This document shows positions 1 through 64,000 of a stretch of DNA of 64,000 bases, piece after piece. Every line of letters begins with the position of its first letter. Positions within the stretch are counted from its first letter, which is position 1. Location of the stretch: NCBI RefSeq assembly GCF_000003815.2, contig NC_049996.1, positions 3,362,119 through 3,426,118 of the forward strand, in the 5' to 3' direction. This stretch comes from Branchiostoma floridae. Lineage: Eukaryota; Chordata; Leptocardii; Amphioxiformes; Branchiostomatidae. The notes under the pieces are model-generated. The model had not been told where the DNA came from and made no database searches. It worked only from the letters and a program-made list of their open reading frames with translations. The position numbers and the translations under genes were made by a program.

Positions 1-400
1 ATGTGTATTTTGGGACAAAATAGGCTGCTAAGGTTACTCAAGTCACTTAACCATGTGTAATGTCTCCTCTGATTGGTTGATGAGTGTCCACAAAGAAGGG
101 CATTCATTGGTCAATTATGGGCTGATCAATATTTTCAAAACTTCAACAAAACTGTCAGAGCATTGATAAATCTTTAATTATATGGATGACATCAAAATTT
201 TTGACCATACTATAAATTACACAAAGCAGCTGCAATATGAGCAAATATAAGGCGTAACTTGCAAATAAATATCAGAAAACAGAATAGACAATTTGTATTA
301 GAATGTCTCTTTTGCTATTGTAGAATGTCCACAAATGTACATTGTACTAATTTTGCCATAGACTTCTAATTGTCAAGAATGAAGAATCTATTGTTCAGTA
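1..400. other. No gene recognised; AT-rich flank
   Basis: I see no exon-like open frame, RNA gene or recognisable repeat here. The stretch ends at the A-rich tail of the SINE that follows. Confidence 0.5.
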
Positions 401-790
401 TTTATTTATTTATTTATTTATTGACAATGATACAACTCATTACACGGATCTGCCTAGGCAGCTTTGGGCTGGTAGCGGCAGATCCACAGAGATACAGATG
501 AACATACATCATCGGTCGACGTGATCGCACATGTTCGCACATGTTTACACACGACAGGGTTATACCGCCCCTTACGGGGTGACATACCCTTTCATATGCA
601 CCAGGTCTCCCGTCCGGGTGAATGATGTAAATCACTGTGAGCCAAAGCTAGGTACTCATTTTCACCTGAGTACAGTGAGGAAAGCCGTGTAAAGTGCCTT
701 TCCCAAGGGCACAAGATCGGTAACATGGCAGGCGGATTCGAACCCGCAACCTCTCGGTCACGGGGCGAACACGGTCCCACTATATGCCAT
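401..790 (-). repeat. tRNA-derived SINE, apparently full length
   Basis: Read on the minus strand, the head near 790-710 carries a tRNA-like promoter: an A-box-like stretch (TGGCATATAGTGGGA) and a clear B box (GGTTCGAATCC). The body continues through the phrase CAGGTGAAAATGAGTACCTA shared with the element at 57021-57409. It ends in an (AAAT)n tail, seen on the plus strand as repeated TATT at 401-421. This is a SINE and not a functional tRNA, because no cloverleaf with paired acceptor and anticodon stems can be drawn. Confidence 0.8.
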
Positions 791-1250
791 ACTCTTTGTG
801 TTTTGTCATTTGGTCAACCTTTCTAACCACTAACTTTTCAAAATGAAGGCAGCTTTTTTTGGCCAAACTTTTTTTCTTTGCACGCTCGCATCAGTTTTTG
901 AGTTCCCAGAGGATGTCATCCATATAATCAAATCTACATGGCCTAACACAACATTACAAGGGCAAGTAGACATGATCAACTTGATCAAAGTACCTTTACC
1001 TTAATTTTACGATCAAATTGGACAGGTAACAAGATGAGCACCTGCTTAAGATGACCTTAAAGATAACCTTACCTGCGTGGCCTCAGGGTATAGTGCTTAA
1101 TTCTCCTTTGAAGTTGGTGTTATCTTACAGCTAGTTACACTGATCTGATCACACAGGCAAAAGGGTATGGAGTCATTTCCTTAAGTACCACATTAAATTA
1201 AGTAAATACAGATAGAAAGAACGGCAAAAAATGCAACTTCATGTTCGTGA
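791..1250. other. Intergenic, no gene seen; contains a repeat fragment
   Basis: No supported coding sequence. Positions 895-945 (GAGGATGTCATCCATATAAT and following) match a motif that recurs near 2655, 17720, 18170, 42365 and 43110, so this is part of a dispersed repeat family. Confidence 0.5.
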
Positions 1251-1460
1251 AACGTAGACCCAGAGATCCTGGGTTTGAATCCCCTTACATACAACTGACG
1301 TTGTGCCTTTGGGAAATTCAGTTAACACAAATTTCCTCGCTTCACTCAGGTTAAAATGAGTACCTATAGCTTTGGTTAGGGCTGTCCCTTGAATAGGATT
1401 TTAAATGGTGGTCCCGTGTCTGAGGAGGGCCAAAAACACCCCTGCAGTTCCAGAGCAAGC
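1251..1460 (+). repeat. SINE fragment, plus orientation
   Basis: A degraded B box (GGGTTTGAATCC) is followed by the SINE body words seen at 57080-57200 (TTGTGCC..TTGGGAAA, ACTCAGGTTAAAATGAGTACC, GGGCTGTCCCT). The 3' part is lost. It is an older member of the family at 401-790 and 57021-57409. Confidence 0.7.
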
Positions 1461-1704
1461 TGCTAGGGTGCCAAACCATACACCACTTCTTCAGTACATC
1501 ACAAGCTATCTGCCACCAAAAATAGCATATCCAGGCCAAACAAAAAACAAAAAAATGGAAGTTCTGCTGCAGTACCAATGAGACATACTAGGGGGCCCCA
1601 AATCGACCTTGACCTTCGTCTTCCCAATACCTACCTACATACCAAATGTATCATTGTTTTACATCATGAAGTTCTTGAGTTACGTTGACTACAAAAATCT
1701 GGAA

Positions 1705-1904
1705 ACACAAACACACACAACATACACACACACATACACACAAACAAACAAACACACACACACATACAGACACACACACACACATATACATACACAGACA
1801 CACACACACACAGAGACACACATACACACACACACACACATGTACATACACAGACACACACACACATACACACACACACAGACACACACAAACACACACA
1901 CACA
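1705..1904. repeat. Imperfect (CA)n microsatellite
   Basis: Nearly pure CA dinucleotides interrupted by CATA, CAGA and CAAA. The 130 bp upstream resemble the sequence before the CA tract at 38760, so the CA run may be the variable tail of a dispersed repeat. Confidence 0.95.
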
Positions 1905-2306
1905 GGCTGCTTTGTGTTAAGGCCAGGTTGGAAACAGTCTAGCATCCAGGCTAGCTACTATTCAGTGCACCAACACAAGAAAGGGGACCGTCCCCCATGC
2001 TCACAATGTGGAGAGATAATTATAGTCATTATCTGTGGATGTTTGAGATTACAGGGAGCCAACACTGGAACAGGAAAACACTGGACAATGCACCAAGGAT
2101 AAGGAGGGGATCAAAGCATGCTGAAAATGTCATTCTACTGAAAATGTCTTAGGCCACTCAATAGCCTACAAGGCTGGAAAAACTAGTTTTATAACAAGTG
2201 TGCAAACCAATACATTGTGAAAACCAAAATGAAAAGATCTTATGTGAGTAAGGGTTTCTTGTTTCTTGTAAAACCGTCTATCATGTTCATTACAACTTGA
2301 AATGGG

Positions 2307-2406
2307 NNNNNNNNNNNNNNNNNNNNNNNNNNNNNNNNNNNNNNNNNNNNNNNNNNNNNNNNNNNNNNNNNNNNNNNNNNNNNNNNNNNNNNNNNNNNNN
2401 NNNNNN
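2307..2406. other. Assembly gap (100 N)
   Basis: Exactly 100 N characters, a conventional placeholder for a gap of unknown size. Confidence 0.99.
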
Positions 2407-3348
2407 AGTTGGATTTTTGGTAAATGTGGCACCAAGGTGAAAGCCATGAGTGTTGCCAACTCAGTTTAGTGATATCACACTAGTATCACGTGTACTACAC
2501 CAGCGCACTTCTTGAAAACAGGAATGAATTACTTGTTGGCTGTGTACCAATGTTCTGTCACTTCAATTTTTGTGATAACATTTCTGGTATCTATTTCGAA
2601 AAGAGACAACCATCTTGCTTTTTTTACGCATCTTGTTTTTTCTCATTATTTTTAGTCTGTAGAGGATGTCATCCATAAAATTTACTTGCTGTGGCCTAAA
2701 AAGTGTTTTGAGGTCTTATTAAACTCTTAAGATTTACCTTTAGAAACTTGTCCTTCTTACATGTACAGAAGCAGCCAGCTGGATAACCTATTCAGACAAC
2801 CTGTGATTATCACACCGAGACTATGTAGCTCAAACAAGCATACGTCACCTTGCTTAGTGACAACATTACATCTTACTCTTGAAAGCCTTTCTTTGCTACT
2901 TTTGGGCTACATTGTACATTTGTTTGGATCAAACCAAGTCCAATACTGTACAAAGAAGGCTCTATATGTACTCCTGGACCAACATTTGAAACGAGTTCCA
3001 AAGAAATAAGTCAGTTGGGGACCCAAATCTACACCACTTACTCTCTGCACCAAGAACTACATGTACAACCTATATAACGGTAGTTCAGCTTGATCCGCAG
3101 GGTTACCTATATCCGTTGTATTCAGAAACGCAGCATTAAAATGATTAAGGCGTATCAAGTCAACGGACAATGGTTTAAAATTTCACTATTTTCAAAATAA
3201 AGCGCAGTTTGAAACTGTCCAATATCTCTAAATACCGTTACTAGCGGTATATGTCACTCGAAGAGCGTTCAAATGATTATATGGACTCCCATGCATGTGA
3301 TAACAGTAGAACCCCATGTGATAGCCCAAGTTATCACACTGTCCAGAA
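2407..3348. other. No gene recognised
   Basis: Only short unsupported open frames. Around 2655-2700 is another copy of the dispersed motif GAGGATGTCATCCATAAAAT. Confidence 0.5.
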
Positions 3349-3546
3349 CACCATACCGAACGTTATCACAGCCCATATATTACCTGAATAAACTTGTAAA
3401 GGTATGTCCTAAAACGACACCATACCGAACGTTATCACAGCCCATATATTACCTAAATAAACTTATAAAGGTATGTCCTAAAACAACATCATATCAAATG
3501 TTATCACGGCCCATACATTACCTGAATAAAGGTATGTCAAAAAACA
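3349..3546. repeat. 69-bp tandem repeat, about three units
   Basis: Units begin at 3349, 3418 and 3487 with CACCATACCGAACGTTATCA or a variant. The third is shortened by about 9 bp. The 69-bp period is a multiple of three, so an open frame runs through it. There is no splice or start context and no known domain, so I treat it as a minisatellite. Confidence 0.85.
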
Positions 3547-3818
3547 ACTCTTAAATTGAATCTTCTAAAAACAAACTGTCAAGTACTATTGAATCTTACA
3601 ATAGCACTGTACACTGAAAAATGATCTGTCTATATGCACAATTAATTAACACGTCTGACTCATGACATTTGTTTCTTTGCTCAGGTAAGTGAAAACCAAC
3701 AGGTGTGATATCATACCTGTTCCCATTGTTACAGGTGAACTCAACACACCCGTTTGAACAAATATGGTCACTTCCTGTCTATAGTCAGACAAGTCACAAG
3801 TTCAAATGTAATCTTATA

Positions 3819-4014
3819 CATGTAAATGCATTCAAGTTCGCGGGGATTTAATTTTGTGGTAGTGGGAAAATGGAGTATTCGGGGTGGTTTTAATTTCGCG
3901 GTATCACCATACACTATAATGGAAAAAATGTTTGCGGTGGTTTTAAGTTCACATTAATGTAGTCGCGAAAACCGTGAACATAAAACCACCGTGAACATTT
4001 CTGCATTTACAGTA
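3819..4014. mobile_element. Foldback MITE, TGTAAATGC..GCATTTACA family
   Basis: The left end (TGTAAATGCATTCAAGTTCG) is the inverted complement of the right end (GAACATTTCTGCATTTACA). The interior is rich in TTCGCGG/CCGCGAA repeats in both orientations. No coding capacity. A better preserved member is at 62366-62584. Confidence 0.8.
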
Positions 4015-4640
4015 TAATACAGTACAAAACATTAAAATTGATAAACGCCCCCCCCCCCCCCTTTAAGCTTACAAATGGTACGGTCCTAGTAAGGCATGCA
4101 TATGAAGCCTGATTGTTTGAGGTGATATTATGTACAATCAAATGTTATTAGGAGGAATGATCGTAAAATTTTCTGAATCTCAAGTTTTTCAGACACATAT
4201 GGCATCCAGGAAATGTGCCAGTCGTTCCTCCTAACATCTGCTTGGAGATGTGGCCTTGTATGTCTGGCAGCCATCTGTGGAGTTCTAAAAATACTGCAAA
4301 ATTTTATACGTTTGCAGCACTCAAATTTTTCTTCAACTTAAAATTTAAGAGTTTCCGGTTGAAACATCTGGTTGTGACAAAGGGACAACAAATCGTATGG
4401 TTCTCGGTGTCATGCATTTTGAGGTCAAAGGTCATTGGTAGAAACCATGAACTTAAAATACTGCCGATATTAAAGGTTTTACAGTATTTGAGGGATCAGA
4501 CAGGAAGTGGAGAAGGCAGCACTAGTGTGAATAAATAAGCCCAACACAGGAAACAGACTGGAAGGATAAGAATATACAGGATAGGATAAGACTTAATTCA
4601 ATTAACTTGTCTGGCTTCTAATTGGCTGATTGAATAATGT
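4015..4640. other. No gene recognised; poly-C tract
   Basis: Includes a homopolymeric C run near 4047-4060. No exon or repeat family that I can name. Confidence 0.45.
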
Positions 4641-4649
4641 GGTATTCAG

Positions 4650-5060
4650 TTAGCCACAGGCAATCATTTTATCCATCAGCTTGGTATGATTTATCCTATC
4701 GAAAGCCTTACTAAAATCAGTTAGTAAGATTGTTTGAACACTCCTCTAGGGGTTTCGGCACCAAGAAGTATATTGTTAATCAAGGTGGTGAGATAATGGA
4801 TCGTAGACATACCTTTCCTGTTACCAAACTGGTTTGTATCCACCACTTTGGCAACATCCTGGAGTATCCACTGGGTGATATAGGATTCAAATGAAAATTG
4901 AAGTTAAATTGGTCTCAAAGTTTCAATAGTGGCTAGTGTCTTTTAGGATTCACAGGTGTTATAGTCGCTTGTTTCCATTGATTGGGAACGCATCTTTCTT
5001 CTAAAGATGAATTAAAGATGTGGGCTAACAGTTCTTTTTGTTTCTTAGGGTAGTAGACAA
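4650..5060 (-). mobile_element. Non-LTR retrotransposon reverse-transcriptase fragment
   Basis: Translated on the minus strand in shifting frames it gives successive RT blocks: ELLAHIFNSSLEERCVPNQW near 5050-4990, then FGNRKGMSTIHYLTTLINN near 4850-4780, then LTDFSKAFDRINHTKLMDK near 4730-4675. These correspond to the fingers region, the GxRxGxST-like block and the first catalytic aspartate block (FSKAFD) of LINE reverse transcriptases. The YADD box is missing and the frame is broken, so this is a dead 5'-truncated or internal LINE fragment. Confidence 0.8.
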
Positions 5061-5890
5061 GTACACAGAATTTACAATCTTTTTATTCATTTATCAAATT
5101 CTCAGACTGCTCAACAGAATGTAATTCATTCAGTCTTGCAGTGACAAATACTAGTAGAAGACTGAATTTTGTTCAGTACTGTGCGGGGGGGGGGGGCATT
5201 GGGAATGATCCAAAAGACATGGGAAATCTCAAAATCAATTGGTCAAAAAAAATACATTCTTGCTCTTTTAGAAACAGTCAGCAACATGTGAATGTTCCCT
5301 TAATGACATGAGAGGAATGCAACTTTCCCTACTATGTTTGACTAACCTTAATGCAGGGAAATGAAAGTAAATGATGCATGTCTCAGGGTTAAAGAAATTA
5401 AAAGTCTGAATCTCTGAAAGTCGGTTTTGAATTATAACAAAACAATGCTGGTGGTCAAGTTTCTACCTGCATGGGTATAAAACTCAGACTAAAGTAATGA
5501 ACTTTGGAAAACGGGTTTATCTGATGAAACTCATTGACCAAAGTCCACATTCAAAACACAATAACAAGTTGCGTCATGGAAAATTTTCTGACTCATTTTA
5601 ATTGACTGCATCTCAGAGCTTGTCTGCTTCGCACCCTACTCCTGTCGAGTCTACATCTACAGCCTTTTGCAGCACCAGTTATAACTGTTACAGGTAACAA
5701 AGTTTCTGTTTCAATCTCAGCATTTACTAGAAATAATTTAGGGGAACATGTGTGACAATATGGCAAGAAGCTGTGGGGGGTAAAACAATGGAAATAGAAT
5801 GGCAGGATATGTATACTTGTAGCTACTTGTTTCAGTTGCAAATTTTACAAGATGGAAATGAGCCTCGACTAGGGAAAAATGTTAACAGGG
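5061..5890. other. No gene recognised; poly-G tract
   Basis: A G homopolymer lies near 5186-5197. No convincing exon. Confidence 0.45.
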
Positions 5891-5893
5891 TTT

Positions 5894-6157
5894 GAAACAG
5901 GGTTGTAACCAGCACCCGTCCTTCCGTAATTTGAACTTGAAGGAATTTTGCAGCTGGGGACGGGAAAAAACAGATCAACAGCTTAGTCTACCAGCAAAAT
6001 TTACACCTCAAAATGCAGGAAATAGTGTTTCAGAGGGTCTAGATTTCAAATTTTCTAGGGGAGCGTGGCCCAGGACCCCCTAGGAACGATAGGTCTTGAT
6101 AGCATTCAAAATCGAGGGGACGGAAAATGATCTCAGGCTGGCTACAACCCTGGTTTG
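5894..6157. mobile_element. MITE-like inverted-repeat element
   Basis: The left end AACAGGGTTGTAACCAGC is the imperfect inverted complement of the right end GCTGGCTACAACCCTGGTT. The interior (phrases GGGGACGGGAAAAAA, CAGAGGGTCTAGATTTCA, CCCCCTAGGAA) has relatives at 11930-12110, 13915-14150 and 15185-15260. No coding capacity. Confidence 0.65.
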
Positions 6158-6740
6158 AAATATCCACCTGCAGCCAGTTATTTCAAGAAACTCTTGTTAC
6201 ATTATCAAACAAGATATGAACAAATAATGTTGCCAGTTTTCAAGGTTGAATAATACATGCTCAGTGCCATATGATCTGTATTTGACATGGTTTTGTGAAA
6301 CAATCTATGGAGACTTCAAGTCTCAAATTTGTATATTATATTGCCTAGATATAGATTTTATGACTGGATGATTTAGGAGAGAAACATATTGAGTTTAATG
6401 GTTTTAAAACAAAAGGACTTGAATGAGGATATGCTAGTGTCACATACACTTATCTGATCAAATGGCTAAAGTCCACGTTTTAAGTATCAATGTCTAGATT
6501 TTTAGAAATAAAAATGTAACAACCGGGCATCATAAAAGCAGAGGACAGGGAGGAAAACTTGAATATGACTGTATTGACTTCATAAACCTGAGGGCACCAA
6601 GCTAAGGCACAAACCTGGTCCTCTGGCTTTGTTTAAATTCATAATATGTTTTTTCCACTTGAGCATATTTTTTTTTATATTTAAAAACTCTAAGAACACA
6701 CTATCCGTGGTTAGATGGTTAGAAGTTAGATTATACTGCT
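6158..6740. other. No gene recognised
   Basis: AT-rich sequence without exon-like frames or identified repeats. Confidence 0.45.
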
Positions 6741-6744
6741 GCTG

Positions 6745-6905
6745 GGATCCCTGACGCAGGGGTAGGCAGCAGTCGGCCAGTCTTCACACCGTGCTTCCAT
6801 GCGGCTCTGTCCAGTGGGTCGACCCGTTAGACCACACACCTTCATATCCCTCCTAACACACTCCCTCCAGGTTTTTCTTGGTCTACCACGACCTCTGTTG
6901 CCAGA
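6745..6905 (-). mobile_element. LINE C-terminal fragment
   Basis: The minus strand reads GRPRKTWRECVRRDMKVCGL, the conserved C-terminal region of many animal non-LTR retrotransposon polyproteins (GRPrkTW..cv..Dm). It is interrupted by a stop, has no other domain and is decayed. Confidence 0.7.
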
Positions 6906-7110
6906 CAGTTTCAGTTTGGTGATCTGAGCATTAAATTGGTATGGCCTTACTTGATTGATAGAAATGAGCCAGATCTGAACTCATTTGACGATTATTGCAC
7001 AAACATTAATATTTAAGAATTAGACACGGTCTATTTTGGGACAAAATATAAAACAAGAACTTCAAGACAATTTACAAAATGAAACTTTTTGTTACTCATA
7101 GATCAAAGTC

Positions 7111-7229
7111 ATGAGTACAGCAACAGAGGCAACTGATGTTCCCAAATCCAGAGCTAAGGCAGCTAGCCTGTCTGCACAGCAGAGTGCCACTGTCCAGTCT
7201 ACATGTCCTAAACAGCCTGCAGGGAAAAG
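7111..7229 (+). CDS. XKR gene, first coding exon
   Basis: Encodes MSTATEATDVPKSRAKAASL and on to residue 39 plus two bases. It starts after an in-frame TAG at 7099-7101 and ends at a consensus donor (AAAAG|gtatttt). The phase matches the acceptor at 10438/10439 exactly, which is the main support. The 5' part of the transcript, including any non-coding exon, is not identified. The sequence tcatag just upstream could be an acceptor. Confidence 0.75.
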
Positions 7230-10200
7230 GTATTTTATTTTAGTTCCATCATGTATAGTCTACCCTGGGGGCCATCCAGAATCAGGCAGCTAGGACAGTT
7301 TATTAGTTGGCCCAAGACAGTCAGGCCCGCCATATCCTATTAGCACCCTGGGGAGTTTAAGGCACGATCTACACACAGTTTTTCCCGATATCGGCGAGCC
7401 TACAACCTCTCGCCGACAGCTTTTTTTCATCGTCTAGATGAAACTGCAATATCGCCATTACGATGTCTGAAAAATTTCTCCCAAAAGGTCCGGACCATTC
7501 GTACGGCCTGCCCGCCCTAACCCGGGAGCCTCAGCTCCCCCCCCTACTTTTGCCCCTCGCGGGGTCATTTGGGGGTACCCTATGCAGATGCAGACGATAG
7601 CTTAGCAGGGGTCCCCCAGCTTAGCAGGTTTCCCGACAGCTTCCGAGCGCGTGTAGATGCGTCCCGAATTTGGGAGGGTTCATTAGCATATAACCAGCAT
7701 ATAAAGCAATTTTCAAAATTGCGCGATGTGTTTATGACTGCAAGCGCCACGGTTGTCCCGCCCCCTGCGTTCCAGATCCCTCCCGACATCTCCACAGATA
7801 TCGGTAAAAACTGTGTCTAGATTGGGCCTAAGTCCGATTAGGTCCACCTGCCCTTATCCCAAAAGGGTAGCAATAACTCCTTCGGGCTTAAACTCCCCTG
7901 GAGCGCTAATGTGAGATCGGCGGCCTGACTGCCTTGGGTCCCCGAACAAAACTCGCTAGCTACCCGGTCCTGTCTGGCTCCCAGGATAGGTATAGTCTGG
8001 TGGCAGAGACTGTTTTAAAAGCGTGCAATTGCGGTCCATCCAAAGTTTTTTGCTTTTTCTATACCTTTGAGCCCCTACGACCACTGTGGTTATGGGCTGT
8101 GAGTGAGTGAGTAATACCTTTGAGGTGTGCTCTATAAAAATCTGGATGAAACCACTCTGTCATCCTTGGGCTGTGTCTGCAGGATATGCAAATTAAGGCA
8201 GCCAATCTTGTTTTCGTCAATATCTCAGTAACTACCTCACCTCACATACACATGGTATCAAATTCATTTTGGTGCCTATCCCCATGTTTTGAGGGGTAAA
8301 GATTCAGTTTAAGCCATTTCAGTAAAGATCACGCTGATATTCTGTGCTGAATAGGCATACAATATGCAAACTAGAAAGGCCGACATTTGCTTGGGTGCAA
8401 ATACAGCATATTTCAGCCATACCCATTCCCACGCAACATTGGACTGTTCCAAGTCACCCCTGCGCCAAAGTGCAATGTTTAAACTGTAAGTTATCCCCAA
8501 AAGAGAACTAATATTGTGAATTGATTCCAGGTCAAAACAGAGCTTGCCCAACATGAACCGGGCCCATATGGAAGAATATAATCTTCCACAGGAGCGCCTA
8601 TGCATAACTGATTGGCTTTTAGAATTGCGGCAGCTCCTATTTTTCCGAGAGTGAAAAAAAAACGCATCTTCCATTCAGAAGATTTTCATCATGAAATTAC
8701 ATGACGCCATTCAACAATTTCCACTTCGATAACTAGGTCTAAGTACCGTCATAATCTCCTTGTGATGTGGGTACATTTATTATTGCATTGAACTTTTTTT
8801 TAATCAAGTAGGGCATACGTTTTAATAATTGTCAAGCAGGTGCAGGTGTTGTGTAGTAGGAGTGTGTCGTTGTTGTTGTTTTTTTCAAGCTAAAAACTTC
8901 AATCTTCTTGTTTTGTATGAGCCATTACATAAACGGAGACGTCTCGAATTTTTACAAGAATTTTACCACCCTGTCGCTTCATTTCTTTTCTGAAAAATCC
9001 CAGGACCAACAAGTTAACTTGATTTGGCTTTATCTATATATTTCATTTTCCTTCGAATTCTTTGTTAAGTATATGCCCTGCATACCACTGTTAAATTGTT
9101 TTACTTTGTATGCAATCAGCCATCGGACGTAATCTTGTCTGAGTGTTGTAATTTCCTGCTCGTAGCGTGCAAGACCTGGAGGAGAGGAGTTTTTACCTTG
9201 TTCGGGGGTTTCTTTTCGGAGGTCAGTGGTGATACTCTGGTACTAAGAGTGTTTTATTGGGCTCAAACTCTGGCAGTTTAAAGTTACTTACAATTTGAAT
9301 GTACAAAGTTTACGTCAAAAAAGAACAACAACAACACTAACGTTAGAAGTACCTACATTTGTTTGGGAAAAAATACATGCATTCTCGCCACTGTCAAACT
9401 TACGTATCAAAACTAAACGCAAACTGTCCAATTTTCCCGCGTTTTCTGCCAAGTAACATTTTCTCGATTGTCTCAACTAACCCCCAAAGTCAAATCTGCC
9501 AAAAATGATTGATAGTGCCATGCGGGATGTTGGTAAATTCATCGACACAGACTTGTATTCTGACGTTCAATGCACGCGTACCGTCCGCTACCGCTCAAAT
9601 GACCCTGTCGTCTGAACTCCAAATCCTCGCAAACTACAATTTTAAACCGGGCACAGGGTAACATATGGCCACTGTAAGGCTGTAATATGCATCTGTTTGT
9701 GTATAAACGGGATTGCAAGGCCCCGCTTATGAATATTAACTAGCATTCACCTTTCTCGTCGCTGATTGGCTGGCGTCCAAAAAGTAATTAACTCTCGCTC
9801 TCCCCAGACCGCTGGCACCTGGCACCTGTGGGCTCTGGGGTCACGGGAGTTCACGGGAGAAGGCCGAAAGAAAACCAATTTCCCCTCAGAAAAGTGCAGA
9901 AATTAATAATTTGAAATTGTTTCATGCCAAAAATTTTACTTGGATCATTTTACCAACTATCTAATCCCTATCTACACCAAATTTAAGGTCATTCCATTGT
10001 AATTCAATGGTACAGGGGGTCAAAATATACCGTTGTGGTCAAAACGTGACCTTTAAACTTCAATAAAATCATTTTAGAGGCAGATATGAAAAAACTGAGA
10101 AAAAATCACCCCGGTATTGACCCACTCTACTCTTGTGCCAAATTTCAGGTCATTCGGTCCCGGAACGACGGAGATGATTCGATTTGAAGATTTGACAGGA

Positions 10201-11597
10201 GAAAGAAAGAAACATTACGAATACAATATATTTCACCATACCATATATGGTATGGCTGAAATATAATTAGGGCGGTCATTAAGGAAAATCTTGTTTTCAT
10301 CAGTATCTCAGTAACTACACATTGTCTACTATAGGGTTATCCAAAAAAAATGGGGTTTGGCAACCGAACTTGTACTTACATTTTTGGCTATGGTGCAATT
10401 TAAATGTAAAATCTTCCTTTGCTGTCTTTGTCTCACAGGTTACAGGGAAGGACCATGGAAACATCTTTCTGGGAGTCTAAGCATGGGAAGATCCTGTGGC
10501 TTGTGGTATTACCACTGGGCCTGTATATTATTGACATTTCCACTGACATAGGGCTGGCATTTCAGTTTTACAACAGCGGGCAAATGGTTTGGTTTGGTTG
10601 GATGATGGGATTTATTGTTGTGCCATCAGCCATCATCAACATCACCTTAACAGAAGAAGCATTCAAGCATCATGACGGAGAAAACAGACTAAGTAAGAAC
10701 TTTAAGTACCTGCTTAACTACCTACGTTTGGGTGTGTTCGTGCAGTATTACAACCTCTACCGTCGGCTACAGAGAGGCGAAAGCGTGGAAGACATTGTGA
10801 AAAAAGACCTTCCGCTGACACACCTGTTGGAAGCAGTCTTCTCAAACATGCCACAGTTGTATCTTCAATGGTACATTATATTGAACACAACTGAACAGAT
10901 CAGCGCACTACAGGTTGCCACCATGGTGATATCATATGTGGCAGCAGTCAAAGCTCATTCTATGTACATATACATGTACTTTAGGAAACATAGGCCATTA
11001 GATATTAGAAGTATTTTTCTTTGTATTTGTATAGCTAGCTTGGAAGTATATGCCCGTGGTCTGGCAATGGCCACATTCCTAAAACATTTCAAACCAAGGT
11101 GGATTTTCATTCCCATTGGAATACACTGGCTAGTATTTACAGGTACTTACATGTGTATACATGCAAGAAAGGGTGCAAGCTGTGAATATCAAAGTGACAG
11201 TACTACTAGTGAAGATATATCCTATAAGAGAATAATTCAAGGCCTTGTGCATTTGCTTTTGTACACATTTCTGGGCACAACGTTTGGTGCACCCCACCTG
11301 AAAATGATTTTCCTGAACTTTTTTGTGACTATGTTAGACCACTTTAGCTCTATGTTTGTAAATGCAGTAACAGCTACCCCATCAGTAGTGCCTTTCGTCA
11401 AGTTGGCAATTGCATCTTTGTTTGGTATTTGCGCAGCTGCACGTTTGTCAGTAGGTAGTTACAATGCTACAAGTAAACATCTGTATCACAACAACAATCA
11501 TGATGAACCTACTAGTAGGCCAAGCTTGATTGAAGATGATAATCCTATAAAAGAGGCTGACTGCACTGCACAGACCACCCCTGTTCAATGGGTTTAA
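7111..11597 (+). CDS. XK-related (XKR) family membrane protein, two coding exons
   Basis: The XK/XKR family comprises multi-pass plasma-membrane proteins that include caspase-activated phospholipid scramblases (XKR4, XKR8, XKR9) and the amino-acid-transport partner XK. Exon 1 (7111-7229) and exon 2 (10439-11597) join in frame: donor AAAAG|gtattt leaves phase 2, and acceptor tctcacag|G completes an Arg codon. The product is 425 residues, a usual XKR length (XKR8 is near 395). The first ATG at 7111 follows an in-frame TAG at 7099. Residues 1-50 are polar and presumably cytosolic. From about residue 58 come alternating hydrophobic segments: ILWLVVLPLGLYIIDISTDI with the conserved early Asp residues of TM1, then the cytosolic YLRLGVFVQYY..R region, then LEAVFSNMPQLYLQWYI, the best family signature. 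The polar tail has no clear caspase tetrapeptide site, so scramblase activity is inference. It is the only plus-strand gene found. Confidence 0.85.
7252..8003. mobile_element. Nested foldback elements in the XKR intron
   Basis: The outer arms 7252-7355 and about 7888-8003 are inverted copies (left AGACAGTCAGGCCCGCC, right GGCGGCCTGACTGCCTTGGG; left CACCCTGGGGAGTTTAA, right TTAAACTCCCCTGGAG). Inside them a second inverted pair bounds about 7358-7832: CTACACACAGTTTTTCCCGA on the left and TCGGTAAAAACTGTGTCTAG on the right. This looks like one MITE inserted into another. No protein domain was seen. Confidence 0.7.
8150..8700. repeat. Dispersed repeat related to the insert at 32.3-33.45 kb
   Basis: Phrases such as CTAGAAAGGCCGACATTTGC and TGCAAATACAGCATAT appear here as the inverted complement of 33400-33440. 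The lead-in AATCTTGTTTTCGTCAATAT recurs at 10285. Non-coding repeat. Confidence 0.6.
8701..9880. other. XKR intron, no exon recognised
   Basis: No open frame with splice sites or domain content. The part at 9400-9880 is more CpG-rich than its surroundings. It could hold an alternative XKR promoter, but there is no further sign of one. Confidence 0.4.
9881..10340. repeat. Dispersed repeat fragment
   Basis: Contains CAAATTTCAGGTCATTCGGT and a GATTTGACAGGAGAAAGAAA stretch that is the inverted match of 32410-32440 (TCTCCTGTCAAATCTTC). The end ATGGCTGAAATATA matches the family at 8400. Non-coding. Confidence 0.6.
10439..11597 (+). CDS. XKR gene, main coding exon (all transmembrane segments)
   Basis: The acceptor tttgtctcacag|G at 10437-10438 opens the exon and TAA at 11595-11597 closes the frame. 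It encodes every membrane segment and the polar C-terminal tail. An internal ATG at 10455 in good Kozak context (accATGg) could start a 380-residue isoform from a shorter transcript. The 7111 exon makes the longer 425-residue form more likely. Confidence 0.85.
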
Positions 11598-11907
11598 CGT
11601 GACAAAAATCTGAGTCTCACATTCCACAAAGAATATAACATTTGCCAAAATTCCTGATTACTGCCATATGCATGGTTTAACATCATTTATGAATATCAAA
11701 AGGATGAACTAGCATTTGTTAGGTTGAGAATATTAAGTTAAGAGAAGACTGTTAAGGCTTTTACATGTACCTGTTAAGTAAAAGTTAAGATTGAATCTGT
11801 TACTTAGCTTCTTCTTTTACTTAGCTGATAGGTGAGAACATGATTATGCATTCTTATCAATGTGGAAGACATTTTATAGGGATATACTAAATCTTTGTTT
11901 TTGTGGC

Positions 11908-11913
11908 AATAAA
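11908..11913 (+). terminator. Poly(A) signal of the XKR gene
   Basis: AATAAA lies 310 bp after the XKR stop codon in AT-rich sequence, a plausible 3' UTR length. It is the first canonical hexamer on the plus strand downstream of the stop that I found. Confidence 0.55.
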
Positions 11914-11929
11914 ATACTGTCTGAAACAG

Positions 11930-12110
11930 TTACGTGTAACTCTAATTTTTCCTTTGAAATCCACTAAAAATGCAACAAGTACCATTTCAGAGGGTTTAAT
12001 TTTCAATATTTTCGGGGGGGGGGGGATATTTCCAGACCCCCCTAAGAAGCTCGCACCGCACCTGCAGCACTCATGGTCCTCAGATGGTAAGAAGAACCCC
12101 CCAAGCAAAT
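11930..12110. repeat. Member of the CAGAGGGTTT / poly-G repeat family
   Basis: Carries TTTCAGAGGGTTTAATTTTC, a G run near 12015-12024 and CCCCCCTAAGAAGCTCGCAC, as in relatives at 5990, 14095 and 15195. Non-coding. Confidence 0.55.
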
Positions 12111-12237
12111 CCTGAAAAGTATGGGCATGCTAGAGCACATGTTGGAAGGTGGAGCCCATCCCTTTAGATCTCCTTCCAAGCCTTTTAGTTTACCTCCCCA
12201 ACCAAAGTCAGATAACCATTTCTATATTATCATATAG

Positions 12238-12419
12238 CCAGGCGCCGCGGACCAATCAGAAGTCCCCGTTCCACGTTGGTTATGACGCAGTAACACATAG
12301 ATTCCAGCCAGGCAGGTGTGTATCTCTCTTCTGATTGGTCAGAATGAATTGCCACCGGCACCAGTGTTGATGCAAATGGACACTGGTGCCGTTGTCGATT
12401 CATTTTGACCAATCAGAAG
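12238..12419. mobile_element. MITE / hairpin with CCAATCAGAAG ends
   Basis: 12328-12419 is a near-perfect hairpin: CTTCTGATTGGTCAGAATGA at the left pairs with TCATTTTGACCAATCAGAAG at the right, and the internal arms CACCAGTGT / ACACTGGTG also pair. The leading part (TAGCCAGGCGCCGCGGACCA, TTGGTTATGACG) recurs at about 58180-58240. Confidence 0.75.
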
Positions 12420-13480
12420 GAGCGAAAGTAAGGTATATGCAGGCATTGGCATTCAAACCCAGTACCTCTGGTGTCTGGGTCAAACACCCAACAATTAAAC
12501 CAACACACACTTCCAAGACTAACCCTAACCCTTATTCAACATTATGGAATCAATCTGAACTGGGATACCCTGAAAAGAAGTCATATTCCAAAGGAAGTTG
12601 GAAATTACTTTAGAATGAAAATCAAATAAAGATTTGCTGAAAAAGAAACTGTCATTACTTGGACTTTCCCTATATTTACAATACACACTTTTTAACATGG
12701 CTTCACATTTGCATGGTCTAAAAAAACAAAAAAGAATAGTGCTAAATCTAAATCAAGTTTAAATAGATTACAGGGGTCTATCAAATCACAATAAACCATT
12801 ATCATGTTAATCCTGTTTAAATTGTTTATTATTTTTTCCTTTCTGTCTGTCTAGTTTGAACAAGGGTGTCAAATGATTTGAGTGACAGTTACAACACTAT
12901 ATCAATCAAGGTTGGTTTACACATACTTGTCAATCATGATTAGGAACCTACCATTTAAACAATTAGGGGAGCATTGTTACTTTTTGTAGTATTTTTAGTT
13001 ATTGAATCTATTGATAAATTTCTATGCATTTTACCAGTGGTTACATATTATGGAATTGTGGAAAAAAAATCATTTTTGGTTTGAATGATTCATATTTTCC
13101 ATTTTGTAAATTTCATTTCTTTCAGATAAAAAGTTACCTGTTATGCCGATCTTTTAAACAATGAAAGACAATGTACACATGGTTAGAAAACATAGAATTT
13201 ACAAATGTTTATATTCATTTATCAAATTTTCAGACAACTCAACAGAATGTAATTCATAATCACATACAACAAAACTAGAAAAGCAACATTTTCACCAAAA
13301 TGCAGAATATTTTCCCATAGCCTTTTGCCTATTAAGCTTGCCCTGTAATATTAGGTACAAGAACAAAATTGCTAATATTTGCAACAACAGAAAAAGAAAA
13401 CACCAACAAAAACAATATGTACTCCCCTACTTGGGAAAACATGATAACAAAAAGCTAGCATTTCCAATATGTATGAAATG
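12420..13480. other. No gene recognised
   Basis: AT-rich intergenic sequence without exon-like frames. The segment 13200-13250 (TATTCATTTATCAAATTTTCAGAC) also occurs near 5085, so part of it is repeat-derived. Confidence 0.45.
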
Positions 13481-13484
13481 TTAC

Positions 13485-13690
13485 TAAATAATTTTCAGCA
13501 AAGTTGTACCACACAGAAACTTCTTTTTAAGACAAAATGTGACAAAAAGCTTAATTCTTTACTAGAACTGCCAGAAGACATAATAACATATGTATGCAAT
13601 GTTTGCAAATAATTTTCACCAAATTCGTACAACGCAGAAACTACATTTTGAGACAAAATGCTACAAAAGGCTTCATTGTTTACTAGAAGA
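13485..13690. repeat. Diverged tandem duplication, about 115-bp unit
   Basis: Positions 13487-13570 and 13602-13688 align without gaps over most of their length: CAGAAAC, AAGACAAAATG / GAGACAAAATG, CTACAAAAGGCTTCATTGTT / TGACAAAAAGCTTAATTCTT. Non-coding. Confidence 0.6.
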
Positions 13691-13914
13691 CATTTCAAAG
13701 GGTCGGTCACAAAAACCTGTAATTAAGCGAGCTATTTGTACCTTCGGGGTGTCTTTTCGCTGTCCTTTAGGGGCATGTTTACACGTGTGGATGATCACGC
13801 TAATTATTCTTTTAATTACGGATCAATAGAAGGGTCACTCGAAACTGTGCACCTGTCTTGCCAAGAGGGATTTGTGCGGTTAGGCGTAATTATGTGACAA
13901 TATGAGTTGTGGTG

Positions 13915-14150
13915 GGGAACGGGTTCTAGCAAGCATCAGTTTTTCCATGCTTAGATGGAATTTTGCTGCTGGGGACGGAAAAAATTTTGCCTATTCCATC
14001 CTCTGTGAGCTGAAGTCGCTGTGGATTCTTTCACCAAAACCGATGCCTTTGAACTAAGCTGAGTCTACCAGTAAGATTTACCCCTCAAAATGTAGGAAAT
14101 AGCATTTCAGAGAGTCGACATTTCACAATTTTCCCGGGGGAGCAGACAAG
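13915..14150. repeat. Member of the GGGGACGGAAAAAATTTTG repeat family
   Basis: Shares the order of phrases with 5925-6065: TTTTGCTGCTGGGGACGGAA, then CTACCAG..AATTTACCCCTC, then CATTTCAGAGAGTC. It is a copy of the same element. Confidence 0.55.
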
Positions 14151-17100
14151 ACAAGATACTCTACAAGAGGGTCTGCATATTTGGGGTCCCAACAATAGCT
14201 TTCCGCTGAATTCAGAAGAACACTACATACAAATTGTGCCACAATCAAGAAAGTCAATTACGCAAAATTTAGTTGCTTCGCTACAAATTACATGAATAAG
14301 AAAACGGCTTTCCCTAAAAATTATGGGAAATCAAAATAGTCTTCTCACGCCATGCAGAAAAGAGCATGCAGACTCTCCTACAGAAATCACATTGAGAAAC
14401 TTGTGAGAGCCGCCCACTTGTTTTTACCAAGGGACCCAGCTGTTGCTAGTGGACTAATTGTAGGGCACAAAATGAAAATCAATCAGCATAAGAAAAGAAG
14501 CACAAATGTGGCACAAGATTCGGCCTTAGGAAAACCGTCATCAGTTAGATCTATAGAAAATGAAGCCTTGTCTATACTGTACATCTTGAAACATTTGTGG
14601 CAGTTTTATTTTCGAAATTGTGATATTTTAAATGTGCATTTCAATTCGTTACTACCATACTCCATACTACTAGTAGTTGCAACCGCAAATATGACTTAAA
14701 ACGCAAAAAAGATAATGTTGTTTCCCCTCTAAAATGTGAAATAAAGTCTATACAAAAATAGATGCAGTTACGGTATTTCTAGCCAGATAATGATTGTGTT
14801 TAGTTCCGGCTGCAAAAACTGCTCATGATGAGTCTGCATTGTCCCTTGGGAGTAGTGTACTGTTAGTGTATCATTACCATTATCATAACGATCACTCCCA
14901 CTCCTATTTGAGAAATGAATCATTTGAAAAAGACATACTGAAAACCTTAAGTACTCACGGTGTTCTAATACTAAAGTTTGTTAGTATTACAAGTAGAGTA
15001 GAGTAGAGAAGACTTCTTGGGCCAGGTGTGAATCCTCTTACTATGATAGTGGTTTTTGAGGGGTTCCACACAATACACACATACTTGGAGGTACCCAAAA
15101 AGGATGACCAATGAATGATTTCTCTCTTGACAATGCTGCTAATGAAAGTTTCAATTTTTCACTTTGAACTAAAATCCTCTTCAAGAAATGCCATGTCAGA
15201 GGGTTGAAGTTCCAAAATTGCATGCACTCAGACCCCCTAAAAAAGCTCACGTTTGTGGCATTTGTCTCAAGCCTTTAGAACTCACTATAAAAGGCCAAAA
15301 ATTCCCAAAATCTACCAAAGAACCTGCCAAACGAAATCCTAGCTACAGTACAGGCATGAGTACAACAAATGAAAGGACTGAATACAGTGTCCAAAACACA
15401 CACACACACTAAACACTAGGGATGTTTCTAAGTTCAACCAAGCATATCCCTGTACCTCCCATGTGTTTGCTGATGTACTGGGACCAACTGTGGTCCAAAC
15501 ACAATGCTTACACAGAGATACAAAGCTGTCTTTGTGTGGCATCAAAAATCTGGAAAATAGGCCACCATTGTCTGACAACCCCACACAAGCAAGGAAGAAC
15601 TAGTAGTTACAAAAGGAAATCTCGATTTCAAGAAATGAGAAAAAAATTTTAAAACATGGTTAAAACAGCAGCATGCATTGTTGTTTTAAGGGAGAGGCAT
15701 TTGAAACAATAACAAGAAGTTAAAACAAAAATAACAGAAGTTATTGTTTACACATTTGAGGAATAAAAGGGGCGGGGAAATATATAAAACAAATATATAC
15801 AGCACATGAGAAAATCAGTTTACTAGTATTTTCTAGAACTGTTCCTCAGAAACAATTTACTAGAGAAGGAAATTGTCACTATTTGAAAAACAGGAACACT
15901 TGAACTTTAGATAGAGTTCAAAGGCAAATCAGTGGAAATTAAATGCAGGACACAACTTGACATTTCTACAACTATTCCTACGAAATCATTAACTAGAATA
16001 GGAAAATTATTTTGTTTGTGGGGGATTTGAAAAACCGAGAATGTTAGAAGACGAATAATTCTTACACATTTCATGAATGATATAAACAAGAGTGAAAAAA
16101 ACATGGGGCAACATTAGGTTTCTACAACTACGTATTCCTACGAAATAATGAACAATAGTGTGTTTCTTGGGATTTAAATTAAAAGAACATAATGTAAGAT
16201 TATGAAAATATCTGAAGTCAATTTTTTGGCGATATCTTGATATCATACACATGCATGTACCTTCCATATCACATTGGCCAACAATAGTCAAGAAATGAAA
16301 ATACGGCATCAATGTATCATACGAACTCATAGCAAAGCTGCTAGTTTGTTTACATCCTACCAATGGGTATTTAATTGTACCACCAAAAAATGGGGGAACC
16401 ATAATATTTGTGAAATAAATGTCCTGAATATGATTATGTGGTAAACTGTGTATCTCATTCTCAACATCAATCTTTGTTGAACAGGATAATTTTGTCATCC
16501 AGAATATTTTTGCCACAAAAATCTTACATTGAATACCTTTAAAAAAACAAGAACGTAAGAAGACGACTTTTCCACGGATGGTTTGGAAGACCAAAACAAA
16601 TCGGCGCCAGGACCAGAGGGGTGTCAAATATCTGTGAACAAGCGCCTACCAGCCTAAACAAACCTCTTTCCCTCTGATCTTCGAGGATAGCAGTCTTGTA
16701 CACTGACAGGAGAGCTTGTATCTACTATTTACACAAAATACCAGACCCATTGTACCAAATGTATCCTTGTCAACTGATAAAAATGTGTAAAAGAGTAAAA
16801 TTTTTGCTGTAAAATCCACGTCGATTTTTTTTCTTTGCACACAAAAAATTTAAGGGCTTCCACAAAGATAACAAAAATGGCAGAATGCTAGAGATAATGT
16901 TTTTCTAAAGCTATGTTTATCGGATTTAGGTCAACGTAATATTGTTGTTGTATGGGAGAAAGATTAAAAGTTGGGAGAAAAGTTTTTAACGGGAATGTTA
17001 GATTAATTTTCACGAACCTGTGGCGCTCTCGGTCTTGGTCGCGAGCTTGCGGCATTATTCCACGGCTCTCTACCGTCTATGTCCCGCTAGTTCCGGGCTT

Positions 17101-17349
17101 CAAAGCTGGCTCAGACCCACATCTCATCGTCTGATTCAGATCTGCAGCGATATCTGACTCAACAGACGGATATTTGTGGAGTAAAGCGTCACAAAAGTCC
17201 GGCCGCGACCACAAAGAGTGAAATTCCGTCCGCTACGGCGGCCATGTTGGATACGGTATGATGGGACTAATTGGGCGAGACCATTCTGGTTCAGAGGGGT
17301 GTTTTTTGCCTCTATCTTCTTTTTGCGCCATGTTGATTTGATTACTAGT
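14151..17349. other. Intergenic, no gene recognised
   Basis: Several open frames of 60-200 codons exist, the longest being minus-strand 16007-16627. They lack domain content, compositional bias and splice context, so I do not call genes. 15185-15260 is another CAGAGGGTT-family fragment. 16950-17330 is CpG-rich (TCTCGGTCTTGGTCGCGAGC; GTCCGCTACGGCGGCCATG) and could be a promoter or first-exon region, but no transcript can be attached to it. Confidence 0.4.
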
Positions 17350-19490
17350 ATATGAATGACAAAAAAATTGACAACCCAAAAAGCTGATGCGAAAGTTTGA
17401 CCCCTAAACAGTTGCCTTCATTATGAAATCTATGCAGCCTGATAAAGGTTGAACAAATGACTGAATACACAGAATATACTAAGTAGTATATAGTGAGCAA
17501 TAGCTTTACAACAAGGTTCTTCATTTTTGTTCTTTCACATCTTCTTTGACCTTGTTAATAATTTCTATGACATTAGTATCCTTTTTTTCTGATATTTATT
17601 TTTGCAATCCACGGGAAATATATATTTGCTTATTTAGAAGCTGCTTTGTACGAGTTAGAGTATGGTTGAAAACTTTTTATTTTTATTTCTTGGAAACGAC
17701 CAAAAATTGATGAGTGCGTGGATGTCATCCATACAATCAAATCAACATGGCCTATCGTTAAAGAAAAGGGGAAAATTGTCAGTTTGGCGGCGCTTGAAGT
17801 TGAACCCAACTTGCTTTTGGGTGAATATACATCGGACATCGTACCGGTACAAAACCGGTTTTTCTTATTGATCAGGTCCGGTTTTGACCGGTCCGGTAAA
17901 CCCGGACCTAAAAAAATTCGTTGGACCGGATGTTGGGCCTATTGGAAAATGAAAAGATTCATGATCAGGCATTCACACATTTGGGGGCTTACTGGTCGAA
18001 GAAAATAACAAGAGCGAAGTAGTGTAGAGTCTATAGTCATTTCTGTAACATTTACAATTAATCGTATAACGTTAGTGGCAGTTGGTCTTGTAAGATTTTA
18101 AAACGCCAATGGGAGTCGCACACTCCACCAAATATACTTTTCTTTGTAGTGATTTCACTATTTTTGCAGTCTGAATAGAATGTCATTCTCAAAATTTACT
18201 TGCCTACTAAAGTACAAGAGGAAATGTGACATGTGAAAGATAGCTTTAGACCTATGTCATAACATTTTCATACAGTCATGTTTTCAAGGTCTTTTCTGCT
18301 TTTGCGTCATTGCAATATTTACAACTTCCGCCAGGTAGCACTTTAGCACACTGTTACATCCTGATCTCCAAGTCCAAGTGCAAATGTTTCCAACCGAAAT
18401 CGTTTTTGTTTCACGTCACATTTTGATTGCATTTCTCAAACTAGCTTGGCGAATCCTTCGGTTCAGAGTCTAACCACTACGACGAAGTCGTAATCAAGAC
18501 TGTGCAGCCTTTAATGGTACAGTAAGAAAGAATGTAAGTCTTATAAAAGTAAGTTAAAGAGGGAATGGACACGGCAAATAGTTGGCATGTTATAAACGTA
18601 CGAAATACGAATGAAAGCTTATGTTGGTGGAAACCATAGTTGTAAAGTTGAAACTTCGTTCCAACACAAAGGAGGCCGGCCATATACATAAGAACACATC
18701 TACCCTCTTTGAACCGTGATGATGGTTCCGCCTTCCCTCCATCTACGATTCGCTGCTGACGTCATCCTCCGACTTCCGGAACACCAGTAAAAGCGAATCA
18801 TACATCTGAAGAGGGTCGACGTTCTTGCTTTTTTACAGAACATTTATGGTGAGTTCTTCTATTGTGTTGGAACAAAGTTTTTAACTTTGCAACGTACGTA
18901 TACACCAGCATCACATTACAACGTCATGAATTTGCTCTTCATGCCTTTGCCAACAAGTTAAGTTCAGTACTGAGGCGCTGTTTACGTTAACTTTGCAACA
19001 GGGGTTTTGTGTGTGAATCAAACTTTGGACATCATTTGATGAAAACTTGCTGTAATATAATTATGAAGAAGAAAAAACTTTGATATTTGATAGTTATGAA
19101 AATCTTAAGTTATAACCTATGAAAATAGGTGGCTTGTGCAGGTTGAGAACGCAGACAAAATAAAAATAAATATCTAAACGGACACTTTTATGTATTTCAT
19201 ACAAATCAAATATACATGTATTTCATACATTTCGACATTTGTTATACTGATATTGAAAGATCATCTGTTATGCCAATCCTTCCTCTAAATAATGTGATAA
19301 ATTTCAATAAAACAAAAAGAAAAAACGTAACAAAACAATAACGGTATGCATATGTTTCCGTTCTGTGAATTATGAACACATTCTTGGCAATCAACTTATG
19401 TCTTGAGTGGACTTCACAACATTTTCCCATTTGTCCTTCTGGAACATTCTTAGCAGAAGTATTTAGACAAAAGGTAACGGCATGTCTCAT
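17350..19490. repeat. Segmental duplication, copy A, 3' flank of gene A
   Basis: Collinear in the same orientation with 41920-44100: AGCTGATGCGAAAGTTTGAC region, TTGTACGAGTTAGAGTATGG at 17646/42291, GGTACAAAACCGGTTTTTCT at 17847/42488, AGGTTGAGAACGCAGACAAA at 19139/43473. It is diverged by small indels and substitutions. It marks the left edge of the duplicated block seen in this window. No gene seen inside. Confidence 0.8.
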
Positions 19491-19604
19491 AACGACATTA
19501 ATCTGAAAGAGAGTTGTACTCGGTACACTTGCGAATTATTATTCAACAATATATTTTGTCCTTACAATAGACTTCAGCGCTTATAAAATCATTTATCATT
19601 TTAA

Positions 19605-20559
19605 CCCTATTCAGACCGGGCTTTTTTGGTCATCCCTGGACGGGGGGGGGGGGGGGGCTTTTGAGGCCCTCCACTTCTAAGTGCTATAACTCTAAAACGA
19701 CAAGTTGTAGAGCCACAAAATTTTTAGGACATGATGTCGACATAATATCTGACAAGTATGTGACGTTTGACGTTACGTTGACGTAAGATGACGTAATTAT
19801 GACGTCATCAATTTGATTATATTGGCCAAACCCATGAAAAAAGGGTATTCTCAGAAAACTTCACGTTACGCTACAAAAATGTAACAACAAGTGCAGATAA
19901 CAGACTAATAATGTTTGTTACGCCTTGCGTTGCCAATAGCAACATCAATGACGTCAATATGACGTCATAAAATGACGTCATGCACATTTAAGATACGAGT
20001 TGGGCTCCGCCATATTATATCCACCACCTTGAATTTTTTAAAAATACTTTTTTTGCAACAAATAATCACAAAGGGCAATGGAAATAGACTAAATTCATTG
20101 ATTTAGATGGTTTTTGATGAAAAAATACCAGGTTATTACAAATTTTAAGGGATAATTAGCTTGTTATTCTTGATCTGGCCATTCGGTCCGCCATCTTGGA
20201 GTTTGGGCTGATGACGTCATCAAATTAGCATAATTTATGCATATATAATTATGAAAGATATGCTATATAATATAAGATTTTATTTATGTAACAAAATCAC
20301 AGTAATATAGCAAACAAATGTGAAAAATACATCGTTAGGACCAAAAATAGTAATTTTTGGCAAAACTGCCTGTCAACAAACGGTTGCCATGGCAACAAGA
20401 AAAAATGAAAAATTTGTCAAACTTCGTAAAATTGTTGCCACTAATATTTTAGGAAAACTCACCAAATTTGGTGGCTCTAGCGTAAGCTGTTCTGGCGTTA
20501 TAGGGCATCAAAGTTAGCGCAGGCCTCAAAAGCCCCCCCCCCCCCTGGTCTGAATAGGG
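19605..20559. mobile_element. Non-autonomous piggyBac-type transposon with TTAA target duplication
   Basis: The ends are CCCTATTCAGACC..GGTCTGAATAGGG, flanked on both sides by TTAA (19601-19604 and 20560-20563). TTAA target sites and CCC-type termini are the hallmark of the piggyBac superfamily. Subterminal poly-G (19642-19658) and poly-C (20531-20545) tracts are also inverted copies. The 955-bp interior has no transposase, so mobility would need a partner. A truncated relative lies at 27415-27729. Confidence 0.85.
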
Positions 20560-20563
20560 TTAA

Positions 20564-21178
20564 GACTTAGGTCCCAATACGTAACCCGCGGCCCTGCCGG
20601 GTAGCTTTCGGAAACGAAAAATATTACATAAAAGACACAGAACGTTAGAAAAATAGCCATGAGCATAATTTCCTTAATAAACATTTTTTTTTTTTATTTT
20701 TCTTTTCGCAAACATCCCGACCGGGGCCCGGTTTGGAAATGGGACCTAAGCCGAAAGTGCCTAATGTGCGATTTTGAATCGCTTGGAGATTCTTGGCAGG
20801 GGAGCAAGGCCTAAGCACTTATTTTAGGCAAGTAGGCAGGATCGCTTGACTGTAGAATTTTCATAATTCTCTGCATTCGTTACGGATGTTGGACAGCTGC
20901 TTGTTTGATGTGGTGGCTCAAACGTTATCAATGAATCTTTATGATCTTTTAGGTGTAGGGCCACCAAACAAGTCATGCAAAGATTCCAACGAGTGTGGGG
21001 TATCTGAGGAGAGAAAATGGTGACAATTATTGCATCAAAACAAATTAAACCTTTCATAAAAACAATGACCACCGTGTTTGTAAACAGGGAGTAAAACAAA
21101 TCAAGGGTAGACTCCCCCCAAATGCTTTTTGCTTCAAAAAGTGTCGATGGCATCAGCAGGTTGTGATTGACATACCTT
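20564..21178 (-). other. Probable 3' UTR and downstream sequence of gene A
   Basis: Follows the TGA stop of gene A. A minus-strand AATAAA (plus-strand TTTATT at 20693-20698) sits in a T-rich run and is a weak poly(A) candidate. No other exon seen. Confidence 0.4.
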
Positions 21179-21204
21179 TCAACCATCCGAAGATTCTGAA
21201 GAGT
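21179..21204 (-). CDS. Gene A terminal coding exon (acidic tail and stop)
   Basis: After the Death exon (donor GGAAG|gtaagt, phase 1), the acceptor tcgtttcag|AC gives the tail DSSESSDG and TGA at 21179-21181. The phase fits. The tail is short and Ser/acidic-rich. Confidence 0.7.
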
Positions 21205-24200
21205 CTGAAACGACAAATACATTGCATCATAAAACTTTCACAGACATTGAAAACCATGTTCTAACGCAGGCATTAATATAAAACAAATCAGAGCAAAAGA
21301 AGAAAGTATTATGCTTTTTAGTATAACAGCTGCAAGGGCAGGTTCCTCTTTTCTCTGAGGAACCTGCGAAGTACTTACCTTCCAGTGTCTCTGCAAGATG
21401 CCTTTGTTCGATTTTGACGAGAGCGTTCTTCAGGGCCTGAAGAGTTGCAGCTTCTCCATCCCTGTTCCTCCACCTCCTCAACATCTCCCAACACCTCCTG
21501 TCTGTGTCAGGCTTTTTCCGCTCTATTCCATCTATCTGGTTCGCGGTGAAGTTCAGCTTTCGAGCCAAGTTGTCCCAATTGGCACTCACTCCATAAACGA
21601 CTTTGTCGAAATAGTTGTCCACATCAACTAGAACAAAAAAAACATAAAACTCAGACAGTGGAAATTATAAGACGTTGTCCCCGTTCGAGATTCACATATT
21701 ATTAACCTTTTCCGGGTTATCAAAAGAAAATTCTGATTTTGTAGGTGTTTGAAGAACAAACAGATTAAAGTAGCTGCAAGAGGTCTTCTTATTTGGTTAA
21801 TACTAGGTCATCGCGATTTTCATGGGCTGTTTGGTTTGGTTTGGTTTTATTCTCCATTAGTGACTAATATGTCACTAGTCCGGGTGAATGATGTAAATCA
21901 CCATATGACTGATACGAGACGGAGGTTCCCCAGGCCTCCATCCGGGAAATTTGTAGTGAATCACCAGACAGAAAGATTTGTTCCATCACACACCGGAGCA
22001 TTTTCACAAACCTCCTTCATCAATATTCAAAGTGTGGTGGATCAAAATTCCTTAAAAAAAATAATTGTTAAAGGTCCAAAACAATTTTGTGGTTGTATGT
22101 ATTGCTTGTACAGAATCATTGAGATATATATATCAGTATCGTGCTTACATGTTTAATATGACTTTACCAGTACCTTGCTTTGGTAGTTTCGAGGAAGGGC
22201 CACTGTCGCTGAGCTGTCTTCCGCGTCGCTTTTGGCTTGTTTTCTTTTCACCTATTATCAAGGAAAGATGACAAAGGTAATTAAGAGCAGATGTCTGTAA
22301 GGATCAAACAATGGTGGCAAAGGTCAAAAAATCGATTTGGCTCATATTTTGCACAGTGATAGTACTTGGTCCACAACCCCTCAAAATAGCTTTCTTTTAG
22401 ATCAAAACTCCTTGTTGCCATGGTAACGGGCCAACAAAGTTTTCTGGCCATTTTCCCCAATTTCCGCATCTCAAAAACACGGAAATCGGCGTACTGTACG
22501 GCATTGTCATTCCAACACCTTTTATTGTATCGCCAAAACAAAACAAGATCTAAATAGACCAACATTTTGGCTTTTTAGAAATTGTTGTGAAATTTCCAAC
22601 GAGATAGAATTGAGTTCTTGGGCAGCATCAAAACAATACAATGTGTCAAGCTTCAAAATAACGTAATTTTTGGCCCAACTTTGTAACGCCATAAGTGCCG
22701 AGCTGGTGATTTTTTTTACTTGAAATTTGTACCCTGTATAGATGATTGATATACCTATCCAATGCATGGTTGCAAAGTTTGGGGTATTGTTTGGTTGTCA
22801 CATGGTCGTCCTCAAAAGTAGGCCAGCTTTTGCGTTTGACGAAAATTGTGAATTTTAGCCATGTTCAAAGTACTACATGTGACAAAATAAAACAGAAATC
22901 TAACTCAACTTCTTGTCAAAGAGATATCTATGTATTGTCTATTCAATAAATGTTTGAAGAGTTTTAGATCGTAACGTTTAGTCACGTGGTTGTCCCTGGA
23001 AGTAGGCCATTTTTTGCGTTTGGCAAAATTTTGAATTTTAGCCATGTTCAAAGTGTTTTCTGTGACAAAGTGAATTTAAATTCTGATTCAACTTCTTGTC
23101 AAAGGGAAACTTAGGTATTGCCTATCTAATAAATAATTTCAGAATTTTGAGTCATAAAATGTAGTCCCGTGGTTGTCCCTGAAAGTAGGTCACTTTTTTG
23201 CATTTGGCGAAAATTGTGAATTTTAGCCATGTTCAAAGTGTTTTCTGTGACAAATTGACTTCAAATTCTGATTCAACTTCTTTTCAAAGAGAGGCCAAGG
23301 TATTGCCTATCTAATAAATGATTGCAGAATTTTGAGTCATGAAATGCAGTCACGTGGTTGTCCCTGAAAGTAGGTCAATTTTTTATTTGACGAAAATTGT
23401 GAATTCTAGCCATTTTCAAAGTACTCTACATGACAAAGCAAATTAGAATACTGATTCAACTTCTCGTCAAAGAAAGATCTATATATCGCCTAACTAATAA
23501 ATGCTTGAAGAGTTTCAAGTAGCAATTTTTAGTCACATAGTTGTCTGAAAGTAGGCCATATCTAGATCTATCAAATGAATTCTAGTGAGCGTCCCTTTAG
23601 ATACGGATTACAGAACGTAGCTGAAACAATATTTCATATTATGTATTGCATATCACTACTTTAAAAGACACAGAGGCCATGCAACATTAATTTTTGATCA
23701 AACACTGTAATCAATTCAGTATCAGTCATTGTAGTGCCAATCCAATACTTATTGACATCGTTAAACGTTTGAAATTTGCACATTGTAAAATGTTTAAGCA
23801 AAACAAACTTTCCAAAAGTCATCTGCTCCAAAGTATCAGAGTCTTCTAACAACATTTCTCTAAGCCAATTGAAGTACAGTTTATAACGTTTCAGATCTTT
23901 CAAAACTAAATAGATAATATATACTAGAGTTCCGAGACCCCATACATTCGCCAAATAATTCTACCCTTTACAACTACTGTATTAATTGTTTCGGTCATTA
24001 ATTATGCAAATAAGATTTTCATTTGCTTGGATTCTATTACTTGTTTATCTCTTCCACCGAATAACAGATGTAAACAATCTATGTTAGAAAGACTTTCATT
24101 GCATTTTGTAATAATCTATGCAAGTAAGGACCTCATTTACATAACTAATGTTCAACAATAATGTTCACCTGTACATAACTTCCAAATGATACCAGTAAGA

Positions 24201-27200
24201 AGTTCCCGTCATTAACCACAATGACATCGGGGCATTTTCTAATCATGCAAATTATGCAAATTAGGTCTTTATTTTGCATGATATATATCGATCGATATTC
24301 TTCTCTATCTCAGTTACATTTGCCACTTTCTAATGGTCCTATAATGGAACTAGGCGTGATTAATTGTTTTCCTAATTATTTATGCAAATCAGATTCCGAC
24401 TTGTATAGTAAATATGTATTTATATGAAGCATGTGTTAAGCTATCTACATACCAAAAATCATGACAATCCGTCAACCCCTTCTTGAGTTAATCTCTTTCA
24501 AAGCTTGAGTTATTCTCTTTCAAAGTCTTACACTAAACCTGTCCTGCAGTTTCAAAACAAGCTGCTAGGAGGCATAAAAACCTACACCAATTACTCTCGG
24601 CATCCAACCGCCCCCAAGCCTGCCGCCCCCAAGTCCGCCACCCCAAAGCCCGCCACCCCACTACCCGCCAGCCCCAAGCCCGCCGCCCCCAAGCCCGCCA
24701 CCCCCAGAGTCCGGCACCTCCAAGCCCGACACCTCCAAGTCCACTACCCCAATCAANNNNNNNNNNNNNNNNNNNNNNNNNNNNNNNNNNNNNNNNNNNN
24801 NNNNNNNNNNNNNNNNNNNNNNNNNNNNNNNNNNNNNNNNNNNNNNNNNNNNNNNNCGCAAAAACTGGCCTACTTTTGAGGACGACCACATGACAACCAA
24901 ACAAGACCCCAAACTTTGCAACCATGCATTTGATAGGTATATCAATCATCTATACAGGGTATAAATTTCAAGTAAAAAAAATTACCAGCTCGGCACTTAT
25001 GGCGTTACAAAGTTGGGCCAAAAATTACGTTATTTTGAAGCTTGAAACATTGTATTGTTTTGATGCTGCCCAAGAACTCAATTTTATCTCGTTGGAAATT
25101 TCACAACAATTTCTAAAAAGCCAAAATGTTGGTCTATTTAGATCTTGCTTTGTTTTGACGATATCATAAAAGGTGTTGGAGTGACAATGCCGTAAAGTAT
25201 GCCAATTTCCGTGTTTTTGAGATGCGGAAATTGGGGGAAATGGCCAGAAAACTTTGTTGGCCCGTTACCATGGCAACAAGGAGTTTTGATCTAAAAGAAA
25301 GCTATTTTGAGGGGTCGTGGACCAAGTACTATCACTGTGCAAAATATGAGCCAAATCGATTTTTTGACCTTTGCCACCATTGTTTTTGATCCTTACAGAC
25401 ATTTGCTCTTAAGTACAATTTAAGGTGTTCACATAGGCTCTCCGGTCGTGATAATTAAATAAATCTTGTTTAAATAGCACGTTCCTATTTTGACATTTGT
25501 ACTAATTTTTGTAATTTGGCTTGCTTAACTAAGGATTTTTTTTCCTGATACAGATCCGTGAATACTTGAATCAGGAGGAATTGGACTTTGATTCTGTGGC
25601 TTGTATTTTACTTTCTTTCTTTTTCAATGACAAATCTAGTACTAACATCAGAGCGACACCAACCTTGCAGAGAGCTCAGGTAGACATGTGCTGAATTTAT
25701 CCGTCGGAAGGGGTCTGTCACTGGTTTATCTTCTTCTGACATAAGCGTGAACTTCACTGTTCCTTCAAACTTCTTCTTCCCTGTAGCTTTCTGCGGATCT
25801 CGCAACTGCAGTCGGACTGAAATTCGATTACAGTTCGCAGGTGGGAAGACGAACTGGATACCAGGATCTTCTGGAATGTCGCGCGGATCTGCAATGACGT
25901 CTTCTTTCTCATTAAACTGTGCGAGAATAGTCTCCTTCTTGTGCATGATGATTTCTTGTTGGAACGGCGGTGGTGTCCGGAAGTTCGCTGCTCTGAAATA
26001 TTCTGTGACTTCCTTGCCCTTCTCGACGCACAGCATGTGAATGCCCCTGTCATCTGTTGTCGCCTCATTGGGGTTGATGATGAGGTGCACTTTGTCTTCA
26101 CTGTACTTTGTTACAACGGCTTGCATATCTTCCTTTGCCTCCTCATCGGCTGCCTCGTCCAGCTTGTCTGTACTGGTGTCGGCAGAGGTGGAGGCTTCTT
26201 CAGCACTGCCTTTTTTCTTGGAACCAACAACGCTAAAACACACAAGAGTTCGGATACATCATACCTCCATGAAATATTCTGAGCCTTTGTAGATTAATTG
26301 TTATATGCTGTATCATAATTATGTAAATAAGGCTGCCAATATTTTATTCGTGATGTTTCTCCGGGAAAATACTATATAGTCTTCCATGTTTACACTTTAT
26401 CATAAATTATGCAAATGTCACCAAAATATCAAGACCATAGCACGTTCAGGACAAAACATACAAAACCGGAAGTTTTGCTGCCGTACCAAGGTTACATGCC
26501 AGGGGACCCAAAATCAACCTTTACCTTTGTCTTCAAATACCTACCCATATACCAAATGTCATTACAATCCATCCAGAGGTTCTAAAGCTATGTTGGCCAA
26601 AAATACCCGGCCACACAAACACAAAACTATACCTCCATTTTTCATGGAAGTAATAAGAAGATAACCAACTTTACTGAATTGACGTGACTTGAAATAACAT
26701 ATGTTTTGCAATGGTAAATTATTTATGATCTCCTTTTAGGAAATATTCATTTTTTTCATAACTGCATTTTCCTAATAATATTCCTTATCAGCACCCTCTG
26801 TATGTTTTCGTTTCATTATGTAACATACATTCGCATAATTTCACCAGGTGCCATTATACCTCAAAAAACGTTGTTATAGAGGCCTTCTCAAAAATATCTT
26901 CAACACCTAAACATCTGAATTGTATTACATTTATATTTAACATTCGGTGTTGAAGACAATCTTGGGAAGACCTCTATACTAACTTTTTTTGAGGTGGCGG
27001 TATTATGGCACCTGGTGGAATGATGATAGTCGATCTTATTATCATTTGTTGAATATATGCTGGAATAAATCAAATCAAACGTGTTACCTGCAAAAGTGGT
27101 GCGTTGTGAAAGTGACTGTGTCCTCTGTCTCTCGAACCTCGTTTCTTGATACCGACCACTGGCGACCGGTAGACCTCTTCATCAGGATGGTTCTGCCAGG

Positions 27201-30200
27201 ACTAGTACTGGCACTCTTCCATGTCCAGGGCAGGGTGACAGTGACAGGGTTCAGGAAGTCCTCTTCGGTGTCTTGGTGCACGGTCAGTACCGGTGTCACA
27301 GCCGAGAAACTGTTTGTCATAGCGGCGTCAATCGGCAGCATGTCAACCTGCAAAAGAATAGTTTAGATCCATTGAAAGCCTCATGTAAACTTGTTTCGTG
27401 CGGAAAGCTAAGAAAAATCTTGGATTTTGGCCCGTGACGTCATCACATTAGCATAATTGATATTATCTATGTTAGAAAGTAGCAATAATATAGCAAATGA
27501 ACGTGAAAAATACATTTTCGTCAAAAGTGCCTGTTAACAAACGGTGGCCATGGCAAAAAGAAAAATGGAACATTTTTCAAACGTTGTGAAATTGTTGCCA
27601 ACTAAATTTTAGGAAAGCTCACAAAGTTTGGTGGGTCTACCGTAAGCCGTTCTGGCGTTATTTAACATGAAAGTTGGCGCAGGCCTCAAAAGCGCATTAC
27701 CCCCTACCCCGTCTGAATTCCGAATAGGGTTAACGGTCGTTGAAAGGCATGGGTTACGTTTACTTACCTCTATATTCATTGTTAACAGGGTATAATGCAC
27801 TATATTCGCATTATTCCAACCATAACAAAGGTGATCTAGATCTTACCTCCAAAGACAGGAACCTTTCCGTTTCGACACATCCTTTCGGAAACGAGATAGT
27901 GACACCATCCTCCTCAACCGTGCAGCCATCTGATGTGATATAGCATGTGAACAGCACGATAGAGGACGACGCCTGTAGAAACAATACTGTGTCAGTTGCC
28001 TGGTGAACAACTAATACATGGGGCTTTGCATGCAGCATTCAGTATATCATAACTACATATATGTCAACGTACCTTCCTCAGGATTTCTGCAGCAGTAAGA
28101 CTGACTTTAGTACTGGACAGCGGTTCCTCGGTCATCGGTACTTCTGTAGATGGCAGGTCCAGCATCCCCGCACAGCGCCTGCCGAGCACCTCCAGCAAAC
28201 GCTCCCTGGTCCCTTCAGGATAAGCGAAGACCGGAAAGACCAGGTTCTTGTTTTGCACGGGGAACTCGTACCCAAGCATAGACCAGTGCCTGCCGTGGAG
28301 AGCCTGCGGTGTGATGATTGGTACGACCATTCTGGCATTATGTTTGAGAAGGTGATCCAATATCTTGTCAGTGATGTCATCCCCTGATTTGATGATGTCT
28401 TCGCAAACCGTGACACCGTACCTGCTGGACGACTTGACTACCTGCTCCACCAGTGGCTGTACGAGCTTGTCATCGTAGTCTTCAACGTGTAGGATAACAA
28501 TGTCATTCCCTAGAAATCAGAAAGTGAATCATGTATATTTGATCGATGGGTAAACAAAGTGTCAGGCAAATAATCTGATAAACAAGACAGAGCTATTGAA
28601 TATGGAAACAGAGGGAATAAATCGGAAATTGTAGCCACAGAAGATAAGTTTAAAGCAATCATTACCTCTCTCTTCTCTGAGGAACATAGGTGCTCTCTCT
28701 GGCAGGCAAACCTCTACAGACGCGCCCAGCAAGCGACGACACACGTCTCCGGCATCGTTGACGGTAGCAACCAACTCTTGGAACCTGCTGACGAATGTGA
28801 GCTCGTGTCTGATTCGATCACAGTCCGCCAGATTCAGCGCTCTACATGTCTCCATACAGTCCAGGACTGGACCGATCGTGTGGATCGCACTGATGTTAGC
28901 TGGGCTCGTTGTGGGCTGTATCATCACTGGTCCGTCACCACCAGAGTTCTCTGCATGTGCAAAAGTTTCCATTATATGTAGTCTCAGGCCCCTCCTTTAT
29001 CAAAGCAAACAGAAAATGTTGTACAAACCAAGAAAACAAACATGATGTACCTGCACGGGACATCCTCTGGGCACCACTACCACGCATCCAGACGGCGTTA
29101 AAGTCTTCTGGAATACTGATGTCAAAACTGTCAGTTAGCAACAGTACAGATAGTACAGTAATAGGACATTACACAGAAAGTGATCACCAGACACCCTCTT
29201 GCATGTATGGGCTATGAAAGGGTGTGATTAACTTTTAAAAAAAAACATGAAAGTATATTTGGCCTCACCGACTGGACCCAGTTGCCGTTTTCTGCTCGAT
29301 GTCAGAGAGCGGGTGGAATGATAGTTTGCCAGCTCCTTCATCTGACTCCTCCCCAAAGCACCAGTCATACTGGATGGAGGGAATCCACTTCTCCTTGATC
29401 TCGAAGAGACAACTGCTGAGAAACTTTCTAACGGGAAGTCCCTGTGTGAACACTGCCTGGTCTTCAGCTGCAGATGACAGAAGCTCCACCTTCAGGTAGT
29501 GCTTCACCTTGGTTACCACGAACTGTTGCTTTGCATCATCGGTGGGAAAGCGGCCACAGCCTGCGAACACCTGGGACTCTTCAAGACCGAACCTGCGCAC
29601 ACAGATCGCTTGTAGACGGTAGAACATGCCACTGGGTAGGAACATGTTGTCGAATTTGACATACAGAGGGTACCGGAATCTGCTCATGTGCCCAGGATAC
29701 AAGGTGGTATCGTCCGGCTTTGCGGCCAAAAGAGATGGTACGAAGTAGAGCTCTTCTTTCTCAGGCTCCTGCGTTGTGTCATCAAACCCACCGATCGGCG
29801 TGGCGTTGCAGATGAGGTAGTACTTCTCCATCAGTCGCTTTAGGAAGGCCTTGTTCCGGAGTAGGTAGGGTTTCTGCATCTTCTGGTCTGCTTTGGTCCA
29901 GATGATTGTCAACAACCTGTCGCTGAGGATCCCTTCGTTCTCCAGCCTCCTCCACATCTCGGCGACCTCCCCACCCATGCTCCTGTCTTGTTGGTACTCA
30001 GGAACGGTAATGATGGTCTTGAAGACGTCAATCATCACCTGGGGTCGAAGGGCCACGTGATCACGGAGGACGGGTTCGTTGATGAAGATGATGTCACCAA
30101 GGTCGTGCAGGAAGGTCAGGATATCGGCAACATGACTGTCGTCCGTGATGCCCACGTCATCACTCAGGGCCAGATCTACAGCATCTTGGAAAGGGCAGAA

Positions 30201-33200
30201 TGGGTCGTCCTCTCCCCTCTTGTCCATCAGTTTGGACTTCAGATGAAGCCAGGTTATCGGCACCTCCTGGCCCATGTACCACTGAGACTTCGCCACCTCA
30301 CGGAGGTACTCTCGGAGCTCGTCAATGTCGCTGTTATCCTCGCTGAAGTTGTCGACAACAAAAATCTTTGGCAAGACGTGTTTACCGGCAGCCATATCAC
30401 TGATGTGATCAAGTATGTCTTTCTTGTACTGCTCAATCTCCGACTGAAACCAAGAGCTTAAATTCAGCTGATGAAGAAATACTGATTGGTTTGAGTAATC
30501 AAAAAGGCCAATTTATTCAGCCATTGACACGGCAAAGTGAAAGCTTCCTCCTAGAAACACAAGCTCAACCACTATCCCTGTGTAATTGAACAAAGACGAG
30601 TGACGAGATCTCAGAGTAAGTAGTGATTTCTTCCATGGCATAAACCAAAGGTTGGATCTACTTTGCAATGAGAAACATAAGATCTAGGAAAACACAAGCT
30701 CAGCTCATAGTTTTAGATGAGCTTGTAGGGTTAAGTTAGAAATAAATGTACCGAGCAATTGTACTCTGGAACTCATTGCCATCTGACATTAAGTCACTGT
30801 GTACATTGTCCAGTTTTAAACAAGCCATCTCAAACATTGTTACCTAGACCTTTGACCTTAAGACACAATGCTCTATTGTAAATACTCTGATTGTTGTATT
30901 TTAAAAATGTATGTTGTGTTGTCATGTTGATTGTTTGAACCTTGGAAGATTAGCCCATAAGGGCTTAAAGGTATCTGAATAAAAATCAAATCAAAAATAA
31001 ATGAATGAGTTGCTAAATACCTCGGTGACCATGTCCTTGTGTGTGAGGACCAAGACGATAGGTGGCTTGTCCTTTCGTCCGTGCACCAGGCCGTGTGTGC
31101 GGACTGAGTTCAACCAGTGGTCCAGGTAGTCTGGTACGAGATAGTTTATTTTAGTCTCACCATTTTAACAATCATACACCAGGCAGTAAAAGTAATTGAA
31201 GTTCAGTTTCAGTCCTTATGTTCAGGCAAACGTTCACAGTATAATAGTAAGCTCTCGTTTACCGTCATTATGTGATATTCATGAGAAGCGGTACGTACCT
31301 CTTCCAGTGACAAGGTTGTCCGCTGATGCCTTGTAGTCCTGATCAGGAACTGGGTCTGACAGCTTCTGCAGCAGAGACATGACCAGGATGTAGATCCCGC
31401 GGGGGGTGAAGAAACACTGGTGCGAGCCGTAGTACGTGGCCTGGCCGCCGAAGTCCCAGATAGAGAGACGCGGGTGTTCGGCTGTTCCTAGCTGCTCCTC
31501 TGCTACGCCACCTTGGAGTCGCTCTTTGGCTTTTGTGATGACATCATCAGGAATGTCCTGTGCTTGCTGCTGTACTGTGACATCACCTTGTGGTCGCTGT
31601 TGGTGCTGTGATTGTTGTGATGTATCCTTGTCTGCACTTTCTGCTCTACCTTGAAGGGGATATTTCATGTTTTAATTAATCCGTCTCTGTATCTATATAG
31701 CCGGTATAACCGCTCTTCGGCGTAACACACCAGCTTCGCAGGCACGCGACGAGGCAGCAGCTGGTTATATACCTAAGTGGCACATCTACAAGTGCCCTTT
31801 AAAGCTAACCACCGAAGATGCCCTACTGTTTTCTGTGATAACAAATTCCTCTCCACGATCTTACCCGAAAATGTAAAGAATGTTCCTGTACAATTCTTAG
31901 CTGGCCCCTTTCAAGGTGGTAACTATTGGCTTCTCTTTAGAAACTACCAACTCAATCTTCTACTGGTGAACGTCGTTAGGCCTCAAAAGCAGAAAAACAC
32001 ATCAAAGAACAACCCATTTCTAGCTAATTGAGAAATGTAGATAAAAAGAGGTTTCTTACTACTCTCTTCCATCTTTGCAGTCTGTTCCTTACTATCTTCC
32101 ATACTTGCAGTCTGTTGACTTTGTGACAGTGTCTCCTCTTTCGGTGGTTCATTTTGCTGCGTCTGAGAAGTCTGCTCCCCTGTTTCTTCTATTGCTTTCT
32201 TAATCTTAGTGCCAGCATCTTATGTGAACAAGATGAAATCGGTAAGCAATCATCGGTACTACATTTCCTTAAATGTTCCTAAAGATGACACCATCACAAT
32301 GCGAATGAGCATGTGGAAACTGTATATAAAAGCGCCATCTTTCTCGCACTATGTAATTATATTGCAATCCATACATAGTATGGGATTGCAATATATTGCT
32401 TTTCCCTAGCTTGTTTCTTCTCCTGTCAAATCTTCAAATTGATTCAACTTTTTCATTTTTGAGCCAAATGAGCTGAAATTTGGCAGGGTGGTAGGGATAG
32501 CAAATACCCCCAGGTGTTTTTTTTTTCACTTTTTTGATAGAGGCCTTAGAATTTATGATATTTAGGGTTTTTGGTCATATTTAGACAAAATATGTATATT
32601 TTGGGCCCCTGTGCCCTGGTATTACAAGCTAATGACCTGAAATTTGGTACAGAGGTGCATTGGACATATGAGCACAGAAAACCATCAACACTTTCTTCAT
32701 AGATCACTTCAAAAATTAGTTATTTTAGGGGTTTTGGCGATTTTTGACTAAAAATGTATATTTTTGGCTCCTATACCCTTGTATTACATCCAAATGACCT
32801 GCAATTTGGTACATATGTGCGTTTGACATATGACCACAGGACCCTATCAACGCTTTATTCATTGTTTACTCCAAAAATGAGTTATTATAGGGTTTTTGGC
32901 CATTTTTGACTAAAAATTTATATTTTTTGCTCCTATGCCCTTGTATGAAAACCTAATGACCTGAAATTTGGTACAGAGGTGCATTGAACATATGCTCACA
33001 AGACCCCATTGACACTCTTTTTCATAGATCACTTCAAAAATGAGTTGTTTTGATTTCAGTCATTTTTGACTAAAAATGTATATTTTTGGCTTCTATGCCC
33101 TTGTACGTAAATCAACTGACCTGAAATTTGGTACAGAGGTAAATTGGACATATGACAACAGGATCCCATTGACACTTTTTTCATAGAGCACTTATAAAAT

Positions 33201-36200
33201 GAGTTATTTTGGGATTTTTAGCCATTTTTAACTAAAAATGTATACTTTTGGCTGCTATGCCCTTGTATTGAAACCAAATGACCTAAAATTCGGCACGAAG
33301 GTGTATAGGACAAGTGCCCACAGTACTTCATTTTCTCTTTGAGCAAACATTACTTCAAATTGTTGAATTTTGGGATTTTTTCAAGGATGAAGATGGATTG
33401 CAATATGCTGTATTTGCTCCTAAGCAAATGTCGGCCTTTCTAGTTATATATAAAGTTTGTGTGGAATATAAAGCTTTTATGGTTCTTCTTGTCGCCCACC
33501 TGACCCTCTGCGTTATCATTCATTCGTGCTCTATGTACAAATTATGTTATGATAAATGTCATTGTCATCACAAACCTGTTGGGGTTTCCCTGTGGCTCTG
33601 CTGCTCGACTACCTTTTGGGTTTCTGACGAAGTCCTGATGGTTGATTTGTTTCGTTCTTGTTGCTCCACTAAGCGTTCTGCCATGGTTTCCTTGAATTCG
33701 TCTGGCTCCTCTGTAAGCACAAAACAAACGTCATCTATTGCACTTTGTAGTACCTAAGTCTATTTTAATAATTTCATTTTCAACTAGGACTAGGACTAGG
33801 ACTAGGATCAAGACCAGCTCCAGGACCAGGACCAGTACCAGGACCAGGACTACGACTACGACTAGGACACAGTTTTCGAGAACTTGTAAGATATCTGCAG
33901 AAATGAAGAGAAGATATCACGGCATAGCATATGTTGATATGCCCATACAGCAATCAAAGTTCGGACCTTTTGCCTTCTGCCAAGTTGTGGTCATCACGCT
34001 TGGTGAAATCTCGATGCCGTCCGTTATCAGTTCATCCTCCACAGCCTCCTCTCCCGTCAGCCTCCTGACGACACACGTCTTCCCGGATCTGTACTGACCA
34101 ACCACAAGGCCGCGCGTGTTGTGTACCGGTCGCGCCCCCTGGCGGCAGGCCTGGAAGTACAGCTGCTGCATGCCAGGACCACGCAGCTGTATTTCGAGTG
34201 GAGCACTGCTGTCTTCTGTTTCTCTGCTGTTTCCCTTTACGATAGACACGAAGCAGACTGGTTAACTTTCTTGATATAATAAAAGCTATTCAATACGTAC
34301 GCACATACGCCATACGTACATGTATGATAATCTCCAAGCAGATCCTACTGTAGTATAAGATAGTTTCAAAAGATGGCAGAGGAGTGAAGCTGATGTAGCC
34401 AAAAACACTCCTAGGCCGGCTAAATAGCTCACTCAGAATCAACTGGAAACTCACTCACTCACTCAGCCCCTCTAAACCCGGCCTATTGTAACTCTGCGTT
34501 ACACTTAACACCTCAACATATCAAACGCCTGTAGTAATCATCAACTCTTACCCCATCTGTTCTGTCTTCTGTCTTCTGTGCTCCGGCCTTCATGAGGAGT
34601 TCAGCAACACCAACATGTCCTCCTGAAGCTGCCTTGTCAAGTGGTGTGGCTCCATACTGTGAATGTAAGGAATAGAGATGATGTAGAATAGCAAGTGAAC
34701 TCATTATCATAACAAACACTATGTGTGTAACGTTTAACACTCAAACATATCAATCACCAGTAGTAATAAACAACCCTTACGCGATCACTAATGTTCAACT
34801 GTGCTCCAGCCTCCAGGAGGAGTTCAGCAACACCAACATGTCCTCCTGAAGTTGCCTTGTGAAGTGGTGTGGCTCCATACTGTGACAGTAAGGAATAGAG
34901 ACGATGTTGAATGGCAAGTGAACTCATTATCATATTAAACACTATGTGTATGACATTTAACACTCAAATATATAAATCACCAGTAGAAATCATCAACCCT
35001 TACCTGATCCAAACTGTCTAACTGTGCTCCGGCCTTCAGGAGGAGTTCAGTAACACCAACATGTCCTCCTGAAGCTGCCCTGTGAAGTGGCGTGACTCCA
35101 GACTGGGACAGTAAGGAATAGAGACGATGTTGAATAGCAAGTAAACTCATTATCATAACAAACACTATGTGTGTGACGTTTAACACTCAAATATATCAAT
35201 CACCAGTAGAAATCATTTACCCTTACCCAACCCGAACTGTCCACCCGTGCTCCAGCCTCCAGGAGGAGTTCAGCAACACCAACATGTCCTCCTGAAGCTG
35301 CCTTGTGAAGTGGCGTGGCTCCAGACTGTGGCAGTAAGGAATAGAGACGATGTAGAATAGCAAGTGAACTCATTATCATATTAGACACTATGTGTGTGAA
35401 GTTTAACACTCAAATATATCAATCAACAGTAGAAATCATTAACCCTTACCCAATCCGTACTGCCCACCCGTGCTCCAGCCTTCAGGAGGAGTTCAGCAAC
35501 ACCAACATGTCCTCCTGAAGCTGCCATGTGAAGTGGCGTGTCTCTATGCTGTGACAGTAAGGAATAGAGACGATGTTGAATAGCAAGTGAACTCATTATC
35601 ATAATAAACACTATGTGTGTGGCGCATAACACTCAAATATATCAATCACCGGTAGTTATCATCAACTCTTACCTGATCCAAACTGTCTAACTGTGCTCCA
35701 GCCTCCAGAAGGAGTTCAGCAACACCAACATGCCCTCCTGAAGCTGCCCTGTGAAGTGGTGTGGCTCCAGCAAGAGTACTACTCATTATTATATCATTAC
35801 AATATGTGTGTGGCGTTTAACAATCAACTATATCAATCACCAGTAGTAACCAACAATCCTTACGTCATCCGTAATGTCCAGCCGTGCTCCAGCCTCCAGG
35901 AGGAGTTCAGCAACACCAACATGTCCTCTTAAAGCTGCCTCGTGAAGTGGTGTGGCTCCAGACTGGGACAGTAAGGAATAGAGACGATGTAGAATAGCAA
36001 GTGAAGCTTTTAAATCATGACAAAAATACGGCAAATATGTGTGAAGTTTAACACTCAAACATGCCATCACCAGAAGTAATTAAGAACCCTTACCTCATAC
36101 GTACTGCCCACCCGTGCTCCAACCTTCAGGAGGAGTTCAGCAACACCAACATGTCCTCCTAAAGCTGCAATGTGAAGCGGTGTGGCTCCAGACTGTGACA

Positions 36201-37016
36201 GTAAGGAATAGAGATAATGTTAGATAGCAAGTGAAGCTTTTCTATCATAAAACTACGGTAAATATGTGTGAAGTTTAACACTCAAACATGCCATCATCAG
36301 TAGTAATTAGGAACCCTTACCGGACCCCCACTGTCCACCCGTGCTCCAGCCTCCAGGAGGAGTTCAACAACACCAACATGTCCTCTTAAAGCTGCCTCGT
36401 GAAGCGGTGTGGCTACAGACTGTGACAATAAGGAATAGAGATAATGTTAGATAGAAAGTGAACTCATTATTACAATAAACACTGTGTGTGTGTGACGTTT
36501 AACACTCAAATATATCAATGACCAGTAGTAAGCAACAACACTTACCCTATCCCAACTGTCCACCTGTGCTCCAGCCTTCAGGAGGAGTTCAGCAACACCA
36601 ACATGTCCTCCTGAAGCTGCCTTGTGAAGTGGCGTGACTCTATACTGTGACAGTAAGGAATAGAGATGATGTTAGATAGCAAGTGAAGCTTTTACATTAT
36701 ATAAAAATACGGCAAATATGCGTGAAGTTTAACACTCAAACATGCCATCACCAGTAGGAATTAACAACCCTTACCAGATCCAAACTGTCCACCCGTGCTC
36801 CAGCCTTCAGGAGGAGTTCAGCAACACCAACATGTCCTCCTGAAGCTGCATTGTGAAGCGGTGTGTCTAAAGACTGTGACATTAAGGAATACAGAGGATG
36901 TTAGATAGCAAGGGAGGTCTTTACCATTATCATAATACAATTAACATTATTAACTTTCACTCAAACATGTCAAACACACTTACCATATGGTCGTCATTTT
37001 CCTCGACTCTATCCAT
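21179..37016 (-). CDS. Gene A: ankyrin-Roc-COR-TIR-like-ZU5-UPA-Death protein
   Basis: Large cytosolic signalling protein of the ROCO class (Ras-like Roc plus COR dimerisation domain) with PIDD/UNC5-like ZU5, UPA and Death domains. Exons in coding order: 36984-37016; nine 99-nt ankyrin exons plus one of 105 nt (36873 down to 34552); 33967-34234; 33576-33710; 32060-32218; 31299-31649; 31021-31130; 29269-30443; 29051-29127; 28666-28950; 28073-28509; 27847-27972; 27088-27347; 25664-26232; 22174-22251; 21379-21627; 21179-21204. All phases agree and give 1777 residues. Key positions: P-loop GQYRSGKT 389-396, DFGGQ 596-600, THKD 677-680, COR from 685, TIR-like 1197-1342, ZU5 1343-1471, UPA about 1500-1661, Death about 1688-1765. 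One damaged ankyrin exon (35673-35766) is assumed skipped. By family knowledge the Roc-COR switch would control Death-domain assembly. That role is inferred. Confidence 0.85.
21379..21627 (-). CDS. Gene A Death-domain exon
   Basis: Encodes a six-helix Death domain of about 80 residues. SANWDNLARKLNFTANQIDG matches helices 1-2 (W..LAr.L.....i..I), RRCWEMLRRWRNRDGEAATL matches helices 4-5 (..LL..W..r.G..At), and LKNALVKIEQRHLAETLE matches helix 6. Death domains of this type occur C-terminal to ZU5-UPA in PIDD and UNC5 and recruit other Death-fold proteins. It is bounded by acceptor tttgttctag and donor gtaagt, phase 1 at both ends. The equivalent place in gene B is taken by a glycosyltransferase exon. 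Confidence 0.9.
21829..21985 (-). repeat. SINE 3'-part in gene A intron
   Basis: Read on minus, the body CACCAGACAG/GGTGATTTACATCATTCACC and the AACCAAACC-type tail match the 3' half and tail of the SINE at 57021-57409. The tRNA-like head is absent (5' truncated). Confidence 0.65.
22174..22251 (-). CDS. Gene A linker exon (basic, Ser-rich)
   Basis: A 78-nt exon, phase 1 in and out, encoding GEKKTSQKRRGRQLSDSGPS and following residues. It joins UPA to the Death exon. Of three possible acceptors, only the one at ttgataatag|G keeps the frame open into the Death domain. It has the same length as the first linker exon of gene B (49802-49879), but the sequence differs. Confidence 0.7.
22795..23560. 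repeat. Tandem array, about 180-bp unit, four to five units
   Basis: Each unit runs through GTGGTTGTCCCTGAAAGTAG, GAAAATTGTGAATTTTAGCC, ATGTTCAAAGTGTTTTCTGT and TATTGCCTATCTAATAAAT. Units start near 22795, 22980, 23163, 23348 and 23530 and diverge progressively. Confidence 0.85.
23561..24600. other. Intron of gene A, no exon recognised
   Basis: AT-rich. 24430-24600 resembles the dispersed segment at 38450-38580 (CAAAACAAGCTGCTAGG.., CATGACAATCC). The minus-strand open frame 23661-23954 has no domain or splice context. Confidence 0.45.
24605..24756. repeat. C-rich minisatellite beside gap
   Basis: Repeats of about 12-24 bp built from CCCAAGCCCGCC/CACCCC run into the gap. The Pro/Ala-rich open frame across them is an artefact of the repeat. 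Confidence 0.85.
24757..24856. other. Assembly gap (100 N)
   Basis: Exactly 100 N between a C-rich repeat and an inverted-repeat arm, both typical causes of assembly breaks. Confidence 0.99.
25664..26232 (-). CDS. Gene A UPA exon
   Basis: A short Lys/Glu/Ser/Thr linker (GSAEEASTSADTSTDKLDEA) precedes a UPA domain of about 140 residues: KVHLIINPNEATTDDRGIHM, FQQEIIMHKKETILAQFNEK, then GIQFVFPPANCNRISVRLQL and VTDPFRRINSAHVYLS. UPA is the conserved UNC5-PIDD-ankyrin module that packs against ZU5 and Death domains to hold them inactive. Acceptor gttttag|C (phase 2 in) and donor CTGCAAG|gttggt (phase 1 out). Gene B has the same phases. Confidence 0.85.
26842..27017. mobile_element. MITE with CACCAGGTGCCATTATACC ends
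   Basis: The left end CACCAGGTGCCATTATACCT is the imperfect inverted complement of the right end GGTGGCGGTATTATGGCACC TGGTG. Subterminal TCAAAAAA / TTTTTTTGA also pair. 176 bp, non-coding, in the gene A intron between UPA and ZU5. Confidence 0.75.
27088..27347 (-). CDS. Gene A ZU5 exon 2
   Basis: Second half of the ZU5 beta-sandwich: NSFSAVTPVLTVHQ, VTVTLPWTWKSA, TILMKRSTG and ETEDTVTFTTHHF resemble the SpvvxlxPhgxxFxkPVtvxlPh..., ...vtfxtxHFs pattern of ZU5 in PIDD, UNC5 and ankyrins. Acceptor ttcttttgcag, donor CAG|gtaaca. Length 260 nt, phase 0 in and 2 out. Confidence 0.85.
27415..27729. mobile_element. Truncated relative of the piggyBac-type element
   Basis: Matches the right third of 19605-20559 (GTGACGTCATCACATTAGCA; AACAAACGGTGGCCATGGCA; CGCAGGCCTCAAAAGC) and ends in GAATAGGG followed by TTAA at 27730-27733. 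The left end is missing. Confidence 0.75.
27847..27972 (-). CDS. Gene A ZU5 exon 1
   Basis: 42 codons, phase 0 at both ends: FTCYITSDGCTVEEDGVTIS followed by FPKGCVETERFLSLE, the N-terminal strands of ZU5 with the typical GG..l....gv.l.iP.Ga pattern. Acceptor ttctacag, donor GAG|gtaaga. Confidence 0.85.
28073..28509 (-). CDS. Gene A TIR-like domain exon
   Basis: One 437-nt exon (residues about 1197-1342). Order of elements: strand A NDIVILHVEDYDDKLVQPLV, strand B/BB loop YGVTVCEDIIKSGDDITDKI, helix and strand C LLKHNARMVVPIITPQALHG, then RHWSMLGYEF and NKNLVFPVFAYPEGTRERLL. This is the layout of TIR domains. In NADase TIRs a catalytic Glu lies four residues after the Trp of the W...E motif. 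Here the nearest Glu is six residues after Trp, so enzyme activity is doubtful and a scaffold role is as likely. The call is a fold-level judgement from pattern only. Confidence 0.65.
28619..28627. other. Empty target site of the hAT-like MITE present in copy B
   Basis: AATCGGAAA in the gene A intron is the single-copy counterpart of the near-identical 8-bp repeats flanking the insertion 53406-53727 in gene B. It shows that the insertion followed the duplication. Confidence 0.7.
28666..28950 (-). CDS. Gene A helical module between COR and TIR-like domain
   Basis: 285 nt, phase 1 in and out. After a Gly-rich start it reads ISAIHTIGPVLDCMETCRAL, CDRIRHELTFVSRFQELVAT and VNDAGDVCRRLLGASVEVCL, which look like four or five amphipathic helices. 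I do not recognise the family. A CARD/Death-fold or four-helix bundle is possible. It is almost identical in gene B. Confidence 0.75.
29051..29127 (-). CDS. Gene A short exon after COR
   Basis: 77 nt, phase 2 in, phase 1 out: FDISIPEDFNAVWMRGSGAQ and RMSRAG. Acceptor aactgacag, donor GCAG|gtacat. It connects the COR exon to the helical module. No domain of its own. Confidence 0.8.
29269..30443 (-). CDS. Gene A COR-domain exon
   Basis: A single 1175-nt exon (391 codons). COR features: PITWLHLKSKLMDKRGEDDP, then the hallmark ILTFLHDLGDIIFINEPVLR with DHVALRPQVMIDVFKTIITV, a winged-helix part EGILSDRLLTIIWTKAD and KRLMEKYYLICNATPIGGFD, then a beta-rich C-terminal subdomain (YFVPSLLAAKPDDTTLYPGH, SGMFYRLQAICVRRFGLEES). 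COR mediates dimerisation of ROCO proteins and couples it to GTP turnover. Acceptor ttggtttcag, donor AGTCG|gtgagg. Confidence 0.9.
30745..30988 (+). mobile_element. LINE 3' end inserted in gene A intron
   Basis: The plus strand encodes the C-terminus YRAIVLWNSLPSDIKSLCTL and SSFKQAISNIVT, then stop, a motif common at the end of CR1/L2-like ORF2. A 3' UTR ending AATCAAATCAAA follows. AAATAAATG flanks both sides (target duplication). The insertion is absent from copy B at 56225-56255, so it is younger than the duplication. Strongly 5' truncated. Confidence 0.75.
31021..31130 (-). CDS. Gene A Roc exon with G4 motif
   Basis: 110 nt. DYLDHWLNSVRTHGLVHGRK, then PPIVLVLTHKDMVTE. THKD (residues 677-680) is the guanine-specificity motif [NT]KxD. 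Acceptor cgtaccag, donor GAG|gtattt, phase 1 in and 0 out. Confidence 0.9.
31299..31649 (-). CDS. Gene A Roc exon: Q-rich insert and switch II
   Basis: 351 nt. The first half is Gln/Ser-rich (DTSQQSQHQQRPQGDVTVQQ). The second half returns to Roc: HPRLSIWDFGGQATYYGSHQ with the DxxG-type G3/switch II, then FFTPRGIYILVMSLLQKLSD. Gln of the GGQ motif replaces the Ras GQ in the usual Roc way. Phase 1 at both ends. Confidence 0.9.
31676..31855. mobile_element. Copy-A-specific insertion with TATAGCCGGTATAACCGC repeat
   Basis: CTGTATCTATATAGCCGGTA..CAGCAGCTGGTTATAT occurs here and at 42027-42165, both times as an insertion relative to the paired duplicate. The short internal inverted parts (ATATAGCCGGTATAACC) suggest a MITE. 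No coding content. Confidence 0.65.
32060..32218 (-). CDS. Gene A Roc-insert exon (Q/E/T-rich)
   Basis: 159 nt, phase 1 in and out. Polar low-complexity sequence (EETGEQTSQTQQNEPPKEET; two imperfect QQTAxMEDS / EQTAKMEES units). It sits between G1 and G3 of the GTPase. Acceptor cacataag, donor GAGTA|gtaaga. Gene B's version (57582-57749) is 9 nt longer. Confidence 0.8.
32345..33455. repeat. Copy-A-specific intron insert with about 160-bp tandem units
   Basis: About five units starting near 32615, 32775, 32938, 33098 and 33259, each with CCCTTGTATTACAAGCTAAT-like starts, GACCTGAAATTTGGTACAGA, CACTTCAAAAATGAGTTATT and TTTTTGACTAAAAATGTATA. The flanks (TTGCAATATATTGC left, GATTGCAATATGCTGTATTT right) are inverted-like. 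Copy B lacks the whole segment at about 57890. Confidence 0.8.
33576..33710 (-). CDS. Gene A Roc-insert exon (charged coiled-coil-like)
   Basis: 135 nt. EEPDEFKETMAERLVEQQER, then a Ser/Thr/Gln tail. Acceptor gcttacag, donor CAACAG|gtttgt. The start likely finishes the helix after the P-loop subdomain and leads into the low-complexity insert. Confidence 0.8.
33784..33870. repeat. Hexanucleotide microsatellite (GGACTA/GGACCA)n
   Basis: Tandem AGGACT/AGGACC units with a few substitutions, in the Roc intron of gene A. It is absent from the copy B intron near 58690. Confidence 0.85.
33967..34234 (-). CDS. Gene A Roc exon with P-loop
   Basis: 268 nt, phase 0 in and 1 out. IQLRGPGMQQLYFQACRQGA is the connector after the ankyrins. 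RGLVVGQYRSGKTCVVRRLT contains the complete Walker A/G1 (GxxxxGKT, residues 389-396). ITDGIEISPSVMTTTW looks like switch I/strand 2 (the T of TDGI..). Acceptor atcgtaaag, donor GCAAAAG|gtccga (the donor is weaker than average but in the same place in gene B). Confidence 0.9.
34552..36873 (-). CDS. Gene A ankyrin-repeat exon block
   Basis: One ankyrin repeat per exon, all phase 0: 36775-36873, 36546-36644, 36321-36419, 36094-36192, 35864-35962, 35450-35548, 35227-35325, 35004-35102, 34781-34879 (99 nt each) and 34552-34656 (105 nt). The typical unit is SGATPLHKAASGGHVGVAEL followed by LLEAGARVDS and three variable residues. TPLH, GHxxVxxLL and GA are ankyrin hallmarks. Introns are about 120-130 bp and also near-identical, so the array spread as exon-plus-intron cassettes of about 225 bp. 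An eleventh exon at 35673-35766 is damaged. The unit predicts a protein- or ligand-binding solenoid. Confidence 0.9.
35673..35766 (-). pseudogene. Damaged ankyrin exon in gene A
   Basis: The donor side and 31 codons (GATPLHRAASGGHVGVAELL and on) are intact, but the normal acceptor plus first bases (cacagTCT) are gone. The sequence runs TACTCTTGCTGGAGCC. The next upstream AG would give the wrong phase. Because neighbours are phase-0 99-nt exons, skipping it keeps the protein in frame. The identical lesion is at 60917-61010 in gene B. Confidence 0.75.
36984..37016 (-). CDS. Gene A first coding exon
   Basis: ATG at 37014-37016, then MDRVEENDDHM and donor CATATG|gtaagt, phase 0, matching the ankyrin exons. 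Gene B has the equivalent MDRVEENDGHM at 62006-62038. Upstream, tttgcag|TTA could be an acceptor, so a further 5' exon cannot be excluded. I choose this ATG because it is conserved and no coding exon was found between it and the terminal exon of the upstream gene. Confidence 0.65.
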
Positions 37017-37404
37017 ATATAACTGCAAACTGGAATGTTATTGATACGCTTACTTATGAATTATCTGAAGGCTCAAGACGAGCACCACAGTGAACCAGTG
37101 TCACAGTGAACAGTGGGCCGATTCCAGCTTATTCAAAATAGTCAAATTTAGTTTGTATTTCATTTTCATAGTTTTTAGAGGAAATGTGATAGCCCTTCTT
37201 TCCCTTTCCCATATCACTTTACTCAAGTTTATTCCCGAAGGTTAACTGTAAACAAAGTAAAAAGAAGTGGTATACATTATAGAAAGAAAATGAGATTTAA
37301 AGGGAAAAACGTCTATTCTAAAGGCTTCTTTTCTGTACGCAGGGCGAGATGAATTGCCCAACATTTTCATAGAAAAAGGGGTTGGACGACTTAACTTAAA
37401 CTAA

Positions 37405-37872
37405 GGGCACAACGTTTACCAACCGTACGTGGATTTTGCCAGGACTTATTTTGAGAGGCCACGTCATTCACTTTTTTCTCAAAACTCATTGCCTTAAGCA
37501 TCCGTCACTAGCATGAGTATGCGGTCTGCATGCAAGTTACGCAAATGGTGATCATGAGTTGTACGTGCCTACAACGTACGATCTCTGTGCGATTGCCATG
37601 TTACCGTATACATACACGTGTTGCGTGCGTACCGCTTCCTTACTAACTCTACTCTCTGTACGGGGCACACGCGTCGCCCGTACTGGCTCGTACGGGGAGG
37701 TTGAAAGCTTTTCATGCACTTAACGTTCTATGGCGTGTCTGCGGTGCCCCGAATCCGTTAGATTCCATACGATTTCGTACAGACGCGGTATTTACCAAAT
37801 ACGGATCCCAAAAGATTGCCCGCGTTTTTGTACGTAGACATCACGCAGTTGCAAGTACGGCGGGTTGTGCCC
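37405..37872. mobile_element. MITE with GGGCACAAC..GTTGTGCCC ends, upstream of gene A
   Basis: Ends AAGGGCACAACGTTTACC and CGGCGGGTTGTGCCC are inverted. The interior contains many CGTACG words. Relatives lie at 40596-40884 and, as the duplicated counterpart, 62679-63155. It lies in the putative promoter region of gene A in both copies. Confidence 0.75.
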
Positions 37873-38013
37873 TTAGCTTTAAGCAAGAGGATTGTTTTTT
37901 GTTGGTCAGTGAAGGTGTGAGAAGCTTTTGTTAGTTTCAAGGAAAAAATTTCTTTTTCCAGAATTGTCTTGTAAATATTGACCAATAAAATGTCGTTAGA
38001 TATGTATTAGGAT

Positions 38014-38019
38014 TTTATT
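38014..38019 (-). terminator. Poly(A) signal of the upstream ankyrin gene (copy A)
   Basis: AATAAA on minus about 95 bp after the TGA at 38113-38115. In copy B the equivalent place (about 63295-63305) reads AAAATCAAAAC, so the hexamer is lost there. Confidence 0.5.
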
Positions 38020-38112
38020 TTCATTCCAACGACCCTAAGTCTTTTTACCACCATGTATAAACAAAATATCAATCATTGCTTTCATTTGAATAGAGCTAGC
38101 CCCAACAGATTA

Positions 38113-38226
38113 TCAGACAACGGAAGACTTGTATACAACCCAGTGGTAAGCATCAGGATTGACCCCCTCCGCTAACAGCTGCTTCACTCTGTCCGTGTCT
38201 CCTTCCCCTGCAGCATCCAACAGTGC
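38113..38226 (-). CDS. Terminal exon of an upstream ankyrin-type gene (copy A)
   Basis: Acceptor gatatctctacag, then ALLDAAGEGDTDRVKQLLAE and GVNPDAYHWVVYKSSVV, TGA. The helix-turn-helix pattern (A..GD.....LL..GV.pd) is an ankyrin half-repeat, phase 0 like the other family exons. Its stop separates it from gene A, so it is best read as the last exon of a third gene whose body lies further right or is lost. It could also be a decayed first exon of gene A. Confidence 0.6.
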   Translation of the reverse strand, partial: ALLDAAGEGDTDRVKQLLAEGVNPDAYHWVVYKSSVV

Positions 38227-38449
38227 CTGTAGAGATATCAAGAACAACTGTCAGGACTCATTCAAACAGAGCAACATATTTTCATCTATAAATGATTTTC
38301 TCTTTTTCCCTTACATGCGTCACAGGTTCGTATAGTCCTATCATTTAATGCTGCGGGTTTATGAAATTTCCTCATTGATTATGTAAATTAGGATTTAACT
38401 TACATAATTACCATGTAATTAAATCAAGCATTATTTAATCTATCTGCAT

Positions 38450-38760
38450 ATAAAAAAATCACGATGATACCTTTCTCCCTTCTTGAGTTATCATATCTTT
38501 ATAAGTCTGAAACTAAACCAGTTCCTGTAGTTCCAAAACAAACGCTAGGGGGTCAAAACCTGCACCTCTTACTCTTTAAAATCACGACCACGGCATGTCC
38601 AGAACCCGAGATACCGAACTCGGACGTTCCGCTGTAGTACTCTAGCAAGCCGGTAGCTGCCCAAATCTAATATTTTTGAGGTCCTATGAAGGCCTACCGA
38701 TGCAACATATCAAATATCACGACAATCCATCCACGCCTTCAAGAGTTATACTGTACATTT
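38450..38760. repeat. Dispersed repeat preceding CA tract
   Basis: GGGGTCAAAACCTGCACCTC, CCAGAACCCGAGATACCGAA and ATCACGACAATCCATCCA recur at 63780-64000, and in weaker form at 1400-1700, 24430-24600 and 26460-26590. Probably one old transposon family with a CA-rich end. Confidence 0.65.
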
Positions 38761-38774
38761 ACACACACACACAA

Positions 38775-38821
<47 letters not shown>

Positions 38822-39205
38822 TACACACACAAGGACACACACACACACACACATAGACACACACACACATAAACACACAAACACACACACACACATGAAC
38901 ACACGCACACACACACGCACATAGACACACTACATGAAACAAACACACATAGACACGCACACACATACACACACAAGGACACACTCACATACACACACAC
39001 ATAGACACACACATAAACACGCACACACACACACACATAAACACACACACACAGACACACACACACACACACACATAAACTAACGCACACGGACACACAC
39101 AAATACACACGCACAAACACAGAAACACACACACACACATAAACACACTCACACGCACACACACGCACACACACACACACACATACACACGCACAAACAC
39201 ACACC
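38760..39205. repeat. Long imperfect (CA)n microsatellite
   Basis: About 445 bp of CA with CATA, CACG, CAGA and AAAC interruptions. Long open frames on both strands here are repeat artefacts. Confidence 0.95.
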
Positions 39206-40587
39206 TGCCTACGGTTCATGTCTTTTATCATAGGAAGACATGTAACCTACCCAGACTTTGTCACCCATGCCTGATCAAGCCTACACACAGGTCCGGCCCA
39301 ATAACACCTAGTATGACACCTGCTTGTCACACAAAGTCAACTGCTTTCTATCCTGTAACGCAGAAACACACATACTATTAGAATGCAGCATTGGTGGAAC
39401 AGACTGGAATCACACGTACTCCTACCAGCATACACAAGTCTAGCCCAGACACGCCTGATGTATAATCATGGTCATTAAATCGTTTGCACACATGGATGAA
39501 AACGGTATTGCTAATGGATGACGAAACCAAAATACAAAATTTTCTGTTTATATTCCAAAACCAAGATAGCATTATTCAATCAACATACACGTTCGCATTT
39601 GCACAAAATATACACAATTTTCCTGATATTGGACATTACGTCATCAAAAATCATTCTTCAGACTCGAGGATTTGGTTGCGAGGTGATCTAATTATGCATA
39701 TAAAGCATGTCAACTAGTTCATAAACTACGGTTCGTGAAAAAACTTACTTTTGAGAAGCAAACAATGCTTATTATACTGCTTAATCCTATACTGCTTGAC
39801 TTCCTTTAATTACAACATACTACAATATTTCCTTTCGCGGCTCTTCACGAGTACATTTTTCTTGAGCCACTGTGCGGTGTTTCGAACTGGTTGCCATTTG
39901 TATGTGGCGTCACTTACATATCAAATGGGATTACCTTGAAACAACATCCCAGAGTCTGAAGAATGGGTTTTGATGGCGCAATGTCCAATAACAGAAAAAG
40001 GGTGTATATTTGGTGCAAATTCGAGCGTGTATGTTAATTGAATTACTTTTGTTTCTTACGGTGTTAGGGGAATGAAATGGATAAAAAACAAGTACTACTA
40101 GTTTATATTTAAGTTTATATATAGTTTATATGTTAGTCTAATAACAAGATTCTAGCTGTGTGCTACAGTAATTTGCTAGTCTTTGTAATTGCACAGTTAC
40201 GCCTACCGATAGGTGCACCGTTACTCACCTGTAACTTCCGGGTTCACCTGAACTTTTCCAGAAGTGTCTTGCGAGAGATTGACTACCTTTTCCTAGCCTT
40301 AAGACCTCAGTTAGGTGCTTGAACTTACAAGGAAACGAAGCCTGTCAGCTCAGACGTCCTAAGACGTCCACGTAAGGCCCCACGGCACCGTTAAGTTCGT
40401 TACTTCCGCAGGTGAGAAGGGAAAAAGTAACCAACAGAACTCACATGATTTACCCGATGACGTATGCAGAAGCCGGGGTGAATGACCTCGTGACGTGTTG
40501 CCCTTTTGGTCCGTGTTTATGTTAATTTAGATAATCATTAACGTTATGTAATACTTGTGCTCAGAATGCATACATCGAATACTCCAT
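39206..40587. other. Intergenic between duplicate units, no gene recognised
   Basis: No exon-like frames. 39720-40120 is AT-rich; 40200-40510 is mixed composition. Nothing identifiable. Confidence 0.45.
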
Positions 40588-40595
40588 TAAGCTAA

Positions 40596-40884
40596 GGGCA
40601 CAACCCGCCGTACGTGCAATTTGTCCGTATGTTTATTGGAGAGGCCACGTCCGCCACGTATTTCTGAAAACGTTCAGGCTGTACAGGGCAGGCGAATCCG
40701 CAGCCCGATGGCACACAAAGTTTTGCCAGCACGTTAAGTTCTACAGCGTGTCTGCGTGCTCCAAATCCGTCGGATTCTCTACGAGTTCGTAAGGAGGCGG
40801 TACTTGCCACTTAAGGATCCCAAAAGATTGCTCACGTTTTGACACGTAGACAGCACGTATTTGCACGTACGGCGGGTTGTGCCC
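40596..40884. mobile_element. MITE, GGGCACAAC family, 8-bp target duplication
   Basis: Near-perfect terminal inverted repeats GGGCACAACCCGCCGTACGT / ACGTACGGCGGGTTGTGCCC. Flanks TAAGCTAA (40588-40595) and TTAGCTAA (40885-40892) match at seven of eight bases, as expected for hAT- or P-type target duplication. 289 bp, non-coding. Confidence 0.8.
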
Positions 40885-40892
40885 TTAGCTAA

Positions 40893-41919
40893 ACTCTGTA
40901 ACTTTCTGCGCATTTACACTTTCTTCAAGTACATAACGTTACAATTTTGTCTTGTTAACTTAGTTTACTTTATCTATTAACAGGTGAATGATTAATTACT
41001 GTAAACGTTTGAGCATGGTCGTTTTGTCTTTTTTTGCACAACTTAAAATAGCAATAGTATAATGCAATTTCATCCTCTGGCGACTTCCAATGTTATTGGC
41101 AAAGATTTGCTCGATCACTGTTGTTGTCTACCACCTTGCGATACATTTTGAAATTGCAGGTATGTCTCGTTTGGGACTGTTCCATTTTTCCGTAGGGACG
41201 AATCACGAGAAGGGCAATCAACACTGCTACAGAAAACCCTGCTACAGAGACAGCTTAGACATTTGCTTGCCCTATGTGCCACTAGGCACTTTAAGGGATT
41301 AAACAAACGAATTACTGTGTACCATAGAGCTCTTCATGTATCGATTTCTTCTCAATCGTAATGAGAAAGACAAACAAAGCTCGCGCAACAGTAACCTGGA
41401 ATGCAGTCTATTCGTGGCTTGGGCTACGTAGCTATGTAGGCTCTCTACGGGGCATATGTTGCTTTCTGCCGCTGGGGTAAGACTTTCACGTGGTAGGATC
41501 GAGTTTTGCCCAGTGAGAGTACCGTGAAAACTTCTACCGGGTGTGAAAGATTACCCCGGCGGCAGAAGAATTCTCCTGTCCCGAAGGTAGTCTAGCCAAT
41601 CCACGGTAGACTGGATTCCAGGTTAGCGCGACAAGACAACCAGACCACTCAGTCTTGTTTTAGAAACCCTACACCACCCACAGCTGCCGTGTGCCACGCG
41701 CCTAGGCCAAAAATACGGAACTTAGACAAACAAACCGACTAACACCCGGCTTCGTCCTATAATTCCACAATATCCCTCTACTTGTGCTTTGTATAAATGT
41801 TTCTATACCCACAGAACATACCCGACGCAACAGCATTTCCTGTTAAAACAAGCAAGCATGTGGTCTTGTTTTAGATACATTACGCTACATACAATGTATA
41901 TGGATAACAATCCAAAAAC
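40893..41919. other. No gene recognised
   Basis: 41440-41580 contains a short inverted pair around GTAAGACTTTCACGTGGTAG / CTTCTACCGGGTGTGAAAGA TTACC, perhaps a small foldback. Nothing else. Confidence 0.4.
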
Positions 41920-44100
41920 TGAAAGTTTGACCAAGAAAAGTTGCCTTCATTACGAAATCTAAGCAGTCAGATAAATTTTGAACAAATGACTGAATACACA
42001 AAATATAGTATAGCGAACAATAATCTGTATCTGTATCTATATAGCCGGTATAACCGCCATTCGGCGTAACACACCAGCTTCGCAGGCACGCGGCGCGGCA
42101 GCAGCTGGTTATATTACACTGAACGATCCGTCACACCTAACGTTTGCACATCTATCTGCAAGCGCTCTTCATTTTTGTTCTTTCACATCTTCTTTGACCT
42201 TGTAATGATTTCTATTACATTAGTATACTTTTTCTGATATTTATTTTTGCAATCCACGGCATATACATTTGCTTATTTGAAGCTGTTTTGTACGAGTTAG
42301 AGTATGGTTGAAAACTTATTTATTTTTATTTTTTTGAAACGGTCGAAAATTGATGCGCGCGTGGATGTCATCGATACAATCAAATCAACATGGCCTATCG
42401 TTAAAGAAAAGGGGAAAATTGTCAGTTAACGTTTGACGGCGCTTGAAGTTGAACCCAACTTGGGTGAATATATATCCGACATCGTACCGGTACAAAACCG
42501 GTTTTTCTTATTGGATAGGTCCGGTTTTGAACGGTCCGGTAAACAAAAAAAATCGGTAGACCGGATGTTGAACCTGATGTTGGAAAATGAACAGTTTATA
42601 TGATCAGGAATTCACACGTTTGGGGGCTTACCGGTCGAAGAAAATAACAAAAGTGAAGTAGGGTAGAGTTTATAACGTTATCGTTAGTCAGTTCTACCAA
42701 GTTTCACGACAGTCAATCATATAGAAGCAGTTAGACTTGTAGGATTTAAACGCCAATGGGAGTCGAATACTCCACCCAACAGCTTTCTTTGTACATGTAG
42801 TGAAGAACCATTGTTCTGAGTATTGTCCATTCATAAGCCATACTGTATGCATATTGTCCACATACTGAATCAGGTCCAGGTTCAGGTCCGGACCTCGACC
42901 TGATCATCTTGACCTGAACCTTACCTGGACCTGAATTTTCTGTACCGGTACCCACCCCAAAACCCAACTGTTACATATAACGTTACGCTACTATCGCCAC
43001 TTTTTATACATGTCGTGAATATAGGAATTGCTGTTATACCATGTTTTGCCCCTTTGATTCTTGTTACAACTTTTACGGTGTTTACTTTTAAAATCTCACT
43101 ATTTTTGCAGTCTGAATAGGAGGTCATCCAAAAAATGTACTTTCTGTGGCCTACTTAAGTACAAGAGGAAATATGACATATAAAAGATAGCTTATGAACT
43201 ATTTCATTCTGTTTCATACAGTCTTCGTTTTCAAGCTCTTTCCTGCTTTTACGTGGTTGCAATATCTTCACCTTCCGCCAGGAAGCACTTTACCAGTTGT
43301 TAACGTTAACGTTGCAACAGAGGTTTTGGGTGTGAATCAGATTTTGGACATCATTTGCATGATTAAGTTAATGAGAAACTGCTGTAATATAATCATGAAG
43401 AAGAAAAACTTTGATATTTGATAAATGTGAGAATCTTAAGTTATATGCTGTGAAAATAGGTGGCATGTGCAGGTTGAGAACGCAGACAAATTAAAAAGAA
43501 ATGTCCAAACTGAGATTTTGATGTATTTCATACAAATCCACAAATGTAAATTATCGGACAAACTCAAACAAAGACACGGTTTGGCAGAAAAAGGAAAAAG
43601 TTTAATCAGGTAAAACTTTTTCGAAGAAAACACAACACTAGTACTACTTAAACAACCATAACATTCCTAAAATTAAAAAAAAATGGCGGAGAAACGGGGT
43701 GGTGGTGGGTGAAAGGAAGAGCAGAGAAAATCGTGCGACCCACCTGCCAAGAGCCAAGTAAATCTAGAGTGACGTCATGCTCACGTGGTCCGGGTCAAAG
43801 GGAAAACGGGCCGTACGAAGACAGATACAGTTTGCGATCAATTAATAAAAATTACAAGGTGAAATTTTTCTCACATGTATTTCATGCATTTCGACATTTG
43901 TTAGATACTGATGTTGAAAGGCCACCTGTTATGTCAATTCTTCCGCTAATGTGATAAATTTCAAAGAAGAAATGTGGCAAAAACAATAAAGTTATGCATA
44001 TGTTTTCATTCTTAGCAATCAGCTGCAGATTATGTCTTGAGAGAACTTAATAGCATTTTCCCATTCGTCTGGCCGGAGTATTCTTATAGCACAAGTATTT
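41920..44100. repeat. Segmental duplication, copy B, 3' flank of gene B unit
   Basis: Collinear counterpart of 17350-19490. It differs by an inserted MITE-like segment at about 42027-42165 (TATAGCCGGTATAACCGCCA), a GGTCCAGGTTCAGGTCCGGA-rich stretch at 42868-42945, and extra sequence at 43500-43900. No gene seen. Confidence 0.8.
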
Positions 44101-44172
44101 ACAAAAAGTAACTATATTTGTCTCTTAACGACATTTGTATGAAAGACAGTTGTACTTGGTACACTAGCGAAT

Positions 44173-45212
44173 CATGTGTATATGTCACAGGGGAGATTGG
44201 AATCCAGGGGGATTCGGAATCCTCCTAGGGGAGACTGGAGTTCCAATTTCCCCTAGGGGAGATCAGAATTCCAATCTCCTCTAGGAGGATTCTGAATCCT
44301 CCTAGGGGAGATTGGAATTCCAAGCTCCCCTAGGGGAAATTGGAATTCTTCTGTATTTCCAGTCTCCCCTAGGGGCATTCCAGTAGTTGTCCCTCTTCTT
44401 CTGCCCAAGGCTGTTGATTTGAACTTCCACCAGTCTAAAAAATTCTGCTTTCTGCTGCTCCTCCGGATCCTCTGCCATCACTTGTCAGATCAATGTACTT
44501 TAATTTATGCTGTTAATTTTGCCAAATTTTGACCTGCAGGCTTTGATTGGAAAATGACCTCTAAAGTATGGAGTCACTGACTTATAATGGCATATGCAAA
44601 TGCACTAATTTACATATTGTTGACATTTGCATACCATTATATGATTATGAGTTAGTGACTCAAATGATTCAGTCTACTTTCCAAAACAATTTCATCTATT
44701 CTGATTATTGGTAACATCAAAGATTATCCTGGTAGAATTCTGGATTCTCCTCTATTACTAAATGCTTGAAAATGTGATGTTTAATGAGCTATAGTATAGG
44801 ATATAGTAAGGATAAGGTGCTATTGTACACTATAGAGAAGTATTCTTAACCTTTACTTGTCAGCAAAAATGATAAGTGTTAAATATAAAGCATAAGATAT
44901 GATGATTTATTCTTAGAAATAATTATAAATCCTTTGTTGCATTGTTTGAAACTTTGAATCCGCTCATGGTAGATTCAAAGATTATCCTGGTAGAATTCCA
45001 ATCTCTCCTAGGAGAATTCTGGAAATACAGAAGAATTCCAATTTCCCCTAGGGGAGATTGGAATTCCAATCTCCCCTAGGGGGATTCGGAATCCTCCTAG
45101 GGGAGATTGGAATTCTGATCTCCCCTAGGGGAGAATGGAATTCCAATCTCCCCTAGGAGGATTCCGAATCCCCCTGGATTCCAATCTCCCCTGTGACATA
45201 TACATTCAAAGC
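44173..45212. mobile_element. Foldback element built of CCCCTAGGGG palindromes
   Basis: Left arm about 44173-44375, right arm about 45000-45212, inverted copies of each other down to the tips (TATATGTCACAGGGGAGATT / AATCTCCCCTGTGACATATA). Each arm is a tandem of units of about 28 bp centred on CCCCTAGGGGAGATTGGAAT and TTCC, so every unit is itself nearly palindromic. The 620-bp AT-rich centre has no coding capacity. Confidence 0.85.
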
Positions 45213-46019
45213 TTATTTATACCTCTAGCACTTTGAACTGTTGAGCAAGTCGACAAGGTAAGGCAGTGTAGTCTTCCTATACCTAGCACTTCTACAGTGG
45301 AATTGTGTTATCTGGTGTTTGGACCTGAGATTTCTGCCATGAAGGCTCACACGGTTTGGCAGCAGCCATTTTGATAAAGACGAAGAGCTCAGCAAAGAGG
45401 TACTAAACTTTGTACATAGTCTGTTGCACATAGACGGAAGAGACAATTGGTCTAGAGCCATATGTCGTAACTAGCATAAGGTGGGGTCACACATGCGTAC
45501 ATATTCAAGTCCGTTTGAGGTGCGTATGAAGCTCTTAGTCTCTACCAGGCTCCACAGGTCGCGGGGAAAATAGTACAAATTGGACAAATATAGATACATA
45601 ACATGCCAGATGAGTTAGCTGACCGAGAAGTATGGTTAGCGACCCAGCTAACTCGTCTGACATGTAACCTGTTTATATATAATAGGTTTACGGAAAAGGC
45701 TGGGCTGTCTACCTGGGCTGTCTACCTGGGCTGTCTAGCTGGGCTGGCTATCACGTCAGGCTACTTGGACCTACGAAAGCCCATTGGGACAAAAGCTGTT
45801 TTAGCAGTAGGGGTTGTTTGTGCTCAATGAAGAAGCTATGTGTGAATGGGCTGTATGTGAAGGAGCTGTGTTTGAAGGAGCGGTGTGTGAAGGGGCTTTG
45901 TGTGAAGCAATTGTGTGTGTTACATAATCCAGAGGTTCTGGGTTCAAATCAGTTGATATGCCACCAATCTTGTGCCCTTGGGAAGGGCTATTAACACGAC
46001 TTATCAGGCTGATTGGATT

Positions 46020-46140
46020 AGTCTTAAGACTGGTAGCAAGTTGGTCAAAGGCGTCCAGGAGCCGTTCTTTAGTGGCTGTCAGGGTCCAGGCTTCTGCGCC
46101 ATACATTAGGATCGACAATTGAATTGTGAGGAGCTTAAAA
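46020..46140 (-). mobile_element. LINE RT C-terminal fragment
   Basis: The minus strand reads QLSILMYGAEAWTLTATKER then LLDAFDQLATS, the region just after the RT domain in many animal LINEs (yGsEtWtlt....rLdaf). Fragment only. Confidence 0.7.
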
Positions 46141-46474
46141 TAAGCGTTGCTAAAGTGCAAGGGTCTGGAACAGCTGCCATTCGGTGCTAACTCAGGTGAC
46201 CTCAATACGACAGCAAATAGCCCAGGTGTGACCATAGGACTTTTGGTGGTGGTTTTGAACCACTTACACTGGGAAGGAAGGACCCCTAGTCTTGTCCGTA
46301 AGTGTGGTGGGTTCTTTGCCCTATACTGAGGGAGGACCCTTACCGAAGTGAAAGGAGGAAAGTCGTGTTAAGAGCCCTTCCCCAGCGCACAAGATTTTAT
46401 TGGTGGCATATCAACTGATTCAAACCCAGAACCTCTGGGTTATGTAACATACATAGCTCCTTCAAACACAGCTC

Positions 46475-46574
46475 NNNNNNNNNNNNNNNNNNNNNNNNNN
46501 NNNNNNNNNNNNNNNNNNNNNNNNNNNNNNNNNNNNNNNNNNNNNNNNNNNNNNNNNNNNNNNNNNNNNNNNNN
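46475..46574. other. Assembly gap (100 N)
   Basis: Exactly 100 N, inside the right arm of the foldback. Confidence 0.99.
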
Positions 46575-46908
46575 TCTACAGCAATTATAAGAGCATATGA
46601 TACTCCTACCCTGCACAGATCCTTCGTCCAGCTTTTTCGCTGAGCACAAACAACCCCTACTGCTAAAACAGCTTTTGTACCAATGGGCTTTCGTAGGTCC
46701 AAGTAGCCTGACGTGATAGCCAGCCCAGCTAGACAGCCCAGGTAGACAGCCCAGGTAGACAGCCCAGCCTTTTCCGTAAACCCATATATTATTACGTTTG
46801 TCCAATTTCTATTATTTTTCCAACGACCTTTGGGGTCTGCTCGAGGTAAATACTCCCATGCGCGCCTCATACGGGCTTAAATATATACGCAGGTGTGACC
46901 CCACCTAT

Positions 46909-47245
46909 AGGTAGAACCAAGAATTATGCGGCAAGCTCTTTTTTGCACGTTCTCTATGGCCCTAGACTGGGCATTCCTGGGTGCCATATCGGACACGCGT
47001 ATTCTAAGATAGGTCGTATAAATCCACAGAAAACTAATGTCAAGTCACTAGAGTCTAGACCATGCCTCTTTAACACTCGTAGCAGGTACAGCCTGCGGCT
47101 GCCTTTGCTGACCATCATGTTGACGTGGATGTCCCACTTAAGGTTAGCCTGTAAGATCACCCCTAGGATCTTCGCGAATTCAACTACTTCAAGTGTCGTT
47201 GACTTAACAGTCACTACAGGTGGGGGAGGACGGTTTCGCATAAAG
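46909..47245 (-). mobile_element. LINE reverse-transcriptase C-terminal half
   Basis: EFAKILGVILQANLKWDIHV, then VSKGSRRLYLLRVLKRHGLD, LVFCGFIRPILEYACPIWHP and NVQKRACRIILGSTYR: the RT thumb/tether region of CR1- or Jockey-like LINEs (K.LGv.l...L.W..Hv..., iRp.LEYa..vW, iQkRa.riI). The open frame is 95 codons. No catalytic core. Confidence 0.8.
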
Positions 47246-47284
47246 CATATTAGCAGTACTATGCACTCGGAGGGGTTTAGTTGT

Positions 47285-47530
47285 ATGTACCACTCCTAGC
47301 AACAGTTAAAAGACGCAAACTGCAGTGGTTCGGGCATGTTACCAGACACAACAACCTGGCCAAGACAATCCTGCAGGGAACAGTGGAGGGAGGGCGTCGT
47401 CGCGGACGTCAACGCAAAGCTTGGCAGGACAACATCGGTGACTGGACGGGCCTCAGCCTACAGGAGAGGCTAAACCTGGCTAGGGAGAGACGAACCTGGA
47501 GGCAACTCTCTGTCTTCATAACGTTAGCTA
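47285..47530 (+). mobile_element. LINE C-terminal fragment, opposite orientation
   Basis: LLATVKRRKLQWFGHVTRHN then RQRKAWQDNIGDWTGLSL, the typical ..i.rRrLrWfGHv.R....r.....G.r..GRp...W.D.i pattern. It ends close to gene B's stop and could contribute a downstream antisense region, but it is not part of gene B. Confidence 0.8.
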
Positions 47531-47616
47531 CCTTGTCCCCCCAACGACCTGGAGGTCAAGGGACTAGGTAGGTAGGTAGGTAGTAGTTGGCTTCTGAAGC
47601 CGGACGCGGTCTAGAG

Positions 47617-48842
47617 TCAGTCAATCAATCCACAGACCCGCAGCAGGTTTTGGTGCGACTCTTCCCAGTACTTGGACTCCAGGAGCTGCTTTTTGAACAA
47701 TGCTGCTTTCTCGAATTCTGCTTCAGAGTATTCCAAGGTGTCTGCGATCTTCTTGGCCCATTCTCTTGCATCCTCAACCTGATCGGTCTCCCTCACACTT
47801 GTTTCAACGATCCTGTACCTCATGTCTGGATGACACTTCTTCTCCTTAATCAAGTCCTTGATCATATCAGCCAGTCCTGACTTGTCAGAGATGAGTACAG
47901 GGATGCCCGCTGCGATCGCCTCCAGGCCGATCAGTCCGAACGGCTCGGCACGGGACGGCATCAGGACCAGGTGGGCCTGCTTCATGTCTTTAGCGATGTC
48001 CTCCTGGGTTCCACACGGCAGCAGCGTGGGTTTGATCTTCCCACTGTGCAGGTTTTCCTCGAGGATTTTCTTGCTCGCTTCCCAGCCATCTTCGTCTATC
48101 CCGCGAACCCGCAGCTTGACGTTTGGGATCTTCTCTACGACCTCCCCAATGGAACGAGCTGCCAGGTCGTGACCTTTCAGCTTTTCCACTTCGGTCACCC
48201 TCCCGACAGTCAGCACAACTTTCTCCCCTCCTCCTGGTTTTACAGAGATGGCTTCGAATATCGGAGATGGTCTTGGAAGGAAAATCAGGTGTTCTGTTGG
48301 TTTGCTGTCTCCAAGCGACCTGTACTTCGTCTCGTAGTGGTCGTAGATTCTTCTTCCCAGAGAGAACACGGCATCTGCGTTCTTGGTGTCTTCCAGGATG
48401 TCTCCCACTTTCTTCCCCGCAGCCATCGCTTTCTGAGCTCCCTTGTAGTGCTCCGTGTCTTCTGGCATGTCGTGGTTGAAAAGGACCAGCTTTGCGTGTC
48501 GACAGCGGTTCTCTTGTATGCTCTTCGCAGCTTCACTTGTGACCTCCGCGTGGCCTACAATGCACGTCAGATCCTGCGGTATATCTGGATAGTGAATGCT
48601 GTGGTAGTCAGTTAACCATTCCAAAGATGGCGCCTTCTTCTTCCTTGAACTTTGGACAGGCAAATGCAGAATGACACCGTCCTCTGTGGCACACCTCTTG
48701 TCGTCTTCAGATGCTTGCAGAGCTGTACTATGGACTGTAGCGCCATGCTGATGCAGGAACTGCGCCACCTGACGGTTGACGGTCGAAGTGTCTTCGTGGA
48801 ACGTACCGTACTTATCGCTTACCAACAGAACGGACGTGGCGG
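47617..48842 (-). CDS. Gene B GT4-type glycosyltransferase exon
   Basis: A single 1226-nt exon, phase 1 in, ending in TGA. It encodes a full GT-B fold. The N-terminal Rossmann half is TSVLLVSDKYGTFHEDTSTV, RQVAQFLHQHGATVHSTAL, DLTCIVGHAEVTSEAAKSI and ADAVFSLGRRIYDHYETKY. The C-terminal half is KVVLTVGRVTEVEKLKGHDL, VKLRVRGIDEDG, ILEENLHSGKIKPTLLPCGT, and LVLMPSRAEPFGLIGLEAIA with the E-x7-E donor-binding motif, then GIPVLISDKSGLADMI. This is the pattern of GT4 retaining glycosyltransferases, many of which use UDP- or GDP-sugars. Acceptor of this enzyme unknown. The size (about 400) equals a complete catalytic unit. Confidence 0.9.
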
Positions 48843-51800
48843 CTGCAAAAATAACGAAAACGTTTCACCATAAATCAAATATTACAGACAGGACGAATGG
48901 AAGGCAAGAGACCCATCAGCTGTTTTTAAGGAGCAAAAGGATGGTTTTCCTAAATCTATTCATTTGCTATAAGACGTGTAATGCAGCCACTACCAGGCCA
49001 TGAATCGGTGTCAAGGTGCCACTGCAAATCATTTTGTCCAGATGGCAAGTATCTGAAAAAGTGCACCAACCTATTCAGGGGTGTAATATATAAATGTAAA
49101 TTAGTTTTGGTCAGTCCACATTGCTTCAGATGAATTGCTTCGATTGGTTACTGGATTCAATAGAATATCGACAATGATTATCAGATTGTTGTGAAAATGA
49201 TGTCTGGCAAATATCTTTTTAATTATTTCTTTCACATCACATCAAGACCCTATCCATACCTCGTTCGGGTATCGAGGAGGCACTGTGACTGGGCTGTTGC
49301 ATTTTGGACTTTGTCTCTCCATCTGTGGTCGAAGTAAAGTAGTAATATGTAAGTAATGTCCTTATGTTACAATTTTAAGACTTATGTTACAATTTTAAGA
49401 CCATATATCCGTGCACAAAATAAAGCGCTTACCAACAAGCTTTCGATCAGTCCTCTGATCCTTCTCAAGTTGAAATGACCCAAAACCTAAGACACACATC
49501 CGGAACGGAAGTGTGACGTCAGTAAAGGGTCAAAAGTGCTGTAAGTAATGTCATTTTACTTTCAAATACGCTCCAATATGGATCTGTGCATTCTAGAATT
49601 GATCAAACTAGTCGTGTTCTTTCTAAAAGTAATGAAAATGATGATTCATATGACATATCTAGTCTCCAACCGGTTCTTTCGGTCAGCAGACCGTACCCAA
49701 GATGCTGCTCCCCCTCCCCCATGGATAACAAAGCCAAGTATTTTCTATTGCCTGTATCTGACGACAGTTAGATTCAGGCACACAAATGATGATAGTTTTA
49801 CCTTTTCCTGGTTTCATTTCCAACGCCAGGCTTTTGTCGATCTCGGCTCCATCCCTCTGCAGATGCCTGCTTATCTCATCTGCCAAACGAAAAGATTTTG
49901 AGCACGATGTATACGGGTAAAGCTGGAATGCACGTTACAGTCATCCTCCTACGCAGGGACATCCAACAGTCAAACTGCCTGTCTGGATGTGCACTGCTCT
50001 TTCAACCATCACCCTTAGTTCCTGTGGACGCCCCCCCCCCCCCAAACCAGCTGTCAGCCAATCAGAGAATAGGCTTTCCGTTTTCAAAAGCTATCTCGCA
50101 TGTACAGGGGTAACCTCATTAATATTTATAAGCAGGGCGGTCAGGAACCAAGGGTGATGGTTGAAAGAGCAGGGCACATCCAGACCGGCAGTTTGGCTGT
50201 TGGATGTCCCTGCGTAGGAGGATGGTTACAGTAAGGGGTAACACTTTGTTCTTCATTGATTTGTGTTATCCCAGAGAGTTACCATATTGTACCCAGAGCA
50301 TGTATCTGCTTATAGGGGCAGGCAAGTGGTGTTTTCAAATCATTTTATAAAGCTACTGTTTGATGTTCTTACTTGTTCACAACTGATCAATGTCACTTAA
50401 TTGGTCTTTACGCTAAACACAAACATCAGAAAATCGTCGTAGTCGCCGGAAAGGAAATGATAGACCAATGACTTGTCGGGCAATAACCCTAGTTGACGCA
50501 GCCGCAGAAGGCCCAAATTGAGTCAGTATTTTAGCCTATTTTCGACTTGTAGCAGGAAAATGTAAGAAACATTTGATATTGGTGAGACAGTGTAGGGTGC
50601 AGACGTTCAGATTAGGCAAAAAAACAAATTTTTTTTAGGCCTGTGCTGACCCCTGATTTGAAGTGGTCAGTCCCTAAATTGAGGTCATGAGATGCCAAGA
50701 TGGCAGCACATTTGAAGGCTACGTGAACTTTCGCTGGTCGGAATTTTAAAAAAATCAGACTTTTGGACACTTGAGATAGCGGGCTGCTGTGTGGGGTGAG
50801 TTCTTCTAACCTGGAATGTTCACGGATGAGGTTATGACACCCTGAACTTGCCTATGCCTATTTTTACATTATCGCCAATACAGATTTCCATTAGTGTTCA
50901 CTGCTCTGTACCTTCGTCAAAGTAGAGGAAAACTGCCGCTGATGGGATCCGGCGTCTGGGGTCAGTTAGTGGTTCTCCGGACTCAGCATGATGTCGACTG
51001 AAATGGACGACTCCTTGGCTGTACACCTTCTTGGCTGGGTATGGAGGCTTCAGAATCAGGACTACGGTGCACCTGTTGCAGTCAGCCGGCGGGAAGTAGA
51101 AGTTGATACCACCTGAAACATCTAGGGGGACGCCAATCACTTCTTTACTCTCGTCAAACTTGGCATCTATCCTTTCTTCCTCACCCATGACGATGCGTTG
51201 TTGAAACGGCGCAACCTTCAACATGTTGGCAGCTTGGAAAAACTCTGTTGGATCATCGTCCTTGTGAACACACATGAGGTGGATGTTGTTGTTGTCTGTT
51301 GTTGCCTGGTTTGGGTTTATGATAAGGAACACTTTGTCTTCGGTGTATCTGTTCCAACACACCTGGAATGCCTCAGTTGCGTCTGCAGATGCGGATGTTG
51401 ATAATACCTTTAACTCTCTCGTAGCACTTTCTTCTGCTCCCCCTTGTTTGGATGCCTCATCCTGCTGACCTGGTTTTCTTGAAATACTTTCTTCTGCCGC
51501 AGCCTCATTGGCTGTCTCATCAGGGTTCCCCGATTTTGTTGTGATGGTTTCTTCTACTGACCCCTGACTTGCTGCGTCACCCTGGTTCCCTTGACCTCTT
51601 GTGATGCTTTCATCTGCTGCCCCCTGGTTGGTTGACTCATCAACTTTTCCCGGTTCTCTTAGGTTACTTTCTTCAGCTACCTCCTGATTGGCTGGCTCCT
51701 CCTGGTTTCCTGTACCGTCGCCACTAGAGGTAGAATTTTCGCCATCATTTCCACTTTCTTTGGCACCGGCAATCCTAACGAAGAAAAACGAAATCAAACA

Positions 51801-54800
51801 AAACAAGGCGAATTATTAAATAAAGCATATCAACAATCACATACATAGTTGCATAAATGTAAAAATAGATTTTTGACAATTCAAAACATATCAGACTTTG
51901 TACGTGAAACGAAAAATGATCTAAAACTTAACATAATATTCCTTGTTCATTACATCTTATTATACCCATTTCCTCCAAAACATACTAAAAATCTCATTTT
52001 AAAAAATTCCCTGGGGAATACTCAGATGATTCTACTACGCATGCGTGGAAAAATTCCTCACATGCCTACGAAAGTTTGGGAATTCTTGTCAAACGGTCGC
52101 ACACTATACTATTAGGCTCGCCCCTGGGGCGTCGCCAAAAAGATTGCTGTCTATTAAGGACCATGCATTACCCGCAGAAGTGTCTGGTTGTGAATGTCAC
52201 TGCGTCCTCTGTCTCTTGAAACTCCAGCCTTAGCGAAGTCCACTGGGGATGATGTGGCTTTCTCTCCATCAGGACGACTTTGTCTGCGTTGCAATCTTCC
52301 GTCTTCCATGCCCACGGCAGGGTAACTCTCACGTCCTGTAAGAAATCTTTCTCCTGTTCCTGGTGCACGGTCAGTACCGGCGTCACAGCTGAGAAAGCGT
52401 TTGTCAAGCAGTCGTCAATGGGCAGCTTCTCGACCTTACAAAAAAGATAAAGTGGTTAAGAAAACAATACAGCTTCTTGTCGGATTTGGAGTGACATGCA
52501 ACTAAGTACATGCCATTATAACAAAACTACAAAATTGTTTATAGTTTGAACATCTCTTACCTACACATAAACCAACTGAGTGCCATTGCAAAAATGATCA
52601 TGAAGAATCTACAAAGTAGACCAAAAGTTTACCTCCAAGGACAGGGACCTTTCCGTCTCGACGCATCCTTCTGGAAACACAAGAGTGACACCGTCCTCTT
52701 CAAGCGTGCAGCCTTCTGGTTTGATTGTGTACGTGTTCAGCATAACAGAGGACGACGCCTGTTGAAACGAAAGTGATATTATTTACAAAATGGCACAAAA
52801 TATGTATGGGGACATGTGATCATAATGGACGTTGCATTGTATCCACGTACCTTCCTTAGGATTTCTGCAGCAGTAAGACTGATTTTGGTACTGGACAGGG
52901 GTTCTTCGGTCATCGGTACTTCTGTAGATGGCATATCCAACATCCCAGCACAACGTCTGCCGAGCACCTCCAGCAAACGCTCCCTGGTCCCTTCAGGATA
53001 GACGAAGACCGGAAACACCAGGTTCTTGTTCTGCACGGGGAACTCGTACCCAAGCGTAGACCAATGTTTACCATGGAGAGCCTGTGGTGTGATGATTGGT
53101 ACGACCATTCTGGCGTTACGTTTGAGAAGATGATCCAAGATCTTGTCAGGGAGGAACTCTCCTGGTTCGATGACGTCTTCGCAAACTGTTACACCGTACC
53201 TGTTGGACGACTTGTCAACCTGCCCCAAAAGTGGCTGGACGAGCTTGTCATTGTAGTCTCCAACGTGGATGATAACAATGTCATTCCCTAGAAATCAGAA
53301 AGTGATTCGTGAACATTTGATCGATGAGAAAACAGAGTGTCAGGCAAATAAGCTGTTATACAATACAGAGCTATTGAATATAGAAACGGGGGGATAAAAT
53401 GGAAACATCCTCCTACGCACGGTCCCCAATGGCACTATCTGACTGCCTGTTTGGGCCCTGCTGTCTGGAGGCCCACCAGCGGTTACTGTGAGCGTCGCCA
53501 CAAACCAGCTGTCAGCCAATCAGAGAATAGGCCTTTCTTGGCCTTTTTTGTTTTCGAAAGGGATCTCGTAAAGGCCTGATTGGGCGCCTATTGACTGATT
53601 CCCATATAAGGGTAATCTCATTAATATTTATAAGCAGGGCGGTCAGTAACTGATCTGAGTGCTCCAGACAGCAGAGGTGACCACAAGGAGTTTCGACAAG
53701 ACTGTGGTCCCTCTGCGTAGTAGAATGAACGGAAAGATGAGTTTGAAGCAGTCATTACCTCTCTCTTCTCTGAGGAACATAGGTGCTCTCTCTGGCAGGC
53801 AAACCTCCACAGACGCGCCCAGCAAGCGACGACACACGTCTCCGGCATCGTTGACGGTAGCAACCAACTCTTGGAACCTGCTGACGAATGTGAGCTCGCG
53901 CCTGATCCGATCACACTTTGCCAGATTCAGCCCTCCACACGTCTCCATACAGTTCAGGACAGGACCGATCGTGTGGACTGCAGTGATGTCAGCTAGTCTC
54001 ATTGTGGGCTCTATCAGCACAGGTCCGTCACCACCTGCGTTTTCTGCACGTGCAAAATGTTTCCATTAGTTAGGTAGTCTCATGCCCTTCCTTTATCAAA
54101 GCAAATGTGTCATGCAAAATGAGAAAACAAACATGGTGTACCTGCATGGGACATCCCCTGTGCACCGCTACCACGCATCCAGACGGCGTTAAAGGCTTCT
54201 GGAATACTGATGTCAAAACTTTCAGTTAGCAACAGTACAGATAGTAAAGTAATAGGACAGTACACAGAAAGTGATCACCAGACACCCTCTTGCATGTATG
54301 GGCTAATCAAATGAAAGGGTATGATTTGCTAAAAAAAAAACATGTATAATTGGCCTCACCGACTGGACCCCATTGCCGTTTCTTGCCCGATGTCAGAGAG
54401 CGGGTGGAATGATAGTTTGCCAGCTCCTTCATCTGACTCCTCCCCGAAGCACCAGTCATACTGGATGGAGGGAATCCACTTCTCCTTGATCTCGAACAGA
54501 CAGCTGCTGAGGAACTTTCTAACGGGAAGACCCTGTGTGAACACCGCCTGGTCTTCAGCTTCAGCCGACAGAAGCTCCACCTTCAGGTAGTGCTTCACCT
54601 TGGTTACCACGAACTGTTGCTTTGCATCATCGGTAGGAAAGCGGCCGCAGCCTGCGAACACATGGGACTCTTCAAGACCAAACCTGCGCACACAGATCGC
54701 TTGTAGACGGTAGAACATACCACTTGGTAGGAACATGTTATCGAATTCGACATACAGAGGGTACCGGAATCTGCTCAAGTGCCCAGGATACAAGGTGCTG

Positions 54801-57800
54801 TCGTCAGGCTTTGCGGCCAGAAGAGATGGCACGAAGTAGATCTCTTCTTTCTCAGGCTGCTGCGTTGTGTCATCAAACCCACGGATCGGCGTGGCGTTGC
54901 AGATGAGGTAGTACTTCTCCATCAGTCGCTTCAGGAAAGGCTTGTTACGGAGTAGGTAGGGTTTCTGCATCTTCTGATCTGCTTTGGTCCAGATGATTGT
55001 CAACAACCTGTCACTGAGGATCCCTTCGTTCTCCAGCCTCCTCCACATCTCGGCAACCTCCCCACCCATGCTCCTGTCTTGTTGGTACTCAGGAACGGTA
55101 ATGATGGTCTTGAAGACGTCAATCATCACCTGGGGACGAAGGGCCACGTGATCACGGAGGACGGGTTCGTTGATGAAGATGATGTCACCAAGGTCGTGCA
55201 GGAAGGTCAAGATGTCGGCAACATGACTGTCGTCCGTGATGCCCACGTCATCACTCAGGGCCAGATCTACAGCATCTTGGAAAGGGCAGAAAGGGTCGTC
55301 CTCTCTCCTCTTGTCCATCAGTTTGGACTTCAGATGAAGCCAGGTTATCGGCACCTTCTGGCCCATGTACCACTGAGACTTCGCCACCTCACGGAGGTAC
55401 TCTCGGAGCTCGTCAATGTCGCTGTTGTCCTCGCTGAAGTTGTCGATGACAAAAATCTTTGGTAAGACGTGTTTGCCGGCAGCCATACCACTGATGTGGT
55501 CAAGTATGTCTTTCTTGTACTCCTCAATCTCAGACTGAAACCAAGAGCATAGATTCAGCTGATGAAGATATATTGATTGATTTGAGAAATCAAAATCAAC
55601 CAAGGCCAAATCATTCAGCCATTGATACAAAGTGAAAGCTCCCTGGAAACACAAGGCCAACCCCTACTCGTGTCTACATTGAAATTGAGAAGATGAACAA
55701 AGACCTAAGTGACGAGACCTCAGAGTAAGTAGTACTAGAGGCAACTCTGGACAGTACCAGCAGCCTTCTGGGTCAAAGCGCTACAGGACAAGCGCCATCC
55801 CGGCCATTGCAGAAACGCTGAACGAACTCTAAATGTACTTTACTTCTCAGTCACACTACTACAATTATGGCCTCCTCATGCGGACGTACGAACTCTTTTT
55901 TACAAAGTTGTCTTGTTTTAAAAGTCTGTATAAAGTCAAACCTGTAAATAGCGGGATTTCTTGAACGTAACAAATTTTGTATCACGTCGATTTTGTATTT
56001 CAAGTAGTAACTATTGTTTTAACAACGTTCATAAAGTTTTTCTAATTGATGTACTGTTCATGATTGTTATATCCTCGTAATTCAGCCCCATAGGCTGCCA
56101 AGAGGACTATTATGCATATTGCTCAATATTGCTCAATAAACCAGTCTACTACTACTACTACTAGTGATTTCTTCCATGGCATTAACGAAAGGTAGATTAA
56201 GATTTTCAAAGAATTCCATGTAGGGTTAAGTTGAAAATGAATAAATGAATGAATGAGGTGCTGAATACCTCGGTGACCATGTCCTTGTGTGTGAGGACCA
56301 AGACGATAGGTGGCTTGTCCTTCCGTTTGTGCACCAGGCCGTGTGTGCGAACTGAGTTCAGCCAGTGGTCCAGGTAGTCTAAACAGGTACGAGGTACAGT
56401 AGTTTATTTCAATCTCATCATTTTAACAATCATGCACCAGTAAATGTAATTCAAGTTCAATTTCAGTAGTCGCCATGTTCTGGCAAACGTTTACAGTATG
56501 ACGGTAAGCTCTCGTTTACCGTCATAATGTGACATTCAAGCGATACGTACCTCTTCCAGTGACTAGGTTGTCCGCTGATGCCTTGTAGTCCTGATCAGGA
56601 ACTGGGTCTGACAGCTTCTGCAGTAGAGACATGACAAGGATGTAGATCCCGCGGGGGGTGAAGAAGCACTGGTGCGAGCCGTAGTACGAGGCCTGGCCGC
56701 CGAAGTCCCAGATGGAGAGACGCGGGTGTTCGGCTGTTCCAAGCTGCTCCTCGGTTACGCCACCTTGGAGTCGCTCTTTTGCTTTCGTTATGACATCATC
56801 CGGAATGTTCTGTGCTTGCTGCTGTACTGTTACATCACCTTGTGGTCGCTGTTGGTGCTGTGATTGTTGTGATGTATCCTTGCCTGCACTTTCTGCTCTA
56901 CCTGGAAAGAAATCTTTTATGTTTTAATTGATCTTACTCGAAATGTAAAGAATGTGCCTGGACGATCTTCAGGTAGCCCCTTTCAAGGTGGTATCTTTTG
57001 GTTTTCCTGTAGGAACTACCGCTCGAGTATTTGGCTCGAGACCAAGAGGTCGCGGGTTCGAATCCGGCTGTCGTGTCACCGATCTTGTGCTCTTGGGAAA
57101 AGCACTTTACACGACTTTCCTCACTTTACTCAGGTGAAAATGAGTACCTAGCTTCGGCTAGGGCCGTCCCTCAGATAGGACGTTACATGGAGGTCCTGTG
57201 TCTGGGGAGAGCCATACCCCAGGCACGTTAAAGAACCCCCACACGATGGTGCGGTGTGAGATGGTGCAAATCTTTCCGTCTAGAATTGGTGATTCTCCAC
57301 AAATCACCCGGACTCCAGGAAGAATAGTGACATATAGTCACTAATAGAGATCTGTATAACCAAATCCAAACTAAACCAAATCCAAACTAAACCAAATCAA
57401 ACAAAACCAAACTACCAACTCAATCTGCTACTGGTGAACGTCGTTAAGCCCCAAAGGCAGAAAACATATCGAAGAACAACATTGAATATAAACAACTTAT
57501 TTTAAACTACACTGTCCAGGTCTATGTTTCTATTGTGCATTTCTAACTAATTGAGAAATGTAGATAAAAAAAGTTTCTTACTACTCTCTTCCAGCGTTGC
57601 AGTCTGTTGATTTTGTGTCTGTTCCTCACTATCTTCCATATTTGCTGTCTGTAGACTTCGTGACGGTGTCTCCTCTTTTAGTGGTTCATTTTTCTGCGTC
57701 TGAAACGTCTGCTCTCCTGTTTCTTCCTTTGGTTTTTGAATCCCAGCATCTTATGTGAACAAGATGAAACCAGTAAGACATCAATGGTACTCTAAGTCTT

Positions 57801-60800
57801 CCAATGTTCCTAAAATTCGAACCATACCAATGCGAATGACCATGCAAATGTAGCTGCCATCCTTCGTGTCCTATATAGCTATACATACAGTATATGTGGA
57901 CTATCAAGCTTTTATGGTTCTTCTTGTCGCTTGCTTGATCCTCTACGTTGACATTAGTGCTCTGTGTACATATCATGCTATGATAGACGTCAGCGTCATT
58001 ACATACCCGTTGGGGTTTTGCTGTCACTCTGCTGCTGGACTACTTCTTGGGGTTGTGACATTGTCAGTGTTACTGATTTGTCCCGTTCTTGTTGCTCCGC
58101 TAAGCGTTCTGCCATGGTTTCCTTGAACTCGTCTGGCTCCTCTGTAATCAAAACGTTATGTATTGCACATTATCATATAGCCAGGGGACGTTGACAAATC
58201 AGAAGTCCCCATTTCATGTTGGTTATGACGTCATAACACATGGAAAATAATTTAACAGCCGTGCATTAAATAGTTTCATTAACACACGTGTGTTAATGAT
58301 TTTGGAAAGCTTGAGCCAATCAGAAAGACAGACACGCAGGACTCAATCAGAATGAAAGATACATGAATCAGAATAGCACAGAGCTAGGAGGAAAGACCTG
58401 AGCCCGGAGAGAGCCTGATCATGAATACAGTTAATGAATACAGGAGTTTGCAAGTTTGTGTAGGCTATATAATAATAACGTTAATGACACGCCTGTTCCT
58501 CGGTGTACATGGTGTGATAACGCCTGGTCCTTTGCTATAACCACCTAATAAAACAAGGTGGATTCATTCGGTGGTTATAGCAAAGGACCAAGCGTTATCA
58601 CACCATATACACCTCGGGGCGGGTCATTAACCCTTAATTAATTGTTGTAGCTGAGGCTATTCTAATAATTTCATTTCCAACTAGGACATATTAAGACCCA
58701 ATGTTTTGTAATATACAGTTTTCAAGAACTTGTAAGATATCTGAAAAAACGAGTACCTATCATGGCATAGCATGTGTTGATATGTCCATACAGCAATCAG
58801 ATTTCGAACCTTTTGCCTTCCGCCAAGTCTTAGTCATCACGCTCGGTGAGATCTCGATACCGTCTGTTATCGGTTCATCCTCCACAGCCTCCTCTCCCGT
58901 CAGCCTCCTGACGACACAAGTCTTCCCGGATCTGTACTGACCAACCACGAGCCCGCGCGTGCTGTGTACCGGTCGCGCCCCCTGGCGGCAGGCCTGGGAG
59001 TACAGTTGCTGCATACCAGGACCACGCAGCTGTATTTCGAGTGGAATACTGCTTTCTTCTGTTTGCCTGCTGTTTCCCTTTACGGTACATATAAACTGGT
59101 TAACGTTCTTAATATGATAAAAGCTGTTATGTTTAAATTGTACGCCATACGTACATGTATGATAATCTCCAAGCAGATCCTACGGCAGCATAAGATAGTG
59201 TCAAAAGCTGGCAGAGGAGTGAATTCGGCATAGGAGTGTGTTTGGTCCTATTGGGTTCACTCCTCTGCCAGCTTATGATACAATGAGAAACACACGGAAT
59301 TATATATTTTGTTTGAAAGAAACAACCTTTTTGACACAATCAAAACAATATTTCCAACTTTTCACCAGCTAGTAGACTCCAAAAAACTACATTCCTGTTC
59401 AAATCACAGAACCCACTAATCATTAAAAACGTGGGACTTTCATCTGCCACTGGCTCCAAAGAAGAAGTCAAACCTCCCAGGAAAGAATGTAGAATCATGC
59501 ATATAGATAGCCATATAGAATAGACACTCGTTACTTTTTACTGTCTGTACCCTTGCAATTAGCCTATTAAGATCGTTCTTTGGACTTCGGCGGAGTATAG
59601 TCCGAGTCGACTGGAAACTCACTCACAAGCACACAAGAAAGTGTCCGCAGTGGTCGTGGGGTTCACATCAGCAGCAGCAGTGATCCATCGAAAATGCGCG
59701 CGTAAACCCAGCCTATTTTAATTGTGCGACACTCCAACATGTCAAACGCCTGTAGTAATCCCCAACCCTTACCCTGTCCAGCTGTGCTTTAGCCTTCTTT
59801 AGGAGTTCAGCAATACCAACATGTCCTTCTGAAGCTGCCCTGTCAAATGGCGTGAGTCCAAACTGTGACAGTAAGGGATAGAGATAATGTTAAATAGCAA
59901 GTGAACTTATCATATCAAACACTATGTGTGTGACGGTTAACACTAAGAAATATCAATCAACAGTAGTGCTCATCAACCCTTACCTGATCCAAACTGTCTA
60001 ACTGTGCTCCAGCTTCCAGCAATACCAAAAACAACACCAGCAACACTTAAAAAAATACCAATCACCAGTAGTAAGCAACAGCCCTTACCTTATTCATAAT
60101 GTCCACATCATTATACTAGATATACTAAATATGCATGACGTTAAACACTCAAACATGTCAAACACCTGTAGCAATCACCAAACATTACGGTAAATATGCG
60201 TGAAGTTACTCAAGCATGTCATCACCAGTAGGAATAAACAACCCTTACCCGATCCCAACTTCCCACCCGTGCTCCAGCCTCCAGGAGGAGTTCAGCAACA
60301 CCAACATGTCCTCCTGAAGCTGCCGCGTGAAGTGGCGTGGCTTCAAACTGTGACAGTAAGGAATAGGCGTGATCTGAATAGCAAGTAAACTCATTTTCAT
60401 AATAAACACTATGTGTGTTACATTTAACACTCAAACATATCAATCACCAGTAGTAAGCAACAACCCTTACCGGATATCCACTGTCCACCGGTGCACCAGT
60501 CTTCAGGAGGAGTTCAGCAACACCAACATGTCCTCCTGAAGCTGCCTCATGAAGTGGCGTGGCTCTAGACTGTGACAGTAAGGAATAGAGACGATGTAGA
60601 ATAGCAAGTGTACTCATCATCATATTAAACACTATGTGTTTGACGTTTAACACTCAAACATGCCAATCGCCAGTAGTTACCATAAACCCTTACCAGATCC
60701 GTACTATCCACCCGTGCCCCGGCCTTCATGAGCAGTTCAGCAACACCAACATGTCCTCTTGAAGCTGCCCTGTGAAGTGGCGTGTCTCCAACCTGTGACA

Positions 60801-62038
60801 GTAAGGAATAGAGACGATGTAGAATAGCAAGTGAACTCATTATCATAACAAACACTATGTGTGTGGCGCATAACACTCAAATATATCAATCACCGGTAGT
60901 TATCATCAACTATTACCTGATCCAAACTGTCTAACTGTGCTCCAGCCTCCAGAAGGAGTTCAGCAACACCAACATGCCCTCCTGAAGCTGCCCTGTGAAG
61001 TGGTGTGGCTCCAGCAAGAGTACTACTCATTATTATATCATCACACTATGTGTGTGGCGTTTAACAATCAACTATATCAATCACCAGTAGTAACCAACAA
61101 TCCTTACGTCATCCGTAATGTCCAGCCGTGCTCCAGCCTTCAGGAGGAGTTCAGCAACACCAACATGTCCTCCTGAAGCTGAACAGTGAAGTGGCGTGGC
61201 TTTAAACTGTGGAAGTAAGGAATACAGAGGATGTTAGATAGCAAGGGAGGTCTTTACCATTATCATAATACAATTAACATTAATAATTTTTTTTAACACT
61301 CAAACATGTCAAACACCTATAGTAATCATCGAATACTTACCTATTCCGTTATGTCCGCCTGTGCTCCAGCCTTCAGGAGGAGTTCAGCAACACCAACATG
61401 TCCTCCTGAAGCTGCCTTGTGAAAGTGGCGGGGCTCCATACTGTAACAGTAAGGAATAGAGATGATGTAGAATAGCATGTGAACTCATTTTCATAACAAA
61501 CACTATGTGTGTAACGTTTAACAATCAAACATATCAATCACCAGTAGTATGCAACAACCCTCACCTTATCCTCAGTGTCCGCCCGTGCTCCAGCCTTCAG
61601 GAGGAGTTCAGCAACACCAACATGTCCTCCTTCAGCTGCATTGTGAAGCGGTGTGCCGTCCAACTGTGACAGTAAGGAGTACAGAGGATGTTAGATAGCA
61701 AGGGAGGTCTTTACCATTATCATAATACAATTAATATTAATAATTTGTAACACTCAAACATGTCAAACACCTATAGTAATCATCAATCCTTACCCTATCC
61801 GTTATGTCCGCCCGTGCTCCAGCCTTCAGGAGGAGTTCAGCAACACCAACATGTCCTCCTGAAGCTGCCTTGTGAAGCGGTGTGCCTTCCAACTGTGACA
61901 GTAAGGAATATAGAGGATGTTAGATATCAAGGGGGTTCTTTTCCATTATCATAATACAATTAACATGCATAACTTTTACCACTCAAACATGTCAAACACC
62001 CTTACCATATGGCCGTCGTTTTCCTCGACTCTATCCAT
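47617..62038 (-). CDS. Gene B: ankyrin-Roc-COR-TIR-like-ZU5-UPA-GT4 glycosyltransferase
   Basis: Tandem paralogue of gene A with a different C-terminal end. Exons in coding order: 62006-62038; ankyrins 61794-61892, 61565-61663, 61108-61206, 60694-60792, 60471-60569, 60249-60347, 59773-59862; Roc 58810-59077, 58007-58141, 57582-57749, 56551-56901, 56269-56378; COR 54360-55534; 54142-54218; 53759-54043; TIR-like 52851-53287; ZU5 52633-52758 and 52172-52434; UPA 50912-51774; linkers 49802-49879 and 49260-49322; GT4 47617-48842. Phases all agree: 6342 nt, 2113 residues. P-loop 285-292; GT4 from about 1706, with Glu2005 and Glu2013 forming the E-x7-E motif. Two damaged ankyrin exons (61341-61440, 60917-61010) are assumed skipped. 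It keeps every Roc motif, so it is not an obvious pseudogene. The proposed role, a regulated cytosolic glycosyltransferase under a GTPase/ZU5-UPA switch, is inference. Confidence 0.85.
48843..49259. other. Intron of gene B
   Basis: Nothing recognisable besides splice sites (acceptor tatttttgcag at its 3' side). Confidence 0.5.
49260..49322 (-). CDS. Gene B linker exon 2
   Basis: 63 nt, phase 1 at both ends: GETKSKMQQPSHSASSIPER, a polar linker before the GT4 domain. Acceptor cgaccacag, donor AACGAG|gtatgg. Confidence 0.7.
49802..49879 (-). CDS. Gene B linker exon 1
   Basis: 78 nt, phase 1 in and out: DEISRHLQRDGAEIDKSLAL then EMKPGK. It could form a short helix. It has the same length and phase as gene A's linker exon but unrelated sequence. 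Acceptor gtttggcag, donor GGAAAAG|gtaaaa. Confidence 0.75.
49942..50224. mobile_element. MITE with perfect 8-bp target duplication (hAT-like)
   Basis: Ends CATCCTCCTACGCAGGGACA / TGTCCCTGCGTAGGAGGATG, exact inverted repeats continuing about 60-80 bp inward with a few mismatches. Flanked by GTTACAGT on both sides (49934-49941 and 50225-50232). 283 bp, no coding capacity. It lies in the intron between UPA and linker 1 of gene B. Confidence 0.9.
50233..50911. other. Intron of gene B, nothing recognised
   Basis: No exon, repeat or hairpin I can identify. Confidence 0.45.
50912..51774 (-). CDS. Gene B UPA exon with 20-residue repeat linker
   Basis: 863 nt, phase 2 in and 1 out. The first third is acidic low-complexity linker including five 20-residue repeats (51411-51710). 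The UPA domain follows: KVFLIINPNQATTDNNNIHL, FQQRIVMGEEERIDAKFDES, GINFYFPPADCNRCTVVLIL, LTDPRRRIPSAAVFLYFDE. The UPA part aligns with gene A residue by residue, but the linker is about 100 residues longer. Acceptor cttcgttag, donor GACGAAG|gtacag. Confidence 0.85.
51411..51710 (-). repeat. Coding tandem repeat, 5 x 60 bp
   Basis: Five exact-length 20-residue units, pattern G-N/Q-x-D/E-E-x-A-N/S-Q-x-x-A-E-E-S-I-x-R-x-P. Present in gene B only, between ZU5 and UPA. Confidence 0.9.
51775..52171. other. Intron of gene B
   Basis: AT-rich, no exon recognised. Confidence 0.5.
52172..52434 (-). CDS. Gene B ZU5 exon 2
   Basis: 263 nt. NAFSAVTPVLTVHQEQEKDF, VRVTLPWAWKTED, VVLMERKPHHPQW, ETEDAVTFTTRHF. 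Same domain half as gene A's 27088-27347 but clearly more diverged from it than the COR or TIR-like exons are. Phase 0 in, 2 out. Confidence 0.85.
52633..52758 (-). CDS. Gene B ZU5 exon 1
   Basis: 42 codons: TYTIKPEGCTLEEDGVTLVF then PEGCVETERSLSLE. Phase 0 at both ends, same length as in gene A. Confidence 0.85.
52851..53287 (-). CDS. Gene B TIR-like domain exon
   Basis: 437 nt. NDIVIIHVGDYNDKLVQPLL, YGVTVCEDVIEPGEFLPDKI, ARMVVPIITPQALHGKHWST, LGYEFPVQNKNLVFPVFVYP. Almost identical to gene A's exon. EPGEFLP resembles a BB loop (..PG....) better than gene A's KSGDDIT. The Trp-Glu spacing is again two residues longer than in NADase TIRs. Confidence 0.65.
53406..53727. mobile_element. hAT-like MITE, diverged relative of 49942-50224
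   Basis: Ends CATCCTCCTACGCACGGTCC / GGTCCCTCTGCGTAGTAGAATG. The interior shares CCAGCTGTCAGCCAATCAGA and TTAATATTTATAAGCAGGGC with the other copy. Flanks AATGGAAA (53398-53405) and AACGGAAA (53728-53735). Gene A has the empty site at 28619-28627. Confidence 0.85.
53759..54043 (-). CDS. Gene B helical module
   Basis: 285 nt, same phases as gene A. ITAVHTIGPVLNCMETCGGL, CDRIRRELTFVSRFQELVAT, CLPERAPMFLREER. Unassigned alpha-helical module between COR and the TIR-like domain. Confidence 0.75.
54142..54218 (-). CDS. Gene B short exon after COR
   Basis: 77 nt: FDISIPEAFNAVWMRGSGAQ then GMSHAG. Counterpart of 29051-29127. Confidence 0.8.
54360..55534 (-). CDS. Gene B COR-domain exon
   Basis: 1175 nt, exactly the length of gene A's exon and nearly identical in protein (a few replacements such as GQEVP/GQKVP, RGEDD/RREDD, GGFDD/RGFDD). 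Signature ILTFLHDLGDIIFINEPVLR. The open frame continues upstream of the acceptor into the intron (to 55660). The splice at ttggtttcag|TCAGAG... is preferred because gene A shares it. Confidence 0.9.
55735..56162 (+). mobile_element. LINE 3' end inserted in gene B intron
   Basis: The plus strand encodes RYRTSAIPAIAETLNEL then stop, typical of a CR1-like ORF2 C-terminus, with a 3' UTR (AATTCAGCCCCATAGGCTGC) and a (TAC)n tail. Copy A has the uninterrupted site at about 30616-30632 (AGTAAGTAGTGATTTCTTCC). Post-duplication insertion. Confidence 0.75.
56269..56378 (-). CDS. Gene B Roc exon with G4 motif
   Basis: 110 nt; LNSVRTHGLVHKRKDKPPIV, LVLTHKDMVTE. Counterpart of 31021-31130. Confidence 0.9.
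56551..56901 (-). CDS. Gene B Roc exon: Q-rich insert and switch II
   Basis: 351 nt; PRLSIWDFGGQASYYGSHQC. Almost identical to 31299-31649. Acceptor tctttccag, donor AGAG|gtacgt. Confidence 0.9.
57021..57409 (+). repeat. Full-length tRNA-derived SINE with target duplication
   Basis: B box GGGTTCGAATCC at about 57054-57065, body as at 401-790, tail of (AAACCAAATCC)-type repeats. Flanked by AACTACC (57014-57020 and 57410-57416). Copy A has the empty site AAACTACCAACTCAATC near 31941, so this is a post-duplication insertion and a useful reference copy of the family. Confidence 0.9.
57582..57749 (-). CDS. Gene B Roc-insert exon (Q/E/T-rich)
   Basis: 168 nt, phase 1 in and out; KPKEETGEQTFQTQKNEPLK then EETPSRSLQTANMEDSEEQT. 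Low complexity, 9 nt longer than gene A's. Confidence 0.8.
58007..58141 (-). CDS. Gene B Roc-insert exon (charged)
   Basis: 135 nt; EEPDEFKETMAERLAEQQER, then a Gln/Ser/Thr tail. Acceptor gattacag, donor AACGG|gtatgt. Confidence 0.8.
58180..58300. repeat. MITE-like fragment with short perfect palindrome
   Basis: TATAGCCAGGGGACGTTGAC..TTGGTTATGACGTCATAACA matches the element at 12238. 58277-58298 is a perfect 22-bp palindrome around ACACACGTGTGT. Confidence 0.6.
58481..58630. mobile_element. Near-perfect hairpin element, TTAATGAC ends
   Basis: Arms of about 62 bp: TGTGATAACGCCTGGTCCTT..TATAACCACC pairs with GGTGGTTATAGCAAAGGACC..GTTATCACACCAT. The loop is about 24 bp. Outer ends TTAATGACACGCC / GGCGGGTCATTAA, bounded by TTAA. 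Present only in copy B. Confidence 0.8.
58810..59077 (-). CDS. Gene B Roc exon with P-loop
   Basis: 268 nt; RGLVVGQYRSGKTCVVRRLT with complete G1 (residues 285-292). Counterpart of 33967-34234 with few replacements. Confidence 0.9.
59078..59772. other. Intron of gene B
   Basis: 59205-59275 forms an inverted pair (GCTGGCAGAGGAGTGAATTC / GTTCACTCCTCTGCCAGCTT). Copy A has one arm only (about 34370). No exon. Confidence 0.5.
59773..61892 (-). CDS. Gene B ankyrin-repeat exon block
   Basis: Intact phase-0 exons in coding order: 61794-61892, 61565-61663, 61108-61206, 60694-60792, 60471-60569, 60249-60347 (99 nt each) and 59773-59862 (90 nt; FGLTPFDRAASEGHVGIAEL). That is seven intact repeats against ten in gene A. 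Damaged units: 61341-61440 (1-bp insertion), 60917-61010 (acceptor lost) and two stubs at about 59994-60030 and 60089-60115 where only exon ends remain. The array is shrinking or recombining. Confidence 0.85.
59994..60115 (-). pseudogene. Remnants of two deleted ankyrin exons
   Basis: Plus-strand CTTACCTGATCCAAACTGTC TAACTGTGCTCCAGC ends abruptly in non-ankyrin sequence, and CTTACCTTATTCATAATGTCC likewise. Both keep a donor and the exon's last codons only. Internal deletions within the array. Confidence 0.7.
60917..61010 (-). pseudogene. Damaged ankyrin exon in gene B (same lesion as gene A)
   Basis: Identical loss of the acceptor as at 35673-35766, with the same junction GGCTCCAGCAAGAGTACTAC on the plus strand. 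Ancestral to the duplication or spread by gene conversion. Confidence 0.75.
61341..61440 (-). pseudogene. Frameshifted ankyrin exon in gene B
   Basis: 100 nt instead of 99. An extra A (plus-strand TTGTGAAAGTGGCGGGG versus TTGTGAAGTGGCGTGG) shifts the frame after YGAPPL and brings a TGA within the exon. Splice sites look intact. Either skipped, a sequencing error, or a sign that this allele is damaged. Confidence 0.75.
62006..62038 (-). CDS. Gene B first coding exon
   Basis: MDRVEENDGHM, donor CATATG|gtaagg, phase 0. Counterpart of 36984-37016. Confidence 0.65.
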
Positions 62039-62365
62039 ATTTAACTGCAAACTGGAATGTTACTAATACACTGCATATGAATTATCTGAAGGCTCAAGAC
62101 GAGCGCCACAGTGAACCAGTGTCACAGTGAACAGTGGGCCGATTCCAGCTTATTCAAAATAGTCAAATTTAGTTTGTATTTCATTTTCATAGTTTTTAGA
62201 GGAAATGTGATAGCCCTGCTTTCCCTTTCCCATATCACTTTACTCAAGTTTATTCCCGAAGGTTAACTGTACACAAAGTAAAAAGAAGTGGTATACATTA
62301 TAGAAAGAAAATGAGATTTAAAGGGAAAAACATCTATTCTAAATCTTCTTCTACTTTTAATTAGC

Positions 62366-62584
62366 TACTGTAAATGCATTTAAGTTCGCGGGGATTTAAT
62401 TTCGCGGTAGCGGGAAAAAAGGCTTTTCGCGGTGGATTTAATTTCGCGATAACACCATAGACTGCAGTCTAATACCATTATACCATAATAGAAAAATGTT
62501 CGCGGTGGTTTTAATTTCGCGGTAAGTGGTCACCGCGAAAACCGCGAACATTAATCCACCGCGAACATTTCTGCATTTACAGTA
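62366..62584. mobile_element. MITE with CTGTAAATGC ends and TA target duplication
   Basis: TA|CTGTAAATGCATTTAAGTTC .. GAACATTTCTGCATTTACAG|TA, with an interior of TTCGCGG/CCGCGAA motifs. Inserted upstream of gene B; copy A reads straight through (about 37322). TA duplication is typical of Tc1/mariner-like MITEs. Confidence 0.85.
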
Positions 62585-62678
62585 TTTAATGGGTTTGGCT
62601 TCTTTTCCGTATGCAGGGCGAGATGAATTGTCCAACATTTTCATAGAAAAAGGGGTTGGACGACTTAACTTAAACTAA

Positions 62679-63155
62679 GGGCACAACGTTTACCAACCGT
62701 ACGTGGATTTTGCCAGGACTTATTTTGAGAGGCCACGTCATCCACTTTTTTCTCAAAACTCATTGCCTTAAGCATCCGTCACTAGCATGAGTATGCGGTC
62801 TGCATGCAAGTTACGCAAATGGTGATCATGAGTTGTACGTGCCTACAACGTACGATCTCTGTGCGATTGCCATGTTACCGTATGCAGGCCGTACATACAC
62901 GTGTTGCGTGCGTTCCGCTTCCTTACTAACTCTACTCTCTGTACGGGGCACACGCGTCGCCCGTACTGGCTCGTACGGGGAAGTTGAAAGCTTTTCATGC
63001 ACTTAACGTTCTATGGCGTGTCTGCGGTGCCCCGAATCCGTTAGATTCCATACGATTTCGTACAGACGCGGTATCTACCAAATACGGATTCCAAAAGATT
63101 GCCCGCGTTTTTGTACATAGACAGCACGCAGTTGCAAGTACGGCGGGTTGTGCCC
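62679..63155. mobile_element. MITE, GGGCACAAC family, copy B
   Basis: Duplicated counterpart of 37405-37872 with few changes, including an extra GCAGGCCGTACATAC-type segment near 62884. Confidence 0.75.
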
Positions 63156-63416
63156 TTAGCTTTTAGCAAGAGGATTGTTTTTTGTTGGTCGGTGAAGGTG
63201 TGAGAAGCTTTTGCTAGTTTCAAGGAAAAAATTTCTTTTTCCAGAATTGTCTTGTAAATATTGACCAATAAAATGTCGTTAGATATATATTAGGTTTTGA
63301 TTTTCATTCCAACGACCCTAAGTTTTTTACCACCATGTATAAACAAAATATCAATCATTGCTTTCATTTGTTTGAATAGAGCTAGCCCCAACAGATTATC
63401 AGACAACGGAAGACTT

Positions 63417-63512
63417 TTATACAACCCAGCGGTAAGCATTAGGATTGACTCCCTCCGCTAACAGCTGCTTCACTCTGTCCGTGTCTCCTTGTCCTACAGC
63501 CAGCCGCAGCGC
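63417..63512 (-). CDS. Terminal exon of an upstream ankyrin-type gene (copy B)
   Basis: Acceptor tgctgtctctacag, then ALRLAVGQGDTDRVKQLLAE and GVNPNAYRWVV, TAA. It stops six codons earlier than the copy A exon because TAC became TAA, and its poly(A) hexamer is also lost, so it may be decaying. The body of the gene would lie beyond 64000. Confidence 0.55.
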   Translation of the reverse strand, partial: ALRLAVGQGDTDRVKQLLAEGVNPNAYRWVV

Positions 63513-64000
63513 CTGTAGAGACAGCAGGAACAACTGTCAACACTCATTCAAACAGAGCAACTTATTTTCATCTATAAATGATCTTCTCTTTCTCCCTTAC
63601 ATGTGTCACAGGTTCGTATAGTCCTATCATTTAATGCAGCGGGTGTATGAAATTTCCTCACTGATTATGTAAATTAGGATTTAACTTACGTAATTACCAT
63701 GTAATTAAATCAAGCATTATTTAATCTATCTGCATATAAAGAAATCACGATGATACTTTTCTCCCTTCTTGAGTTATCATATCTTTATAAGTCTGAAACT
63801 AAACCAGCTCCTGTAGTTCCAAAGCAAACGCTAGGGGGTCAAAACCTGCACCTCTTACTCTTCAAAATCACGACCACGGCATGTCCAGAACTCGAGATAC
63901 CAAAGTCGGACGTTCCGCTGTAGTACTCTAGCAAGCCGGTAGCTGGCCAAATGTAATATTTTTGAGGTCCTATGAAGGCCTACCGATGCAACATATCAAA
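63513..64000. repeat. Duplicated counterpart of 38227-38720
   Basis: Same order of phrases as copy A, with the dispersed repeat at 63780-64000. The duplication therefore continues past the right edge of the window. Confidence 0.75.

Follow-up and report, generated by a model that had tools for sequence, protein, structure and literature searches.

A conflict-type GT4 glycosyltransferase exon as a probably exchangeable tail of an ankyrin-Roc-COR gene in the amphioxus Branchiostoma floridae

How a complete GT4 glycosyltransferase came to end a GTPase gene of the amphioxus Branchiostoma floridae, and whether it can still transfer sugar, are the questions raised by a locus on contig NC_049996.1. 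The window, that is, the whole stretch of 64,000 nucleotides that was analysed (positions 3,362,119 to 3,426,118 of the contig), contains in its segment 47617..49879 two minus-strand exons, a 78-base linker and a terminal exon ending in TGA; the latter is a real exon encoding a complete GT4 domain. The first-pass annotation of this DNA had proposed such an exon fused to a Roc-COR GTPase, which is borne out, and had called for a structure prediction. The exon is predicted to adopt a GT-B fold with a pLDDT of 93.2, and 11 exons joined at GT-AG sites give a single open frame of 1,658 aa that runs from GT4 to Roc. On this chain Pfam finds GT4-conflict (PF20706, E 2.9e-64), COR-A (3e-11) and Roc at 25.8 bits, with a cut-off of 27. 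The first and second parts of Roc were scored separately against PF08477 and both lie below that cut-off; the Roc of the homologue P0110 reaches 37.0 bits, and the first part is 84% identical to P0110 residues 336-424. The ankyrin-repeat exons show identity to the B. floridae protein P0138 and to a neighbouring gene of the same family (paralogue A), and the gene extends upstream of them past the window end. The predicted order of the protein is ankyrin repeats, Roc GTPase, COR, a TIR-fold domain, a possible ZU5-like part and the conflict-type GT4 (Table 1).

Table 1. Features of the GT4 gene and of paralogue A, in window coordinates.
Feature	Position	Strand	Evidence
Death exon of paralogue A, at the place of GT4	21365..21640	-	PF00531 E 1.2e-17
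Paralogue A, same chassis (ankyrin region, Roc, COR, TIR-like, ZU5-like)	25611..38709	-	
Terminal exon, GT4-conflict glycosyltransferase, TGA end	47617..48842	-	PF20706 E 1.1e-65; pLDDT 93.2; splice acceptor and frame
GT4 exon codons 16-17, Glu-Asp against family Gly-Gly (donor-phosphate loop)	48790..48795	-	alignments; correspondence to MshA Gly23
Linker exon, phase 1 on both sides	49802..49879	-	splice sites and frame
Exon with low-complexity linker and domain at the UPA place	50912..51774	-	frame; no Pfam or PDB-sequence match
Possible ZU5-like part, second exon	52172..52434	-	chain; profile with P0124 row matches ankyrin ZU5, 5e-8
Possible ZU5-like part, first exon	52633..52758	-	chain; same profile evidence as the second exon
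TIR-fold domain, single exon	52851..53287	-	
Exon between COR and TIR-fold, no family match	53759..54043	-	frame; Pfam on chain
Small exon between COR and TIR-fold	54142..54206	-	frame
COR domain exon	54360..55534	-	PF16095 COR-A E 1.5e-12, 48.1 bits, cut-off 35.3
Roc third part, THKD motif	56269..56378	-	chain
Roc second part, DFGGQ motif	56551..56901	-	PF08477 25.8 bits, profile 52-89, cut-off 27
Roc first part, P-loop GQYRSGKT, approximate exon bounds	58810..59077	-	PF08477 22.2 bits, profile 3-46, cut-off 27
Ankyrin-repeat exons, several, approximate bounds	59716..61945	-	PF00023 above cut-off in 4/4 frames scanned

Between COR and GT4 the gene had been described as carrying a ZU5-UPA switch, a description which had overlooked a domain and of which one part can be kept tentatively. 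The overlooked domain, encoded by a single exon, has a TIR fold; its Glu81 is nearly invariant and lies six residues after Trp75. The catalytic glutamate of TIR NADases belongs to a motif of the W-x3-E type. As for ZU5, a four-row profile that includes a distant segment of P0124 matches the ZU5 of ankyrin, and the three-row profile made without this segment gives zero matches; since one bridging segment carries the assignment, the match does no more than hint at ZU5. Pfam finds no ZU5 on the 1,658-aa chain, and no meaningful alignment was found between the FIIND of relatives and the ZU5-like part of the window, while the same FIIND aligns with the N-terminal ZU5 of P0124 at an hhalign probability of 58% (E 1e-4). 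UPA was found neither by Pfam nor by the PDB-sequence profile nor by comparison with the UPA-FIIND of relatives, and the label is given to its exon by position only.

The GT4 exon matches the whole of the PF20706 profile (1-385 of 385) at 222.6 bits. The 26-bit cut-off of this profile is loose, all 14 control genomes having a match; among the matches listed for 100 genomes of one bacterial family, that of the locus L065, which were searched for prokaryotic Roc-COR-GT4 proteins, the best score is 67.1 bits and partial, and the frames listed there are mostly shorter than 500 aa. NCBIfam returns on this exon solely GT4 matches below cut-off (best 25 of 26), and PADLOC gives zero matches with the GT4, TIR-like and COR exons. 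A protein search gave 109 matches, in Branchiostoma, hemichordates, one Acropora and proteins of prokaryotes or metagenomes; the best B. lanceolatum match is 84% identical, hemichordates reach 31-38%, Acropora 28%, and the best prokaryotic or metagenome matches are about 30% identical over nearly the whole length. The GT4-conflict family was reportedly described in 2021 by Kaur, Iyer, Burroughs and Aravind. It was presented as an effector of bacterial conflicts that animals have taken up, lateral transfer being proposed; its members are predicted effectors, and the relevant section of the paper names no tested target (PMC8195603).

The exon had also been held to look catalytically competent, on the grounds of both Rossmann halves, the VGR..KG motif and E-x7-E. 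H97, the N-lobe H123, the donor-site R214 and K222, and both glutamates of E-x7-E (E299 and E307) are all intact. The verdict itself is not supported for the window copy, the Gly-Gly of the beta1-alpha1 loop having become Glu-Asp (G16E, G17D). This glycine pair is kept at 33 of the 37 distinct B. floridae loci (the window counted; the others without it are L005, L006 and L027), in 14 of 16 prokaryotic rows, in five of nine hemichordate rows (three of the remaining four have a gap at this point) and in 32 of the 39 full GT4 domains among proteins P0110-P0175, seven lacking it. The nearest paralogue, L039, and the related proteins P0001 of B. lanceolatum and P0003 of B. belcheri all have the pair; its loss is therefore particular to the window copy among these. 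The relevant part of PMC9883506 describes how PimA Gly16 and MshA Gly23 hold the donor pyrophosphate alongside an Arg and a Lys, and in the profile alignment the second glycine of the family corresponds to MshA residue 23. Because Glu-Asp replaces this pyrophosphate-contacting position, donor binding is likely impaired and the competence of the window copy doubtful.

The GT4 exon bears the mark of purifying selection. Its dN/dS against L039 is 0.20, an average over both copies since their split that is not specific to the period after the loop change, and six other pairs give 0.17-0.26; with a stop-free frame, the value counts against a dead gene. It also fits an active enzyme, and it is one of the points that speak for the window GT4 as an active effector despite the loop change, in which R214, K222, E299 and E307 would hold the donor and the enzyme would modify invader or host molecules on firing of Roc-COR. 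Besides the intact residues, this reading can draw on the eight substitutions that are the window copy's own (L039 has 14), only two of which, the glycine pair, affect columns with at least 85% conservation. The acidic side chains at that very pair, one member of which contacts the donor pyrophosphate in MshA and PimA (as the same part of PMC9883506 describes), and the retention of the glycines at most loci weigh against it, and we regard it as unlikely, though by no means negligible. The base changes behind Glu-Asp may represent an allelic variant or a mistake in the assembly.

What the GT4 does may be approached from the company it keeps in the gene family. A chain search, its words drawn from residues 1-500 and its scoring confined to the 7,991 candidates that share most words, returned 76 proteins, 40 of which carry both COR-A and GT4-conflict, all from Branchiostoma. 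Closest in layout is P0110, an ankyrin-Roc-COR-GT4 protein of 2,165 aa with 80% identity across the whole chain. Other tails occur on the same chassis, namely Death in P0133-P0135 and CARD in P0153; Death and FIIND are further present in P0143 and P0152, with CARD as well in P0143. In the B. floridae genome, 40 matches to the COR exon correspond to 37 places, the other three being parts of split frames, and at nine of the 37 a GT4 frame on the same strand lies 2-13 kb downstream. At L039, an 87% paralogue at C18:16.19 Mb, open COR, TIR-like and GT4 exons stand together; no counterpart of the linker exon was found at this place. The GT4 domain is a single-exon unit across the genome as well: all 57 scored GT4 matches, drawn from 102 candidates genome-wide, span the profile from 1-3 to 356-385 in one frame.

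Within the window, paralogue A, whose COR exon is 95% identical to that of the GT4 gene, shows the order linker and Death where the other gene has linker and GT4. Because a splice donor comes after it, the Death exon is not final and a short last exon is to be expected. In both genes the intron ahead of the linker and the one ahead of GT4 or Death are of phase 1, and the best acceptor is of phase 1 at 33 of the 37 GT4 loci. Death at the place of GT4, both behind phase-1 introns, suggests from the gene structures that the two form an exchangeable C-terminal cassette, and we infer that the tails are swapped by recombination. The same arrangement bears on the idea that GT4 is a sensor rather than an output, binding a microbial nucleotide sugar or glycan and triggering Death, CARD or TIR signalling, with the loop change as a shift in specificity. 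STAND-type proteins often have a C-terminal sensor, and in many relatives GT4 is accompanied by Death, DED or CARD, so that another output exists. In paralogue A, however, it is an output module, Death, that fills the GT4 place, and the usual sensor end is already taken by the ankyrin repeats; a sensing role is accordingly improbable in our judgement.

Where the GT4 came from was addressed with the phylogeny that the first-pass annotation had proposed as a check of bacterial against housekeeping kinship, and the outcome favours the former. In a tree of 76 rows the amphioxus (26) and hemichordate (9) sequences form one clade (support 100/99), within a 51-row clade of amphioxus, hemichordate, full-length prokaryotic and Acropora sequences (100/100) that stands apart from 24 presumed metabolic rows, 'metabolic' being our own label for an outgroup chosen from partial C-lobe matches. 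Several branches are long; the one Acropora row branches apart and its placement is unsettled, and P0104, which had been labelled beforehand as belonging to the conflict set, landed on the metabolic side. After removal of eight long or short rows, a deuterostome clade of 34 rows (100/99) and a metabolic side of 20 rows (100/100) are recovered. Bacterial relatives include an NB-ARC-TPR-GT4 protein of Amycolatopsis (L043) and an AAA-GT4 protein of Actinomadura (L044); among four of the 16 prokaryotic rows that were checked for an NTPase in the GT4 frame, these two have it and L045 and L046 do not. Since the amphioxus and hemichordate GT4 groups with prokaryotic rows and apart from metabolic GT4, a bacterial origin, by one or more transfers, is likely. 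Recent exon shuffling of a housekeeping animal GT4 (of the ALG2, ALG11 or PIG-A type) onto Roc-COR would account for the shared GT-B fold, but it is very improbable given a PF20706 score of 222.6 bits, where the best match listed in the 100 genomes of one bacterial family is partial and scores 67.1 bits, and given an amphioxus ALG2-like exon, a single row named by eye with 49% of the columns and a long branch, which sits among the presumed metabolic rows and away from the window clade. An assembly chimera or a pseudogene tail, for which the three 100-N gaps in the window (one of them close by at 46475-46574) might be cited and which had been named as what would undo the first-pass claim, can hardly be entertained, as N runs are absent from 47617 to 59077, the frame is open, COR, TIR-like and GT4 exons are co-located at C18:16.19 Mb too, and gene models of other Branchiostoma join COR to GT4.

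The reading that we prefer, and hold with reasonable though far from full confidence, is that 47617-48842 is the terminal exon of an ankyrin-Roc-COR-TIR-fold-(possible ZU5-like)-GT4 gene, in which GT4 is likely the exchangeable output of an immune-type switch and the window copy has probably lost sugar transfer or retains it in much weaker form. An immune role of the GT4 switch proteins is likely, judging from their domain company and from the relevant section of PMC8195603. In the proposed mechanism a ligand would be sensed by the ankyrin repeats, Roc-COR would bind and hydrolyse GTP and so alter the state of the C-terminal half, and the TIR and GT4 ends would then be freed to act. In most members GT4 may move a sugar from a nucleotide-sugar to an invader or host molecule, and most paralogues, keeping the Gly-Gly loop, would retain a transferase tail; in the window copy Glu-Asp at the donor-pyrophosphate site would have abolished or much reduced this transfer, so the protein would rely on its TIR end or serve as a scaffold or a decoy. 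The GT4 exon may spread among chassis genes via recombination in phase-1 introns. A bolder version, which we put forward tentatively and as rather doubtful, holds that these are GTPase receptors whose chassis stays constant (ankyrin, Roc-COR, TIR fold, ZU5-like) and into which a GT4, Death or CARD cassette is plugged via phase-1 introns, an independent animal re-invention of bacterial Roc-COR proteins with interchangeable warheads, some GT4 plugs, that of the window included, being pseudo-enzyme decoys or regulators.

The GT4-conflict family and its conflict role are already published for bacteria and animals, as the relevant section of PMC8195603 sets out. No paper on an amphioxus Roc-COR-GT4 protein was found among the listed titles and abstract starts of the open-licence PMC literature; the swappable-tail chassis, the TIR part and the loop-deficient copy were not found in the literature surveyed, including the relevant section of PMC8195603 apart from its Figure 6A, and a term search found 'glycosyl' absent from PMC2575513 and PMC12373286. 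The Death exon at the GT4 place in the neighbouring paralogue A is new here. Near-identical chordate chassis with differing cassettes make it directly testable whether GT4 is an output, a sensor or a decoy, and the loop-intact GT4 of L039 and the loop-deficient one of the window, beside like COR and TIR-like exons, are a natural pair for the purpose. The locus also provides an example from nature of what is probably cassette swapping among genes of an innate immune type.

Among known systems, PIDD and ankyrin have a ZU5-UPA-Death layout, which the amphioxus genes recall in a possible ZU5 part before the output end and in the Death of paralogue A; in the GT4 gene GT4 replaces Death, and there is no UPA match. 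Among Roco proteins, DAPK1 joins ankyrin repeats to Roc-COR as the amphioxus gene does, and a DAPK1-like protein of Ptychodera (P0176) is among the chain-search matches; a kinase was not found in the amphioxus gene, which has GT4 or Death toward the C-terminus. The retaining GT4 enzymes MshA, BshA, SPS and PimA are about 15% identical to the window copy, which is without their donor-phosphate glycine. The GT4-conflict family of PF20706 is alike in the full-length match, the prokaryotic kin near NTPase switches, the expansion in a marine invertebrate and the immune-type fusions, whereas the window copy is without the Gly-Gly loop and is joined to Roc-COR, a TIR fold and a possible ZU5. The AP-GTPase of prokaryotic AP-GTPase-COR systems is presumably of the Roc type. 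As described in the relevant section of PMC8195603, which names AP-GTPase-COR-GT4 for prokaryotes only, these systems share the Roc-COR switch and a C-terminus whose domains, including GT4 and TIR, are interchangeable, but they have leucine-rich repeats where amphioxus has ankyrin repeats, an intron-split gene and exon cassettes. A separate joining of GT4 in amphioxus fits with its grouping with hemichordate GT4, and from a tree without the published prokaryotic Roc-COR-GT4 we infer that the amphioxus fusion is independent of the prokaryotic one. The glycosyl transferase group 1 genes of Acropora, as presented in the relevant part of PMC12314368, come with NACHT, LRR, TPR or ankyrin and resemble the amphioxus family in an expanded GT4 with repeats and in a tripartite immune-like layout, with NACHT in the LRR type there and Roc-COR in amphioxus.

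An exchange of C-terminal tails is also hinted at by four Branchiostoma proteins, P0129-P0132, recovered with the 1,658-aa chain of the window, since they pair a chassis close to that of this chain (76% identity) with a GT4 loop that, in the alignment, belongs to another subtype. The Gly-Gly donor-phosphate loop, which is Glu-Asp in the window copy, is also changed in three other B. floridae GT4 loci (L005, L006 and L027), making these candidate pseudo-enzymes on sequence grounds.

The chassis occurs in further tandem copies (table). For the two at C18:3443031-3444317 and C18:3465646-3466830, no GT4 was found shortly downstream among the matches listed in the genome searches. In paralogue A, an assembly gap (24757-24856) separates the exon located where UPA is expected from the Death exon; close to its 5' side lies a long low-complexity frame of VCVC type and simple-repeat origin (38746-39246, minus strand).

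Chassis copies and other features
Feature	Position	Strand	Remarks
Tandem chassis copy	G000 C18:3443031-3444317		COR 92-93% identical
Tandem chassis copy	G000 C18:3465646-3466830		COR 92-93% identical
Paralogue A	25611-38709	-	tandem copy of the GT4-bearing gene's chassis
Death-domain exon of paralogue A	21365-21640	-	towards the C-terminus
XK-related protein frame	10413-11597	+	PF09815, 1.5e-28

At its curated cut-off of 26 bits, PF20706 matched in 14/14 control genomes and in all 100 genomes scanned of one bacterial family (that of L065), and therefore exceeding the cut-off alone is no marker of a conflict-type GT4. The TIR fold at 52851-53287, where a Pfam scan returned no match, is predicted by structure modelling alone; tandem frames elsewhere in the genome (G000 C12:20.44-20.49 Mb) match this segment weakly, at 24-25% identity.
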